From Cladopsammia gracilis (taxonomy: Eukaryota; Cnidaria; Anthozoa; Scleractinia; Dendrophylliidae): a DNA stretch of 64,000 nucleotides. The notes below the pieces were generated by a model that did not search any database, was not told the DNA's origin, and saw only the letters and a program-made list of their open reading frames with translations. Positions within the stretch are counted from its first letter, which is position 1, and every line of letters begins with the position of its first letter. Below are positions 1 through 64,000 of the stretch, one piece after another. The stretch is from NCBI GenBank assembly GCA_022457155.1, contig JAJGOT010000901.1:95271-159270 (forward strand), written 5' to 3'. Made by a program: the position numbers and the translations under genes.

Positions 1-193
1 TGGCTACAGAATGAAGTCTTACTTTTCAGACATAATTTTATGTTTCTCCGTAAAAGCACTTAAAGCACTAAATAATGTTCAAGCTGTGTACAGCTGCTTG
101 TTTAATGCGAAAACAAGAAACGGGTAGTTGGTGCTATTTTACGTGGTTGACACTTAAATTCAAGAAATTTTTCGTTCCTGAACGTGACATACA

Positions 194-374
194 CATGAAT
201 GAATGAATGAATGAATGAATGAATGAATGAATGAATGAATGAATGAATGAATGGATGAATGAATGAATGAATGAATGAATGGATGAATGAATGAATGAAT
301 GAATGAATGAATGGATGAATGAATGAATGAATAAATAAATAAATGAATGAATTCATTCAATGAATGAATGAATA
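194..374. repeat. Tetranucleotide microsatellite (GAAT)n
   Basis: An almost pure run of the four-base unit GAAT with a few ATGG interruptions. Open frames across it encode repetitive Ser-Phe-Ile-His peptides on the minus strand and are artefacts of the repeat. Confidence 0.97.
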
Positions 375-1047
375 AGGGTAATGGTAAAAATAAAATAACG
401 GTGATGGTAAATGGTACAGAGGATAGAAATCCTGTTAATATTAGGACCATATCCTTCGCTTTTCTTCTCACCATTTTCGATGGTTTTCAACAACTGTTTG
501 CTTTCCTCTAGCTTTGCCGTAGTTGTCTCAAGTGACTCGCTTACCTTCTTTACCTAAATTTGCAAACAAAATCAATATTATTGCAGTTATTCAGAAAATA
601 ACTGATAAAAGAAAGGAGCGGCTCGGTTTGATACCAATTTTTTTTAGTTCTAAAAAGCACTCAAGACCTAATCTTGTCATAATTATTTTACTGTACAGTT
701 AAATTACTATTTCATCATTTCGGGCTAAACTTTGTAGAAGTAGTGTATTTTTTTTTTCCTTCGCGGAGTGTGGAATTTTGTAATTCTTTCCCACTGCCAG
801 TAACAGGGAGCTTCAGCAACCTCGAAGTCAACTGAACGCCAAGGTAAACGTCATTGAAAAAATAATTCACGCTTTTTCAAACTACATAATTTATGAACTT
901 TGTAATTGTTCCAATATTTTTAATTTGTCTAATGTGACTGAATTGTCCAGGAGCTGAATTCATAGGGATGGCCTTGAAGTTCAAATAAACTGAAAGGAAA
1001 ATTAACTGTGTGTTCACGTTCTCAACAAAACCAAAAATTTTGATCAT
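375..1047. other. Unassigned AT-rich sequence
   Basis: No convincing gene, RNA or complete element is visible here. Homopolymer A and T runs are common. Confidence 0.6.
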
Positions 1048-1626
1048 TTGATGTATTTGTTGTTTTGCAGGGAACGGATTGAGAAAGGACCAAAATATTA
1101 CAGTTGTACGTCGTCTTCTTTATTCTTCACGGCGGTTTGTAAACTGGCATTTTCCTTGTTGTCGATTTCGCTTGCTTAATAGATTTATGAAGGCGTTCTG
1201 TGAACGCAATAATAGTGTTTTGGGACGAAATTATTTGAGTTTTAGCGCCTGTAGTGAAATGAAAGAGGCTCGCAAATCAAATTTCACAGGAAAGACATGC
1301 TACGATTACTTTCATACTTCATCAAGTATATGAAATGTGATCAAATTTTTATTTTTCACTGGTTTCCAAGCAACGGCAGTAACCTTAGCAGCACCAGCGT
1401 ATTCAAGTGCCCTTAATTTGTTCTAAACAATGTCGTTTCATCTTATATCTCAAGGACACTTAATAATGTAACTCTTACTCGCGTATCACTAGCTGCAGAC
1501 GAAGTCTGAATAAACATTATAAAACGGTTTTTCAAGTCGATCAAAAGTTTTTTTTTTTTTTTTACAGTATGATTGATCACTCCCGTATTGGCTCGACTCG
1601 TTCTTGTTTTTGCCGCGGGATGTATA

Positions 1627-1942
1627 GAGTGTTTTCACTCACGTGACGGGCGGCCATATTGGAGTGCTAAAACAATGGTTGTGACTAGAATGGATACTCC
1701 AAAATCAGGTTTGGACCAGCGGTTGCAGTGAAAACATTGGTTTGGTGGGGGGTTCTCATTCTCGCGGGCTCAGAAACCTGATTTTGGAGTATCCATTTAA
1801 GTCACAACCCTAAAACAATAGCAAATGTTTGAATAAGAATAGAGCTAAAGTCCCATAGGATTCGTTTGGCACACCAACATGGCCGCCATTTCATTGTTTT
1901 GGGACACCAATATGGCCGTCGTGACGTCACGTGAAAACACTC
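1627..1942. mobile_element. TIR element (GAGTGTTTTCAC ends), carrying a nested insertion
   Basis: The ends are inverted repeats beginning GAGTGTTTTCAC and continuing through a CACGTGACG stretch and GGCCATATTGG. The paralogous copy at 57635-57807 lacks the 133-bp insertion at 1677-1809. No coding capacity, so a MITE. Confidence 0.85.
1677..1809. mobile_element. 133-bp MITE with 10-bp target duplication
   Basis: The ends are inverted: GGTTGTGACT at the left and AGTCACAACC at the right, continuing into a second inverted block GGATACTCCAAAATCAGG. The 10-bp target CTAAAACAAT occurs on both sides (1667-1676 and 1810-1819). The paralogous right-hand copy has the uninterrupted empty site. A 9-10 bp duplication is typical of Mutator-like elements; that assignment is inference. 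Confidence 0.85.
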
Positions 1943-2485
1943 AATAGAGGAAGCTTGCCATTGTTATTCAAATACAAAGTTCCGACAAGTTTATGAAATA
2001 TGTCTGAAGACAGTGTGTCGCTCTTGACGGGAGGCGAAGAAACATAACAAACATGAATAAAGTAAATAATTTAATGTGTTTGTGGGTTCATGTATGCGAA
2101 GCACTGGTGTAGATTCTTATAAAAAATTTGACTTATAAAGTCTGGTTAAAAACGGTTACATACAGTGACAATAATAAAATCTCAGACTGTGCAATCATGA
2201 GTCTAGTACAGCTATCTATTTGATCATTTGAGTTGAAGACGCTTTAAAAGCTTTAAAAAATTACAGGCATTGTCTTCCTAATTAAAATTCTAACATGAGT
2301 AAAATACGGCTGAAGTCTCTTTGTCCTCCATCAGTGTTATATGGATTTAGAATACTCCATTAAACCTCCTATATAATTATATATTATGTAGTGCAGTCGT
2401 AAGGTTTGAGTCTGTTAACAAATTCACAGACTGAGAAAGTCAAAATTACAAAAGCGTGACTATTCAACAACAAGAACAACAATTT

Positions 2486-2690
2486 AGGGACGGACCATTT
2501 AATTTTTGTTTGGGGGGGGGGGGGTGGGGGGTTGGGCAATAACCAAAAAAAAATTCCTGCAGAAGAAATTTAAGAGAAAAAAAATCGTGCACAAGAAAGC
2601 ACGTGAAAAAAAATTCAAGCATTAAGGTAAAACAAATTCTTGCAAATAGTGATGCTGGAAAAAAAATTAATGCTCAGAAGAACATGACGA
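2486..2690. mobile_element. Partial MITE with AGGGACGGACC end and poly-G tract
   Basis: The left end carries the terminal repeat AGGGACGGACCATTTAATTT followed by a poly-G run (about 2512-2526). The opposite terminus, seen in the complete copy at 56845-57089, is missing here. Confidence 0.8.
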
Positions 2691-2975
2691 GCCGCTTGAA
2701 ATCTCACCACTAATTAGCTTGAGTGACGGTTGCTATGACCAATTTCCTGATTTATTTAGGCTTCGGTCTCGTGCGTTTTGGTCGGGGTCAGATTTGGTTG
2801 TCAACAGTTGTCATGGACGGTATTATCTGCAGACGACACGAAACAGCTCTAATTTCGCAACTGTCTGTTAATATGGTTAAATCAGTACTAGCTGGGGTAA
2901 ATAAAGTCGAGCGCGGTCTTTTCAAATTATTCTGCGGATCGATAGCCACGAGATCCGCACCTGAAATCTCATTCA

Positions 2976-3992
2976 ATGGAGTATTTGCGCGTTTTTTCTC
3001 CGTGTCTTGACCGAGAAAAGCGTTGGTACATTTTTTATTCAAAATTGCCTCTTCTAAAGCCTTCGAAGTTTTCGAAGCGAGCAGTATTTGATAATTTTCC
3101 CGACGAGGTCAGGAAAGTTCGAGCTTCTCTTCTGACAACCGAGGATGGCCAGCCTTTATCGTCGGCAGCATGGTTTAAAAGTAAATACAAGGCAAATTTA
3201 GCCCTAGATCAGGAGGTGTACCTCGTGACATCTTTTGGCCTTTACATTGGCGTACTGAATCATAAGAACACTTTCGAGGTAAGCAAGGAATTCGATTTTT
3301 TTCGTGTGTTGCTGAATACATTCTGCCTCGACGATGTCCGCGCCAAAACAGCCAAATTGCCCGCCAAAATAATCGATGTGGCGCGCGCGGGAATGACTTC
3401 AGTCACACCATCGCAGAGTCCAACATTTGCGACCCTAGATTCCTTAAAACAGCAAATTGTTCAGCAGGAGAAATACATCGGAACTTTACAAAGGAATTTG
3501 GAGAACTCTAGCGAAAAAATCCAAAGGCTAGAAGCTCAACTTCGCGGCGAGTTTGCCAAGCAGAGGCCGGCAACTCAACCAGAACTTGCCAGACATGTCG
3601 AATTGACTTTGAAGGAAATTTCTGAGAGTAACCTCCTAACACCATTGGCGAAAAAGAAGAAAATGAATACCAAAGCGAGGAACGTTTTCAAAGAGCTTGG
3701 AGACGTAGCTGAGAGACATCGCGAAAGCCTGGCATCCATTTTAGGACATCTCGTATGCTGCGATAAAATCCCCGAAGCAAGGGATCTCCTTGGGGAAATC
3801 GCCGATATGGTTGCTCAGGAAAAGGGAGTCAAGGCGGCGGTGAAGGTTATCCTCTCAGAAGAAATCGTCCAAACCTTTTTGCAGTCAATGGCGGTACCAG
3901 ATTGGGTTTTGTTGTACTTTAAGATAAGTGCTCGTTTGCCTGATAACGCCTGGCAGATGCTGTTGAACTTGACTAAGCTTGGTGACACAAAG
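2976..3992 (+). CDS. Exon 1: N-terminal region with coiled coil
   Basis: 339 codons, phase 0, ending GACACAAAG before GTGAGG. Starts at ATG 2976; no better upstream start is in frame. Residues ~155-195 read as a coiled coil (LKQQIVQQEKYIGTLQRNLE). Residues 221-235 include a KKKK cluster that could be a nuclear signal. No recognised domain in residues 1-140. Confidence 0.75.
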
Positions 3993-6900
3993 GTGAGGTT
4001 GTTTATAAACTTACTTCGAGTTAAATTATTATCTTTCAGTGTCATGATTGTACAGTTCACAATTTAGTTAAAAAGTGCTGAGTCGATCCTTTTATATTTA
4101 TTATTAACTTTTATTCTTAACATGCAGTCTTTGCAATGCTGGTGCAGTCTGTTAAAATGAAACTTAACTTTATTTTAGTGGTTGTAACTGTTATAAGCTC
4201 TTAAAAAAATACTAATCTCACTGCAATTCATAAAGCTTCTAATAGCTATCTGATTTTTCTAACTCCTTGTCCCTAACTAGCTAAGTCCCACTTTAGAGCT
4301 TTAAGGGGGTTTTCCGATTTATTAGGACCTAATTCAGGGTTAGCAAATGTGAATATTTTGCTGACTCTCTTGTAATTCCTGCTGATCCCCCCCCAGGTCC
4401 TTATAAATGAAAGCCCCATAATATATATAGGTTGCCATCGAGACTATTTATACACTGATCTCCTCAGTAGATAATGTAAAATGCATAACTAATGTTGCAA
4501 ATTATGATAATCTTATACATATATTAATAATAATAATGTTGTCGTTGTTGTAGTTAATGTGTTATGTTTTGTTGTTTTCTAGAAAAATGAAGATGCTTCA
4601 TTGTTGTTGTCAAAAAATAAGATCAAGGCTGTTCGGAGGGTGGTTTTTAAGGTCGTCAAGAAAACATTCAGTGTTAGAGATTTACCTGACCCTGTGACTG
4701 GCAGCCAAGTGGATATGTCATCAGTTCTTGCATGGGCTATCAGAGAGCAGCGTCTTCACAAAGTGGACAAGGAGATTGTTGAAATAAACATTAAACTTGA
4801 TGGCAGGCCATTTTGGGGTTAGTATATATTTTTAGTACAGTTTATGTAAACCCTTGCCTGAGGCTCAGGTTTACATAAACTTTCAAATTTTCCCAAACTC
4901 TCTCTTGTGTTTGCATCAGGTTTTGTAAATAGGTGCACCATTTTCTATTTTTTAATATCTAAATTTAATAGGTTTTGTCATGATGAAGTTAATTCAATTC
5001 TTGCAAGCTAGAGTTATTTATGGTTATATAACCAACAGTTACAATATTTTTTGGATGCCTACCAGTCTGATAACAAACCTTATCCAGTTGAAGATCCTGC
5101 ATTTATTTAAACTTACCTGATCCCTCTTCTATAATAATACAATACAAATTTTATTTAATGCCCAGTCTGACTGAATGGCTCACTATGTTAATATATGATT
5201 TACCTGGCTTCTATAATGCTGAAACACCAGTTGTAAGTACCCATCGGATATAAGCCCCCGTAGTTATATTTGGCCCTAAAAACAGCCTTATATATACACA
5301 GGTAGTTGTTAGACTTGATAAGCTGTTAGTAGTTAGGACTTACAACTAGAATGTTACTTGTTATATTTTCCGTGTGCATTATATAACAACTAATCTTGAT
5401 TTTGCTAGGTAAAGACCAAGTTATGGTAGGTTTTGTCCCCATTGGGAACCCAAATCTTCCAGAACAGAGTGCTAAATCAGTTTACCCTCTAGCCATTGCA
5501 AACTGCAAGGAAGATAGGTGAAATACTGTGTTCATATTAAAAGTCATTATTAATATCAAATGCTGATAGCTTTTTTTAATATACCCTGGCTTGTAAAAAA
5601 GCCACCAGGATCTTGGCAATATGTCTGGATTCCCTGGCAAAATCCTGGTGGGATCCTGACCAGAAAATGAATGTCCTGGCATTTCCCGTCAGGATCCTAG
5701 CAAGAAATGGGATTCTCATCAGGATCCCGGCGGCATCCCGTTGGCCTTTTAAAAGGGCAAGCATTGCAGCCAATAATTTGTCTTAATTAGCCCTTATCAG
5801 TTGCAATTATCAGCAATAATTAACTTATTATAACCAAAAAACATCAAAATATTAATATATAAGGCACCGCATGGGTCTAAAATGACTCATGCAAGTAAAT
5901 GATTGTACATCATATGATAACTGAGAAGTTGCCTTAAGATAAACAAATTCTCCCAAAGGTATATTAAGAATTACTCAAGTGCTTCATCACTATATCTCAG
6001 GTTTGGTTACATTGAAATTATGACCTTGAATCAGCATGCATGCAAAATGTTGCCATATTTAAATTATTATCCCTTATACATGTACAAGCTACCTGAGGTA
6101 GCTATGTTTGATCTAACTTTTTATGACACAATTTTTATTATTCTTTAGGAACAACATACGGCGCCTTATGCAAGATTTGAATAGGCAGAAGGCTATTCTC
6201 AAAGATCGTGGACTGTTGGTAGATGGGAAGTTCTATAGATTCAAATTCACAGGTGAGGAATTTTAATTTTAAAAAAGATATTGTTTTGAATTATATTATA
6301 TAACAAACATGCTCACTGCAAATTCACTAATATCAAATGCGTCAATGTTTTTTAGCCACCTAGAAAAAGATGAATCCATCATATTTCTCATTCTGGATAA
6401 TGTACTGTATATAGTTTTTTACATTTGACTTAATCCTACAGACTGTATATATTATGTTTTACAGTTACTCTGGACTACAAGTCCCTTTTGCTTCTTACGG
6501 TGAAAAAAGACGATGATGATTTCCAGTTAGGTGGAAAAGGATATGGTGTTGAGTTTTGCTTATTCTGCACAGCCATAAGGGTATTTATTAATGAGTTATG
6601 TTATTGTTGTAGTTACTGGGGAGTATCACTGGTTTGCTAGGTGACGGGTGGTTTACTTATGTAAGCTTTAACTAGGTTCAGTATGTTTGGTTGGCCCCTT
6701 AGAGCCCTAGCTGTACCCCATTATAGTTTATATTCTGTGGAAAATAATTATATAGACCCCATCTTAGTTCATTTTTTTAAAAATGTTATCAAAACTTAGT
6801 GCCTGGACTTCTTGTTATGGCATTTTAAATATAAATTAATTTCAATGATTTAATCAATTGTTGTTAGTACTGTTGCAACACTAGCAACTTAATGTCATTT

Positions 6901-9900
6901 TCAAGGCCTGCCAGGTAAACTCTGACAGAGGGTTGGGTACCCCTAAAATTTAATTATTTATATGGTTAAAACTTTGACATGCCCGTCTGGATTTATGCTA
7001 CCATTTAGAAATGTAGATGCCCTAATTCTGATCCTCATGAGACATGTGTAACATGCTTCCTGGAAAGTAAAGGAAACATTGGAAAGTAAGTAGAACTATG
7101 ATAAATAGTAACAGTTATGGGTTTTATATCTCTGTCTCAGGTGCCACTCAGAAGGCACGCAGGTTGAAGAAGAAGCTACTGTTCATGCAGTCAGCATATA
7201 AATGAGAGTAACAATTGTTTATTAATTTGTCCTCAGTTGGAAGGGTCTCCGTGCACTACACTGCGAGATGCGGAACACTGAACAGGTCATTGGCTCTGTT
7301 GGACTGATGTCATACCGATGTAACGCATTGAACGAACTGAATGCTAAACTGTCAGGACTTGGACCAGGGACCTTTAAAGATAACTATGTGAAAATAAAGG
7401 AAAGAAAGGGACAAGAAACCTGTATCGATAGAAGCAATGTAAAAGTCAGCTCTATGTCAGGTAATAGCATGAGATGTTGATCTGATATTTTGTAACTTGT
7501 GAGAATTTATTAATGCCTATTTATCTCACCTGGGTGGTAAGACCCCTTCTTTACAAGTGTACTTATAGTAAATATCACCTTTTTACAGGTCCAACTGAGA
7601 GAAAATTCCTTCAAAACATTGAAGATGTGGTGAGAGCTGGACTACCTTTTACTAAAGTCAAGGAGTACTACAGCAATCGAGAAGTGGCGGAGGAATTCCT
7701 TCTGAACAAACTATCCTTTTGTGTTGAAGCCCAGAAGGTATTTAAATATGTATTATACTAATTGTTCCACATTAATTCAGTTGTCTTCTGAGAACATATT
7801 AATTATGTTGTTTTTAATCGCCCTTCCCCTTTTCCCCTCCCCCTCCTCCCTCCCCCTCCCAAGCTGTTAATTGAGGTACATTAATTTCTGAATGGCTCTC
7901 TTGGGTTGGTAATTCTGAGTGAGAAATAAATCAGCAATGCCATGCACTTGTTACTAGATTTAATAGCCTTCTTTTGATACATCAACATTAAACTTGATAG
8001 TGAGGCTTAGAGGGCATAAACAAAAGAAATGAATTAACATGGTTTTCCATTTCCTTTGTTTATTTCCTCTGGGCCTTACTATCAAGTTGAATTTTAATAT
8101 ATTGAAAGTAGCCTGTTGTTGTAATATCATGGGGAACTCTGGATTATTTAACCATCATCAAATCCATACTCTTAAACAAGTCAGTGCAGGGTTCTGGGAT
8201 GGTCCCTCATGCTGTTGGATAGGATATATAGTTTTTAGGGTTTTCTGTCTTGAACAGGATATATGGTCTTTAACAGGGTCTCTATTTTAGTTTCTTTTTT
8301 TATTAGGTTCATTCTTGTTACTTACTGAAACTGAAATCATCATTATATTATGACTGATCAGTTCAATAAAATGCTAATTTATTCAATGTATTTCTTTTAT
8401 TTTTTTAATTGAAGTTAAATTTTATTTTCTTGTATTGGGAGGTGACAGTATTCTTTCTTTACTTGATCATTATTTAGTTACTTAAAAATGTTGATATGCA
8501 AAACTTTGTGATATTGTTTTTAATATCCGAGTTGCAGTTTTTTCATGACATGCTCACTGATGGTTCCTTTCAATGAGATTACGGAACTCACCAAACTAAA
8601 GTCACCTTTACTAGATCAGGTCAGTAAAATCAAAATAGGTTATAAGGTAGGTAAGGCACACACAAGCCAAGATGGCCCACATGGCCAGAGTTTATCCCCA
8701 TTTCAGTAGCATAAATTAGCAACCTAGGAGTATTGCTACTTCCCCCTGGAGTACCAAATGGTACCCATTTAAACACATGACCTGGGTAGAGAGAGACAAT
8801 ATTTGTGAAGTCCACCTCCACTGTGAAACCATAATTTTCAATCTGCTGAACAAGTATCATGAGGATGATTTGAGTAAGATTAATTTACACCCATATTAAA
8901 TTTACTAATAATTAATATGTTCAGGAACTTTCCATATCACTGTATTTAAAAACAATACTGTGCTTTTGCAGATGCTTTTGGTCAACACATTGCTGCCCAA
9001 GCATCATTTTGGCAACAAAAGGAGCAAGCGATAGATCACGTGTTAACTGATTGTGATGGGAAGAAATTGATGGATGATAGACTTTTCAGTTTTGCAGCTG
9101 AAATTCACATTGAGCTGATGACATTGGTATGTGAGAAAAATCCCTATTTTAAAAGTAAACTTAATTAATGCTATAACATTTGAGATATCTTAAAATCCCT
9201 GTCCGATCACACTTTAATAAAAATGCACTTACTTTGGGGCAAGTAAGTGTAACTAAACAAGTGGAGTCTGTTAAACAATTAAATTTTCAATGTTTTAACT
9301 TAATGGGCTTCTTATAAACCATTCAAATTATCTCTCTCTAATTGTGTTCCTTTTCATTCTTTCTACAGATGGCCAAGCAGTGGAAGGAAATTGCCCTTGT
9401 TATGCGTGCCCAACAGTTCGATGAGAATGAAGACCTGGATATTGATATTTTTGATGTTCAGGTAAGAATTGAACCTCAAGTTAATATTATTCAGTGCAGT
9501 GAAACCCTGATTAGTGTTATTACGGACGCCGAAGAACCACAGAAATTTTCTTATTAAAAGGGTGTCTGTATGGGTTAGCATGAATTACAGAATTTATGCT
9601 TTGTATTATTTTTTTAAGAAGCTAATTATGGTTAATAAGCAAACTGACCCCACTAAAATGCTAACATTAGAACTGAAGAAACTTAGAAAATTCCTTTCAC
9701 CAAAACTGGCAGCATATGCGAAATTGCTGATGTTTATCTAAGTGCATTTGAATATTTTGACGACTAGAATTAGCTGTCCATATATAATAAGGAAGTGTTC
9801 TTATTAAGAAGGTGTCAGTAAAGTGAGGTTGGGGTGTATATTCAGTTCGGCCATCTATCCATCTGTCTGATTGTCCACCTGATCGCTTTTGAATCAATAA

Positions 9901-12265
9901 AACTTGTAATCTGTTCTATTTTAACTGTATAGTGCAAGCACTGGGGAATTGTCCTCAGGCACATCTTTGGAGTTTCACTTGGAACTGGGGATTATGGTCA
10001 TCTGACGATAGAGCATGCACCGATGCTAATGCGTCGCTTTCGATCAATGACCCGGTACTCAAATCAAGGCTTTGAAGCAGCCCATAAACTGCAACGGCAA
10101 CTATACTCCAGAGCAACAAACCATGACTGTCTAGTTCCAGCTTCATAATGTAAGTGGATAAGGTTATATATAACCGTTGTTAAGTTGGTTTACTTTACAC
10201 ATAAGTCATTCCCAAGATGGCAACTTACCATTTGTAAAAAGGATAACAGATGTTTTTGCTATTACGTTATGTTTTCATAGTTGCCTTCTCCTAAAACTGT
10301 TTTAATATGCATGAGTAACTAATAACTGACTGACTTAATTAAGATAAGCTGCCCCATGAAGCATTTGATAAGGTACTAATGGCGTGCTTATGTGGCATCA
10401 ATGTCATTAATTATTAAACGTAAATGCATGCATTTCTTTTCACAGTGGAAGACATCTTGGTTCACAGTTACTCTGAACGACTTCTTTCAGTGAGATACTC
10501 ATTCCGTCAAGCTAAAGAAACTCTCACATCTGCAGGTAGGTGAATTAGTTTCATTGTGTCCACGTGTGTGCATGTGTGCGTGGCGCTGCCCTCTCCTTTG
10601 TTTTTTATACCTATCAGTCATTTAATCCTCATGCTTCATTCTCATGCTTCATGCGCAGTTTATTTATGATTTATTTCACATATTCACAGTCTACTGAAAG
10701 AACTTTTCTTTCTTGTTCCCTTCTAAACAACTTTGATCCTCACCTGTTGGAATAATCATTTAATAAACCCTAATTTAGGTTTTTTTGGATGTACAACATG
10801 TTTATCTGCTAAACTTGCATGTTGCATAATTTGAGAGTATTTTTTTTTTTTGTTTAAAGGAAGACATTTCTATTACCGAGGTTGCGGGTGGAGAAAAAAA
10901 AGTGTGCAATGGACAGATAAGGATAAGGAATGGATAGAGAAAGTTAACGACCTGCTGGACATGATGCTTGGGCCAGACCATTTTGAGTACGAGCAGACGC
11001 TGGACACAAAGTACTGTGTTGTAGCGCCTCATTCCCAGCCGTCGTACGAGTACAATCACCAGAAGTGGGAAGAGCAGTTTACTTTGGTGGAAAAGGAAGA
11101 ATTGTCTCCCATGCCTTTCAAAACCCCCGAGCCTCCCAAAAAGATTCCAAAGCTGTGTATCACACCTGCAGTTAAGCGCACGTTGAAGTTGAATCAAGGA
11201 ACAGCGATGCAAGGGTCAACAGTGGTCAAGAAATTCATGCAACTGCCGAGCAAGAGTCCTATCCGTGTTCCTCGTGTTCCAGGGTGGGGTGGTACATACA
11301 GCAACGTGACGCTTGTCAACACTTGTCCGATTGATAACTTTCTTACCATTGTGTACCTTCGGTTGAAAGACGTTCCGCAGGCTTCAGCAAAACTATCAGG
11401 AATATCTGAATCCTGGGCCAAGGATTTGGTAGCTATAGAACGGCTGTTCGACCGGCATGAGTTTTCTCAGGGCAAGATAGAATGGTTGCGCCCTTTCCCG
11501 CAGTTCGACTTCAGTGCGACTGGTGGCACCATTGATGTTTGGGGAAATGAATTTGACCTATTCTGGCAACGTTGCAAATCGATGCTCAAAAGTGCTGCCA
11601 AGTCAACATGTTCTTCACAGCAGTGCCCTAAAAAGGACGAACTTCTGTCTGCAACTGGGATCAATCTTTCAGAGATTTCGACCCAGGCGTTGGCAGAGAC
11701 TTACATCGAAGCAGCTATAAGGGAATGGCAACTGCCGGCTCCTACCCAGTGTGGCAAAGAGTTTGCTAAACCACCACCTCCAACCGCCGATGCGATTCTC
11801 GGACCACCGCGCCTTGACATCTCCTCTGGTCATAGGTACCAGCCGTTTGTTTGTAATGGAGTACGTACCTTCACCCAGAGAACATTCCATCCTGAAATGC
11901 CATTTGCTTTACCGATTTCATTGCACCACTTCGCTTCCAACGGTCTAATTACCGAGCCCCATCAACTACCAGATACCTTAATTCTGCAAGGCAAACAGTA
12001 CCAACTGGGTGGATGTACATTCTGGAATGGCTTGCACTACAATGGGTGTTTCAAGTTCCAGTCACAGTGGTTCCATTATGATGGGCTACCAGAGAGCAGT
12101 TTCCGAGGTTCTGGTGTCCTAGCTACACCGCTTAAATCCATGAGATCACGTGGCTATGTACTTTCGTCGTGCGTGTACTTCGAGGTTTATTCACAGAAAG
12201 GTGGGGCTTTAATTCTAAATTTTACTTACAACATCTTTCCCAGAGTTCGTTTCTCCAGGTGGTAA
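2976..12265 (+). CDS. RAG1-like DDE transposase core fused to UCH-like cysteine peptidase (14 exons, probably decaying)
   Basis: Fourteen blocks join through canonical GT-AG introns into a protein of roughly 1350 residues. The first ~339 residues hold a coiled coil (about 155-195) and a KKKK cluster. The middle follows the order of the RAG1/Transib catalytic core: Asp in IKLDGR (codon 4799-4801), then a FYRFKF stretch, Asp in TLDYKS (6473-6475), a paired Cys FCLFC, ALHCE, RRFRSM and finally Glu in GFEAAHK (10074-10076). In RAG1 the same landmarks accompany D600, D708 and E962. The C-terminal exon has a Cys box NTCPIDN (Cys 11324-11326), a His box GLHYNG (His 12035-12037) and HYDG, as in ubiquitin-specific peptidases and USPL1-like enzymes. 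An in-frame TAA at 10146-10148 and a frame inconsistency around exon 9 argue that this copy is not intact. The family assignment rests on motif order read by eye. Confidence 0.6.
4583..4817 (+). CDS. Exon 2: contains putative first catalytic Asp
   Basis: Follows a TTGTTTTCTAG acceptor. The frame from exon 1 continues as KNEDASLLL and ends EINIKLDGRPFW before GTTAGT. The Asp of KLDGR aligns in order with RAG1 D600. Confidence 0.8.
5409..5517 (+). CDS. Exon 3
   Basis: Acceptor TTTTGCTAG, donor GTGAAAT. Encodes KDQVMVGFVPIGNPNLP followed by YPLAIANCKEDR, in frame with both neighbours (phase 1 in, phase 2 out). Confidence 0.78.
5580..5775. repeat. Degenerate GGATCCTGGC-type repeat in intron 3
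   Basis: Diverged, closely spaced CAGGATCC and CCTGGCA motifs recur seven or more times in both orientations. No coding sense. Confidence 0.5.
6149..6252 (+). CDS. Exon 4
   Basis: Too short to stand out as an open frame. Acceptor TTATTCTTTAG, donor GTGAGG. Encodes NNIRRLMQDLNRQKAILKD and ends YRFKFT, in phase with exons 3 and 5. Confidence 0.78.
6465..6580 (+). CDS. Exon 5: second catalytic Asp and CxxC
   Basis: Acceptor ATGTTTTACAG, donor GTATTT. Encodes TLDYKSLLLLTVKK and GYGVEFCLFCTAIR. The Asp and the following CxxC match the RAG1 order (GYDEKL, then YICTLCDATR). Confidence 0.78.
7009..7085 (+). CDS. Exon 6: Cys-rich
   Basis: Acceptor CTACCATTTAG, donor GTAAGTAG. Encodes KCRCPNSDPHETCVTCFLES. 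The extra Cys pairs (CRC and CVTC) extend the CxxC of exon 5 and may bind zinc. Confidence 0.75.
7237..7460 (+). CDS. Exon 7
   Basis: Acceptor TTTGTCCTCAG, donor GTAATAGC. Begins WKGLRALHCEMRNTEQVI; ALHCE parallels ALHCD in RAG1. In phase with exons 6 and 8. Confidence 0.78.
7589..7737 (+). CDS. Exon 8
   Basis: Acceptor CACCTTTTTACAG, donor GTATTT. Encodes PTERKFLQNIEDVVRAG through SFCVEAQK and ends in phase 0. Confidence 0.78.
7991..8088. mobile_element. Small foldback element in intron 8
   Basis: AACTTGATAGTGAGGC and a following AAACAAAAGAAATG block are mirrored as CATTTCCTTTGTTTA and GCCTTACTATCAAGTT after a ~17-bp loop. Imperfect hairpin, no coding sequence. Confidence 0.6.
8538..8619 (+). 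CDS. Exon 9: frame broken
   Basis: Lies between acceptor GAGTTGCAG and donor GTCAGT. In the frame inherited from exon 8 it reads FFHDMLTDGSFQ and then TGA. The second half is open only in the frame +1 (VPFNEITELTKLKSPLLDQ). The 82-nt length nevertheless leaves the phase that exon 10 needs, so the two halves appear separated by a small indel. Sequencing error, a missed micro-exon or a real mutation are all possible. Confidence 0.55.
8972..9126 (+). CDS. Exon 10
   Basis: Acceptor GTGCTTTTGCAG, donor GTATGTG. Encodes AFGQHIAAQASFWQQKEQAI through AAEIHIELMTL, entering in phase 1 and leaving in phase 0. Confidence 0.75.
9369..9461 (+). CDS. Exon 11
   Basis: 31 codons between TTCTTTCTACAG and GTAAGAATT: MAKQWKEIALVMRAQQFDEN and DLDIDIFDVQ. 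Phase 0 on both sides. Confidence 0.78.
9933..10149 (+). CDS. Exon 12: catalytic Glu and in-frame stop
   Basis: Acceptor ACTGTATAG, donor GTAAGTGG. Encodes CKHWGIVLRHIFGV, EHAPMLMRRFRSMTRYSNQG and FEAAHKLQRQLYSRATNHDC. The Glu of FEAAH (10074-10076) is the candidate third acidic residue. One codon before the donor there is an in-frame TAA (10146-10148). The phase then continues correctly into exon 13, so the stop looks like a point mutation inside a once-open frame. Confidence 0.75.
10446..10535 (+). CDS. Exon 13
   Basis: Acceptor TTCTTTTCACAG, donor GTAGGTG. Encodes EDILVHSYSERLLSVRYSFR and QAKETLTSA, in phase with exons 12 and 14. Confidence 0.75.
10860..12265 (+). CDS. Exon 14: UCH-like cysteine peptidase domain
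   Basis: Acceptor TTTAAAG. Begins RHFYYRGCGWRKKSVQW. A linker with Pro-rich KTPEPPKKIPK precedes a peptidase-like region: Cys box NTCPIDNFLTIVYLR, then ~235 residues later the His box FWNGLHYNGCFKF and WFHYDGL. Ubiquitin-specific peptidases have the same Cys-box, His-box and Tyr-Asp order. The stop used here is at 12263-12265. The frame after SSCVYFEVY looks like run-through and the natural end may be slightly earlier. Confidence 0.7.
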
Positions 12266-12421
12266 TCGAAATACCGGTACATGCTTATACTATTAGTTGT
12301 CGGGTTATAATTGGAACTCATATTACTATTGGAAATTTAAGATGCGTCACCTCCGCTTTTTTGTCAAAATACACCATCGCACGAATGGTTTTTGTTTCAC
12401 TGAGTGAGAGAGCTATAATTC

Positions 12422-13110
12422 ACTTCAGATAGAAATGTACATAGTTTAGAGTTTTATGCACGTGCTTTTATGGGTGTGTCGCCTGTTAAAAGGAGCGATC
12501 GGGTGGGTCGCCTTCGCTTAGTGCAGACAAACTTTGTAAACTGTGTATGTTTTGTGTTTTTTTTCTTTTTCAACTAATAATGAAGTACACTTCTGGAAAA
12601 CTTCATGTGTTAAATCTTCATTTCGGGTGGGCCTTCATCCCGGTTAAGCATGTACTTATAACATTTATCACTGAGTTCTTTTGAGAGAAATGTAGGTGAT
12701 GAAACCACGGCTAAAGTTCCTTTGTGTTCGTGCTTTTCTGGGTGTGTCGCCTGGTAAGGCAAGCGATCGGGTGAGTCGCCTTCGCTGAGTGCAAGGAAAC
12801 TTTGTTTGCTGTGTGTATTTTGTGAGTAATGTTCTACAAGTAACGAAATCTTAAAAACCATAGATTAAGAAATAGTCTAGAAAACGTTATTTGACGGTTA
12901 AGTTGAATTTGTACTTCGGGTGGGGTTTGTTAGGTTTGCATTTCAACAATATCTTCTAACTTATTTTACTCAGTTCTTTAGTGAGAAATATAGGTGATGC
13001 AGCCATGGCCCAAGTTCTTTTTCTGCACGCGCTTTTCTGGGTGTGTCGCCTGGTAAGGCAAGCGATCGGGTGAGTCGCCTTCGCTTAGTGTATGAATGTT
13101 CACCGCATAA
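12422..13110. repeat. Three tandem ~270-300 bp repeats with a conserved 50-bp core
   Basis: Each unit has an AGTTCTTTTGAGAGAAAT-like start, a TAGGTGATG motif and a core from GGGTGTGTCGCC to GTCGCCTTCGCT. The cores begin at 12472, 12740 and 13039. Within each core AAGCGA and TCGCTT can pair, and AAGGC and GCCTT can pair. The cores are far better conserved than the rest of the unit. Function unknown. Confidence 0.75.
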
Positions 13111-13270
13111 AACCTACATTCGCAGTAACGAACATATCAATCTACGCAGCCGTGAGTAGAATTTCATTTTCAATCAATTTCCAGTGCTAACTTTTGTTTC
13201 TTTTTTTTTCTACACAGGATGAAACTGAATACTTCACAGGCCTTTTCTAGAAGGCACAGATCTTCCGGCC

Positions 13271-13540
13271 CTGACCTAAATATTAGTATGGTCAACTCTC
13301 TCTTAAGCGACCACCCTTGGTCGCTTAAGAGAGAGTTGACCGTACTAATATTTAGGTCAACTCTCTCTTAAGCGACCACCCTTGGTGCAGGAAAAAGTGG
13401 TCGCTTAAGGGAGGTGGTCGCTTAAGAGAAACATCAATTTGAAACAGTATTTGGCTGAGAAGCAAATTGGTTATTTCAAAAGTGGTCGCTTACGAAAAGT
13501 GGTCCTAAGAGGGTGGTCGTTAAGAGAGAGTTGACTGTAT
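13271..13540. mobile_element. Foldback repeat built on GGTCGCTTAAGAGAGAGTTG
   Basis: A palindrome centred near 13315 joins CCTAAATATTAG and its reverse complement through two opposed copies of the GTCGCTTAAGAGAGAGTTGA motif. Three more diverged copies follow to 13540. No open frame. Confidence 0.75.
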
Positions 13541-15041
13541 TAAAAGTTTCATTGCCTTCAAAGTCATTTCCCCCAGAACAACAAATGACCAGAATTCTCT
13601 CGGGGTCAAGATACTTTTTTTTATTTCAGTCCCTTTCTTCAGTATAGTTTTGTTCCGAAACAAACTATACCCTACACAGTTTTTATTTGTTGGAGGTGCA
13701 GACTGAATAGAAAATTTATGTTACAGTGAAGTCTTTTGGACGTAAAAACGTAGTTGGAATTTTCCGCACCCGGAACCTTGCAGTAGATTTGGCCACCAAA
13801 TCAACTCCAACTCGCGTGTCGCCCGTCCCTCTTTTTCCTTGCACACGACCTTGCTCATGGAAGTTGGACGCTTCTGTAGACTACTTATAAAATCTGCTGT
13901 CGTCTATAACTTAGATGTTAATCGGTGTCAAGATTCGCCCTCAAGGTCTTCTTCGGCATCCGAGTCATCATCTTCGCACAGTTCCTCCAATACATCTTTT
14001 GTACAGTCGTGAAATTGACCATCCTGTCCCGGCTCTTTGTAGTGTGTTGTTACGAGTGTCTTGATTAACGTAATTTTTGTAAAAAAATAAAAAATAAAGA
14101 CATTGAATCGTCAAGTTCGCGAAATTTAATTCCCTGCAAACACAATTTTTGTCCCCGATCGCGAAATTAAAGACTCGCGAAAATAAAGGAGAATAAGGTA
14201 CTACTAACCTCACCCCCCCCCCCCCCTCCCCATGGGATATTTATATTTTTTTCTTCTAGTTACTTCAAAAGAGTAAGTTCACGAATATAATGTATTTCAA
14301 AAACATTTTAGTGGAAAGAAGTTACCAAAATACAATCATGATCATTTTTTTGTTGAACAAGACAGACGCTTGCAATTGACTGAGCCATGACAGTTTACTA
14401 AAAGGTGACTTGTGTTTAAAAATCCTCTCGAAATGTTAATTCATTATTCTAAATTTTGATGTTTTCTTACAATTTGGGGGCCTCGGTGGATAAATGGGTA
14501 CCGGCGACGTAAGCAATACTCCTGGGTGCCTCATGCTACATAAACCGAGACTTTATCTTTCAAATTGTCACTCCTTCGCTTGAAGGCTATGAGGGATATG
14601 GTCTATTTACAATTTGTCAATTAATTGTGGCTCCCTCACCCAGAATTACGTAATTGTTTTATCCTTTCAAAACAACGTGTCCTAGGAACCGAAATATCGG
14701 TCTCCGGCAACTAAAGAGTTAAGGCAACGCTTCATGCAACTTGTTGAGCAATTTTGAATTGACACAAAAAATGCCCAGTGCAACATACCTTGAAACGAAC
14801 ATGTCTCACAACGACTTTATTGCCGCAATCGTCGCGAAAAATAGAACCCGGTACTCATTTCTCGCAACGATTGCAATTTGTTTTAAAAACTTACTTGGGG
14901 CCTGGGGACGTAAAAAACGTTACACGATATTTTGACATGCGAGCGACTGGTCGGAAAAATGAATAAAAAAGATGCGGCGATCGTCTGACATGGTTTACTA
15001 AGACTACAGACAGTATAATGCCGAGTACTAAATAAGCTTAC
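13541..15041. other. Intergenic, nothing assignable; poly-C at 14211-14227
   Basis: No convincing gene was found. A poly-C run sits near 14211-14227. Two short overlapping frames (14741-14966) look incidental because their shared sequence is AT-rich and has no recognised protein match by eye. Confidence 0.5.
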
Positions 15042-15353
15042 CTGGCAAAGCAGGATGAAGAGCTTCTCCAATGCGCTCTGTTAAAGAAGTTAGCCATGAA
15101 TTGTACGCATCGAGCCTCGAGGGGCTAATCTTTTTCGGTTCGGGCAAAGAAACTGTATCTCCTGAACTGTCGAGGAAATTCAAACGCCTTGCAGCGACGG
15201 TCAGTCCGTGTTTCGCGAGACCGTGTTTTAAAGTTGTCCTTGAAGACTTGAAACAGCGGTGACATGATGGACACTTTACATTGCAATTAAATCTGAAACA
15301 CGCGTGTTGCGAAACTTTCAACTCGTGACTAGTAAAATTTGACTCGTGGAAAA
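15042..15353 (-). CDS. Exon with a C2H2 zinc finger
   Basis: On the minus strand an acceptor TTTTATTCTAG precedes, and a GTAAGCTT donor follows, an open block of ~104 codons. It contains CPSCHRCF...LKHGLAKH with spacing C-x2-C-x12-H-x4-H, a standard C2H2 finger. A Pro-Glu-Pro-Lys linker and a helical SWLTSLTERIGEAL segment follow. It is probably an internal exon of a gene transcribed leftward. No partner exon was found with confidence, so it could also be a relic. Confidence 0.5.
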
Positions 15354-15988
15354 CTAGAATAAAAACTTGATGAGGTTTGCGGTTGAAATTGATTATGTAG
15401 TAAAGTTAAAGAAATCACGACACTTTAAAAGTTCATGGAAACGTGACCTGTTGATCTTCAGCCGATAACAAACTGATTATTGAACGGGAAATATGATCAT
15501 TGTTGTTGAAGCAAGCCTGAAAGTATGGTGATTACGGATTACATGTAAAAGCTAGAATGTACCAGTGTACTTCGTGATTTCCGCCAAGAATATCGTAGAA
15601 AACTAGTGCCTCCCAACACCTTGCATTTACGTGGGATATGTTGATGTAAATGCCCAGGTTACGCGTAGTTCTACAGGAATTTCGTATGTATTGTGCTTAC
15701 GTCTTAATTAAGTTGTTTACCAGAATAGAAACCTCATATATTCTCTTGTATATTTAATCACGTATAGCTAACCAACAATATGTATATAAGGACATTGATT
15801 TAGCAATAAAGCAAAAGATAGTTTAGTGTGATCATACACAAGTTGAGCCGTGTCCTGACTGACCAACCAAGGCGTTGCAAGCAGTCGATGCTTATCTGCG
15901 AATTCGGCCACTATACCTCCCGTTTACAACAATTAGTAACTGGTACTTTGGAGTTCACCGGCAATAGCAATTTTTCACGAGAAAGAGA

Positions 15989-17062
15989 ATGGATCAGACA
16001 ACTAAACAAGGAGTAAAAAGAGAAAGGCACTCTAAGGAGGATAAGAAAAAATATAGAAAGAGAAGAAAACTCAGGCAGAAAGAAGCAAAAAAAACCTCGC
16101 AGGTAAAAGAGTCGGCGGTCGTCGCTGTGGTGACACCAAAATCAGTAAGAATACCGGAAGTCTCTACTTGTTCGAGAGCCCACAGCATCGTCAAAATGGC
16201 AGTAAGTAGAAATCGTCATTCTACGTTCCTTACTCCAAATCTGCGATCGGCTTTACTTCCTAGTAAAAGAAGTACTCGGTCGTTTTTAGCAAACCACCAG
16301 CCGAAGACAACGGTACCAGAATTGAACCGCTCTTTGCTGTCTTCCCCTGATGGGAAAGAAGTCGTGCTGGGAGAAGGAACGTACGGTGTAACTCGCCATA
16401 TGTACTTTCACGGCAATTTTCCTGTCGCTGTTAAAGAGTTCAAAATGAACAACATGTATGAGGTCAAGAAAGAGGCAGGAGTTATATGCGAGCTGCAGCA
16501 ACAACATCATCCAAACTTGCCTTTCATTTTGGGGGTTTGTATGAAAGAAAAGCCTTATTTAATGGTAACACAATTTTATGGTAAGGCCAAAAAGTCTTTT
16601 CCCTTAAATAAGGCAGTCGAGCGTGCAATAATCGAATTCGACAAAATGGGAAATATTTTTAAGCAAATTGTTGATGCTATTAACTTCATTCACGAAGCTG
16701 GTTGGCTGCACAACGATATTAAAGAAAACAATGTCTTAATGCACAGAACACCCCTGGAGTGGAAACCAGTCGTAATTGATTTTGGAAAAAGCAGACAACG
16801 CTCAAACCCAAAGCGGTATGAACCAACGGAGGTTCAAAAAGATTTTTACAAGCGTAAACACCCGTGGATTGCCCCTGAGCTTATCGAAGGCACACATGCC
16901 CAGTCGCCGGCAAGTGACGTCTCCTCGTTAGGAGTTCTGTTGCAAAAGATGTTGGGCAAGTTTGTCCGACTTAATGTTTCCTTAGAAAGCCTAAGCAGCA
17001 GATGTCTTTCCCGTTATCCGCATCTCAGGATATCCCTCAAACAACTTAAGGGTGAACTGTAA
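15989..17062 (+). CDS. Intronless protein kinase-like gene, 357 aa
   Basis: The N-terminal ~40 residues are strongly basic (KKKYRKRRKLRQKEAKK), a likely nuclear signal. The kinase domain has all core motifs: glycine loop GEGTYGV (128-134), VAVKE with Lys149, catalytic loop HNDIKENN (241-248; HND in place of HRD), DFG (264-266), APE (295-297) and the helix-F Asp in SDVSSLG (310). The domain is compact and ends soon after the helix-I region. Substrate unknown. ATG 15989 lies in front of the basic stretch and is the first in-frame start. The absence of introns suggests a retrocopy origin or a lineage-specific intronless family. The last ~360 bp are tandemly duplicated downstream. Confidence 0.8.
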   Translation: MDQTTKQGVKRERHSKEDKKKYRKRRKLRQKEAKKTSQVKESAVVAVVTPKSVRIPEVSTCSRAHSIVKMAVSRNRHSTFLTPNLRSALLPSKRSTRSFLANHQPKTTVPELNRSLLSSPDGKEVVLGEGTYGVTRHMYFHGNFPVAVKEFKMNNMYEVKKEAGVICELQQQHHPNLPFILGVCMKEKPYLMVTQFYGKAKKSFPLNKAVERAIIEFDKMGNIFKQIVDAINFIHEAGWLHNDIKENNVLMHRTPLEWKPVVIDFGKSRQRSNPKRYEPTEVQKDFYKRKHPWIAPELIEGTHAQSPASDVSSLGVLLQKMLGKFVRLNVSLESLSSRCLSRYPHLRISLKQLKGEL

Positions 17063-17118
17063 ACTCTATTTTTATAACTAGTTAAATGGCAAGAAACCGT
17101 ATACGAGAATCCCACTGC

Positions 17119-17534
17119 TTGGCTGCACAACGATATTAAAGAAAACAATGTCTTAATGCACAGAACACCCCTGGAGTGGAAACCAGTCGTAATTGATTTT
17201 GAAAAAGCAGACAACGCTCAAACCCAAATCGGTATGAACTAACGGAGGTTCAAAAAGATTTTTACAAGCGTAAACACCCGTGGATTGCCCCTGAGCTTAT
17301 CGAAGGCACACATGCCCAGTCGCCGGCAAGTGACGTCTTCTCGTTAGGAGTTCTGTTGCAAAAGATGTTGGGCAAGTTTGTCCGACTTAATGTTTCCTTA
17401 GAAAGCCTAAGCAGCAGATGTCTTTCCCGTTATCCGCATCTCAGGATATCCCTCAAACAACTTAAGGGTGAACTGTAAACTCTATTTTTATAACTAGTTA
17501 AATGGCAAGAAACCGTATACGAGAATCCCACTGC
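17119..17534 (+). pseudogene. Tandem 3' copy 1 of the kinase gene, frameshifted
   Basis: Repeats the kinase sequence from WLHNDIKEN to beyond the stop. It joins at the short shared word TTGGCTGC. One G is lost in the DFG codon region (GATTTTGAAAAAG versus GATTTTGGAAAAAG), which breaks the frame. There is no glycine loop or start. Confidence 0.92.
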
Positions 17535-17950
17535 TTGGCTGCACAACGATATTAAAGAAAACAATGTCTTAATGCACAGAACACCCCTGGAGTGGAAACC
17601 AGTCGTAATTGATTTTGAAAAAGCAGACAACGCTCAAACCCAAATCGGTATGAACTAACGGAGGTTCAAAAAGATTTTTACAAGCGTAAACACCCGTGGA
17701 TTGCCCCTGAGCTTATCGAAGGCACACATGCCCAGTCGCCGGCAAGTGACGTCTTCTCGTTAGGAGTTCTGTTGCAAAAGATGTTGGGCAAGTTTGTCCG
17801 ACTTAATGTTTCCTTAGAAAGCCTAAGCAGCAGATGTCTTTCCCGTTATCCGCATCTCAGGATATCCCTCAAACAACTTAAGGGTGAACTGTAAACTCTA
17901 TTTTTATAACTAGTTAAATGGCAAGAAACCGTATACGAGAATCCCACTGC
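17535..17950 (+). pseudogene. Tandem 3' copy 2 of the kinase gene, frameshifted
   Basis: A further 416-bp copy carrying the same missing G and the same base changes as the first duplicate. It was therefore copied from that duplicate, not from the gene. Confidence 0.92.
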
Positions 17951-18017
17951 TTGTACGCTGGATCCTTGACCCGATCCTTGAGGATCTGCTTAAGCCAAAA
18001 AATATATATATATATCT

Positions 18018-18288
18018 ACAATGGAGGTCATTAGTGTTGGGACACTTACCAAAAAACTAGTCAAGTAATTCCCCCCCCCCCCCCCCCCAACCCCCCTTGC
18101 AATGTTGAAATTTAATGATCGAACGGACATTTACGCCGAAAAAATATTCACTTACTTTGGTCAACATTGCTTTGGGGGGGAAAGGGGGGGATACGCTCAA
18201 ATTGCGGCCACAAAGATAACTGTAGCAGTATTACATTATTATTTGTTAACTTTTCACAGGTGTCCCAGCTACTTTTGTCCTCCATTGT
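18018..18288. mobile_element. TIR element ACAATGGAGG, copy 1
   Basis: Starts ACAATGGAGGTC and ends CCTCCATTGT. An inner GTGTTGGGACAC is opposed by GTGTCCC near the far end. Contains a poly-C tract and a G-rich run. Nearly identical to 19457-19724. No coding sequence and no clear target duplication. Confidence 0.8.
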
Positions 18289-19456
18289 CTCAAACAGATT
18301 TTTTGAAAAAAACAGGTTTGTCGCTTGAAAAAAAGCCTTTAGCACAATGATTAGAGAGCCGGTGGTGGTAGTAGGTGCGGAAAGTGATAAATGAACGTTA
18401 TGACTTTAGTTTTGGGTCATATAAAGCACAATTTTTGGGTGTTTTTAAATTCAAAATACAAGGATCGCATTCCGTTAACTTTGTATAGTTTGTTTTTGGG
18501 ACATAAGAAGCGCAAATATGAAACTGTTCGTATTACTGATCTAAAAAAACTGCCTGTATGATGAAAAAAGTGTATTTTTGCACTAGCAGTACCTTTTCAA
18601 AGACAAATACATCTTAATGTTGAAAAGATACGCATTTTTATTAGAACCGGAAGTGCCGTGTCAACAATACTTACATTACTCACCACATTACTCACCACAT
18701 TACTCACACCAATTTTCAAGCCTAACAACGGAAAATACGCGCGTTTACTGAATTTTTCTATAGCAATATATGAGAAATAGTTTATTCAATGTGGTTACAT
18801 TTAAATTTCTCGAAAAGTTGTGGAATTTTCTTATTTTATCAACATTACTCACTGATAACCAAGAAGAGAAGTATTTGATTTGTTGTTTACTTTAACGCTA
18901 ATATGCCGAGTATTGTGGAAAATCGAATAAAACGTGCACTACTGATACAGACTACCTCAGTAAACAATTCTTCTAACAAGGTTGAAACATTTGAACTACT
19001 TTCGTTAGCAATCTTTCGGTGCTACAGCGAGAAAAAGCAAAAAATGTTGGTGAGTATTGTTGCCGAGTAGTGTTCTCATTACTCATTATTGATGACGCAT
19101 CACGTGCGCGACTTTAACTCCGGTTTCAAATATCCTGTAAGCTAAAATATTTCATTCTCGTTCATAGAAAACAAAACTCTTTCAATGGAAGCGTGAATTT
19201 ACGCTCATAGAGACATCAAATAGTGCGTTGAAAAACTAAAGAACGATGGCATTTTATCAAACCAAGAACTGGTCCGTCGCAATATGAGTTACATATAACT
19301 TACCCACCCCTCCCCCCAATTTTTGGTTATGTCACACATTTCATTCTAATGCCAAACACCCTCATACACAGTTAACCTATTACAGCTTCACTACACACGC
19401 AATATTTGGTTAGTTTCTAGCATAAATGAGCAATTTCAACAGACAGACACATTCAG
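18289..19456. other. Unassigned sequence between two TIR copies
   Basis: No gene seen. CACATTACTCAC is repeated several times around 18670-18712. A poly-C/T-rich patch lies near 19303. Confidence 0.5.
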
Positions 19457-19724
19457 ACAATGGAGGTCATTAGTGTTGGGACACTTACCAAAAAACTAGT
19501 CAAATAATTCCCCCCCCCCCCCCAACCCCCCTTGCAATGTTGAAATTTAATGATCGAACGGACATTTACGCCGAAAAAATATTCACTTACTTTGGTCAAC
19601 ATTGCTTTGGGGGGGGAAAGGGGGGGATACGCTCAAATTGCGGCCACAAAGATAACTGTAGCAGTATTACATTATTATTTGTTAACTTTTCACAGGTGTC
19701 CCAGCTACTTTTGTCCTCCATTGT
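19457..19724. mobile_element. TIR element ACAATGGAGG, copy 2
   Basis: Same orientation and almost the same sequence as 18018-18288; the main difference is a shorter poly-C tract. Confidence 0.8.
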
Positions 19725-19970
19725 ACCTGGATTTTTGAAAACGATATCGCTCCAAGTAAGCGTTTGTGAGCGTTCTTGGCCTTGTTTTTAATATAAAGGT
19801 ATAAAATATAATAGATTGTTGCTAGTCATTTTTTTCGCTCGCAATTGCTCCCTTTTCCTCTTCTCTCTCTTCTCTGTCATTTTCGGGCTGATCGGGCTCA
19901 TAAAAACCCTTGTTTGGGCTAGTTGCAGTGAAATTGCGTAAATTTTCATTGAACACGTTTTGAAAAATTC

Positions 19971-19973
<3 letters not shown>

Positions 19974-20061
<88 letters not shown>
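19974..20061. repeat. (TA)n microsatellite
   Basis: About 88 bp of uninterrupted TA repeats, directly adjoining the end of a Penelope-like fragment. Confidence 0.97.
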
Positions 20062-20065
<4 letters not shown>

Positions 20066-20510
20066 TTTAAAACAAAGCTGAAAACAGCGTATATTTTGTT
20101 TGGTGCAATATTTCAGCTGGCCAGACCAGCCTTCTTCAGGTATAAGATGTTACTAAATTAATAATATGTTATACGATGTTATATACATACAAAGAGAGTT
20201 TCACAATACAGAAAAATGAAGTCAGAATACAGGATATGACGAAATCGGAAACTAAGACGAAAAGTATTACATTTCATCACTTTTGTTCATGCCGTGTGGC
20301 TCTAAAGTATTACCTTTATAGATAAGATGTGATTCCCTAGCTTTACGTATCGAGTCACGGGAATTGTTAATAGTTTCTAAAGGAATTAGTTGCATGTCGG
20401 AGTTAGAATGGTTAGAATTAGAGAGAAAATGTTCTGCAGCAGTAGTAACCAGTAGTAGGTTTAGTTTTGATGTTAGTTTTGTCAACTGACCGTCTATATA
20501 AACAGCGAGT
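20062..20510 (-). mobile_element. 3' fragment of a Penelope-like element (GIY-YIG end)
   Basis: On the minus strand 20267-20485 encodes AAEHFLSNSNHSNSDMQLIP and RKARESHLIYKGNTLEPHG, which match the C-terminal part of the GIY-YIG endonuclease of Penelope-like elements (EHFN..HS..D..., then a KxRE...I..F.T..GMN end). Downstream is a CAGCTGGCCAGACCAGCC block and then the TA repeat. The reverse transcriptase part is absent, so this is a truncated copy. Confidence 0.65.
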
Positions 20511-21173
20511 GCATTGTATCATATAAATGGACTTCTAGTAAAGTTTTATATTCTGTTTTTATCCCTTTTCTATTGAAACTGTGCCCGCGGCTGCCGGGCA
20601 TTTAGCCACAGCGTTTTCCGCTTTTGTTTGTTATTGTACGTTGAGATTTTAAATAAATTGGTTTGATTGCATGCACAACTCGTTTTTCGTAGACTAGCTA
20701 ATAAACCGTTGACAGGTTAAGCCGCATAAATCTTGATAAGCGGTCACGAAAGGAGACTCGCATTTCAGTAAAAGTATGGTTTCAAACTGTCAACGGTGTA
20801 CGCCTTGATGAACTCGAACAATAGCCATTTAGTCACATGGGGGATGAATTTTCCCCCATATTTTGGTTGCTAAGGGCTGCGGCTCGCCATGTTGCCCACC
20901 CCCTTAAATCATGCCGGTCTGCTATAAGAAGCGGAAACGTTTGTATTTGTTATTAGTTACAGTTGAAAACGCTACACTCGAAAAAATAAGAAATGATATA
21001 GTTTCTTGAAAAATCGTTAAAAAATGCGTTATAATTATTTAGTTTAAGAATTGTCCAAAATGAATAAATAAGTGAATACTGCATATAATGAGAATCAAAC
21101 TTTTCTTAACTGTCTTTATTTTATTCATTCCAGCTTTCTCTGGTTGGAAGGCCATTCCATTCCAAAAATTACT
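20511..21173. other. Unassigned sequence
   Basis: No gene or complete element recognised. Confidence 0.5.
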
Positions 21174-21282
21174 TGGGGATCATTTCGGGGTCAGTGTGAA
21201 AAAAATGGGGATCATTTCGGGGTCGATTTGGGGATCATTTCGGGGTCGGGGATCATTTCGGGGTCGGGATCATTTCGGGGGC
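21174..21282. repeat. Minisatellite GGGGATCATTTCGGGGTC
   Basis: Five copies of an ~18-bp word, with variable short spacers, immediately outside the outer end of the inverted duplication. Confidence 0.9.
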
Positions 21283-21288
21283 TGTACA

Positions 21289-21717
21289 TTTCTCCTGTTA
21301 AATTCAAATGAATTCTCTTGAAGGATGACTCTTAGGATTTTTTTGAGAGGATGGGTCGGGATGGAGGTGTTGTCCCCATAGAAATTCTCGTATGCTCTGT
21401 ACACAGTGTCTATCCTCTCCCCTTGTGGTGTATTCGTGTAGAGACTGGTAACGTCTAGTGAGACTAAAAAAGTGCCCTCTGGGAGGGGTGTCCTTTCTAT
21501 GAAATTAATAAAGTCTGTTGTGTCCTTGATAGGACTTTTGTGATTTAGCTATAGGCTGAAGTATGCTGTCCACGAACGCTGACATTCGTTCAGATAGTCA
21601 TCAAAAGTGTATAAAACAGGTACTCTTGGTGGGTTAGGTGTCTGCGATAACCGTTTCACAGTCATTTCGTCAATATAGCCTTCGTGATAAAGTTCTTCGG
21701 TTATTTGTTTAAAAAAA
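21289..21717 (-). pseudogene. Penelope-like reverse transcriptase fragment (left copy)
   Basis: Inverse copy of 58463-58948. The minus strand reads fragments such as TEELYHEGYIDEMTVKRL, TPNPPRVPVLYT and TSLYTNIPQGE, typical of Penelope-like reverse transcriptases, with internal deletion and frameshifts. It abuts the truncated MITE at 21722, where the right copy has ~1.4 kb of additional sequence. Confidence 0.7.
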
Positions 21718-21721
21718 TAAA

Positions 21722-21882
21722 TGCAGAAGAAATTTAAGAGAAAAAAAAATCGTGCACAAGAAAGCACGTGAAAAAAATTCAAGCATTAAGGTAAAAAAAA
21801 TTCTTGCAAATAGTGATGCTGGAAAAAAAATTCATGCTCGGAAGAAATTGCCCACCCCACAAAAATTAAATGGTCCGTCCCT
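21722..21882. mobile_element. Truncated MITE, CCGTCCCT end only
   Basis: Retains the AAATGGTCCGTCCCT terminus but starts inside the element. The mirror copy 56845-57089 is complete. The truncation marks the outer edge of the continuous left-arm match. Confidence 0.85.
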
Positions 21883-22479
21883 TATTCAGTATTCCTATAT
21901 ATATACATGGTATTACCTAATATAACTTATGTTATATAAAATAATCATGTCTAATAATTGGATTAGAATCATTAATTGTCGCTTTAACATTGAATCATAA
22001 ATATAAGCAGCAACAGTTCTACAGACAAACGGATCAGCGTTATTAGACTTAAAAGAAACAAAAATTTTGAGATATTGTCTAAGTCATTAAAATTTGGGTA
22101 TTTGGGTATTCAAATGTCTCAAATGAAAGCTTTTGAGCATTTCAACTAAGTCCGCCTCGTTCGTTTCTCGACATTTTTTATAGATAAAATGTGAATAGAC
22201 CGCGAGCTGTCGCCCTTTTCTCAGTGCCAAGCGAGAGAGCGACATTTTGTAATCATGCAAATTGCTGTAAAAATCGTATGTCACGCCATTCTCGGATCGA
22301 TCGCGCTTGACTGATTTAAAGAAAAATAAGAGACTGCTCGCAGTCTAAAATGTGAAAGATTAGAGCATGAATTTATCAGCGATGGCACTCGGCTTAAGCA
22401 GAGGTATAGAGTCGCTTCGCTTTTTACTGATCATCCAGCGGAATCGGCTAAACAGAACGGATAAACAGAATACAAAGGC

Positions 22480-23379
22480 CTATTTTAATTCCTTTTGTTC
22501 GGCGTCGTTTTCTTCTCCTTCTTCTTCTTCTTCTTCTTCTTCTTCTTCTTCTTCTTCTTCTTCTTCAGCTTCTTCTGCTTTTGGTACTACTGCCGCTGCT
22601 CCTGGTTCTTCTTTAATTTTCAGGTGATCCAAAGCATTAGGCAAATCTTTCTCGGTCTTAGAAAAATTCAGTCTTCTTTCAATAAACCAGTCGTCGATGA
22701 CAACTGGTTTTAAGAGATATTTCAATAGCTTCAGGGTTGGACCATCTTGGTTCTCTTTCTTGTCTTCTTGTTCAATTGAAAACACAATACAGACGACGTG
22801 AACGTAGCTTTCGAATAAAGATCTGCGATCTTTTTGAGTGGCTTTAAATTTTGTAGTTATCTCAATAACCTCTGTGAAGTTATTCCTGAATATAATCATC
22901 ATTCTTGGCAAACTAATTTGGTCATTAATTTTAACAGCGTGGATTTCATGTTCTATGAGGAAGTGGGGGTATAGTTCATCGTATTTGCTCCAATATTTTC
23001 TCGCATCAGACTTCTTGTCTGCAAGCCTAAAATTCCAATTTTTGTTGACTTCTGTATTCAACTTCCCGCTCGCCTTGTTTCTTTTCTGAGAGCGGTTTCC
23101 AATCCGTGGCCATAATCCTCGTCTGATATTTACTGCCTGTAACATACACATACGTAGAACTGAGGAGGCAGTACGAGCAAATCCTTGCACGCCGCCAAAT
23201 ATGTTACTCTTTTCGTCATCCAGGTTATCACTTTCAATGTTTTTAAGGTGTGCAGTCCGGCAAGATGTAGTTATTAGCCGGTTTTGATCCCTCAGTTCCT
23301 CCAGAGCTTCAAGGACAATATTGAATGCAGGATCTGTTTGTACAAAAATGACCTCTTCAGGAACCATCGCCATCGCCAT
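22480..23379 (-). CDS. Acidic-tail family gene, outer left copy (299 aa)
   Basis: Unrecognised family; no function can be assigned. Single exon. Shared landmarks: IFVQTDP near residue 11, FGG and ARTASSVLRMCML, LWPRIG, then DARKYWSKYDELYPHFLIE and a beta-rich SLPRMMIIFRNNFTEVIEI. No signal peptide or membrane helix is visible. The tail is KAEEAEEEE... with about 20 Glu encoded by GAA repeats, ending GEENDAEQKELK. The mirror gene at 55342 is identical over most of the first ~170 residues, then differs at several positions and carries a frameshifted Lys-rich tail. The start is supported by conservation of the ATG context in the other copies. Confidence 0.8.
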   Translation of the reverse strand: MAMAMVPEEVIFVQTDPAFNIVLEALEELRDQNRLITTSCRTAHLKNIESDNLDDEKSNIFGGVQGFARTASSVLRMCMLQAVNIRRGLWPRIGNRSQKRNKASGKLNTEVNKNWNFRLADKKSDARKYWSKYDELYPHFLIEHEIHAVKINDQISLPRMMIIFRNNFTEVIEITTKFKATQKDRRSLFESYVHVVCIVFSIEQEDKKENQDGPTLKLLKYLLKPVVIDDWFIERRLNFSKTEKDLPNALDHLKIKEEPGAAAVVPKAEEAEEEEEEEEEEEEEEEEGEENDAEQKELK

Positions 23380-23511
23380 AATAAAAATGCTTGAGAGTTA
23401 TATCCAGTACACTATTTATATTGATTATTCTTGTGTATTTGAAACATGGGCGAGTCGGTTGAGTCGATGCACAAGACGATGAATACGAACAAAACCGTTT
23501 CTCACCGGTTA
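23380..23511 (-). promoter_or_regulatory. Promoter region of outer left acidic-tail gene
   Basis: Mirror of 55210-55341. On the minus strand an AACCGGTGAGAAACGGTT motif lies ~110 bp before the ATG and a TATAAATAG word ~35-40 bp before it. Confidence 0.5.
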
Positions 23512-24068
23512 TGGACATGCAATATTCTATAAGGTAGGCGAATCTTTGATGACGCAATTGTTTGGTTTTTGTTTCATTAGAGGGCCTGGATATGGTTTAC
23601 TGACAACTGACAAATGACAAATGACCCATGACAACGGACAAATAAGACCTTATAAAGACAACTCACGTAACATATTTTTCCCTTAAAGTGCACCTAACCC
23701 CAATTTTTTTTCGCTTAATCAACTCTATGTACGTTGAAAAGTCGAATAGTGAAGTATTTCTTGTTTTTAACGTAGCTAGTTAGTGAGTTATAGACTGAGA
23801 TTTGAAGTTACAAAATGCTAATTTGATGATGTCATTTTAGGATTCATTTATTATACAACTACTTGTTTTTACCTCCAAGGAATATTTTTTACAAATCAAT
23901 TGACTGTCCACAGTTTATATTTAGTATTTCTCAAATTGATTTTCCTTTTATCGTATCGATTAAGAGTGATATGACGTTCGACCACACAGAAGCCGCCTTC
24001 CGATGGCTGACTTCTAGGCCTGAACTGGCCGGGAACTGGCAACGAAGGATGGTCTTAAGTCGGCATAG

Positions 24069-24420
24069 TAAATCGAACGTTCGGAAATCGAACTCAATCG
24101 AACTCAATCCGTGGATTGAGTTCGATTGAGTTCAGCAATGGAACGAAATTGAACAACGAATTTTGTGTGAGTTCGATTTCCGAACCAACCGAACTCAATC
24201 GAACAAATCGAACCCAACCGATCTCAATCCATAAGATTGTGTTTACGAAAAACACGTGCTACACTCCCGGGTATACTGAAGTGACACTCGAGCCTCCAAG
24301 AACATGTTATTGATTTTCAAAACCAGTTTTACAAAAATCAAGAGTTCGAAAATCGAACGTTCGATTGAGTTCGATTGACAATATTTTTTGTTTGAGTTCG
24401 AACTCAATCGATTGTCAGTG
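24069..24420. repeat. Clustered GAACTCAATCGAA repeats in both orientations
   Basis: More than ten occurrences of TCGAACTCAATC or its complement, several forming small palindromes around ATCCGTGGAT. Mirrored at 54308-54659. Confidence 0.75.
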
Positions 24421-25515
24421 GTGTTCATCACGAGCCCGCCAGCCAAAGGACATAGTGTTGTTAAACCAGATGGTACGCAAAAGGCTTCGCGGCGAATGGT
24501 CTCCAACTGTCTCATATCTTTTTCCCACAACTGCTGGATTTCATCCTGGCTTAGTCAGACGGCTTTATTTGGTCTTTGACTTTTGCCTGCGCGACGTTCT
24601 GTCTTCTCAATTTTGGAAGACAAAGCTTCTCTGTCTGTGGAAAATTGTATGTCTGTAAGTTCCTTGTCCACGTAAAAAAAACGGTCAATGCTTCTGAACA
24701 GTGAAGTTAGCCGTATCAGGCTAAAACGTCTCCGTTTTGTTTATGTACTTTTAAAACAAAGTGAGCTAAAATCTTGTCCAGTTTTTGTGGTTGTATGTCG
24801 TCCAGTCGTTTACAGATTTGGCCCATCTGCAAAACACATTAAGGTCACTTGTTGTCTTTTTGGTTGTATTTTCAGGCATATGATGCCCAATTTAGGATGT
24901 TAGCTCCATTGTACACCTCCATTGTATTGGGTAAAATTATTTATTCTAATATATTTTATGCTATTGTTTTCTATTGTATTGTCGTTCTTTTGTGTTCTAA
25001 TATTCTATTGTTTTAATAAAAGAACAAGAGGCTACAGTGATAGCCTATGCTCATGCGCTTGCATAAGCAAGTTTTAGAGTTTATTTTAACTGCGTCACGC
25101 ACCCCTTCCCACTCAACGAATTTTGCGTGACATGTAAGTCTTGTTTTATTTACATAATATCAGATATCATTTATTACAACTGAATTTGAACACGTTTTAT
25201 AAGCATTTCTCCAAAATTAGCGAGAACACAAAGAAAAAGTCAATCACAAATTGATATCAATATAAATTCCCATCGAAAAATGTAATTACTTTTCCGGTAA
25301 AGTCCAAATGCTAGAGGCTTGACTCGGCTATTTGAAAACAAGAACGTGATTACGGGCACGCCGAAATCACGAGGTCGCGTGTCAACCAATCAGACCAGTG
25401 AAAGTCGTCCCGCGGGATACGGGAAACTTAAAAAAAAAACAAGGCAATTTTTGACTACGAAAAGAAACTCGCTCAAAACCTAGACTCCTGCCGCTGCGCG
25501 CATGAGTAATTAACA

Positions 25516-25694
25516 AATTTACACCGGTTTCCCGTGGTGTGGACTCTTATTTACCACGATTTACGTCATCACATGGTCAAAATGCTGTGGATTCACGAGG
25601 CGCAGCCAAGTGAGTCAGCAACAAATTTTGACCATGTGATGACGTAAATCGTGGTAAATAAGAGTCCACACCACGGAAAACCGGTGGAAATTTG
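25516..25694. mobile_element. Foldback element, ~70-bp arms
   Basis: CCGTGGTGTGGACTCTTATT, through a TTTACGTCATCACATGGTCA stretch, is followed after a ~35-bp loop by its reverse complement. Mirrored at 53034-53212. Further TGGACTCTTATTTACCAC words occur downstream near 25855. Confidence 0.9.
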
Positions 25695-26626
25695 TTTTTT
25701 TACAACGATATTTAGAAAAAAATACAATGAAAAATCAAAGTCTTGTTACAAACGTGACAGCAAAGAAAGAGCAAGCGTTGTCTATAACTTTCTCGCAATC
25801 TGATTGTTTTTTTTTTTTTCAAGCGCGCGTGATGTTAGCGTCAGCATCGTTGTCTGGACTCTTATTTACCACTCACGTCGACCAATCAGATTGCGAGTTT
25901 AGCGGCAATTGTGGTAAAATAAGTGTTACTCCTAAATCGCGAATGGTATATTTTCAGGGGCGTAGCTAGGGGGGTCCTAGGGTGCCCGTGACCCCTTCTT
26001 CCTCCCCCCTTTGCGAGATAATTTTAGTAATGTCGACATGACAATCTGTTAAGTACCCTGGGTGTTAACAATTTCCTGAACTGTTGAAATATGTTATTAA
26101 AATGTAATTTACAGGGATCACGAGAATAGACATATGTTATTAGGACCTGTTAGGATTCATTCATCAGACAACTGACTGACTCATCATTAATAAACTAGTT
26201 CACATTGAATGTCTTGTGTTAGTGCAGTCAGAATGAAGACATTTTTCCCACGGCTTCTTTTCTGGCCGACGATGCCGATTCGGTCCTTCGGACTTGTGGC
26301 TATCAGGAGCGTCCAAATGACAAAATCTAAATAAAGCTGCATTCTAGGAAAACCAGATAAGTGGACTTTAATTAACTCCATGCATTTTTTCAACGGGCAG
26401 CTGAAGCGGGGAAGAACATTCACGGTGGCTGCTTGTAAAGATTACCTTTTTACGAGGGAAATCAGTATTTTTTAAGGAACAACTCTCAGCTCATTTTTTC
26501 TTACAGTATAGTGTTTTTATTGCAGTTAATGTTTTACCTAAATTTTACTAGTATACACTTGCAGTTGGTTGATTATCTCTCAACCAATTTTCTTGTACAT
26601 ATTCACATTTATTCAAAATTAGATTG

Positions 26627-27977
26627 GTCACAGTTTGGGGTTCCATCCACAGACTCAAAAGTAGAACCGCCTTGTACAGCATAATAAACAGTACCACAGA
26701 AAAGTGCTGCTCAATAGCTTTCAATTGAATGGTCACACTTTAGGATTTCCGACATCCACAGACTCAAAAGTTTCAAACTATCACGATGAACATCATAATA
26801 AACCACATAAAAATACTGTTTGAATACATATGTACTCACTCCGTGTAGGATTTCTTCCACAGACTCAAAAGTTAGAACCACCTTGTACAGCATAATAAAC
26901 AGTACCTGCACAGAAAAGTACTGCTCAATAGCTTTCATTCGAATGGTCCCACTTTAGGATTTCTTCCACAGACTCAAAAGTTAGAACCACCTTGCACAGG
27001 AAAGTACTGCTCAATAGCTTTCATTTGAATGGTCGATCGCACTTCAGGATATCATCCACAGACTCAAAGTTAGAACCACCTTGTGCAGTATATAAAACAG
27101 TAGCACCGGAAGATACTGCTTAGTGGCTTTCAATAAACAGTACCACAGGAAAGAACTACTCAATAGTTTTCACTTGAAGGTTCGCACCTTGAGATTTCAA
27201 CCACAGACTCAAAAGTTAGAACCACATTTTACAGCATAATAAACAGCACCACAGGAAAGTACTCCTCCGTAGCTTTCATTTGAATGGTCACACTTTAGGA
27301 TTTCATCTACAGACACAAAAGTTAGAACCACCTTGTACAGCATAATAAACAGCACCACAGGAAAGTACTGCTCAGTAGCTTTCATTTGAATGGTCACACT
27401 TTAGGATTTCATCCACAGACTCAAAAGTTAGAACCACCTTGTATAGCATAATAAACATTACCACAGGAAAGTACTGCTCAATAGCTTTCATTTGAATGGT
27501 CACACTTTAAAGGATTTCATCCACAGACTCAAAAGTTAGAACCACCTTGTACAGCATAATAAACAGTACCACAGCAAAGTACTGCTCAGTAGCTTTCATT
27601 TGAATGGTCACACTTTAAAGGATTTCATCCACAGACTCAAAAGTTAGAACCACCTTGTACAGCATAATAAACAGTACCACAGGAAAGTACTGCTCAGTAG
27701 CTTTCATTTGAATGGTCACACTTTAAAGGATTTCATCCACAGACTCAAAAGTTAGAACCACCTTGTACAGCATAATAAACAGTACCACAGGAAAGTACTG
27801 CTCAGTAGCTTTCATTTGAACGGTCACACTTTAAAGGATTTCATCCACAGACTCAAAAGTTAGAACCACCTTGTACAGCATAATAAACAGTACCACAGGA
27901 AAGTACTGCTCAGTAGCTTTCATTTGAATGGTCACACTTTAAAGGATTTCATCCACAGACTCAAAAGTTAGAACCAC
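26627..27977. repeat. 108-bp satellite array
   Basis: About a dozen tandem units, each containing CCACAGACTCAAAAGTTAGA and GTACAGCATAATAAACAGTA. The central units are spaced exactly 108 bp and nearly identical; the edge units are diverged, as expected for unequal exchange. Isolated partial units occur at 28630-28720, 32830-33180, 34450-34540 and 36360-36420. Mirrored at 50751-52101. Confidence 0.95.
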
Positions 27978-28324
27978 GTTTTAAACTCGCAAACAATTTG
28001 TCTTAGAAAGATATCATTGAGTTTCTAAATATTGCTCATCCACACGATATATTATTCTTTCCTACTTTGCCTTATTGTTATTAAAAATACCTTTAAAACT
28101 GAAAGTCTTATTTAGCTTCCACTAGCTCTTTCTCGATTTTAGCAGTGTTTTTCGTGAATAATACTGTCTTTTGCTGCATGGGCTCTGAGCCGATATATTG
28201 TTCAATATTGTCAAATACGTCTCGTGTAACGAAGACCATGAAGTACGGAATGATAACAGCTCAGAAATGGGTATATACTTCATTGTAACACACCATATAG
28301 GGATCCTATCATATTGGGATCCTA

Positions 28325-28425
28325 AAAACTCATTTTAAAATGGTTAGCTATTATTTACTGTTATGGGTAGTGATATCCATAACAGTAAATAAAAGCTAAC
28401 CATTTTAAAATGAGTTTTTAGCCCT
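28325..28425. mobile_element. Foldback, 46-bp arms
   Basis: CTAAAAACTCATTTTAAAAT and following bases are mirrored after a ~9-bp loop, ending ATTTTAAAATGAGTTTTTAG. One arm differs by a single base or so. Mirror at 50303-50403. Confidence 0.9.
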
Positions 28426-28888
28426 AAGTAAGTGCCGGATTCTTTGACGTGCATAAATTAAAACTACCATGAAGTATATACCCAGAAATGAAATGTATAT
28501 TACGTGGCATAACATTGCAATTTTTATACATTGAACTACCGTTCAACCCGTTAACTCCCAAGAGTGCCAAATTAATGATTCAAGAAAAATCGTAAATTTC
28601 ATCTTGTAAAATATTGAAAAACAAATGGTACCATGAAAAAGTACTGCTGAAGAGGTTTCATTTGAATGGTCACACCATAGGATTTCATCAACAGACTCAA
28701 AAGTTAGAACAAATGGTACCATGAAAAAATACTGCGCACAACAATTTTGACATACAAAGTCTGGCTAAACAGTGACAATAATAAAGTCTCAGATTGTGCA
28801 ATTATGAGTCTTTATTTGATCATTTGAGTTGAGACCGCTTTTAAAGCTTTAAAAAATTACAGGCATTGTCTTCTTAATTAAAATTCTT

Positions 28889-29285
28889 AATCAAAGTGTA
28901 TTTGCAAATACAGATGGTTAAAAATATTATAAGCGCGACGTTTCTGTGTCGTACTGACACCATTGTCAAGCGAAAGCGAAAGATAGAAAAAGGACGCGTT
29001 TACAAGCGAAAGAAAATCTGCATACTCTATACAAAAAGCTTAGCCCTAAGGGAATCTGACTGTTTGTTTAGGGATTTGACTGCCTTTTGTATGAAATGCT
29101 CCTGATTAGAGAGCACAAGCCATCCCTAAACAAACAGTCAGATTCCCTCAGGGCTAAGCTTTTTGTATAGAGTATGCAGATTTCCTTTCGCTTGTAAACG
29201 CGTCCTTTTTCTATCTTTCGCTTTCGCTTGATAATGGTGTCAGTACGACACCGAAACGTCGCGCTTATAATATTTTTAATTAAAA
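28889..29285. mobile_element. Long foldback inserted in the 3' flank module
   Basis: Two ~155-bp arms share GCGCGACGTTTC, CAGTACGACAC and TACAAGCGAAAG in opposite orientation around a ~50-bp loop. The word TTAATTAAAATTCT occurs at both edges and is probably a target duplication. The uninterrupted target is seen near 2280. Mirror at 49443-49839. Confidence 0.8.
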
Positions 29286-29458
29286 TTCTACCATGAGTAA
29301 AATACGGTTGAAGTCTCTTTGTCCTCTATCAGTGTTATATGAGTCTAGAAAACTCTATTAAACCTCCTATTACATGTAAGTGCAGTCGTAAGGTTTGAGT
29401 CTTTTAACTAATTCACAGACTTAAAAATTAAAAGAAAGTCCAAATTACAAAAGCGTGA

Positions 29459-30379
29459 CTATTTCGTTTGTTCGGCGTCGTTGTTTTCTTTTTCTTCTTC
29501 TTCTTTTTCTTCTTCTTCTTCTTTTTCTTCTTCTTCTCCTTCTTCTTCTTCTTCTTCTTCTTCTTCTTCTTCTTCTTCTTCTTCTTCTTCTTCTTTTTTT
29601 TCTTCTTCTTCTTCTTCTTTAATCTTCTTCTCTTTTTCTTCTTCTTTAATTTCCAGGTGTTTCAAAGCATCAGTTACATCTTTCTCGGTATCAGCACAAT
29701 ACGAGTTGATGATGGGGTTTGGTTTTATTAGATCTTTCAACCGCTCGGTATTTGGCCCATCTTTTCCTTGTTTAATTGAACGCACCATACAGAGGACGTG
29801 AACGTAGCTATTGAAAGAGTTATCAGGCTGATTTCTTCGAGTGGCATTAAATGTTGTGCTTATCTCAATGACCTCAGTGAAGTTACCCCAAATAATAATC
29901 ATCATACTTGGCAAACTAATTTGTCTACCAATTTGTTCAGCCAGGATTGCATGTTGTATGAGGAAGTGTGGGTAGAGTTGATCGTATTTGCTCCAATATC
30001 TTCTCGCATCTGCCTCGTTGTTTGCAAGGATAAAATTCTCAAGATTTACGATGACATTATTGATCCACTTCGCCTGGTTTCTTTGCTGAGAATGGTGTCC
30101 GATCCGTGGCCATAATTCTGCTGCGATATTTGTTGCCTCTAGCATGCACATACGTGCAACTGAGGAAGCTGTCCTAGAAAATCCAGACGGACCGCCAAAT
30201 ATGAAGTTTAGATCCTCGTTTTTGTTATTACTTTCAATATCGTGAAGGCGCGCAGTCTTGAGATATGTAACTTCTAGTCGATCTTGATTCTTCAGTTCCG
30301 TCAGAGCTTCAAGGACAATATTGAATGTAGGATCTGTTTGTACAAAGATGGTCTCTTCAGGATCCATCGCCTGAGCCAT
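29459..30379 (-). CDS. Acidic-tail family gene, inner left copy (306 aa)
   Basis: Same unrecognised family as 22480-23379. Begins MAQAMDPEETIFVQTDP. The conserved body includes FGGPSGFSRTASSVARMCML, ELWPRIG, ADARRYWSKYDQLYPHFLI and SLPSMMIIIWGNFTEVIEI. From about residue 243 a tail of Glu with some Lys is encoded by GAA/AAA triplets, ending ENNDAEQTK. Identical to the mirror copy at 48349 except that its Glu run is two codons longer. Intronless. The body is retained intact in all full-length copies, which suggests selection on the protein. Confidence 0.8.
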   Translation of the reverse strand: MAQAMDPEETIFVQTDPTFNIVLEALTELKNQDRLEVTYLKTARLHDIESNNKNEDLNFIFGGPSGFSRTASSVARMCMLEATNIAAELWPRIGHHSQQRNQAKWINNVIVNLENFILANNEADARRYWSKYDQLYPHFLIQHAILAEQIGRQISLPSMMIIIWGNFTEVIEISTTFNATRRNQPDNSFNSYVHVLCMVRSIKQGKDGPNTERLKDLIKPNPIINSYCADTEKDVTDALKHLEIKEEEKEKKIKEEEEEEKKEEEEEEEEEEEEEEEEEEGEEEEKEEEEEKEEEEKENNDAEQTK

Positions 30380-30517
30380 GATAAAAATGCTTGAGAGTTA
30401 TCCAATACACTATTTAGATTGATTATTCTCGTGTATCTGAAACATGGGTGTGTCGGTTGAGTCGATGCACAAGACGTTAATTATTAATACGAACAAAACC
30501 GGTTCTCACCGGTTACG
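30380..30517 (-). promoter_or_regulatory. Promoter region of inner left acidic-tail gene
   Basis: Mirror of 48213-48348. Minus strand reads TAACCGGTGAGAACCGGTT ~115 bp before the ATG, and CTAAATAGTG in the position of the TATA-like word of the outer gene. Confidence 0.5.
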
Positions 30518-30870
30518 GACATGCAACCCTATACGGTTGGCAAATCTTTGATGACGCTATTGTTTGCATTTTGTTTCATTAGAGATTCTGGATATGGTCT
30601 ACTGACAACTGACAAATGACCCATGACAACGGACAAATAAGCTTAAAGGGAACCTCCATTGTCAGAACAAATTGACGTTAAATGTTGGAAATAAGGTCGA
30701 AATTTAAAATTTTTAAAAGAAAAGATGAAATATAACTTTAGTGTAAAAAAATGGATATAAATATCGCCTATTTTCGCTTTTAAATTTCCTGCTCGCTGCC
30801 ATTTTGAATATTTATGACGTGTTACGGTTGCCGCTATTGTTAAGAATCGGAGTTCTTTTGTATGCAACAA

Positions 30871-31043
30871 TAGGCCATTTCCGAGTTGCCTTTAGCCTCT
30901 CTATCAAAGCGAGGCTAGGTGCGAAACCTTTCATATGAAAATAAGTTTTCAATCACATGCAAATAAAACTTATTTTCATATGAAAGGTTTCGCACCTAGC
31001 CTCGCTTTGATAGAGAGGCTAAAGGCAACTCGGAAATGGCCTA
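30871..31043. mobile_element. Near-perfect palindrome, ~80-bp arms
   Basis: TAGGCCATTTCCGAGTTGCC through CATATGAAAATAAGTTTT is followed by a ~14-bp loop and the exact reverse complement. Mirror at 47685-47857. Confidence 0.95.
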
Positions 31044-31057
31044 TGTTAATTGCTAGA

Positions 31058-31371
31058 TTCTATAGCTCAGAAGGAGGTCGGACACCTTATTGAGACTTAT
31101 ATAACGGAGTAACAGGTTGGCTTGCAGTTGAGGTTGGGGTCAGCAGTTTATATAGTTAAATTTAGGACTAAGCAACCCGAGAAGCTAGGTGGTACAGTGG
31201 TGCGGTAGGCTATGTAAGCTTAAGCCAATCTGAGGTCACAGGTTCAATCCTGAGTGGGGATTTTAGATTTTCTTTTTTACACTTAAAAATTTATTGAAAA
31301 TAAAATTCTAAGTGTCGACATTACGTTATATAATTCTCAGTAAGTGTCCGACCTCCTTCTGAGCTATAGAA
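31058..31371. mobile_element. TIR element with TTCTATAGCTCAGAAGGAGG ends
   Basis: TTCTATAGCTCAGAAGGAGG plus TCGGACAC at the left is matched by the reverse complement at the right. The interior carries the tRNA-like block at 31178-31260. Mirror at 47357-47670. Confidence 0.9.
31178..31260 (+). other. tRNA-like sequence (SINE head or tRNA relic)
   Basis: TAGGTGGTACAGTGG resembles a tRNA A box, and GGTTCAATCC ~50 bp later is a good B box. No complete cloverleaf is visible: the acceptor stem does not close. A tRNA-derived SINE fragment or pol III promoter is the likeliest reading. Mirror at 47468-47550. Confidence 0.55.
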
Positions 31372-31410
31372 GGTAGACTCTACCATGGTCTATTAAGACT
31401 GGTTCTCATA

Positions 31411-32122
31411 AGGCTGGTTCTCATATGATCGTCCCGGTCGTCCCGGTCGTCCGAGTCGTTTCTAAAAGTGCACGGACGACCGGGACGATTATATGAGAAC
31501 ACTTCTGAGACGACCCGGGACGATCGCAAGCGACCCGGACGACTGGGACGATCGCGATCGCTTGGATAGAACTGTGTTCTATCCGGACGACTGAGACGAT
31601 CGTGAATAATCGGGGACGATCATATGAGAACTACTCTCAGGCGACCGGGACGACTGAGGCGATCGAAGCAACCCAAATCTACCCCAGAATGCAGTATTAT
31701 TGCCCAAAACATGTTGTCGAACGCAGTTTATCGGGACGACTCAAGCGATTTGGGTTCTCATATGATCGTCCCGGTCGTCTCGAACGTCAATAGCGCAGTC
31801 GTAAACTGTGCCCGACAACATGTTTTGGGCAATAATACTGCATTCTGGGGTAGATTTGGGTCGCTTAGGTCGCCTCAGTCGTCCCGGTCGCCTGAGAGTA
31901 GTTCTCATATGATCGTCCCCGATTATTCACGATCGTCCCAGTCGTCCGGATAGAACACAGTTCTATCCAAGCGACCGCGATCGTCCCAGTCGTCCGGGTC
32001 GTTTGCGATCGTCCCGGGTCGTCTCAGAAGTGTTCTCATATAATCGTCCCGGTCGTCCGTGCACTTTTTGAAACGACTCGGACGACCGGGACGACCGGGA
32101 CGATTATATGAGAACCAGCCTT
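31411..32122. mobile_element. 712-bp foldback rich in GATCGTCCCGGTCGTC
   Basis: Arms of ~345 bp begin AGGCTGGTTCTCATATGATC and end with its complement. They contain repeated CGACCGGGACGA words and an inner pair AACATGTTGTCG/CGACAACATGTT. The open frames across it are by-products of the repeat. Mirror at 46606-47317. Related in design to 63638-63928. Confidence 0.92.
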
Positions 32123-32690
32123 TAGACAACCGTAAAACGTCATAAATATTCAAAATGGCGACGCGTGAGAAATTTAAAAGCGAAAACAGGCGATATTCGT
32201 ATCCATTTTTTTGTACACTAAAATTATATTTGCACCTATTTAAAAAAAAAAAAAATAATTTAGACTTCATTTCCAACAATTTAACGTAATTTGGTATAAC
32301 AATGGAGGTTCCCTTTAAGGTGGCTCCAAGTAGTTTTTTTGGGTCACACTTACCTTTTTGAATGCGCTTGTATAACATAATCTTACTTTAGCTCAATAAA
32401 TCTGAATTTGAAAGTTTTGGATGATGTTCTTTTTATGCTAATCAGCGTTTCCATAACAACGGTAAACAAATATGGCGAAAAACAGTTTTTTCCAAATATC
32501 TTTCGATTTTGGGGCTACCCGCGACAAACAAATTAAACTGTTCGATTTTGAATAATTCGCTAAAACATTTTTAACACGTGTTTTATCATGTTTGAAATAT
32601 AAGCGGTCAAAACATTCCATAGGTCTCACAAATTATCATTAAATTACCACTAAAAGTTTCGTCAGACTAAAATTATTACTCCCTTCAAGT

Positions 32691-32827
32691 TGCTCTGACT
32701 AATTCCTCGGCAATAAAGAGATCGAGCTTTTCATACAAATGCATTTTTAAAAGAGTGAAAACGTCAAGCAAAACTGTATTTGAATGAAAAGCTCGATCTC
32801 TTTATTGCCGAGGTGTTAGTCAGAGCA
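32691..32827. mobile_element. Foldback with TGCTCTGACTAA ends
   Basis: TGCTCTGACTAA, CTCGGCAATAAAGAGATCGA and GCTTTTCAT are mirrored after a ~45-bp loop. Mirror copy at 45901-46037. Confidence 0.9.
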
Positions 32828-34466
32828 CCACAGGAGCACCACAGGAGCACCACAGGAGCACCACAGAAAAGTACTGCTATGGTCGCACTTCAGGATTTCA
32901 TCTACAGACTGACTCAAAGTTGGAACCGCCTTGTGCAATATATAAAACAGTAGCACTGGAAGATACTGCTTAGTGGCTTAGCTTTCAATGAACAGCACCA
33001 CAGGAAAGAACTGCGCAATAGTTTTTACTTAAATGTCCGCACCTTGGTATTTCAACCTCAGACTCAAAAGTTAGAATCAGATTGTACAACAAACAGCATC
33101 ACAGGAAAGTAATGCTGAGTGGCTTTCATTTAACAGGACACACTTTAAAATTCTATCCACAGCCTCATAAACTAAAACCAAATTACCCGAGTGAATTAAG
33201 AGTAAAAGGCTTTAGCAATTCATCCGTGAATTATTCCTTGAAGTGTAACGAAAACGGGTTCTGCCGAGTTCTTTCATGGTGGACTAAAACCTGCATGCAA
33301 GCTTTGATTTGGAGGTGACATTACAAAATTATTAAAACAGAATTCAACGATTTCTCATTTTAACTGACTTCGCAGTTTTAGTATCATTAACTTAACATCA
33401 AAACAACTTGAACTTCAACAAAAGCAACTCAGTAATAACTATAAAGGAAAGCAGGAAAGTATAATTTTTACAATAACTGTGCGAATTCTCGCGCGCTGAT
33501 TGGCTAATTTTTATTATCAATAAGAGTACAGACGCATAAAACGATAAAACTGACGCCATTATATATCAGCGAAAGTTTTTTCCAAACTTGTCAGCGCTGC
33601 GCTTTTTGTGACGAGAATTCTTTCACAAATCCAGAATTATTTAATGACAAAATCGTCCAAAATAGATGAGATGAACCTCAAGAAGCTAAAACACAACCTT
33701 AAAGCGGAAAGATGAAGATGTTTGTTGAGAATCCAGAGCTGAAAATTGGAGGTGAGCAGGATTATAGTGCTGTGAGTCGCTGAAATAAGCTTTACCGGAG
33801 GCGAACTGAACCTTGTTTCAACGGATTATTTGAGAACAATTTTAACCGGAATAAAGGTTAGTTTAAAAATTCAGTTTTTCTAATATGTGTTTCTGACTTA
33901 CTCCACTCAAACTTTTAATTTACGAGCCCGTGTTTCTCCGAATTATGGCTATGAAATTCTGGTTTTGTGGCGATCGCATCTTGCATTTCCTTCCTTCGTT
34001 TCAACATCAGTTTTGGCGTTTTAACTTTGACAATGTTATGACGAATTTTATCATCAATAACAGGACAGACGCATAAAAAACTGACGTCAATTTGTTAAAT
34101 ATCGTGTGGATGAGCAATATTTAGAAACTCAATGATATCTTTCTAAGACAACTTGTTTGCGAGTTTAAAACGTGGAAAAAATACCTTTAAAACTGAAAGT
34201 CCTATTTAGTTTCCACTAGCTCTTTCTAGATTTTAAAAGTGTTTTTCGTTGATAATACTGTCTTTTGCTGCATGGGCTCTGAGCCGATATATTGTTCAAT
34301 CATTGTCAAATACGTCTCGTGTAACGAAGACCATGAAGTACTTAATGGTAACAATACAGAAATTAAATGTATATTACGTAGTTCAGTGTAAGAAAATTGC
34401 AATGTTATGCCATCGTTCAACCCTTTCAGCTCTTGTAAAATATTGAAAAACAAATGGTACCATGAA
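32828..34466. other. Left-arm interval without recognisable genes
   Basis: Contains partial 108-bp satellite units up to ~33180, then unassigned AT-rich sequence. A CACAGGAGCAC tandem lies at 32826-32864. Confidence 0.5.
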
Positions 34467-35817
34467 AAAGTTCTGCTGAAGAGGTTTCATTTGAATGGTC
34501 ACATGCACCATAGGATTTCATCCACAGACTCAAAAGTTACATGTCATTACATGTCTCCATAATTGACTCTGGGAGTGAAAGGGTTAATATCTTTACGTCT
34601 CAGTAAAAGCACACAATTGAATTTCCACTTACCAAATGCAGAAACGTGTTTAAGAAATAATGCGTAACAAACCCACGTTCTATAACATATCGCCATGACG
34701 TTTCAATGTTGAAATGCCATTCAGCAGCAACACGGTACAAAACAAAACAACCCGCTAAAGGGGTACAAATATCAGTCGTTAGAAAATACCGATGCATTGT
34801 TGCGCAATTTCATTGGCTGGCAAAGGTCAGGCGTGTAGGATATGTCTATATGGATGGTATCATACGATATTCTCACTCGGTTTGAAGAAGCCGCGCGGCG
34901 ATGCTGATTTCCCTTTCGTAAACGGTCGATGCCATCTTTAACGGTCGATGCCATCATTAGCATTCATTAGTAACAAGCCTTTTGAAATGGTCGATGCTAT
35001 GTCTCTTTAGTTTATGCCTGGATTGGGACGAAAGTAGGCTATCAATGATTAGATACTAGAAATACGTGTCTCGCAGAACCTCGCGAAGCTCGGGGGAGGA
35101 TGCACTGCAAAATTTTAGCGATGTGGGAGAGATGGAATTTCTGATTTGACTGGAGAGGTTGGGTTGCATGTCGGCAATGGCCCCGAAATTTAAAGTTGAG
35201 ACATTCTCGTTCCCAGTCGCTTGGATTTAACTTGTACTTAGTACCCTGTCTTTCTAAATTACAATAAATGGGAACTGGTAGTGGTCAGTTTTGGATTTTG
35301 AGTTGTGGGTCACTGTAACTGCTATGGGACTGGGTATCAAAAGATCCTAGGGCCCTTATCCCCCCCCCCCCCCCCCCCCCACCACCACCCCTATGTTCAT
35401 TAATTTTTGTCAGAAAGAAAATTGGTCTGAAAGTGAATGTATAACTATTGTTGTGGAAATGGGTCCAGGACAATATGCAGTGGTGTTCTGTTTATTTTGA
35501 TTGGGTGAGAGTTTGTTTATCAGGAATACAGGTAACTCCGCTGTCTTGATTAAATTTCCCTTTTGAAGCTTGTTAGTGCTATCTCCCAAAATTAACCTGT
35601 TCCCTTTACATATTGCAGCTGTAGCTATTGTTCTATACACTGTGTATCTAATAATTGCTAATCCAATTCACTATATTCGCTTGAATGGTTGAGATTGCAG
35701 GAGATAATACTATTTTGTGGACACAGGTCGTCATGAGAATTATGAAATTGATTACAAAAGTTAAACATGAATATTCAAGATGAAGGAACAGATTCTCTGC
35801 AAATATCATAAGCAATG
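34467..35817. repeat. Segment A, first direct copy (left arm only)
   Basis: About 1350 bp repeated at 36352-37699 (offset 1882 bp) with very few differences. Begins TTCTGCTGAAGAGGTTTC with a partial satellite unit and contains a poly-C/ACC tract near 35360. Neither copy exists in the right arm. No gene recognised. Confidence 0.92.
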
Positions 35818-36351
35818 TAAAGAGGGGGGCATTGCGGGGTTCTGAACACCGCAATACCGCCAAAAAAATTGACAAATACCGTAATATCGCAAAAAAAATC
35901 GCCAAATACCGCAATACGTCAAAAACCTTGTCCAAAATCATTAGAATACCGAAACCGCTACTCTGTTCATTAAATTTTCCGCAAATATCTGCTTAGATTT
36001 TGTTTTTCGAATGTTAAGGCAAGTTAATGACCTTTAATTGGTTGTAAAACGACCAAAGTGTTATCACCTTTCATGTAATATAAACTGGTGTGACGGATTA
36101 GAGGATCTAAGAGCTGTTTCGAAGAGTTTTCGAAACGACAAGTTTGACAAGGACGACAAGAAACTGAAAAAGGATCAAAAAGGGTCGTAAAACACTGGAG
36201 GATAATTTTTAAAACCGACCAAAACGCTAAAAAACGGATTCCCGCAGGTTTTGGGAATACCGCAATACCGCAATTTTATATTAGAATTACCGAAATACCG
36301 CATGAAAAATTGCCCAATACCGCAATACCGCAGACCCCAATGTCCCCCTCA
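35818..36351. mobile_element. TIR element B (GAGGGGGNCATTG ends)
   Basis: Left end GAGGGGGGCATTGCGGGGTT, right end matching the inverse of GAGGGGGACATTGGGGTC. The interior is full of CCGCAATACCG words near both ends. Present in both arms (right copy 43723-44255). Non-coding. Confidence 0.8.
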
Positions 36352-37699
36352 GTTCTGCTGAAGAGGTTTCATTTGAATGGTCACATGCACCATAGGATTT
36401 CATCCACAGACTCAAAAGTTACATGTCATTACATGTCTCCATAATTGACTCTGGGAGTGAAAGGGTTAATATCTTTACGTCTCAGTAAAAGCACACAATT
36501 GAATTTCCACTTACCAAATGCAGAAACGTGTTTAAGAAATAATGCGTAACAAACCCACATTCTATAACATATCGCCATGACGTTTCAATGTTGAAATGCC
36601 ATTCAGCAGCAACACGGTACAAAACAAAACAACCCGCTAAAGGGGTACAAATATCAGTCGTTAGAAAATACCGATGCATTGTTGCGCAATTTCATTGGCT
36701 GGCAAAGGTCAGGCGTGTAGGATATGTCTATATGGATGGTATCATACGATATTCTCACTCGGTTTGAAGAAGCCGCGCGGCGATGCTGATTTCCCTTTCG
36801 TAAACGGTCGATGCCATCTTTAACGGTCGATGCCATCATTAGCATTCATTAGTAACAAGCCTTTTGAAATGGTCGATGCTATGTCTCTTTAGTTTATGCC
36901 TGGATTGGGACGAAAGTAGGCTATCATTATTAGATACTAGAAATACGTGTCTCGCAGAACCTCGCGAAGCTCGGGGGAGGATGCACTGCAAAATTTTAGC
37001 GATGTGGGAGAGATGGAATTTCTGATTTGACTGGAGAGGTTGGGTTGCATGTCGGCAATGGCCCCGAAATTTAAAGTTGAGACATTCTCGTTCCCAGTCG
37101 CTTGGATTTAACTTGTACTTAGTACCCTGTCTTTCTAAATTACAATAAATGGGAACTGGTAGTGGTCAGTTTTGGATTTTGAGTTGTGGGTCACTGTAAC
37201 TGCTATGGGACTGGGTATCAAAAGATCCTAGGGCCCTTATCCCCCCCCCCCCCCCCCACCACCACCCCTATGTTCATTAATTTTTGTCAGAAAGAAAATT
37301 GGTCTGAAAGTGAATGTATAATATTGTTGTGGAAATGGGTCCAGGACAATATGCAGTGGTGTTCTGTTTATTTTGATTGGGTGAGAGTTTGTTTATCAGG
37401 AATACAGGTAACTCCGCTGTCTTGATTAAATTTCCCTTTTGAAGCTTGTTAGTGCTATCTCCCAAAATTAACCTGTTCCCTTTACATATTGCAGCTGTAG
37501 CTATTGTTCTATACACTGTGTATCTAATAATTGCTAATCCAATTCACTATATTCGCTTGAATGGTTGAGATTGCAGGAGTTAATACTATTTTGTGGACAC
37601 AGGTCGTCATGAGAATTATGAAATTGATTACAAAAGTTAAACATGAATATTCAAGATGAAGGAACAGATTCTCTGCAAATATCATAAGCAATGTAAAGA
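36352..37699. repeat. Segment A, second direct copy (left arm only)
   Basis: Direct repeat of 34467-35817 on the other side of element B, with a shorter poly-C tract. Its far end runs into GACCAGGATGGAGAATTC, which in the right arm adjoins element B directly. Confidence 0.92.
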
Positions 37700-38733
37700 G
37701 ACCAGGATGGAGAATTCATAGGTTAAGACCAGGACTTAGGCATTCATGACAAGTTAACCGCCTTAAAAATCTCAAAATCAAAATTAATTTGTAGATGTAC
37801 ATTCTCCTTACTGGTGTCAATACAGTTCACATAGTCATATAACTACAGTAAATTTGTATTCAATTTCCAACCAACCGTTTGCATGAGAATCGTGACTCGT
37901 TTCCGGGGGGGGGGGGGGGGGGGGGGGGGAGAGAGACAACTCGGTTGGGCGAGTTGTCTCACCTCGGCAGGTAGGTTAACCCTGGCAGGCGGGACAACTT
38001 TTTCTCATATAAACACTTTGGCTCGCCTACCCGGGACAACTCACGGCGTTCAGCGTGTCACGGAATGCCAAGTTTTTAGGTTTAAGAACACAAATTCGCA
38101 TTACAGAAGTAAAATGTAAATCAGCAAAGCCCACACAGTGATCGAATGAATGAAACAAAGTCAAAAGAACAGGTATACGATAGCTGTATTTAGATTTGAA
38201 TAATTACGCAGCGGTGTGAATATTTAAGCAGCGTCAACTTTGACTCGGTCAGCAGGGACAACATTTCTCATATAAACACTCGGCAAAGTACCCGAGACCA
38301 TACAAACAGGCCCTCAGTCGAATATTGTTTCACAGAGTTCGAGGTTTGGTAAATAATTATTTCTATTTTCGGCATATACAAAGTTCTATAGACTTTACTT
38401 TCACAAAAATGATTTCTTCAAAACCTTCACGACCGCCTTGTGAGATTGAAGGAACCACTGTTGTGCTCAAACCGCGTAGAAAATCTACAGCGGAAAAAAA
38501 TTCTGACGGCAATTTAATAATTAAAGAGAATTGAGATAAAGAAGCCGCTCTTTTAGAAAATAAATGCGTATATATACTACACTGGCAGTGTGCCTTGTAA
38601 CATTTGCAAAACAAAACAACGAATCAGCTGGCGGTTTAGCCTGCGAGCAGGCTCTACTATTTGAGTTTCGCGCGCGAGTGCTATGCGAGCGATGATCATG
38701 AAGCTGCGAATTTAATACGAGCGAGAAAAGTAG
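37700..38733. repeat. Left arm, inner block, of the inverted duplication
   Basis: Matches 42353-43722 in reverse complement except for the extra TIR element at 42642-42968 on the right. The match ends at GAGAAAAGTAG, inside a TIR element. Confidence 0.95.
37903..37930. repeat. Poly-G tract
   Basis: Long G run beside GAGAGAGACAACTCGG. The mirrored C run near 43491 is of different length. Confidence 0.95.
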
Positions 38734-38822
38734 CATTCTTCTCGCCGGCTTCGCCGGCTCACAGCTCTGCCGCCAAGATACTCGCGCGATACCCCAAACA
38801 AGTGAGCCTGCTCGCAGGCTAA
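38637..38822. mobile_element. TIR element, TAGCCTGCGAGCAGGCT ends
   Basis: The ends TAGCCTGCGAGCAGGCTC and GAGCCTGCTCGCAGGCTA are inverse to each other and each is itself palindromic. The interior includes CGCCGGCTTCGCCGGCT. The left-arm homology ends inside this element. Confidence 0.85.
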
Positions 38823-38856
38823 AACAATCTAGCCGAAGATATTACGTGTCAACCAT

Positions 38857-39090
38857 ACTACGATTATCAGTTGAGCAGGCCACGAGCGATGTTTGCCGTT
38901 AAAACTACGTTGTTGTCAAGGGCAACGTGTACCGTTCTCAACGGTAACTTGTCTGTGATTGGACGTCATCAGTAACAAAACGCGTTACCGTTGGAAACGT
39001 AGCAAGTTTCCCTTGACAACAACGTAGTTTTAACGGCAAAACTTCGTCACCAAACATCGCTCGTGCTTTGCTCAACTGATAATCGTAGTA
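38857..39090. mobile_element. TIR element, TACTACGATTATCAG ends
   Basis: TACTACGATTATCAGTTGAG is opposed at the far end by CTCAACTGATAATCGTAGTA. Inside, GTTAAAACTACGTTGTTGTC and its inverse form a second pair around AACGGTAAC-type palindromes. Confidence 0.88.
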
Positions 39091-39140
39091 TTTTCGAAAC
39101 AGACTTTAAACCCAGGCCTTAAACTGCTTGAGCTCAGGCG

Positions 39141-39383
39141 ATGGATCCTAAAGAGACCATCTTTGTACAAGAAGATGAACAAGAACAAGAAAAGAAGAAG
39201 AAAGATGAGAAGAAAAGCAAGAACAAGAAGAAGAACAAGAGAAGACAAGGACCAACAACAGCAAAAAGAAGAAGAAATAAAAGGAAAGAAGAAAAAGAAG
39301 AAAAAGGAGAAGAAGACGTCGCTTCTTCTTCGGAAGAAGAAGCAAAGCCGAACAAAAGGAAAAGGCCTTTGCATTCTGCTTAG
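39141..39383 (+). pseudogene. Collapsed acidic-tail family copy in the spacer
   Basis: Begins MDPKETIFVQ, identical in phase to the start of the inner family genes, and then passes directly into a Lys/Glu-rich tail. The whole conserved body (~200 codons) is missing. The upstream CTCAGGCG is the remnant of the first codons. The 3' side (CCGAACAAAAGGAAAAGGC) resembles the outer genes. It could still be translated as an 80-residue charged peptide but is best read as a deletion derivative. Confidence 0.75.
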
Positions 39384-39574
39384 CCGTTGAGCCAGAAGTG
39401 TTATTGATTCCGTGGATGATCAGCAGAAAGCGAAGTGACTCTTTACGCGAGTACCAGCACTGGTAAATTCAGGTTCTAATCTTTCACATTTTATCTATAA
39501 AAAATATTGAGAAACGAATGAGGCGGCCGATTCTGTTGAAATGCTCAAAAGCTTTAATTTGAGACGTTTGAATA

Positions 39575-40060
39575 GTCACGCTTTTGTAATTTTGACTTTC
39601 TTTCAATTTAATTTTAAGTCTGTGAATTTGTTAACAGAGTCAAACCTTACGACTGCACTACACAATCATGATAGGAGCTTTAATGGATTATTCTAGCTTC
39701 AACTAACACTGATGGAGGACAAAGAGACTTCAGCCCCCGCCGTATTTTACTCATGTAATTCATAGCTGCACTAAACACTCATGATTGCACAATCTAAGAT
39801 TTTATTATTGTCACTTTATGTAACCGTTTTTAGCCAGACTTCGTATGTCAAAATTTTGTATAAAAATCTACATCATGTAGGGCTTCGCATACATGAACCC
39901 ACAAACATATTTAATTCTCTACTTTATTCAATTCGTGTTTGTTATGCTACTTCGCCTCCTGCCAAGAGCGACACGTTGTCTCGAAACTTTGAATGAAATC
40001 TGATTTGTATTTGAATAACAATGGCAAGCTTCCTCTATTTCTCAGAAATATATATTGCAA
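39575..40060 (+). repeat. 3'-flank module of the acidic-tail family
   Basis: Shares TCACGCTTTTGTAATTTTGA, CAAACCTTACGACTGCACTA, GGAGGACAAAGAGACTTCAG and a CAAGAGCGACACGTTGTCTC-type block with sequence after the genes at 49263 and 63459, with 57108-57634 and, inversely, with 2060-2480 and 28730-29458. Confidence 0.85.
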
Positions 40061-40389
40061 AGTAAAGAACAATCATTATTTTAACGGGTGGATGTTTTAC
40101 AGTGCGGCTACTGTGTAACTAATCACAAAGCAAAACGCAACATTTTTTACTTCAGCCAATGAAATGAAATGAAATGTTGAGTACAGAACAATGAAATTTC
40201 AACTTGTTCACTCGTGAAGCTAATGTTGAATAAAGCGTTAGCTTTAAAAATTTGGGAGAACTGATTTCAAAAATTTGCAGGGAGAACTAATTTCAAACTG
40301 TATGAAAGCAGTGAACGCGACGGCCGTATGTTTGGGCAAATTGTGTGGCGGATTTTAATTATCGGAAAAATTAAAAACTCAACCGCCAG

Positions 40390-40509
40390 TAGCCTGCGAG
40401 CAGGCTCACTTGTTTGGGGTATCGCGCGAGTATCTTGGCGGCAGAGCTGTGAGCCGGCGAAGCCGGCGAGAAGAATGGGGCGAGGAAAAGTGAGCCTGCA
40501 CGCGGGCTA
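40390..40509. mobile_element. Short copy of the TAGCCTGCGAGCAGGCT element
   Basis: Ends TAGCCTGCGAGCAGGCTC and GAGCCTGCACGCGGGCTA. The interior matches the right half of 38637-38822 in inverse orientation. Confidence 0.8.
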
Positions 40510-40905
40510 TTGATTTTTTAATTCCCTCCGTTCGCCGACGAACGCAGCAATCTGATTGGTGAAATATGACAGGTGTCATGGCTTTTGAAAGAAAACAAAG
40601 AAAGCGTCACTCATCGCCACTTCAACGGCCGGCTTGTCAAGTGAGAACCAGGCGGTTTCCAGCTTCATACTAGGCTCGATTTCCGCCGCTTTCTCGCGTC
40701 CCGTCTCTGAGCCTCCCCGAGAAGAACGGCTGGACGCGTGGACCACCGATTGTGTCTGTGACGTAAATTCAAAATTTAATTTATACATCGCTACTGATCA
40801 CCGGATATGTCAAACACAAGTGATGTAGCGCCAGATCTTGTCAATATGTCACTCTATATGTAATGAGTGTGAAATACAGTGAGCTTCATCCACAGCAATC
40901 AGAGC

Positions 40906-41225
40906 AATAGGCCTTATCACGGTTTTTCCAAAATTTTATATGGGCCTGATAGCAAAAACCCATCGACACTGCTGGGAAAAGCATCTCAAAATTAGTAAAA
41001 TGGCCGAGTTTAAAAGCGATATATTTTAAAATAGTGGAGATATAGCTCCGCAAAGTCGGCAAATTTCAGACTTTGCGGAGCTATATCTCCACTATTTTAA
41101 ATTAAAAGATATCGCTTTTAAACTCGGCCATTTTACTAATTTTGAGATGCTTTTCCCAGCAGTGTCGATGGATTTTTGCTATCAGGCCCATATAAAATTT
41201 TGGAAAAACCGTGATAAGGCCTATT
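40906..41225. mobile_element. Foldback, ~150-bp arms (AATAGGCCTTATCACGG ends)
   Basis: Nearly perfect inverted arms around a short centre at AAAGTCGGCAAATTTCAGAC. It sits exactly at the truncated end of the RecQ-like pseudogene. Confidence 0.93.
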
Positions 41226-41665
41226 AATAAGGCACAATCTCTCTTCATAGACTTCACTCGACACCGAACATCTTCCTCCGTCTGTCACAACACAAAAATG
41301 ACTCCGGTGATCCAAAGACGATGTCGCAGTCTCCCCTTTCAACGGATTTTTTCGCCTCCTCGTCCTTTTGATCTTCGCCAATAAACTCGGCAACGATGCC
41401 TATTGATTTTAGGAATTTTAATTGATCTTCCATTAGCGAAGTCAAGCAATGGACTTAAAACTCGTCTCTTGCACAATATCGAAAATCATTGGTGCGGATT
41501 TGAAAATAAGGGACTTTCCTGATCCCGTAGGTTGAATAACGAACAAATCTTCAAGGTCAACCAGCTTTCCAGCGCTCTCCGTTGTAAAACGTTGAGATTT
41601 TCAGGTTTAAATCTCTCTACAGCACGATCACACGTCAAATCAAACAACTCCTTCACATCCGTCAT
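41226..41665 (-). pseudogene. RecQ-like DNA helicase fragment
   Basis: The minus strand from ATG 41665 reads MTDVKELFDL and then, after frame changes, LFVIQPTGSGKSLIFKSAPM (Walker A of RecQ helicases), SLMEDQLKFLKSIGI (motif Ia) and DIVFGSPESFL. This is the order of the N-terminal helicase lobe. At least two frameshifts separate the segments, and the fragment stops at the foldback element at 41225. No introns are evident, so a retrocopy is possible. Confidence 0.75.
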
Positions 41666-42352
41666 TTTGAAATTATGCTCTAGAAAAATAATTTATTCGC
41701 CTGCTCGATTTAAGCAGGCAAGCTTCTGATTGGAGGAAATTAACAATAACAAGTTCACGCGTCCAGCCGTCTTTTCGGGGGAGGAGCGCGAGCTCGTTTC
41801 CCGAACAGCGGCTGGTAGTCGAGCCTAGCTTCATACAGACGTGTATCACTTTTTGTAGTGGACGATGGTTTTTCTATTATTTTTAAAAGCACTGAAATTT
41901 ATTGAGCTTGTCTTAAAACGACTTATGAGCAAAACATATTCAGTGACTGTTTTGCAATTACTCCTCCTTGTACGTGACCGGAAGTCGGGCAGTGACAAAT
42001 GCTCTATTTGCGGTAAAATTTTCACGTTTTTTTTTTCAAATTTTTCAATACCCACGGGCCAGCTTAAATTAGTTGCCGAATTGATTCATTTTTCTTTCGT
42101 TTACTGGTCGATCTTCTTTTTTTAATTGAAAATCTTGCAGACTATATATACGTAATTATGTGTTGTAGATAACCTAATAGTATAGTATGAAATGTTTGAA
42201 CTTTTATTGAGCGTTTTCCCTTGCGGTTTCAACTATACTTAAGCCAATTACATAAGCAATTAAAATCTGTATAATGACAAAGTGATGACAGCCAAAAAAA
42301 GCCTTTTTCCGTTGGGGGCGGAATTCGTGAATCGGGGCCTTGCGTGCAGGCT
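41666..42352. other. Right part of the spacer, unassigned
   Basis: No gene recognised. A GCGTCCAGCCGTCTTTTCGG stretch near 41760 has a counterpart in inverse orientation near 40720, hinting at a further degenerate inverted pair around the RecQ fragment. Confidence 0.45.
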
Positions 42353-43722
42353 CTACTTTTCTCGCTCGTATTAAATTCGCAGCTTCATGATCATCGCTCG
42401 CATAGCACTCGCGCGCGAAACTCAAATAGTAGAGCCTGCTCGCAGGCTAAACCGCCAGCTGATTCGTTGTTTTGTTTTGCAAATGTTACAAGGCACACTG
42501 CCAGTGTAGCATATATACGCATTTATTTTCTAAAAGAGCGGCTTCTTTATCTCAATTCTCTTTAATTATTAAATTGCCGTCAGAATTTTTTTCCGCTGTA
42601 GATTTTCTACGCGGTTTGAGCACAACAGTGGTTCCTTCAATGAGGCCCTGCCAGGGGGGGGTCCCGTGTCGCTTGTCTGAATTTTAAAATGTCCCGTGTC
42701 GGTGTTTTGTCAGTGGTTCATGTCGCTGTCGGAAATTAAAAGCAAATGAGACAGTAAAATGAGACGTGATTTTATTATTGAGTAATTATTTGCACGCGAA
42801 TGCTTTCAAAATCTTAGCAATTGCGAAATTCGCTGTCGTTTTATTTTAGCATTGGGGTCGCTTTCGGTAATTCATTGGAGCAGTCTGTCGTTCGTCGCTA
42901 GTTCGTGGCTCTCGTGTCGCCGTTTCAACGCCATGTCGCCTGTCGGAATTTACCCCTGGCAGGGCCTCTTCAATCTCACAAGGCGGTCGTGAAGGTTTTG
43001 AAGAAATCATTTTTGTGAAAGTAAAGTCTATAGAACTTTGTATATGCCGAAAATAGAAATAATTATTTACCAAACCTCGAACTCTGTGAAACAATATTCG
43101 ACTGAGGGCCTGTTTGTATGGTCTCGGGTACTTTGCCGAGTGTTTATATGAGAAATGTTGTCCCTGCTGACCGAGTCAAAGTTGACGCTGCTTAAATATT
43201 CACACCGCTGCGTAATTATTCAAATCTAAATACAGCTATCGTATACCTGTTCTTTTGACTTTGTTTCATTCATTCGATCACTGTGTGGGCTTTGCTGATT
43301 TACATTTTACTTCTGTAATGCGAATTTGTGTTCTTAAACCTAAAAACTTGGCATTCCGTGACACGCTGAACGCCGTGAGTTGTCCCGGGTAGGCGAGCCA
43401 AAGTGTTTATATGAGAAAAAGTTGTCCCGCCTGCCAGGGTTAACCTACCTGCCGAGGTGAGACAACTCGCCCAACCGAGTTGTCTCTCTCCCCCCCCCCC
43501 CCCCCCCCCCCGGAAACGAGTCACGATTCTCATGCAAACGGTTGGTTGGAAATTGAATACAAATTTACTGTAGTTATATGACTATGTGAACTGTATTGAC
43601 ACCAGTAAGGAGAATGTACATCTACAAATTAATTTTGATTTTGAGATTTTTAAAGCGGTTAACTTGTCATGAATGCCTAAGTCCTGGTCTTAACCTATGA
43701 ATTCTCCATCCTGGTCTCTTTA
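42353..43722. repeat. Right arm, inner block, of the inverted duplication
   Basis: Reverse complement of 37700-38733 plus a 327-bp inserted element. Mirrored open frames have the same translations apart from the insertion. Confidence 0.95.
42642..42968. mobile_element. 327-bp TIR element with 6-bp target duplication, right arm only
   Basis: Ends GAGGCCCTGCCAGG and CCTGGCAGGGCCTC. TTCAAT lies on both sides (42636-42641 and 42969-42974). The left arm has the intact empty site near 38445. The interior repeats GTGTCG and TGTCGC words. Confidence 0.92.
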
Positions 43723-44255
43723 CAGAGGGGGACATTGGGGTCTGCGGTATTGCGGTATTGGGCAATTTTTCATGCGGTATTTCGGTAATTCTAATATAAA
43801 ATTGCGGTATTGCGGTATTCCCAAAACCTGCGGGAATCCGTTTTTTAGCGTTTTGGTCGGTTTTAAAAATTATCCTCCAGTGTTTTACGACCCTTTTTGA
43901 TCCTTTTTCAGTTTCTTGTCGTCCTTGTCAAACTTGTCGTTTCGAAAACTCTTCGAAACAGCTCTTAGATCCTCTAATCCGTCACACCAGTTTATATTAC
44001 ATGAAAGGTGACAACACTTTGGTCGTTTTACAACCAAGTAAAGGTCATTAACTTGCCTTAACATTCGAAAAACAAAATCTAAGCAGATATTTGCGGAAAA
44101 TTTAATGAACAGAGTAGCGGTTTCGGTATTCTAATGATTTTGGACAAGGTTTTTGACGTATTGCGGTATTTGGCGATTTTTTTTGCGATATTACGGTATT
44201 TGTCAATTTTTTTGGCGGTATTGCGGTGTTCAGAACCCCGCAATGCCCCCCTCAG
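43723..44255. mobile_element. TIR element B, right-arm copy
   Basis: Inverse counterpart of 35818-36351. Here it is joined directly to sequence that in the left arm is separated from it by segment A on each side. Confidence 0.85.
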
Positions 44256-45900
44256 AACTTTTTCATGGTACCATTTGTTTTTCAATATTTTACAAGAGCT
44301 GAAAGGGTTGAACGATGGCATAACATTGCAATTTTCTTACACTGAACTACGTAATATACATTTAATTTCTGTATTGTTACCATTAAGTACTTCATGGTCT
44401 TCGTTACACGAGACGTATTTGACAATGATTGAACAATATATCGGCTCAGAGCCCATGCAGCAAAAGACAGTATTATCAACGAAAAACACTTTTAAAATCT
44501 AGAAAGAGCTAGTGGAAACTAAATAGGACTTTCAGTTTTAAAGGTATTTTTTCCACGTTTTAAACTCGCAAACAAGTTGTCTTAGAAAGATATCATTGAG
44601 TTTCTAAATATTGCTCATCCACACGATATTTAACAAATTGACGTCAGTTTTTTATGCGTCTGTCCTGTTATTGATGATAAAATTCGTCATAACATTGTCA
44701 AAGTTAAAACGCCAAAACTGATGTTGAAACGAAGGAAGGAAATGCAAGATGCGATCGCCACAAAACCAGAATTTCATAGCCATAATTCGGAGAAACACGG
44801 GCTCGTAAATTAAAAGTTTGAGTGGAGTAAGTCAGAAACACATATTAGAAAAATTGAATTTTTAAACTAACCTTTATTCCGGTTAAAATTGTTCTCAAAT
44901 AATCCGTTGAAACAAGGTTCAGTTCGCCTCCGGTAAAGCTTATTTCAGCGACTCACAGCACTATAATCCTGCTCACCTCCAATTTTCAGCTCTGGATTCT
45001 CAACAAACATCTTCATCTTTCCGCTTTAAGGTTGTGTTTTAGCTTCTTGAGGTTCATCTCATCTATTTTGGACGATTTTGTCATTAAATAATTCTGGATT
45101 TGTGAAAGAATTCTCGTCACAAAAAGCGCAGCGCTGACAAGTTTGGAAAAAACTTTCGCTGATATATAATGGCGTCAGTTTTATCGTTTTATGCGTCCGT
45201 ACTCTTATTGATAATAAAAATTAGCCAATCAGCGCGCGAGAATTCGCACAGTTATTGTAAAAATTATACTTTCCTGCTTTCCTTTATAGTTATTACTGAG
45301 TTGCTTTTGTTGAAGTTCAAGTTGTTTTGATGTTAAGTTAATGATACTAAAACTGCGAAGTCAGTTAAAATGAGAAATCGTTGAATTCTGTTTTAATAAT
45401 TTTGTAATGTCACCTCCAAATCAAAGCTTGCATGCAGGTTTTAGTCCACCATGAAAGAACTCGGCAGAACCCGTTTTCGTTACACTTCAAGGAATAATTC
45501 ACGGATGAATTGCTAAAGCCTTTTACTCTTAATTCACTCGGGTAATTTGGTTTTAGTTTATGAGGCTGTGGATAGAATTTTAAAGTGTGTCCTGTTAAAT
45601 GAAAGCCACTCAGCATTACTTTCCTGTGATGCTGTTTGTTGTACAATCTGATTCTAACTTTTGAGTCTGAGGTTGAAATACCAAGGTGCGGACATTTAAG
45701 TAAAAACTATTGCGCAGTTCTTTCCTGTGGTGCTGTTCATTGAAAGCTAAGCCACTAAGCAGTATCTTCCAGTGCTACTGTTTTATATATTGCACAAGGC
45801 GGTTCCAACTTTGAGTCAGTCTGTAGATGAAATCCTGAAGTGCGACCATAGCAGTACTTTTCTGTGGTGCTCCTGTGGTGCTCCTGTGGTGCTCCTGTGG

Positions 45901-46037
45901 TGCTCTGACTAACACCTCGGCAATAAAGAGATCGAGCTTTTCATTCAAATACAGTTTTGCTTGACGTTTTCACTCTTTTAAAAATGCATTTGTATGAAAA
46001 GCTCGATCTCTTTATTGCCGAGGAATTAGTCAGAGCA
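45901..46037. mobile_element. Foldback, mirror of 32691-32827
   Basis: Same TGCTCTGACTAA palindrome with GCAATAAAGAGATCGAGC arms, in the right arm. Confidence 0.9.
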
Positions 46038-46605
46038 ACTTGAAGGGAGTAATAATTTTAGTCTGACGAAACTTTTAGTGGTAATTTAATGATAATTTGT
46101 GAGACCTATGGAATGTTTTGACCGCTTATATTTCAAACATGATAAAACACGTGTTAAAAATGTTTTAGCGAATTATTCAAAATCGAACAGTTTAATTTGT
46201 TTGTCGCGGGTAGCCCCAAAATCGAAAGATATTTGGAAAAAACTGTTTTTCGCCATATTTGTTTACCGTTGTTATGGAAACGCTGATTAGCATAAAAAGA
46301 ACATCATCCAAAACTTTCAAATTCAGATTTATTGAGCTAAAGTAAGATTATGTTATACAAGCGCATTCAAAAAGGTAAGTGTGACCCAAAAAAACTACTT
46401 GGAGCCACCTTAAAGGGAACCTCCATTGTTATACCAAATTACGTTAAATTGTTGGAAATGAAGTCTAAATTATTTTTTTTTTTTTTAAATAGGTGCAAAT
46501 ATAATTTTAGTGTACAAAAAAATGGATACGAATATCGCCTGTTTTCGCTTTTAAATTTCTCACGCGTCGCCATTTTGAATATTTATGACGTTTTACGGTT
46601 GTCTA

Positions 46606-47317
46606 AAGGCTGGTTCTCATATAATCGTCCCGGTCGTCCCGGTCGTCCGAGTCGTTTCAAAAAGTGCACGGACGACCGGGACGATTATATGAGAACACTT
46701 CTGAGACGACCCGGGACGATCGCAAACGACCCGGACGACTGGGACGATCGCGGTCGCTTGGATAGAACTGTGTTCTATCCGGACGACTGGGACGATCGTG
46801 AATAATCGGGGACGATCATATGAGAACTACTCTCAGGCGACCGGGACGACTGAGGCGACCTAAGCGACCCAAATCTACCCCAGAATGCAGTATTATTGCC
46901 CAAAACATGTTGTCGGGCACAGTTTACGACTGCGCTATTGACGTTCGAGACGACCGGGACGATCATATGAGAACCCAAATCGCTTGAGTCGTCCCGATAA
47001 ACTGTGTTCGACAACATGTTTTGGGCAATAATACTGCATTCTGGGGTAGATTTGGGTTGCTTCGATCGCCTCAGTCGTCCCGGTCGCCTGAGAGTAGTTC
47101 TCATATGATCGTCCCCGATTATTCACGATCGTCTCAGTCGTCCGGATAGAACACAGTTCTATCCAAGCGATCGCGATCGTCCCAGTCGTCCGGGTCGCTT
47201 GCGATCGTCCCGGGTCGTCTCAGAAGTGTTCTCATATAATCGTCCCGGTCGTCCGTGCACTTTTAGAAACGACTCGGACGACCGGGACGACCGGGACGAT
47301 CATATGAGAACCAGCCT
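46606..47317. mobile_element. 712-bp foldback, mirror of 31411-32122
   Basis: Same GATCGTCCCGGTCGTC-rich arms in the right arm of the duplication. Confidence 0.92.
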
Positions 47318-47356
47318 TATGAGAACCAGTCTTAATAGACCATGGTAGAGTCTACC

Positions 47357-47670
47357 TTCTATAGCTCAGAAGGAGGTCGGACACTTACTGAGAATTATAT
47401 AACGTAATGTCGACACTTAGAATTTTATTTTCAATAAATTTTTAAGTGTAAAAAAGAAAATCTAAAATCCCCACTCAGGATTGAACCTGTGACCTCAGAT
47501 TGGCTTAGGCTTACATAGCCTACCGCACCACTGTACCACCTAGCTTCTCGGGTTGCTTAGTCCTAAATTTAACTATATAAACTGCTGACCCCAACCTCAA
47601 CTGCAAGCCAACCTGTTACTCCGTTATATAAGTCTCAATAAGGTGTCCGACCTCCTTCTGAGCTATAGAA
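47357..47670. mobile_element. TIR element with tRNA-like interior, mirror of 31058-31371
   Basis: TTCTATAGCTCAGAAGGAGG ends preserved. One base differs near TTAGGCTTACATAGCC. Confidence 0.9.
47468..47550 (-). other. tRNA-like sequence, mirror copy
   Basis: Minus-strand A-box-like TGGTACAGTGG and B box GGTTCAATCC; see 31178-31260. Confidence 0.55.
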
Positions 47671-47684
47671 TCTAGCAATTAACA

Positions 47685-47857
47685 TAGGCCATTTCCGAGT
47701 TGCCTTTAGCCTCTCTATCAAAGCGAGGCTAGGTGCGAAACCTTTCATATGAAAATAAGTTTTATTTGCATGTGATTGAAAACTTATTTTCATATGAAAG
47801 GTTTCGCACCTAGCCTCGCTTTGATAGAGAGGCTAAAGGCAACTCGGAAATGGCCTA
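47685..47857. mobile_element. Near-perfect palindrome, mirror of 30871-31043
   Basis: Same arms in the right arm. Confidence 0.95.
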
Positions 47858-48212
47858 TTGTTGCATACAAAAGAACTCCGATTCTTAACAATAGCGGCAA
47901 CCGTAACACGTCATAAATATTCAAAATGGCAGCGAGCAGGAAATTTAAAAGCGAAAATAGGCGATATTTATATCCATTTTTTTACACTAAAGTTATATTT
48001 CATCTTTTCTTTTAAAAATTTTAAATTTCGACCTTATTTCCAACATTTAACGTCAATTTGTTCTGACAATGGAGGTTCCCTTTAAGCTTATTTGTCCGTT
48101 GTCATGGGTCATTTGTCAGTTGTCAGTAGACCATATCCAGAATCTCTAATGAAACAAAATGCAAACAATAGCGTCATCAAAGATTTGCCAACCGTATAGG
48201 GTTGCATGTCCG

Positions 48213-48348
48213 TAACCGGTGAGAACCGGTTTTGTTCGTATTAATAATTAACGTCTTGTGCATCGACTCAACCGACACACCCATGTTTCAGATACACGAG
48301 AATAATCAATCTAAATAGTGTATTGGATAACTCTCAAGCATTTTTATC
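48213..48348 (+). promoter_or_regulatory. Promoter region of inner right acidic-tail gene
   Basis: TAACCGGTGAGAACCGGTTT lies at 48213-48232, with two opposed AACCGGT half-sites resembling the AACCGGTT consensus of Grainyhead/TFCP2 factors. AATCAATCTAAATAGTG lies just upstream of the ATG in the position of the TATAAATAG word of the outer gene. The same layout occurs in every full-length copy. Confidence 0.5.
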
Positions 48349-49263
48349 ATGGCTCAGGCGATGGATCCTGAAGAGACCATCTTTGTACAAACAGATCCTA
48401 CATTCAATATTGTCCTTGAAGCTCTGACGGAACTGAAGAATCAAGATCGACTAGAAGTTACATATCTCAAGACTGCGCGCCTTCACGATATTGAAAGTAA
48501 TAACAAAAACGAGGATCTAAACTTCATATTTGGCGGTCCGTCTGGATTTTCTAGGACAGCTTCCTCAGTTGCACGTATGTGCATGCTAGAGGCAACAAAT
48601 ATCGCAGCAGAATTATGGCCACGGATCGGACACCATTCTCAGCAAAGAAACCAGGCGAAGTGGATCAATAATGTCATCGTAAATCTTGAGAATTTTATCC
48701 TTGCAAACAACGAGGCAGATGCGAGAAGATATTGGAGCAAATACGATCAACTCTACCCACACTTCCTCATACAACATGCAATCCTGGCTGAACAAATTGG
48801 TAGACAAATTAGTTTGCCAAGTATGATGATTATTATTTGGGGTAACTTCACTGAGGTCATTGAGATAAGCACAACATTTAATGCCACTCGAAGAAATCAG
48901 CCTGATAACTCTTTCAATAGCTACGTTCACGTCCTCTGTATGGTGCGTTCAATTAAACAAGGAAAAGATGGGCCAAATACCGAGCGGTTGAAAGATCTAA
49001 TAAAACCAAACCCCATCATCAACTCGTATTGTGCTGATACCGAGAAAGATGTAACTGATGCTTTGAAACACCTGGAAATTAAAGAAGAAGAAAAAGAGAA
49101 GAAGATTAAAGAAGAAGAAGAAGAAGAAAAAAAAGAAGAAGAAGAAGAAGAAGAAGAAGAAGAAGAAGAAGAAGAAGAAGAAGGAGAAGAAGAAGAAAAA
49201 GAAGAAGAAGAAGAAAAAGAAGAAGAAGAAAAAGAAAACAACGACGCCGAACAAACGAAATAG
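48349..49263 (+). CDS. Acidic-tail family gene, inner right copy (304 aa)
   Basis: Body identical to 29459-30379. Landmarks by residue: IFVQTDP 11-17, FGG 61-63, ASSVARMCML 71-80, LWPRIG 89-94, ARRYWSKYDQLYPHFLI 125-141, SMMIII and FTEVIEI ~148-163. The Glu-rich tail begins at about 243 and is encoded by GAA repeats, two codons shorter than in the mirror copy. No membrane segment, signal peptide or known catalytic motif. The acidic tail recalls those of chromatin and nucleolar proteins, but that is only an analogy. Single exon, TATA-like word close to the ATG. Confidence 0.8.
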   Translation: MAQAMDPEETIFVQTDPTFNIVLEALTELKNQDRLEVTYLKTARLHDIESNNKNEDLNFIFGGPSGFSRTASSVARMCMLEATNIAAELWPRIGHHSQQRNQAKWINNVIVNLENFILANNEADARRYWSKYDQLYPHFLIQHAILAEQIGRQISLPSMMIIIWGNFTEVIEISTTFNATRRNQPDNSFNSYVHVLCMVRSIKQGKDGPNTERLKDLIKPNPIINSYCADTEKDVTDALKHLEIKEEEKEKKIKEEEEEEKKEEEEEEEEEEEEEEEEGEEEEKEEEEEKEEEEKENNDAEQTK

Positions 49264-49442
49264 TCACGCTTTTGTAATTTGGACTTTCTTTTAATTTTTA
49301 AGTCTGTGAATTAGTTAAAAGACTCAAACCTTACGACTGCACTTACATGTAATAGGAGGTTTAATAGAGTTTTCTAGACTCATATAACACTGATAGAGGA
49401 CAAAGAGACTTCAACCGTATTTTACTCATGGTAGAATTTTAA

Positions 49443-49839
49443 TTAAAAATATTATAAGCGCGACGTTTCGGTGTCGTACTGACACCATTATCAAGCGAAA
49501 GCGAAAGATAGAAAAAGGACGCGTTTACAAGCGAAAGGAAATCTGCATACTCTATACAAAAAGCTTAGCCCTGAGGGAATCTGACTGTTTGTTTAGGGAT
49601 GGCTTGTGCTCTCTAATCAGGAGCATTTCATACAAAAGGCAGTCAAATCCCTAAACAAACAGTCAGATTCCCTTAGGGCTAAGCTTTTTGTATAGAGTAT
49701 GCAGATTTTCTTTCGCTTGTAAACGCGTCCTTTTTCTATCTTTCGCTTTCGCTTGACAATGGTGTCAGTACGACACAGAAACGTCGCGCTTATAATATTT
49801 TTAACCATCTGTATTTGCAAATACACTTTGATTAAGAAT
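49443..49839. mobile_element. Long foldback, mirror of 28889-29285
   Basis: Same ~155-bp arms, interrupting the 3'-flank module of the inner right gene. Confidence 0.8.
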
Positions 49840-50302
49840 TTTAATTAAGAAGACAATGCCTGTAATTTTTTAAAGCTTTAAAAGCGGTCTCAACTCAAAT
49901 GATCAAATAAAGACTCATAATTGCACAATCTGAGACTTTATTATTGTCACTGTTTAGCCAGACTTTGTATGTCAAAATTGTTGTGCGCAGTATTTTTTCA
50001 TGGTACCATTTGTTCTAACTTTTGAGTCTGTTGATGAAATCCTATGGTGTGACCATTCAAATGAAACCTCTTCAGCAGTACTTTTTCATGGTACCATTTG
50101 TTTTTCAATATTTTACAAGATGAAATTTACGATTTTTCTTGAATCATTAATTTGGCACTCTTGGGAGTTAACGGGTTGAACGGTAGTTCAATGTATAAAA
50201 ATTGCAATGTTATGCCACGTAATATACATTTCATTTCTGGGTATATACTTCATGGTAGTTTTAATTTATGCACGTCAAAGAATCCGGCACTTACTTAGGG
50301 CT

Positions 50303-50403
50303 AAAAACTCATTTTAAAATGGTTAGCTTTTATTTACTGTTATGGATATCACTACCCATAACAGTAAATAATAGCTAACCATTTTAAAATGAGTTTTTAG
50401 GAT
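50303..50403. mobile_element. Foldback, mirror of 28325-28425
   Basis: Same arms with CTCATTTTAAAATGGTTAGC. Confidence 0.9.
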
Positions 50404-50750
50404 CCCAATATGATAGGATCCCTATATGGTGTGTTACAATGAAGTATATACCCATTTCTGAGCTGTTATCATTCCGTACTTCATGGTCTTCGTTACACGA
50501 GACGTATTTGACAATATTGAACAATATATCGGCTCAGAGCCCATGCAGCAAAAGACAGTATTATTCACGAAAAACACTGCTAAAATCGAGAAAGAGCTAG
50601 TGGAAGCTAAATAAGACTTTCAGTTTTAAAGGTATTTTTAATAACAATAAGGCAAAGTAGGAAAGTATAATATATCGTGTGGATGAGCAATATTTAGAAA
50701 CTCAATGATATCTTTCTAAGACAAATTGTTTGCGAGTTTAAAACGTGGTT

Positions 50751-52101
50751 CTAACTTTTGAGTCTGTGGATGAAATCCTTTAAAGTGTGACCATTCAAAT
50801 GAAAGCTACTGAGCAGTACTTTCCTGTGGTACTGTTTATTATGCTGTACAAGGTGGTTCTAACTTTTGAGTCTGTGGATGAAATCCTTTAAAGTGTGACC
50901 ATTCAAATGAAAGCTACTGAGCAGTACTTTCCTGTGGTACTGTTTATTATGCTGTACAAGGTGGTTCTAACTTTTGAGTCTGTGGATGAAATCCTTTAAA
51001 GTGTGACCATTCAAATGAAAGCTACTGAGCAGTACTTTCCTGTGGTACTGTTTATTATGCTGTACAAGGTGGTTCTAACTTTTGAGTCTGTGGATGAAAT
51101 CCTTTAAAGTGTGACCATTCAAATGAAAGCTACTGAGCAGTACTTTGCTGTGGTACTGTTTATTATGCTGTACAAGGTGGTTCTAACTTTTGAGTCTGTG
51201 GATGAAATCCTTTAAAGTGTGACCATTCAAATGAAAGCTATTGAGCAGTACTTTCCTGTGGTAATGTTTATTATGCTATACAAGGTGGTTCTAACTTTTG
51301 AGTCTGTGGATGAAATCCTAAAGTGTGACCATTCAAATGAAAGCTACTGAGCAGTACTTTCCTGTGGTGCTGTTTATTATGCTGTACAAGGTGGTTCTAA
51401 CTTTTGTGTCTGTAGATGAAATCCTAAAGTGTGACCATTCAAATGAAAGCTACGGAGGAGTACTTTCCTGTGGTGCTGTTTATTATGCTGTAAAATGTGG
51501 TTCTAACTTTTGAGTCTGTGGTTGAAATCTCAAGGTGCGAACCTTCAAGTGAAAACTATTGAGTAGTTCTTTCCTGTGGTACTGTTTATTGAAAGCCACT
51601 AAGCAGTATCTTCCGGTGCTACTGTTTTATATACTGCACAAGGTGGTTCTAACTTTGAGTCTGTGGATGATATCCTGAAGTGCGATCGACCATTCAAATG
51701 AAAGCTATTGAGCAGTACTTTCCTGTGCAAGGTGGTTCTAACTTTTGAGTCTGTGGAAGAAATCCTAAAGTGGGACCATTCAAATGAAAGCTATTGAGCA
51801 GTACTTTTCTGTGCAGGTACTGTTTATTATGCTGTACAAGGTGGTTCTAACTTTTGAGTCTGTGGAAGAAATCCTACACGGAGTGAGTACATATGTATTC
51901 AAACAGTATTTTTATGTGGTTTATTATGATGTTCATCGTGATAGTTTGAAACTTTTGAGTCTGTGGATGTCGGAAATCCTAAAGTGTGACCATTCAATTG
52001 AAAGCTATTGAGCAGCACTTTTCTGTGGTACTGTTTATTATGCTGTACAAGGCGGTTCTACTTTTGAGTCTGTGGATGGAACCCCAAACTGTGACCAATC
52101 T
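50751..52101. repeat. 108-bp satellite array, mirror copy
   Basis: Same number and order of units as 26627-27977, so the array has not changed unit number since the arms were last homogenised. Confidence 0.95.
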
Positions 52102-53033
52102 AATTTTGAATAAATGTGAATATGTACAAGAAAATTGGTTGAGAGATAATCAACCAACTGCAAGTGTATACTAGTAAAATTTAGGTAAAACATTAACTGC
52201 AATAAAAACACTATACTGTAAGAAAAAATGAGCTGAGAGTTGTTCCTTAAAAAATACTGATTTCCCTCGTAAAAAGGTAATCTTTACAAGCAGCCACCGT
52301 GAATGTTCTTCCCCGCTTCAGCTGCCCGTTGAAAAAATGCATGGAGTTAATTAAAGTCCACTTATCTGGTTTTCCTAGAATGCAGCTTTATTTAGATTTT
52401 GTCATTTGGACGCTCCTGATAGCCACAAGTCCGAAGGACCGAATCGGCATCGTCGGCCAGAAAAGAAGCCGTGGGAAAAATGTCTTCATTCTGACTGCAC
52501 TAACACAAGACATTCAATGTGAACTAGTTTATTAATGATGAGTCAGTCAGTTGTCTGATGAATGAATCCTAACAGGTCCTAATAACATATGTCTATTCTC
52601 GTGATCCCTGTAAATTACATTTTAATAACATATTTCAACAGTTCAGGAAATTGTTAACACCCAGGGTACTTAACAGATTGTCATGTCGACATTACTAAAA
52701 TTATCTCGCAAAGGGGGGAGGAAGAAGGGGTCACGGGCACCCTAGGACCCCCCTAGCTACGCCCCTGAAAATATACCATTCGCGATTTAGGAGTAACACT
52801 TATTTTACCACAATTGCCGCTAAACTCGCAATCTGATTGGTCGACGTGAGTGGTAAATAAGAGTCCAGACAACGATGCTGACGCTAACATCACGCGCGCT
52901 TGAAAAAAAAAAAACAATCAGATTGCGAGAAAGTTATAGACAACGCTTGCTCTTTCTTTGCTGTCACGTTTGTAACAAGACTTCGATTTTTCATTGTATT
53001 TTTTTCTAAATATCGTTGTAAAAAAACAAATTT

Positions 53034-53212
53034 CCACCGGTTTTCCGTGGTGTGGACTCTTATTTACCACGATTTACGTCATCACATGGTCAAAATTTGT
53101 TGCTGACTCACTTGGCTGCGCCTCGTGAATCCACAGCATTTTGACCATGTGATGACGTAAATCGTGGTAAATAAGAGTCCACACCACGGGAAACCGGTGT
53201 AAATTTGTTAAT
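53034..53212. mobile_element. Foldback, mirror of 25516-25694
   Basis: Same CCGTGGTGTGGACTCTTATT arms. Confidence 0.9.
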
Positions 53213-54307
53213 TACTCATGCGCGCAGCGGCAGGAGTCTAGGTTTTGAGCGAGTTTCTTTTCGTAGTCAAAAATTGCCTTGTTTTTTTTTTAAAGTTTCC
53301 CGTATCCCGCGGGACGACTTTCACTGGTCTGATTGGTTGACACGCGACCTCGTGATTTCGGCGTGCCCGTAATCACGTTCTTGTTTTCAAATAGCCGAGT
53401 CAAGCCTCTAGCATTTGGACTTTACCGGAAAAGTAATTACATTTTTCGATGGGAATTTATATTGATATCAATTTGTGATTGACTTTTTCTTTGTGTTCTC
53501 GCTAATTTTGGAGAAATGCTTATAAAACGTGTTCAAATTCAGTTGTAATAAATGATATCTGATATTATGTAAATAAAACAAGACTTACATGTCACGCAAA
53601 ATTCGTTGAGTGGGAAGGGGTGCGTGACGCAGTTAAAATAAACTCTAAAACTTGCTTATGCAAGCGCATGAGCATAGGCTATCAGTGTAGCCTCTTGTTC
53701 TTTTATTAAAACAATAGAATATTAGAACACAAAAGAACGACAATACAATAGAAAACAATAGCATAAAATATATTAGAATAAATAATTTTACCCAATACAA
53801 TGGAGGTGTACAATGGAGCTGACATCCTAAATTGGGCATCATATGCCTGAAAATACAACCAAAAAGACAACAAGTGACCTTAATGTGTTTTGCAGATGGG
53901 CCAAATCTGTAAACGACTGGACGACATACAACCACAAAAACTGGACAAGATTTTAGCTCACTTTGTTTTAAAAGTACATAAACAAAACGGAGACGTTTTA
54001 GCCTGATACGGCTAACTTCACTGTTCAGAAGCATTGACCGTTTTTTTTACGTGGACAAGGAACTTACAGACATACAATTTTCCACAGACAGAGAAGCTTT
54101 GTCTTCCAAAATTGAGAAGACAGAACGTCGCGCAGGCAAAAGTCAAAGACCAAATAAAGCCGTCTGACTAAGCCAGGATGAAATCCAGCAGTTGTGGGAA
54201 AAAGATATGAGACAGTTGGAGACCATTCGCCGCGAAGCCTTTTGCGTACCATCTGGTTTAACAACACTATGTCCTTTGGCTGGCGGGCTCGTGATGAACA
54301 CCACTGA

Positions 54308-54659
54308 CAATCGATTGAGTTCGAACTCAAACAAAAAATATTGTCAATCGAACTCAATCGAACGTTCGATTTTCGAACTCTTGATTTTTGTAAAACTGGT
54401 TTTGAAAATCAATAACATGTTCTTGGAGGCTCGAGTGTCACTTCAGTATACCCGGGAGTGTAGCACGTGTTTTTCGTAAACACAATCTTATGGATTGAGA
54501 TCGGTTGGGTTCGATTTGTTCGATTGAGTTCGGTTGGTTCGGAAATCGAACTCACACAAAATTCGTTGTTCAATTTCGTTCCATTGCCGAACTCAATCGA
54601 ACTCAATCCACGGATTGAGTTCGATTGAGTTCGATTTCCGAACGTTCGATTTACTATGC
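54308..54659. repeat. GAACTCAATCGAA repeat cluster, mirror copy
   Basis: Same clustered words as 24069-24420 with single-base differences. Confidence 0.75.
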
Positions 54660-55209
54660 CGACTTAAGACCATCCTTCGTTGCCAGTTCCCGGCCAGTTC
54701 AGGCCTAGAAGTCAGCCATCGGAAGGCGGCTTCTGTGTGGTCGAACGTCATATCACTCTTAATCGATACGATAAAAGGAAAATCAATTTGAGAAATACTA
54801 AATATAAACTGTGGACAGTCAATTGATTTGTAAAAAATATTCCTTGGAGGTAAAAACAAGTAGTTGTATAATAAATGAATCCTAAAATGACATCATCAAA
54901 TTAGCATTTTGTAACTTCAAATCTCAGTCTATAACTCACTAACGCTACGTTAAAAACAAGAAATACTTCACTATTCGACTTTTCAACGTACATAGAGTTG
55001 ATTAAGCGAAAAAAAAATTGGGGTTAGGTGCACTTTAAGGGAAAAATATGTTACGTGAGTTGTCTTTATAAGGTCTTATTTGTCCGTTGTCATGGGTCAT
55101 TTGTCATTTGTCAGTTGTCAGTAAACCATATCCAGGCCCTCTAATGAAACAAAAACCAAACAATTGCGTCATCAAAGATTCGCCTACCTTATAGAATATT
55201 GCATGTCCA

Positions 55210-55341
55210 TAACCGGTGAGAAACGGTTTTGTTCGTATTCATCGTCTTGTGCATCGACTCAACCGACTCGCCCATGTTTCAAATACACAAGAATAATCAA
55301 TATAAATAGTGTACTGGATATAACTCTCAAGCATTTTTATT
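55210..55341 (+). promoter_or_regulatory. Promoter region of outer right acidic-tail gene
   Basis: TAACCGGTGAGAAACGGTTT at 55210-55229, then TATAAATAG at 55301-55309, about 33 bp before the ATG. If the TATA word is used, the transcript would begin almost at the start codon. Confidence 0.55.
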
Positions 55342-56241
55342 ATGGCGATGGCGATGGTTCCTGAAGAGGTCATTTTTGTACAAACAGATCCTGCATTCAA
55401 TATTGTCCTTGAAGCTCTGGAGGAACTGAGGGATCAAAACCGGCTAATAACTACATCTTGCCGGACTGCACACCTTAAAAACATTGAAAGTGATAACCTG
55501 GATGACGAAAAGAGTAACATATTTGGCGGCGTGCAAGGATTTGCTCGTACTGCCTCCTCAGTTCTACGTATGTGTATGTTACAGGCAGTAAATATCAGAC
55601 GAGGATTATGGCCACGGATTGGAAACCGCTCTCAGAAAAGAAACAAGGCGAGCGGGAAGTTGAATACAGAAGTCAACAAAAATTGGAATTTTAGGCTTGC
55701 AGACAAGAAGTCTGATGCGAGAAAATATTGGAGCAAATACGATGAACTATACCCCCACTTCCTCATAGAACATGAAATCCACGCTGTTAAAATTAATGAC
55801 CAAATTAGTTTGCCAAGAATGATGATTATATTCAGGGATAACTTCACAGAGGTTATTGAGATAACTACAAAATTTAAAGCCACTCAAAAAGATCGCAGAT
55901 CTTTATTCGAAAGCTACGTTCACGTCGTCTGTACTGTGTTTTCAATTGAACAAGAAGACAAGAAAGAGAACCAAGATGGTCCAACCCTGAAGCTGTTGAA
56001 ATATCTCTTAAAACCAGTTGTCATCGACGACTGGTTTATCAGTGAAAGAACACTGAATTTTTCTAAGACCGAGAAAGATTTGCCTAATGCTTTGGATGAC
56101 CTGAAAATTAAAGAAGAACCAGGAGCAGCGGCAGTAGTACAAAAAGCAGAAGAAGCTGAAGAAGAAGAAGAAGCCGGTGAGAAGAAGAAGAAGAAGAAGA
56201 AGAAGAAGGAGAAGAAAACGACACCGAACAAAAGGAATTAA
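55342..56241 (+). CDS. Acidic-tail family gene, outer right copy (299 aa), tail frameshifted to poly-Lys
   Basis: Body as in 22480-23379: EVIFVQTDPAFNIVLEALEE, FGGVQGFARTASSVLRMCML, LWPRIGNRSQKRNKASGK, ARKYWSKYDELYPHFLIE. From about residue 165 onward it differs from its mirror (RDNF/RNNF, VVCT/VVCI, SERTLNF/ERRLNF, LDDL/LDHL, VQKAEEA/VPKAEEA). After EEEEEAGE the GAA repeat is read in the AAG phase, giving nine consecutive Lys and the end KKTTPNKRN. The mirror gene instead ends in ~20 Glu. Either a functional switch of tail charge or a loss-of-function change. Confidence 0.78.
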   Translation: MAMAMVPEEVIFVQTDPAFNIVLEALEELRDQNRLITTSCRTAHLKNIESDNLDDEKSNIFGGVQGFARTASSVLRMCMLQAVNIRRGLWPRIGNRSQKRNKASGKLNTEVNKNWNFRLADKKSDARKYWSKYDELYPHFLIEHEIHAVKINDQISLPRMMIIFRDNFTEVIEITTKFKATQKDRRSLFESYVHVVCTVFSIEQEDKKENQDGPTLKLLKYLLKPVVIDDWFISERTLNFSKTEKDLPNALDDLKIKEEPGAAAVVQKAEEAEEEEEAGEKKKKKKKKKEKKTTPNKRN

Positions 56242-56844
56242 AATAGGCCTTTGTATTCTGTTTATCCGTTCTGTTTAGCCGATTCCGCTGGATGATCAGT
56301 AAAAAGCGAAGCGACTCTATACCCCTGCTTAAGCCGAGTGCCATCGCTGATAAATTCATGCTCTAATCCTTCACATTTTAGACTGCGCGCAGTCTCTTAT
56401 TTTTCTTTAAATCAGTCAAGCGCGATCGATCCGAGAATGGCGTGACATACGATTTTTACAGCAATTTGCATGATTACAAAATGTCGCTCTCTCGCTTGGC
56501 ACTGAGAAAAGGGCGACAGCTCGCGGTCTATTCACATTTTATCTAATAAAAAATGTTGAGAAACGAATGAGGCGGACTTAGTTGAAATGCTCAAAAGCTT
56601 TCATTTGAGACATTTGAATACCCAAATACCCAAATTTTAATGACTTAGACAATATCTCAAAATTTTTGTTTCTTTTAAGTCTAATAACGCTGATCCGTTT
56701 GTCTGTAGAACTGTTGCTGCTTATATTTATGATTCAATGTTAAAGCGACAATTAATGATTCTAATCCAATTATTAGACATGATTATTTTATATAACATAA
56801 GTTATATTAGGTAATACCATGTATATATATGGGAATACTGAATA

Positions 56845-57089
56845 AGGGACGGACCATTTAATTTTTGGTGGTGGGGTGGACAATTTATTCTGAGCATGAA
56901 TTTTTTTTTCCAGCATCACTAATTGCAAGAATTTTTTTACCTTAATGCTTGAATTTTTTTTCACGTGCTTTCTTGTGCACGATTTTTTTTTTCTCTTAAA
57001 TTTCTTCTGCAGGAAATTTTTTTTGGTAATTGCCCAACCCCCACCCCCCCCCCCCCCCCCCCCAAACAAAAATTAAATGGTCCGTCCCT
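56845..57089. mobile_element. Complete MITE, AGGGACGGACC ends
   Basis: AGGGACGGACCATTTAATTT at the left and AAATTAAATGGTCCGTCCCT at the right, with a long poly-C tract near the right end. Partial copies at 2486-2690 and 21722-21882 each lack a different end. Confidence 0.9.
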
Positions 57090-58404
57090 AAATTGTTGTT
57101 CTTGTTGTTGAATAGTCACGCTTTTGTAATTTTGACTTTCTCAGTCGCTGAATTTGTTAACAGACTCAAACCTTACGACTGCACTACATAATATATAATT
57201 ATATAGGAGGTTTAATGGAGTATTCTAAATCCATATAACACTGATGGAGGACAAAGAGACTTCAGCCGTATTTTACTCATGTTAGAATTTTAATTAGGAA
57301 GACAATGCCTGTAATTTTTTAAAGCTTTTAAAGCGTCTTCAACTCAAATGATCAAATAGATAGCTGTACTAGACTCATGATTGCACAGTCTGAGATTTTA
57401 TTATTGTCACTGTATGTAACCGTTTTTAACCAGACTTTATAAGTCAAATTTTTTTATAAGAATCAACACCAGTGCTTCGCATACATGAACCCACAAACAC
57501 ATTAAATTATTTACTTTATTCATGTTTGTTATGCTACTTCGCCTCCCGTCAAGAGCGACACACTGTCTTCAGACATATTTCATAAACTTGTCGGAACTTT
57601 TGTATTTGAATAACAATGGCAAGCTTCCTCTATTGAGTGTTTTTACGTGACGTCACGGCGGCCATATTGGTGTCCCAAAACAATGAAATGGCGGCCATGT
57701 TGGTGTCCCAAACGAATCCTATGGGACTTTAGCTCTATTCTTATTCAAACATTTGCTATTGTTTTAGCACTCCAATATGGCCGCCCGTCACGTGAGTGAA
57801 AACACTCTATACATCCCGCGGCAAAAACAAGAATGAGTCGAGCCTTTTCAAGGTATTGAAACAATACGGGAGTGATCAATCATACTGTAAAAAAAAAAAA
57901 AAACTTTTGATCGACTTGAAAAACCGTTTTATAATGTTTATTCAAACTTCGTCTGTAGCTAGTGATACGCGAGTAAGAGTTACATTATTAAGTGTCCTTC
58001 TAGATATAAGATGAAACGACATTGTTTAGAACAAATTAAGGGCACTTGAATACGCTGGTGCTGCTAAGGTTACTGCCGTTGCTTGGAAACCAGTGAAAAA
58101 TAAAAATTTGATCACATTTCATATACTTGATGAAGTATGAAAGTAAACAAAGCATGTCTTTCCTGTGAAATTTGATTTGCGAGCCTCTTTTATTTCACTA
58201 CAGGCGCTAAAACTCAAATAATTTCGTCCCAAAACACTATTAATGCGTTCGCAGAACGCCTTCATAAATCTGTTAGGCAAGCGAAATCGACAACAAGGAA
58301 AATGCCAGTTTACAAACCGCCGTGAAGAATAAAGAAGAAGAGGTACAACTGTAATGTTTTGGTCCTTTCTCAATCCGTTCCCTGCAAAACAACAAATACA
58401 TCAG
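57090..58404. repeat. Segment shared inversely with 1048-2485
   Basis: Contains the family 3'-flank module (57108-57634), the TIR element 57635-57807 and the inverse of the 84-codon frame at 1079-1333. Absent from the left arm between 21717 and 21722. Confidence 0.88.
57635..57807. mobile_element. TIR element (GAGTGTTTTCAC ends), uninterrupted copy
   Basis: Same family as 1627-1942 but without the 133-bp nested element; provides the empty site. Confidence 0.87.
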
Positions 58405-59005
58405 AAAAAAACACAAGAGGGACAGGTCTTACGTACTGGACGACAAGAATAACTACACACCCCTCATAGAACCGATGGTGCAAAGCACTTCTCGAAAGGT
58501 TAAACAAATAACCGAAGAACTTTATCACGAAGGCTATATTGACGAAATGACTGTGAAACGGTTATCGCAGACACCTAACCCACCAAGAGTACCTGTTTTA
58601 TACACTTTTGATGACTATCTGAACGAATGTCAGCGTTCGTGGACAACATACTTCAGCCTATAGCTAAATCCAAGAGAACTCTTGCTAAATCACAAAAGTC
58701 CTATCAAGGACACAACAGACTTAATTAATTTCATAGAAAGGACACCCCTCCCAGAGGGCACTTTTTTAGTCTCACTAAACGTTACCAGTCTCTACACGAA
58801 TATACCACAAGGGGAGAGGATAGACACTGTGTACAGAGCATACGAGAATTTCTATGGGGACAACACCTCCATCCCGACCCATCCTCTCAAAGAAATCCTA
58901 AGAGTCATCCTTCAAGAGAATTCATTTGAATTTAACAGGAGAAACTATCTCAAAATACACGGAAGATGGCAGTTTCTTTTCCAAACATCTTTATGTCGGC
59001 GGTAG
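58405..59005 (+). pseudogene. Degenerate Penelope-like reverse transcriptase segment
   Basis: Reads RSYVLDDKNNYTPLIEPMVQ, TEELYHEGYIDEMTVKRL and TPNPPRVPVLYT; then, after a deletion of the conserved region that normally follows, a frame-shifted VDNILQPIAKS stretch, DTTDLINFIERTPLPEGTF and LVSLNVTSLYTNIPQGE. These are the early reverse-transcriptase blocks of Penelope-like elements. No complete catalytic core or GIY-YIG domain. Mirrored, shorter, at 21289-21717. Confidence 0.75.
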
Positions 59006-59560
59006 CGCGGTCGAGACAGAAATAATCAGCTTCAGCACAGGTAACCCAAGCTCCTAGTGTGAGAAACCGTATATTGAGTGTCTTTTGGTAGTTTAGTAAT
59101 ACGAGCGTCACTTCACTGAGGTGTCGCGTAACAGCGACGGTTTGTGTGAAAGCCCCGTTGCCTAACAGCGCAAATTATAAAGGTTTTATGGGAATTTATC
59201 GAATATATTATTAGGAACAGTATCGGGAATAAAAATACAATAAAAATGCTTTACCTTGTTTCCCTGTTGTATTTCTTGTGTCTGCTTGGGGATTTAGGCC
59301 ATTTCGGAGCGAACACACTCAAATATACGGTTTCTCACACTCTAGGAGTTTGAAATTATGTACCAGTCAAATCCAAGAGCGCCCATTCCCCCCCCCCCCC
59401 CCCCCCCCCGCCCCTCCCTTCCCGGGCATACCCCGGGCATTTGACGAGAGGTAAGCTCCGCATAGTGGGGCATTTTACGCGAAACGAGGCCCGACGGGGC
59501 CACGTTGGTCAGCGGTCGCAAGGCAAAGGATTTCGTAATCCATCCTTTTCCAATTGACCT

Positions 59561-59575
<15 letters not shown>

Positions 59576-59595
<20 letters not shown>

Positions 59596-59647
59596 AGAGC
59601 ATCGCACCGGTATCGCGAGGTCACGGGTTCGAACCCCGTTGAAATCC
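59576..59647 (+). tRNA. tRNA-Thr-like (GGT) gene or tRNA-derived repeat
   Basis: 72 nt. Acceptor GGCTTCA pairs with TGAAATC apart from one mismatch and one G-T. The D arm AGCTCAGTTGGTAGAGC is canonical. The T arm ACGGGTTCGAACCCCGT pairs perfectly, and the A and B boxes are near consensus. The anticodon loop would present GGT, but position 33 is C, not T, and the anticodon stem is imperfect. A run of T follows ~12 bp after the 3' end, as a pol III terminator. A mobile-element-borne tRNA relic is more likely than a working tRNA. Confidence 0.55.
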
Positions 59648-59689
59648 TGGATTTTTTTTTCAGGCTTCTTTTCGCAATTGCTTAAATTG

Positions 59690-61250
59690 CGTTCACAACT
59701 GCGAGGATCATTCTTCATTTTGATTCCATTCTTTTCCGGTAGTTTCCACGTAGTTTTGCTGTTGTGTCTGTTGACTCGGTTGACCTCTTTCGTTATTGCG
59801 TTCGACGTTAGGAGAACGCCATCCTAATTTCAACCGTATTTGGGTATCCTGTGGTCGATGGGAGACCTGTGCATGCCAGGCGTGAAGAATCGAGATTTTT
59901 TGGTTCGATGGACGGGCGATGTTTAAAATCTGCGCCATTTTGAATAATTATTATGCGCGCGCACCAATTTTAAGCCCAATAGCTGGCCAAAGAAATTGCG
60001 GGATCCACCTTTTCAGCCGAAAAATACCTAGTGCGTCCGTCCGTGTTACCAAGCGTGGATATCTTTGGATTATTCGGTAAGTGCAATCATTTTTCTCAAA
60101 CTTCATGCGATGTTTCTTAAAAAGTTCATCACTTCAACTTGTCAAAGCCTTACCATGAAAGTTCTTAGTACTCCAAGAGCATGTGGAAAGCCCGACGTCG
60201 GCGTCCCAACTACAACAAACCGAAGACCTTCGCTGCTGTCCTGCTTTGAATTGGTCCTCGAGTTTGCCGAACAACAAAGCAAATCAAATAATTACACTTA
60301 CCCAAAGTTGTCTCAAAGCAAATCAACCAAGTTATTGTGCTTTGACCCATAGCGTTCACAAATACAAACCAAACAAACCGAGTCATTGTACTTGGTGGCC
60401 ATTGCGCCAAATTTACATGTTTTGTTACATTTTCCCTTGCAACTATATATATTCAAGTTACTATCATTCATGTTACTGTTACAAAATTAGTCTCGCACAA
60501 TCAGTATCTGAACTACATTGTAACTAAGTAGATAGACATGTTTTGTTACATTTTTTTGGTTTCACTTTTAAAATTACTATTGTTCATGTTGCTGTTTAAA
60601 TACTTCGTGTTTCTCAATTAATATATTGCTCCTATCTTTTCCTATGATTTTAGTTACCGTAAATTCAGACAATTCATTGAACTTCGAACGCACTTATTAA
60701 TCTTTGATTACTGCTAGTAAATATTCATTATTCTGGAGTTCAGATGCGTTTGTTTAAAGTGTGGAGCGCGGACAAGGAAATCAGTCCGGAAAGGTGTTTT
60801 AGCAGGAAACTATTCCGAGCTCGTATCGAAAGGTAAAGTAATTTTTAGTCATATCTCAGTTATAATATTCTGTCGCCATGAAAGCACACAGGAAATTTTA
60901 CAGTTATTGTAAAACAGGTATTAGTTTTTCCAGATGACTTATTAGCAGAGCTAATAAGGGCGATTTATATGCTACATGAACAACAAGTATACATTGGCTT
61001 TCAATTTCTTTTGTTGTCTATATGTATAGTATATCTATATGTTTTATTTGTGGTTTTTTTCCAATTGGTTTATGATCTGTTTATTGAAAATATTGAGTTA
61101 TATTATCTGTTTTGTTGGTGCGTCTCTGCGTTTTTGAAAAGGCTTGTCCAATACGGGCTTGCTGTGTAAATAAAAATTTATATAAATTGTTACATTAAAA
61201 GGTGTGAAACGTTGTAAAAATTCCTTTAACTAGTTACTTTAATACCTCCT
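59690..61250. other. Interior of the 2.75-kb TIR element
   Basis: AT-rich, with only short incidental open frames (for example 60183-60527). No protein motif recognised. Confidence 0.5.
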
Positions 61251-61389
61251 TGCCCGGACGGTGGGGCATTTGATGCTCTGTGAAGCCCTGCCCGGTGGGG
61301 CATTTGACCGTGTAAACTGCCCACATAGCGTGAGTGGGGCATTTGACCAATTTTTTATAAAAAGTCAAATGCCCGGGGTTTGCTCTGGT

Positions 61390-61420
<31 letters not shown>

Positions 61421-62243
61421 GGGCCCTGGGGGGATGGGTGCTCTTGGATTTGACTGGTACATTATATAAAATCAGCGGAGAAATCAGTGAAACTAAAACT
61501 CGCTGGAATCGCTCCGAAATGGCCTAAATCCCCAAGCAGACACAAGAAATGCAACAGGGAAAGAAGGTAAAGCATTTTTATTGTATTTTTATTCCCGATA
61601 CCGTTCCTAATAATATATTCGTTAAATTCCCATACAAACCTTTATAATTTGCGCTGTTACGCAACAGGGCTTCCTCACAAACCGTCGATGTTACGTGACA
61701 CCTCAGTGACGTGACGCTCGAATTACAAAACTCACAAAAGACCCTCAAATATTACGGTTTCTCACACTAGGAGCTTGAGTTACCTGTGGTGTTAAGAACG
61801 TTTTCATGCCGTTGTTATGTACGTTTTAAGCCCGATTTTACATCTCGCAGAATTCTTGTTAATTCTCTAAATTGCTTCTGTTTACTATTTTCGTTTACCT
61901 TCCGTTAAGAGCGACACGCTGTCTGGCTTGCAAACGAAACTTTGAATGAATGAAATAATTTAAATCTTAATAACAATGAGAGATTCCTCTCATTCTCCGA
62001 AGTACAGGAAGTCGTAATTGTAACAGATTCCACCAAGAAGAGCCACGTATTAGTGCGTTTTGCGAGGACCCAGTGCCTCTACCTCCCCTCCCAGTAGTGG
62101 GACAATCTGTGACTGCGTATAGTCCTCCGCATACATAGAGCTGCATACCCGTAATCGGGGAGAACATGGAAAGACTCCAAATATTTGAGGGACAATTGGT
62201 TTAAAGCAAATAAATGACAACATTGGAGCCTTTCAAAACAGCA

Positions 62244-62300
62244 TACCCCCCTCCCCCCCTCCCCCCCCTCCCCCTTGCCCCCCCCCCCCCCCCCTCCCAG
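62244..62300. repeat. C-rich homopolymer tract
   Basis: Runs of C broken by single T or A bases, just upstream of the fifth acidic-tail gene. Confidence 0.95.
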
Positions 62301-62338
62301 CCTCACTCCATGTAGGGAGTGCGATTCCATAAAGCCTG

Positions 62339-62487
62339 TAACCGGTAAAAACCGGTTTTGTTAGAAAAGCATGCACGAGGCTGGAAAAGCTCGCGACTCA
62401 AACAAGTCGACTACATCCATGCTTCAGTTATTGTATACACGCGAATAATCAATGTAAAATAGTGTTGACAATTCTAAGCATCTTATC
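62339..62487 (+). promoter_or_regulatory. Promoter region of the fifth acidic-tail gene
   Basis: TAACCGGTAAAAACCGGTTT at 62339-62358 and AATCAATGTAAAATAGTG close to the ATG. Both correspond to the elements of the palindrome copies although the surrounding sequence is much more diverged. Confidence 0.55.
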
Positions 62488-63459
62488 ATGGCTCAAGCCC
62501 ATCAAGAGGCCATCTTTGTACAAACAGATCCCACATTCGATATTGTCCTCAACTCTCTGACGGAACTACGGAATCAAAATCGCGTGCGAATTACACATAA
62601 CCGGACTGCAAGCGTTCAAGACATTGAAAGTAATAACCTGAGTGGCGTACTGAGGTTCACATTTGGTGGTCTGTATGGATTTGCTCGTACAGCCTCCTCA
62701 GTTCTACGTATGTGCATGTTAGCGGCAACAGGTATCAATCCAGGGTTATGGCCAACAATAGGGCTGTATTCTCAGCAGAGAAACGTGGCGAAGATGGTCG
62801 TCTCGCCACCAGCTTTGCCATTCAGCCTTGCATACAACCAGCCTGATGCAAGAAAATATTGGAGGAAGTACGATCAACTCTACCCGCACTTCCTCATACA
62901 ACGGGAGATAAAGTCCGTACTAATAAATACCTCAATACGTGTGCCCAGTATGATGATTATATTCAGGCCTGTAGGTAACTTAACGGAGGTCATTGAGATA
63001 AACACAACATTTACTGTCACTCGAATAGATCAAGCTTCAAGGCGTTTCATTAGCTACATTCACGTCACCTGTATTGTGGGTTTAGTTCAAGCAAACTTGC
63101 AAATGGTCAACTATATGGATGGGCTATTCACCAAGACGTTGAAAAAGCATCTAAATAATCCTTTAAGAACAATGGAAGGTTTGTTTAACATGGCTCAGAC
63201 TCAAGAGATCATCTTTGTACAAACAGATGCTGCATTCGATATCGTTCTTAACTCTCTGACGGAACTGAGAAATCAAAATCGACTGGAAACTACACATAAC
63301 CAGACCGCAAGCCTTCACGACATTGAAAGTAATAACCCAAATATCGAGGAGGAGGAGGAGGAGGAGGAGGAGGAGGAGGAGGAGGAGGAGGAAGAGGAGG
63401 AGGAGGAGGAAGAGGAAGAGGAAGAGGAGGAGGAAGAGGAAGAGGAAGGAAACGAATGA
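62488..63459 (+). CDS. Acidic-tail family gene, fifth copy with duplicated N-terminus (323 aa)
   Basis: Starts MAQAHQEAIFVQTDPTFDIV and follows the family body: FGGLYGFARTASSVLRMCML, LWPTIG, DARKYWRKYDQLYPHFLIQ, SMMIIFRPVGNLTEVIEI. At about residue 231 a second N-terminus begins (MAQTQEIIFVQTDAAFDIV) and continues ~55 residues to DIESNNPN. It then jumps directly into ~37 Glu codons (GAG/GAA) and ends GNE. This looks like fusion of a full copy to a second copy that lost its body. It is the most diverged member, yet the body is still open. Confidence 0.78.
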   Translation: MAQAHQEAIFVQTDPTFDIVLNSLTELRNQNRVRITHNRTASVQDIESNNLSGVLRFTFGGLYGFARTASSVLRMCMLAATGINPGLWPTIGLYSQQRNVAKMVVSPPALPFSLAYNQPDARKYWRKYDQLYPHFLIQREIKSVLINTSIRVPSMMIIFRPVGNLTEVIEINTTFTVTRIDQASRRFISYIHVTCIVGLVQANLQMVNYMDGLFTKTLKKHLNNPLRTMEGLFNMAQTQEIIFVQTDAAFDIVLNSLTELRNQNRLETTHNQTASLHDIESNNPNIEEEEEEEEEEEEEEEEEEEEEEEEEEEEEEEEEEGNE

Positions 63460-63637
63460 GGCGGACTTGAAATCAGTTCAACAACTTTAATTCGAATTGT
63501 CACTCTTTTGACCTTCCTTCACTCTTTGAACAGTCTGTGAATTTGTGAACACACTCAAACGTTACGACTGCAATACATAATTAGAGTTTTGATGAAGTAA
63601 TGAAGAAGTCCTTAATTTAGCCATGTGTTAGAGCCTT

Positions 63638-63928
63638 AAGCCTGGTTTCCATATAATCGCAACGATCGCAACGATCGTTAAGCGTTACGATCGACGATCG
63701 CTGCGATTCTTGCGACCCTTGCGATCATATGGAAACCACAACGTTGCGATCGTTGCGATCCGTTGCGATTGCGATGGCAGAGATAGAAAAATTTCTATCT
63801 TTGCGATCGCAATCGCAACGATCGCAACGTTTTGGTTTCCATATGATCGCAAGGGTCGCAAGAATCGCAGCGATCGTCGATCGTAACGATCGCTGCTATC
63901 GTATATGGATTATATGGAAACCAGGCTT
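63638..63928. mobile_element. Foldback rich in GCAACGATCGCAACGATCG
   Basis: AAGCCTGGTTTCCATATAAT at the left is opposed by ATTATATGGAAACCAGGCTT at the right. Repeated GATCG-centred words fill the arms. The same architecture as 31411-32122 (GGTTCTCATATGATCG ends), but with a different core word. Confidence 0.9.
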
Positions 63929-64000
63929 TAGAATACATTGTCAAATAGATTGCACAAAAGACCCTTGAATGCACAAATCTGGGCATATGCAGCCGAGATA

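Follow-up and report, generated by a model that had tools for sequence, protein, structure and literature searches.

The stretch of DNA analyzed here (the window; 64,000 nucleotides of the coral Cladopsammia gracilis) contains a decayed, dead copy of a coral-type gene that probably belongs to a cnidarian multi-copy family in which a RAG1/Transib-type DDE recombinase is fused to a ubiquitin-specific protease (USP) domain. RAG1, the antibody-gene recombinase, derives from a transposase and has Transib and RAGL as its best-known mobile relatives. A first-pass annotation of the sequence had read the gene as a RAG1-like core joined to a ubiquitin-hydrolase-type peptidase, and our analysis supports this reading for both halves. 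Beyond this, we lean slightly toward viewing the family as a cnidarian RAG1/Transib lineage that is distinct from Transib, RAGL, and the tested EnSpm type and that carries exchangeable deconjugating peptidases, either USP or Ulp1/SENP-type depending on the subfamily.

A decayed gene of 14 exons

The whole gene occupies positions 2976..12265 of the + strand, on which all features described below are located. Joined in consistent phase, its 14 exons give a single frame of 1357 codons and a stop codon, and all 13 introns have AG/GT borders. Since the splice sites were picked by the AG/GT rule, this model demonstrates consistency and is no independent test; an independent check comes from the Oculina protein P0001, whose tblastn pieces land on the window exons in order and which shares 73% identity with the window gene across the core region. 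We call the window copy non-intact because codons 690 and 859 are in-frame stops and because 17 residues of P0001 directly upstream of the ALHCE motif are absent from it (judged by eye).

Exon 1 (2976..3992) encodes an N-terminal region to which no fold was assigned and which includes a coiled-coil-like stretch (weak coiled-coil Pfam matches, below cut-off); by eye, similar N-termini are found in P0012, P0013, P0015, P0017, and P0018. Conservation and the joined frame place the start of the RNase H core in exon 2 (4583..4817), with KLDGR and the candidate first catalytic Asp (codon 4799). Exons 3 to 11 and exon 13 are placed by their matches to P0001, supplemented by conservation for exon 5 and by the joined frame for exons 5, 6, 7, and 9. 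Exon 3 (5409..5517; 82% to P0001) and exon 4 (6149..6252; RFKF) continue the core, followed by exon 5 (6465..6580) with TLDYKS, the candidate second catalytic Asp (codon 6473), and the CxxC landmark, here CLFC (6557, 6566). An additional Cys-rich stretch (KCRCPNSDPHETCVTCF) forms exon 6 (7009..7085), while ALHCE (H codon 7259), preceded by the 17-residue gap, lies in exon 7 (7237..7460) and the insertion domain in exon 8 (7589..7737). The first of the two stops falls into exon 9 (8538..8619), which is followed by exon 10 (8972..9126) and exon 11 (9369..9461). Exon 12 (9933..10149) shows the RAG1 spacing and holds HxxxxH (codons 9999, 10014), the candidate catalytic Glu within FEAAHK (codon 10074), and the second stop near its 3' end. 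The core ends over exon 13 (10446..10535) and the first part of exon 14 (10860..12265), in which the C-terminal stretch GRHFYYRGCGW runs on into a predicted USP-fold domain (11255..12196; model residues 133-446, placed by predicted fold and the joined frame).

Copies and element ends

The flanking TIRs starting with CACWRTG that the first-pass annotation had led us to look for did not materialize, as neither CACWRTG nor CAYWGTG occurs in the flanks (1-2976, 12265-21000) of this old, rearranged copy. Nor did this locus yield a CAC-start TIR pair with an exact duplication of 3-5 bp, and the number of CAC-start pairs (14 bases, at most 4 mismatches, 2-5 bases duplicated exactly) stays within what 10 other placements across the window gave. 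A 294-bp inverted repeat around a C1227 fragment (L041) was not accepted as an end belonging to the family; with its inner edge inside exon 14 (window 11837), it looks like a captured fragment. A search of viral contigs gave 7 pattern matches and no relative.

The nearest copies are duplicates of ~90-96% identity that include a neighboring kinase gene, which adjoins the family gene in the window, in both C141 copies, and in C561. We rejected this kinase as element cargo because these loci look like one duplicated segment. Such joint duplication, together with the 14 exons and the lack of detected TIRs at the window locus, would suit a host-owned family of domesticated recombinase-isopeptidase genes that arose by segmental duplication and lost their mobility. 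We nevertheless judge this explanation unlikely, given the many match rows in the genome (several with internal stops), the divergent copies of 40-66% identity at many loci, and the conservation of the core's candidate active-site residues.

Kinship of the core

Plain sequence searches were dropped as a route to kinship, as no Pfam model passed its cut-off and no PDB sequence did better than E 0.7 for either the core or the USP tail. The RAG1 model PF12940 gave no match in P0001-P0004 at E<=5, and none of its seven RAG1-like matches in the genome falls at loci of the fusion family. The RAG1 likeness proposed from the letters alone was instead supported by the predicted core structure of P0001. 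Foldseek and VIA-align put RAG1 at the top for this model, and the transposase families that follow are ProtoRAG and HzTransib. This predicted fold covers mouse RAG1 470-1008 at 15-18% identity in structural alignments, in a model with a mean pLDDT of 56.5 and middling values in the candidate catalytic blocks (65 for residues 81-90, 57 for 161-170, 50 for 491-500, and 61 for 521-530). As modeled, the core is an RNase H fold with a RAG1-type insertion and has its best structural match in RAG1/Transib.

The sequence-profile similarity of the core to RAG1 likewise exceeds controls, with a score of 43.4 for a RAG1 profile against the family profile compared to a maximum of 23.6 in 200 shuffles. 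This RAG1 set comprises 7 sequences, one of seven genome fragments (L055) having been excluded since, once translated, it did not appear to resemble RAG1, and the score depends on the alignment, amounting to 32.5 with two misplaced fragments (best of 100 shuffles, 24.9) and to 43.4 once re-aligned. A comparison with the single mouse RAG1 sequence (P 0.03-0.05; score 24.5 vs a maximum of 23.3 in 60 shuffles) was dropped as proof of kinship, being too weak on its own.

All seven landmarks listed by the first-pass annotation (KLDGR, RFKF, TLDYKS, CxxC, ALHCE, RRFR, and FEAAHK) are present on the coding strand inside the gene. Of the proposed parallels to the order in RAG1, RRFR is misleading, as it precedes the Glu here but follows E962 in RAG1. 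The spacing of HxxxxH and Glu in exon 12 (5 and 20 residues) is the same as in RAG1. Among homologues, the positions of both Asp, CxxC, HxxxxH, and Glu are conserved, and the acidic triad is kept with the sole exception of a Gln in place of the first Asp in P0004. The first and second Asp are paired with D600 and D708, respectively, by where they sit in the structural model rather than by sequence alignment; hhalign did not align the first to D600 and did not surely align the second to D708. The core appears to combine acidic D, D, and E residues with the C2 and H2 zinc ligands expected of the RAG1/Transib superfamily.

The core might alternatively derive from another CMCT lineage (Chapaev, Mirage, Plavaka, ESTA, Lanisha, or a divergent EnSpm), so that its likeness to RAG1 would reflect a shared CMCT signature. 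According to Kojima 2025 (PMC12730594), C(2)C and H(3-4)H occur in all CMCT lineages, and Kapitonov and Koonin 2015 (PMC4411706) place Chapaev within the Transib superfamily. CMC transposases are absent among the structural matches listed for the P0001 core, meaning that the fold search compared none. Of the CMCT transposons, the profile comparison covered the EnSpm type, with a set taken from the same genome, and this set's score of 22.1 against the family lies inside the shuffled null (up to 24.9), as opposed to the 43.4 of the RAG1 profile. This is a weak negative, since RAG1 itself goes undetected by the EnSpm-type profile (18.5) although both share the CxxC/HxxxxH signature. None of the 56 genome matches of PF02992 (Transposase_21) falls at fusion-family loci, and neither the window gene nor P0001-P0004 has one. 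No profile among the RAG1 set, the EnSpm-type set, and Pfam placed the core in another DDE family. We regard an origin from another CMCT lineage as unlikely.

Two types of peptidase tail

The last exon is predicted to adopt a USP (C19) fold in which Cys, His, and Asp are conserved; these triad candidates (Cys codon 11324, His 12035, and Asp 12080) were called by motif and conservation, not by structural superposition. Four finger-type Cys are found at 11609, 11624, 11750, and 11852. All matches listed for the tail are USP-fold chains, with USP18, USP12/46, and USP35 near the top. The first-pass annotation was right about a peptidase with Cys and His boxes of the ubiquitin-hydrolase type, but its UCH-like (C12) assignment gives way to USP among the matches listed.

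In sister copies, an Ulp1/SENP-like tail takes the position of the USP domain at the same junction. Yeast Ulp1 was the top PDB match for five of five fetched tail exons, a result that gives no frequency because these copies were chosen for tail exons matching the USP exon in their first part only. The tail of Actinostola P0011 matches SENP2 at 2.2e-5, and Pfam C48 remained under its cut-off for the Ulp1-like tails. Further USP-tailed rows of the genome are located in C141 (two), C561, C1227, C408, and C996. A tree built from 21 rows over 162 columns does not unite the USP tails in one clade, and the octocoral USP row P0004 groups with P0010 (support 91) and with the Ulp1-tailed C1087 (74); tails may have been exchanged more than once. 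An artefactual joining of two adjacent genes is very improbable even though repeat gene models are often chimeric, as P0014 and P0019 appear to be, because a single open frame in exon 14 spans the USP domain and the conserved end of the core, the same core end runs into the Ulp1-like tail at five other loci, and joined core-peptidase models exist in three named anthozoans including an octocoral.

Possible function and significance

An intact member of the proposed recombinase-USP family would bind its own element at the ends, cut the adjoining DNA by nick and hairpin like RAG1 and Transib, and reinsert the excised element. The tail may strip the transposase, or host proteins nearby, of ubiquitin or SUMO, and this deconjugation could spare the transposase complex from degradation or silencing. 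Two deconjugating-peptidase folds in the same position suggest that the selected function is the removal of ubiquitin-like modifiers rather than action on one exact substrate and that such elements fight host modification of their transposase. If the family is indeed a lineage with exchangeable peptidases, RAG1-type recombinases outside the vertebrate line would have been pressed to shed ubiquitin or SUMO, an idea that deserves testing because the N-terminus of vertebrate RAG1 carries a RING ubiquitin ligase. As a branch of its own with this predicted fold, the cnidarian family would also supply an outgroup for the story of RAG1 origins.

Some CMC transposons carry cysteine peptidases. Among the titles and abstracts found, with subscription journals and Repbase outside the scope of the search, none described a transposase of the RAG1/Transib type that carries a USP or SENP tail. 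The association of a RAG1-type core with a deubiquitinase-like domain seems an unusual partnership that bears on the evolution of RAG1-type enzymes.

Comparison with known systems

The window tail resembles USP (C19) peptidases in its predicted fold, NTC Cys box, HY His box, YDG Asp, and four finger-type Cys, but differs by an identity of 8-14% in the listed alignments, the lack of a Pfam match, and its linkage to a transposase-type core. Ulp1/SENP (C48) peptidases resemble the tails of sister copies, whereas the window copy has the USP domain instead. The signature residues are common to the family and to CMC (EnSpm/CACTA, Mirage, Chapaev) and Plavaka/ESTA transposons (PMC12730594), but the EnSpm-type set shows no profile similarity to the family over the null. 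Unlike Transib (HzTransib), for which CACWRTG ends would be expected, the window gene has 14 exons, an N-terminal coiled-coil-like stretch, and a C-terminal isopeptidase-like domain. From RAG1, RAGL, and ProtoRAG, the family is set apart by the missing PF12940 match, the peptidase tail, and the low identity noted above, yet it shares with them the predicted fold, CxxC, the ALHC motif, and HxxxxH and Glu at equal spacing.

Gene structure and copies

Joining the 14 exons between 2976 and 12265 (+), as the first-pass annotation had suggested, yielded one phase-consistent reading frame, 1357 codons long before the terminal stop, and all 13 introns have AG/GT borders; in-frame stops interrupt the frame at codons 690 and 859. 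This copy (the window is C651:95271-159270 of an 878-Mb genome) also lacks 17 residues ahead of ALHCE that are present in the Oculina relative P0001, and it is a relic. P0001 itself, a gene model of 1043 residues whose N-terminus begins after most of exon 1, has neither the stops nor the gap. Three protein searches gave a total of 36 relatives, and all 15 that carry an organism name are from Anthozoa (Oculina patagonica, Actinostola, Paramuricea clavata, Porites lobata, and Desmophyllum pertusum). One relative matching the USP-tail exon, P0023, represents 178 member sequences in public data, which may reflect recent amplification in some species.

Within the genome we found 94 match rows for the tail exon and 48 for core/tail exons, where rows count exons rather than copies and some pairs resemble two haplotypes. 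We infer that the family is mobile from its many copies, their decay, and a core of the transposase type; at the window locus, neither flanking TIRs, for which a search had been suggested, nor a target duplication was found. The closest copies are duplicates that include a protein kinase gene at 15968-17062 (+; Pkinase, 4.4e-26), which accompanies the transposase gene on contigs C141 and C561; two repeats of its 3' part lie downstream of it in the window (17197-17475 and 17613-17891). The C141 and C561 duplicates are missing the 2.6 kb at 12392-14989, which has ATGGTTT at both borders and contains repeats found on many contigs (13896-14182 and 13356-13539). Elsewhere, 294-bp inverted repeats of 99% identity bound the stretch L041 1100-7027 (contig C1227) and enclose fragments about 98% equal to window 8375-11837, perhaps a captured gene fragment; in L042 the same 294-bp repeat holds a MITE-like insert. 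Inverted recurrences about 23-28 kb apart in the window (25017-25305 and 53417-53705; 26852-27926 and 50739-51870) include arrays whose repeat unit measures about 106-108 bp, and may mark a large inverted repeat.

Fusion of the core to exchangeable tails

The proposed joining of a transposase core to a ubiquitin-hydrolase-type peptidase was borne out, the peptidase being of the USP type: the conserved core end, FYYRGCGW, and the USP stretch share one exon of the window copy. Gene models of Oculina, Paramuricea, and Desmophyllum (the last partial) carry the same fusion. In five further copies, chosen because the tail exon matched in its first part only, the same core end runs on into a different tail (5/5), both lying within a single open frame that spans 500-664 aa, with yeast Ulp1 as best PDB match (E values of 5.3e-4 for C1104, 0.0085 for C1231, 0.0064 for C649, 1.9e-5 for C1087, and 9.7e-4 for C263). 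Pfam C48 was matched below cut-off by three of these five, and the tail of Actinostola P0011 matched SENP2 (2.2e-5). Judged by sequence, this genome also has the USP-type stretch outside the RAG1-like family, since at C707 (L050) and C598 (L051) a different N-terminal region precedes it in frame.

Kinship of the core

According to Kojima 2025 (PMC12730594), C(2)C and H(3-4)H occur in all CMCT lineages, and we therefore compared the family with RAG1-like fragments and with Transposase_21 (EnSpm-type) ORFs, both from the same genome. A profile of mouse RAG1 and six of seven genome fragments scored 43.4 against the family (P 1.1e-4), where 200 column shuffles never exceeded 23.6 and the reversed control gave 14.6; this upholds the suggested kinship with RAG1. 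An earlier, partly misaligned RAG1-like alignment had scored 32.5. The EnSpm-type profile (6 sequences) reached 22.1, inside its shuffled range (40 shuffles, up to 24.9), a negative of limited weight because RAG1 itself scores only 18.5 against that profile. Of the other CMCT lineages, the comparison covered the EnSpm type; Chapaev is placed within the Transib superfamily by Kapitonov and Koonin (PMC4411706). Seven PF12940 matches (L052-L058) are decayed RAG1-like sequences elsewhere in the genome, apart from the family.

Catalytic pattern and proposed mechanism

Counting alignment rows with a letter at each position, the second Asp is conserved in 16/16, the CxxC cysteines in 15/15 and 14/14, and the first Asp in 13/14 (Gln in octocoral P0004). 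HxxxxH and the Glu are each conserved in 11/12, the exception being the Porites model P0016, from which the region is seemingly absent. In the P0001 model, the candidate first Asp lies in strand 77-89 and the second at the end of strand 154-164; their putative pairing with D600 and D708 rests on this placement, with middling confidence at the catalytic stretches. At a low posterior cut-off, hhalign paired CxxC with RAG1 CTLC and ALHCEMRN with ALHCDIGN; later runs with more RAG1-like rows retained the CxxC pairing and lost that of ALHC.

RAG1 and Transib cut DNA through nicks and hairpins. By analogy, intact proteins of the family would cut at element ends in this way and then join these ends to new DNA, and the tail would take ubiquitin or SUMO off the transposase or off host proteins located at the cut. 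The strongest hint that modifier removal is the tail's function is that USP-like and Ulp1-like tails occupy the same junction. Our verdict is a family with a RAG1/Transib-type core, in a lineage without match to the RAG1 model, and with exchangeable isopeptidase-like tails; no earlier description was found in the literature searched, to which Repbase and subscription journals did not belong. From HxxxxH to the Glu, the core pairs gap-free with RAG1 (hhalign), and the family's spacing of 5 from H to H and 20 from H to E equals that measured on the PDB sequence of RAG1 (residues 937, 942, and 962).
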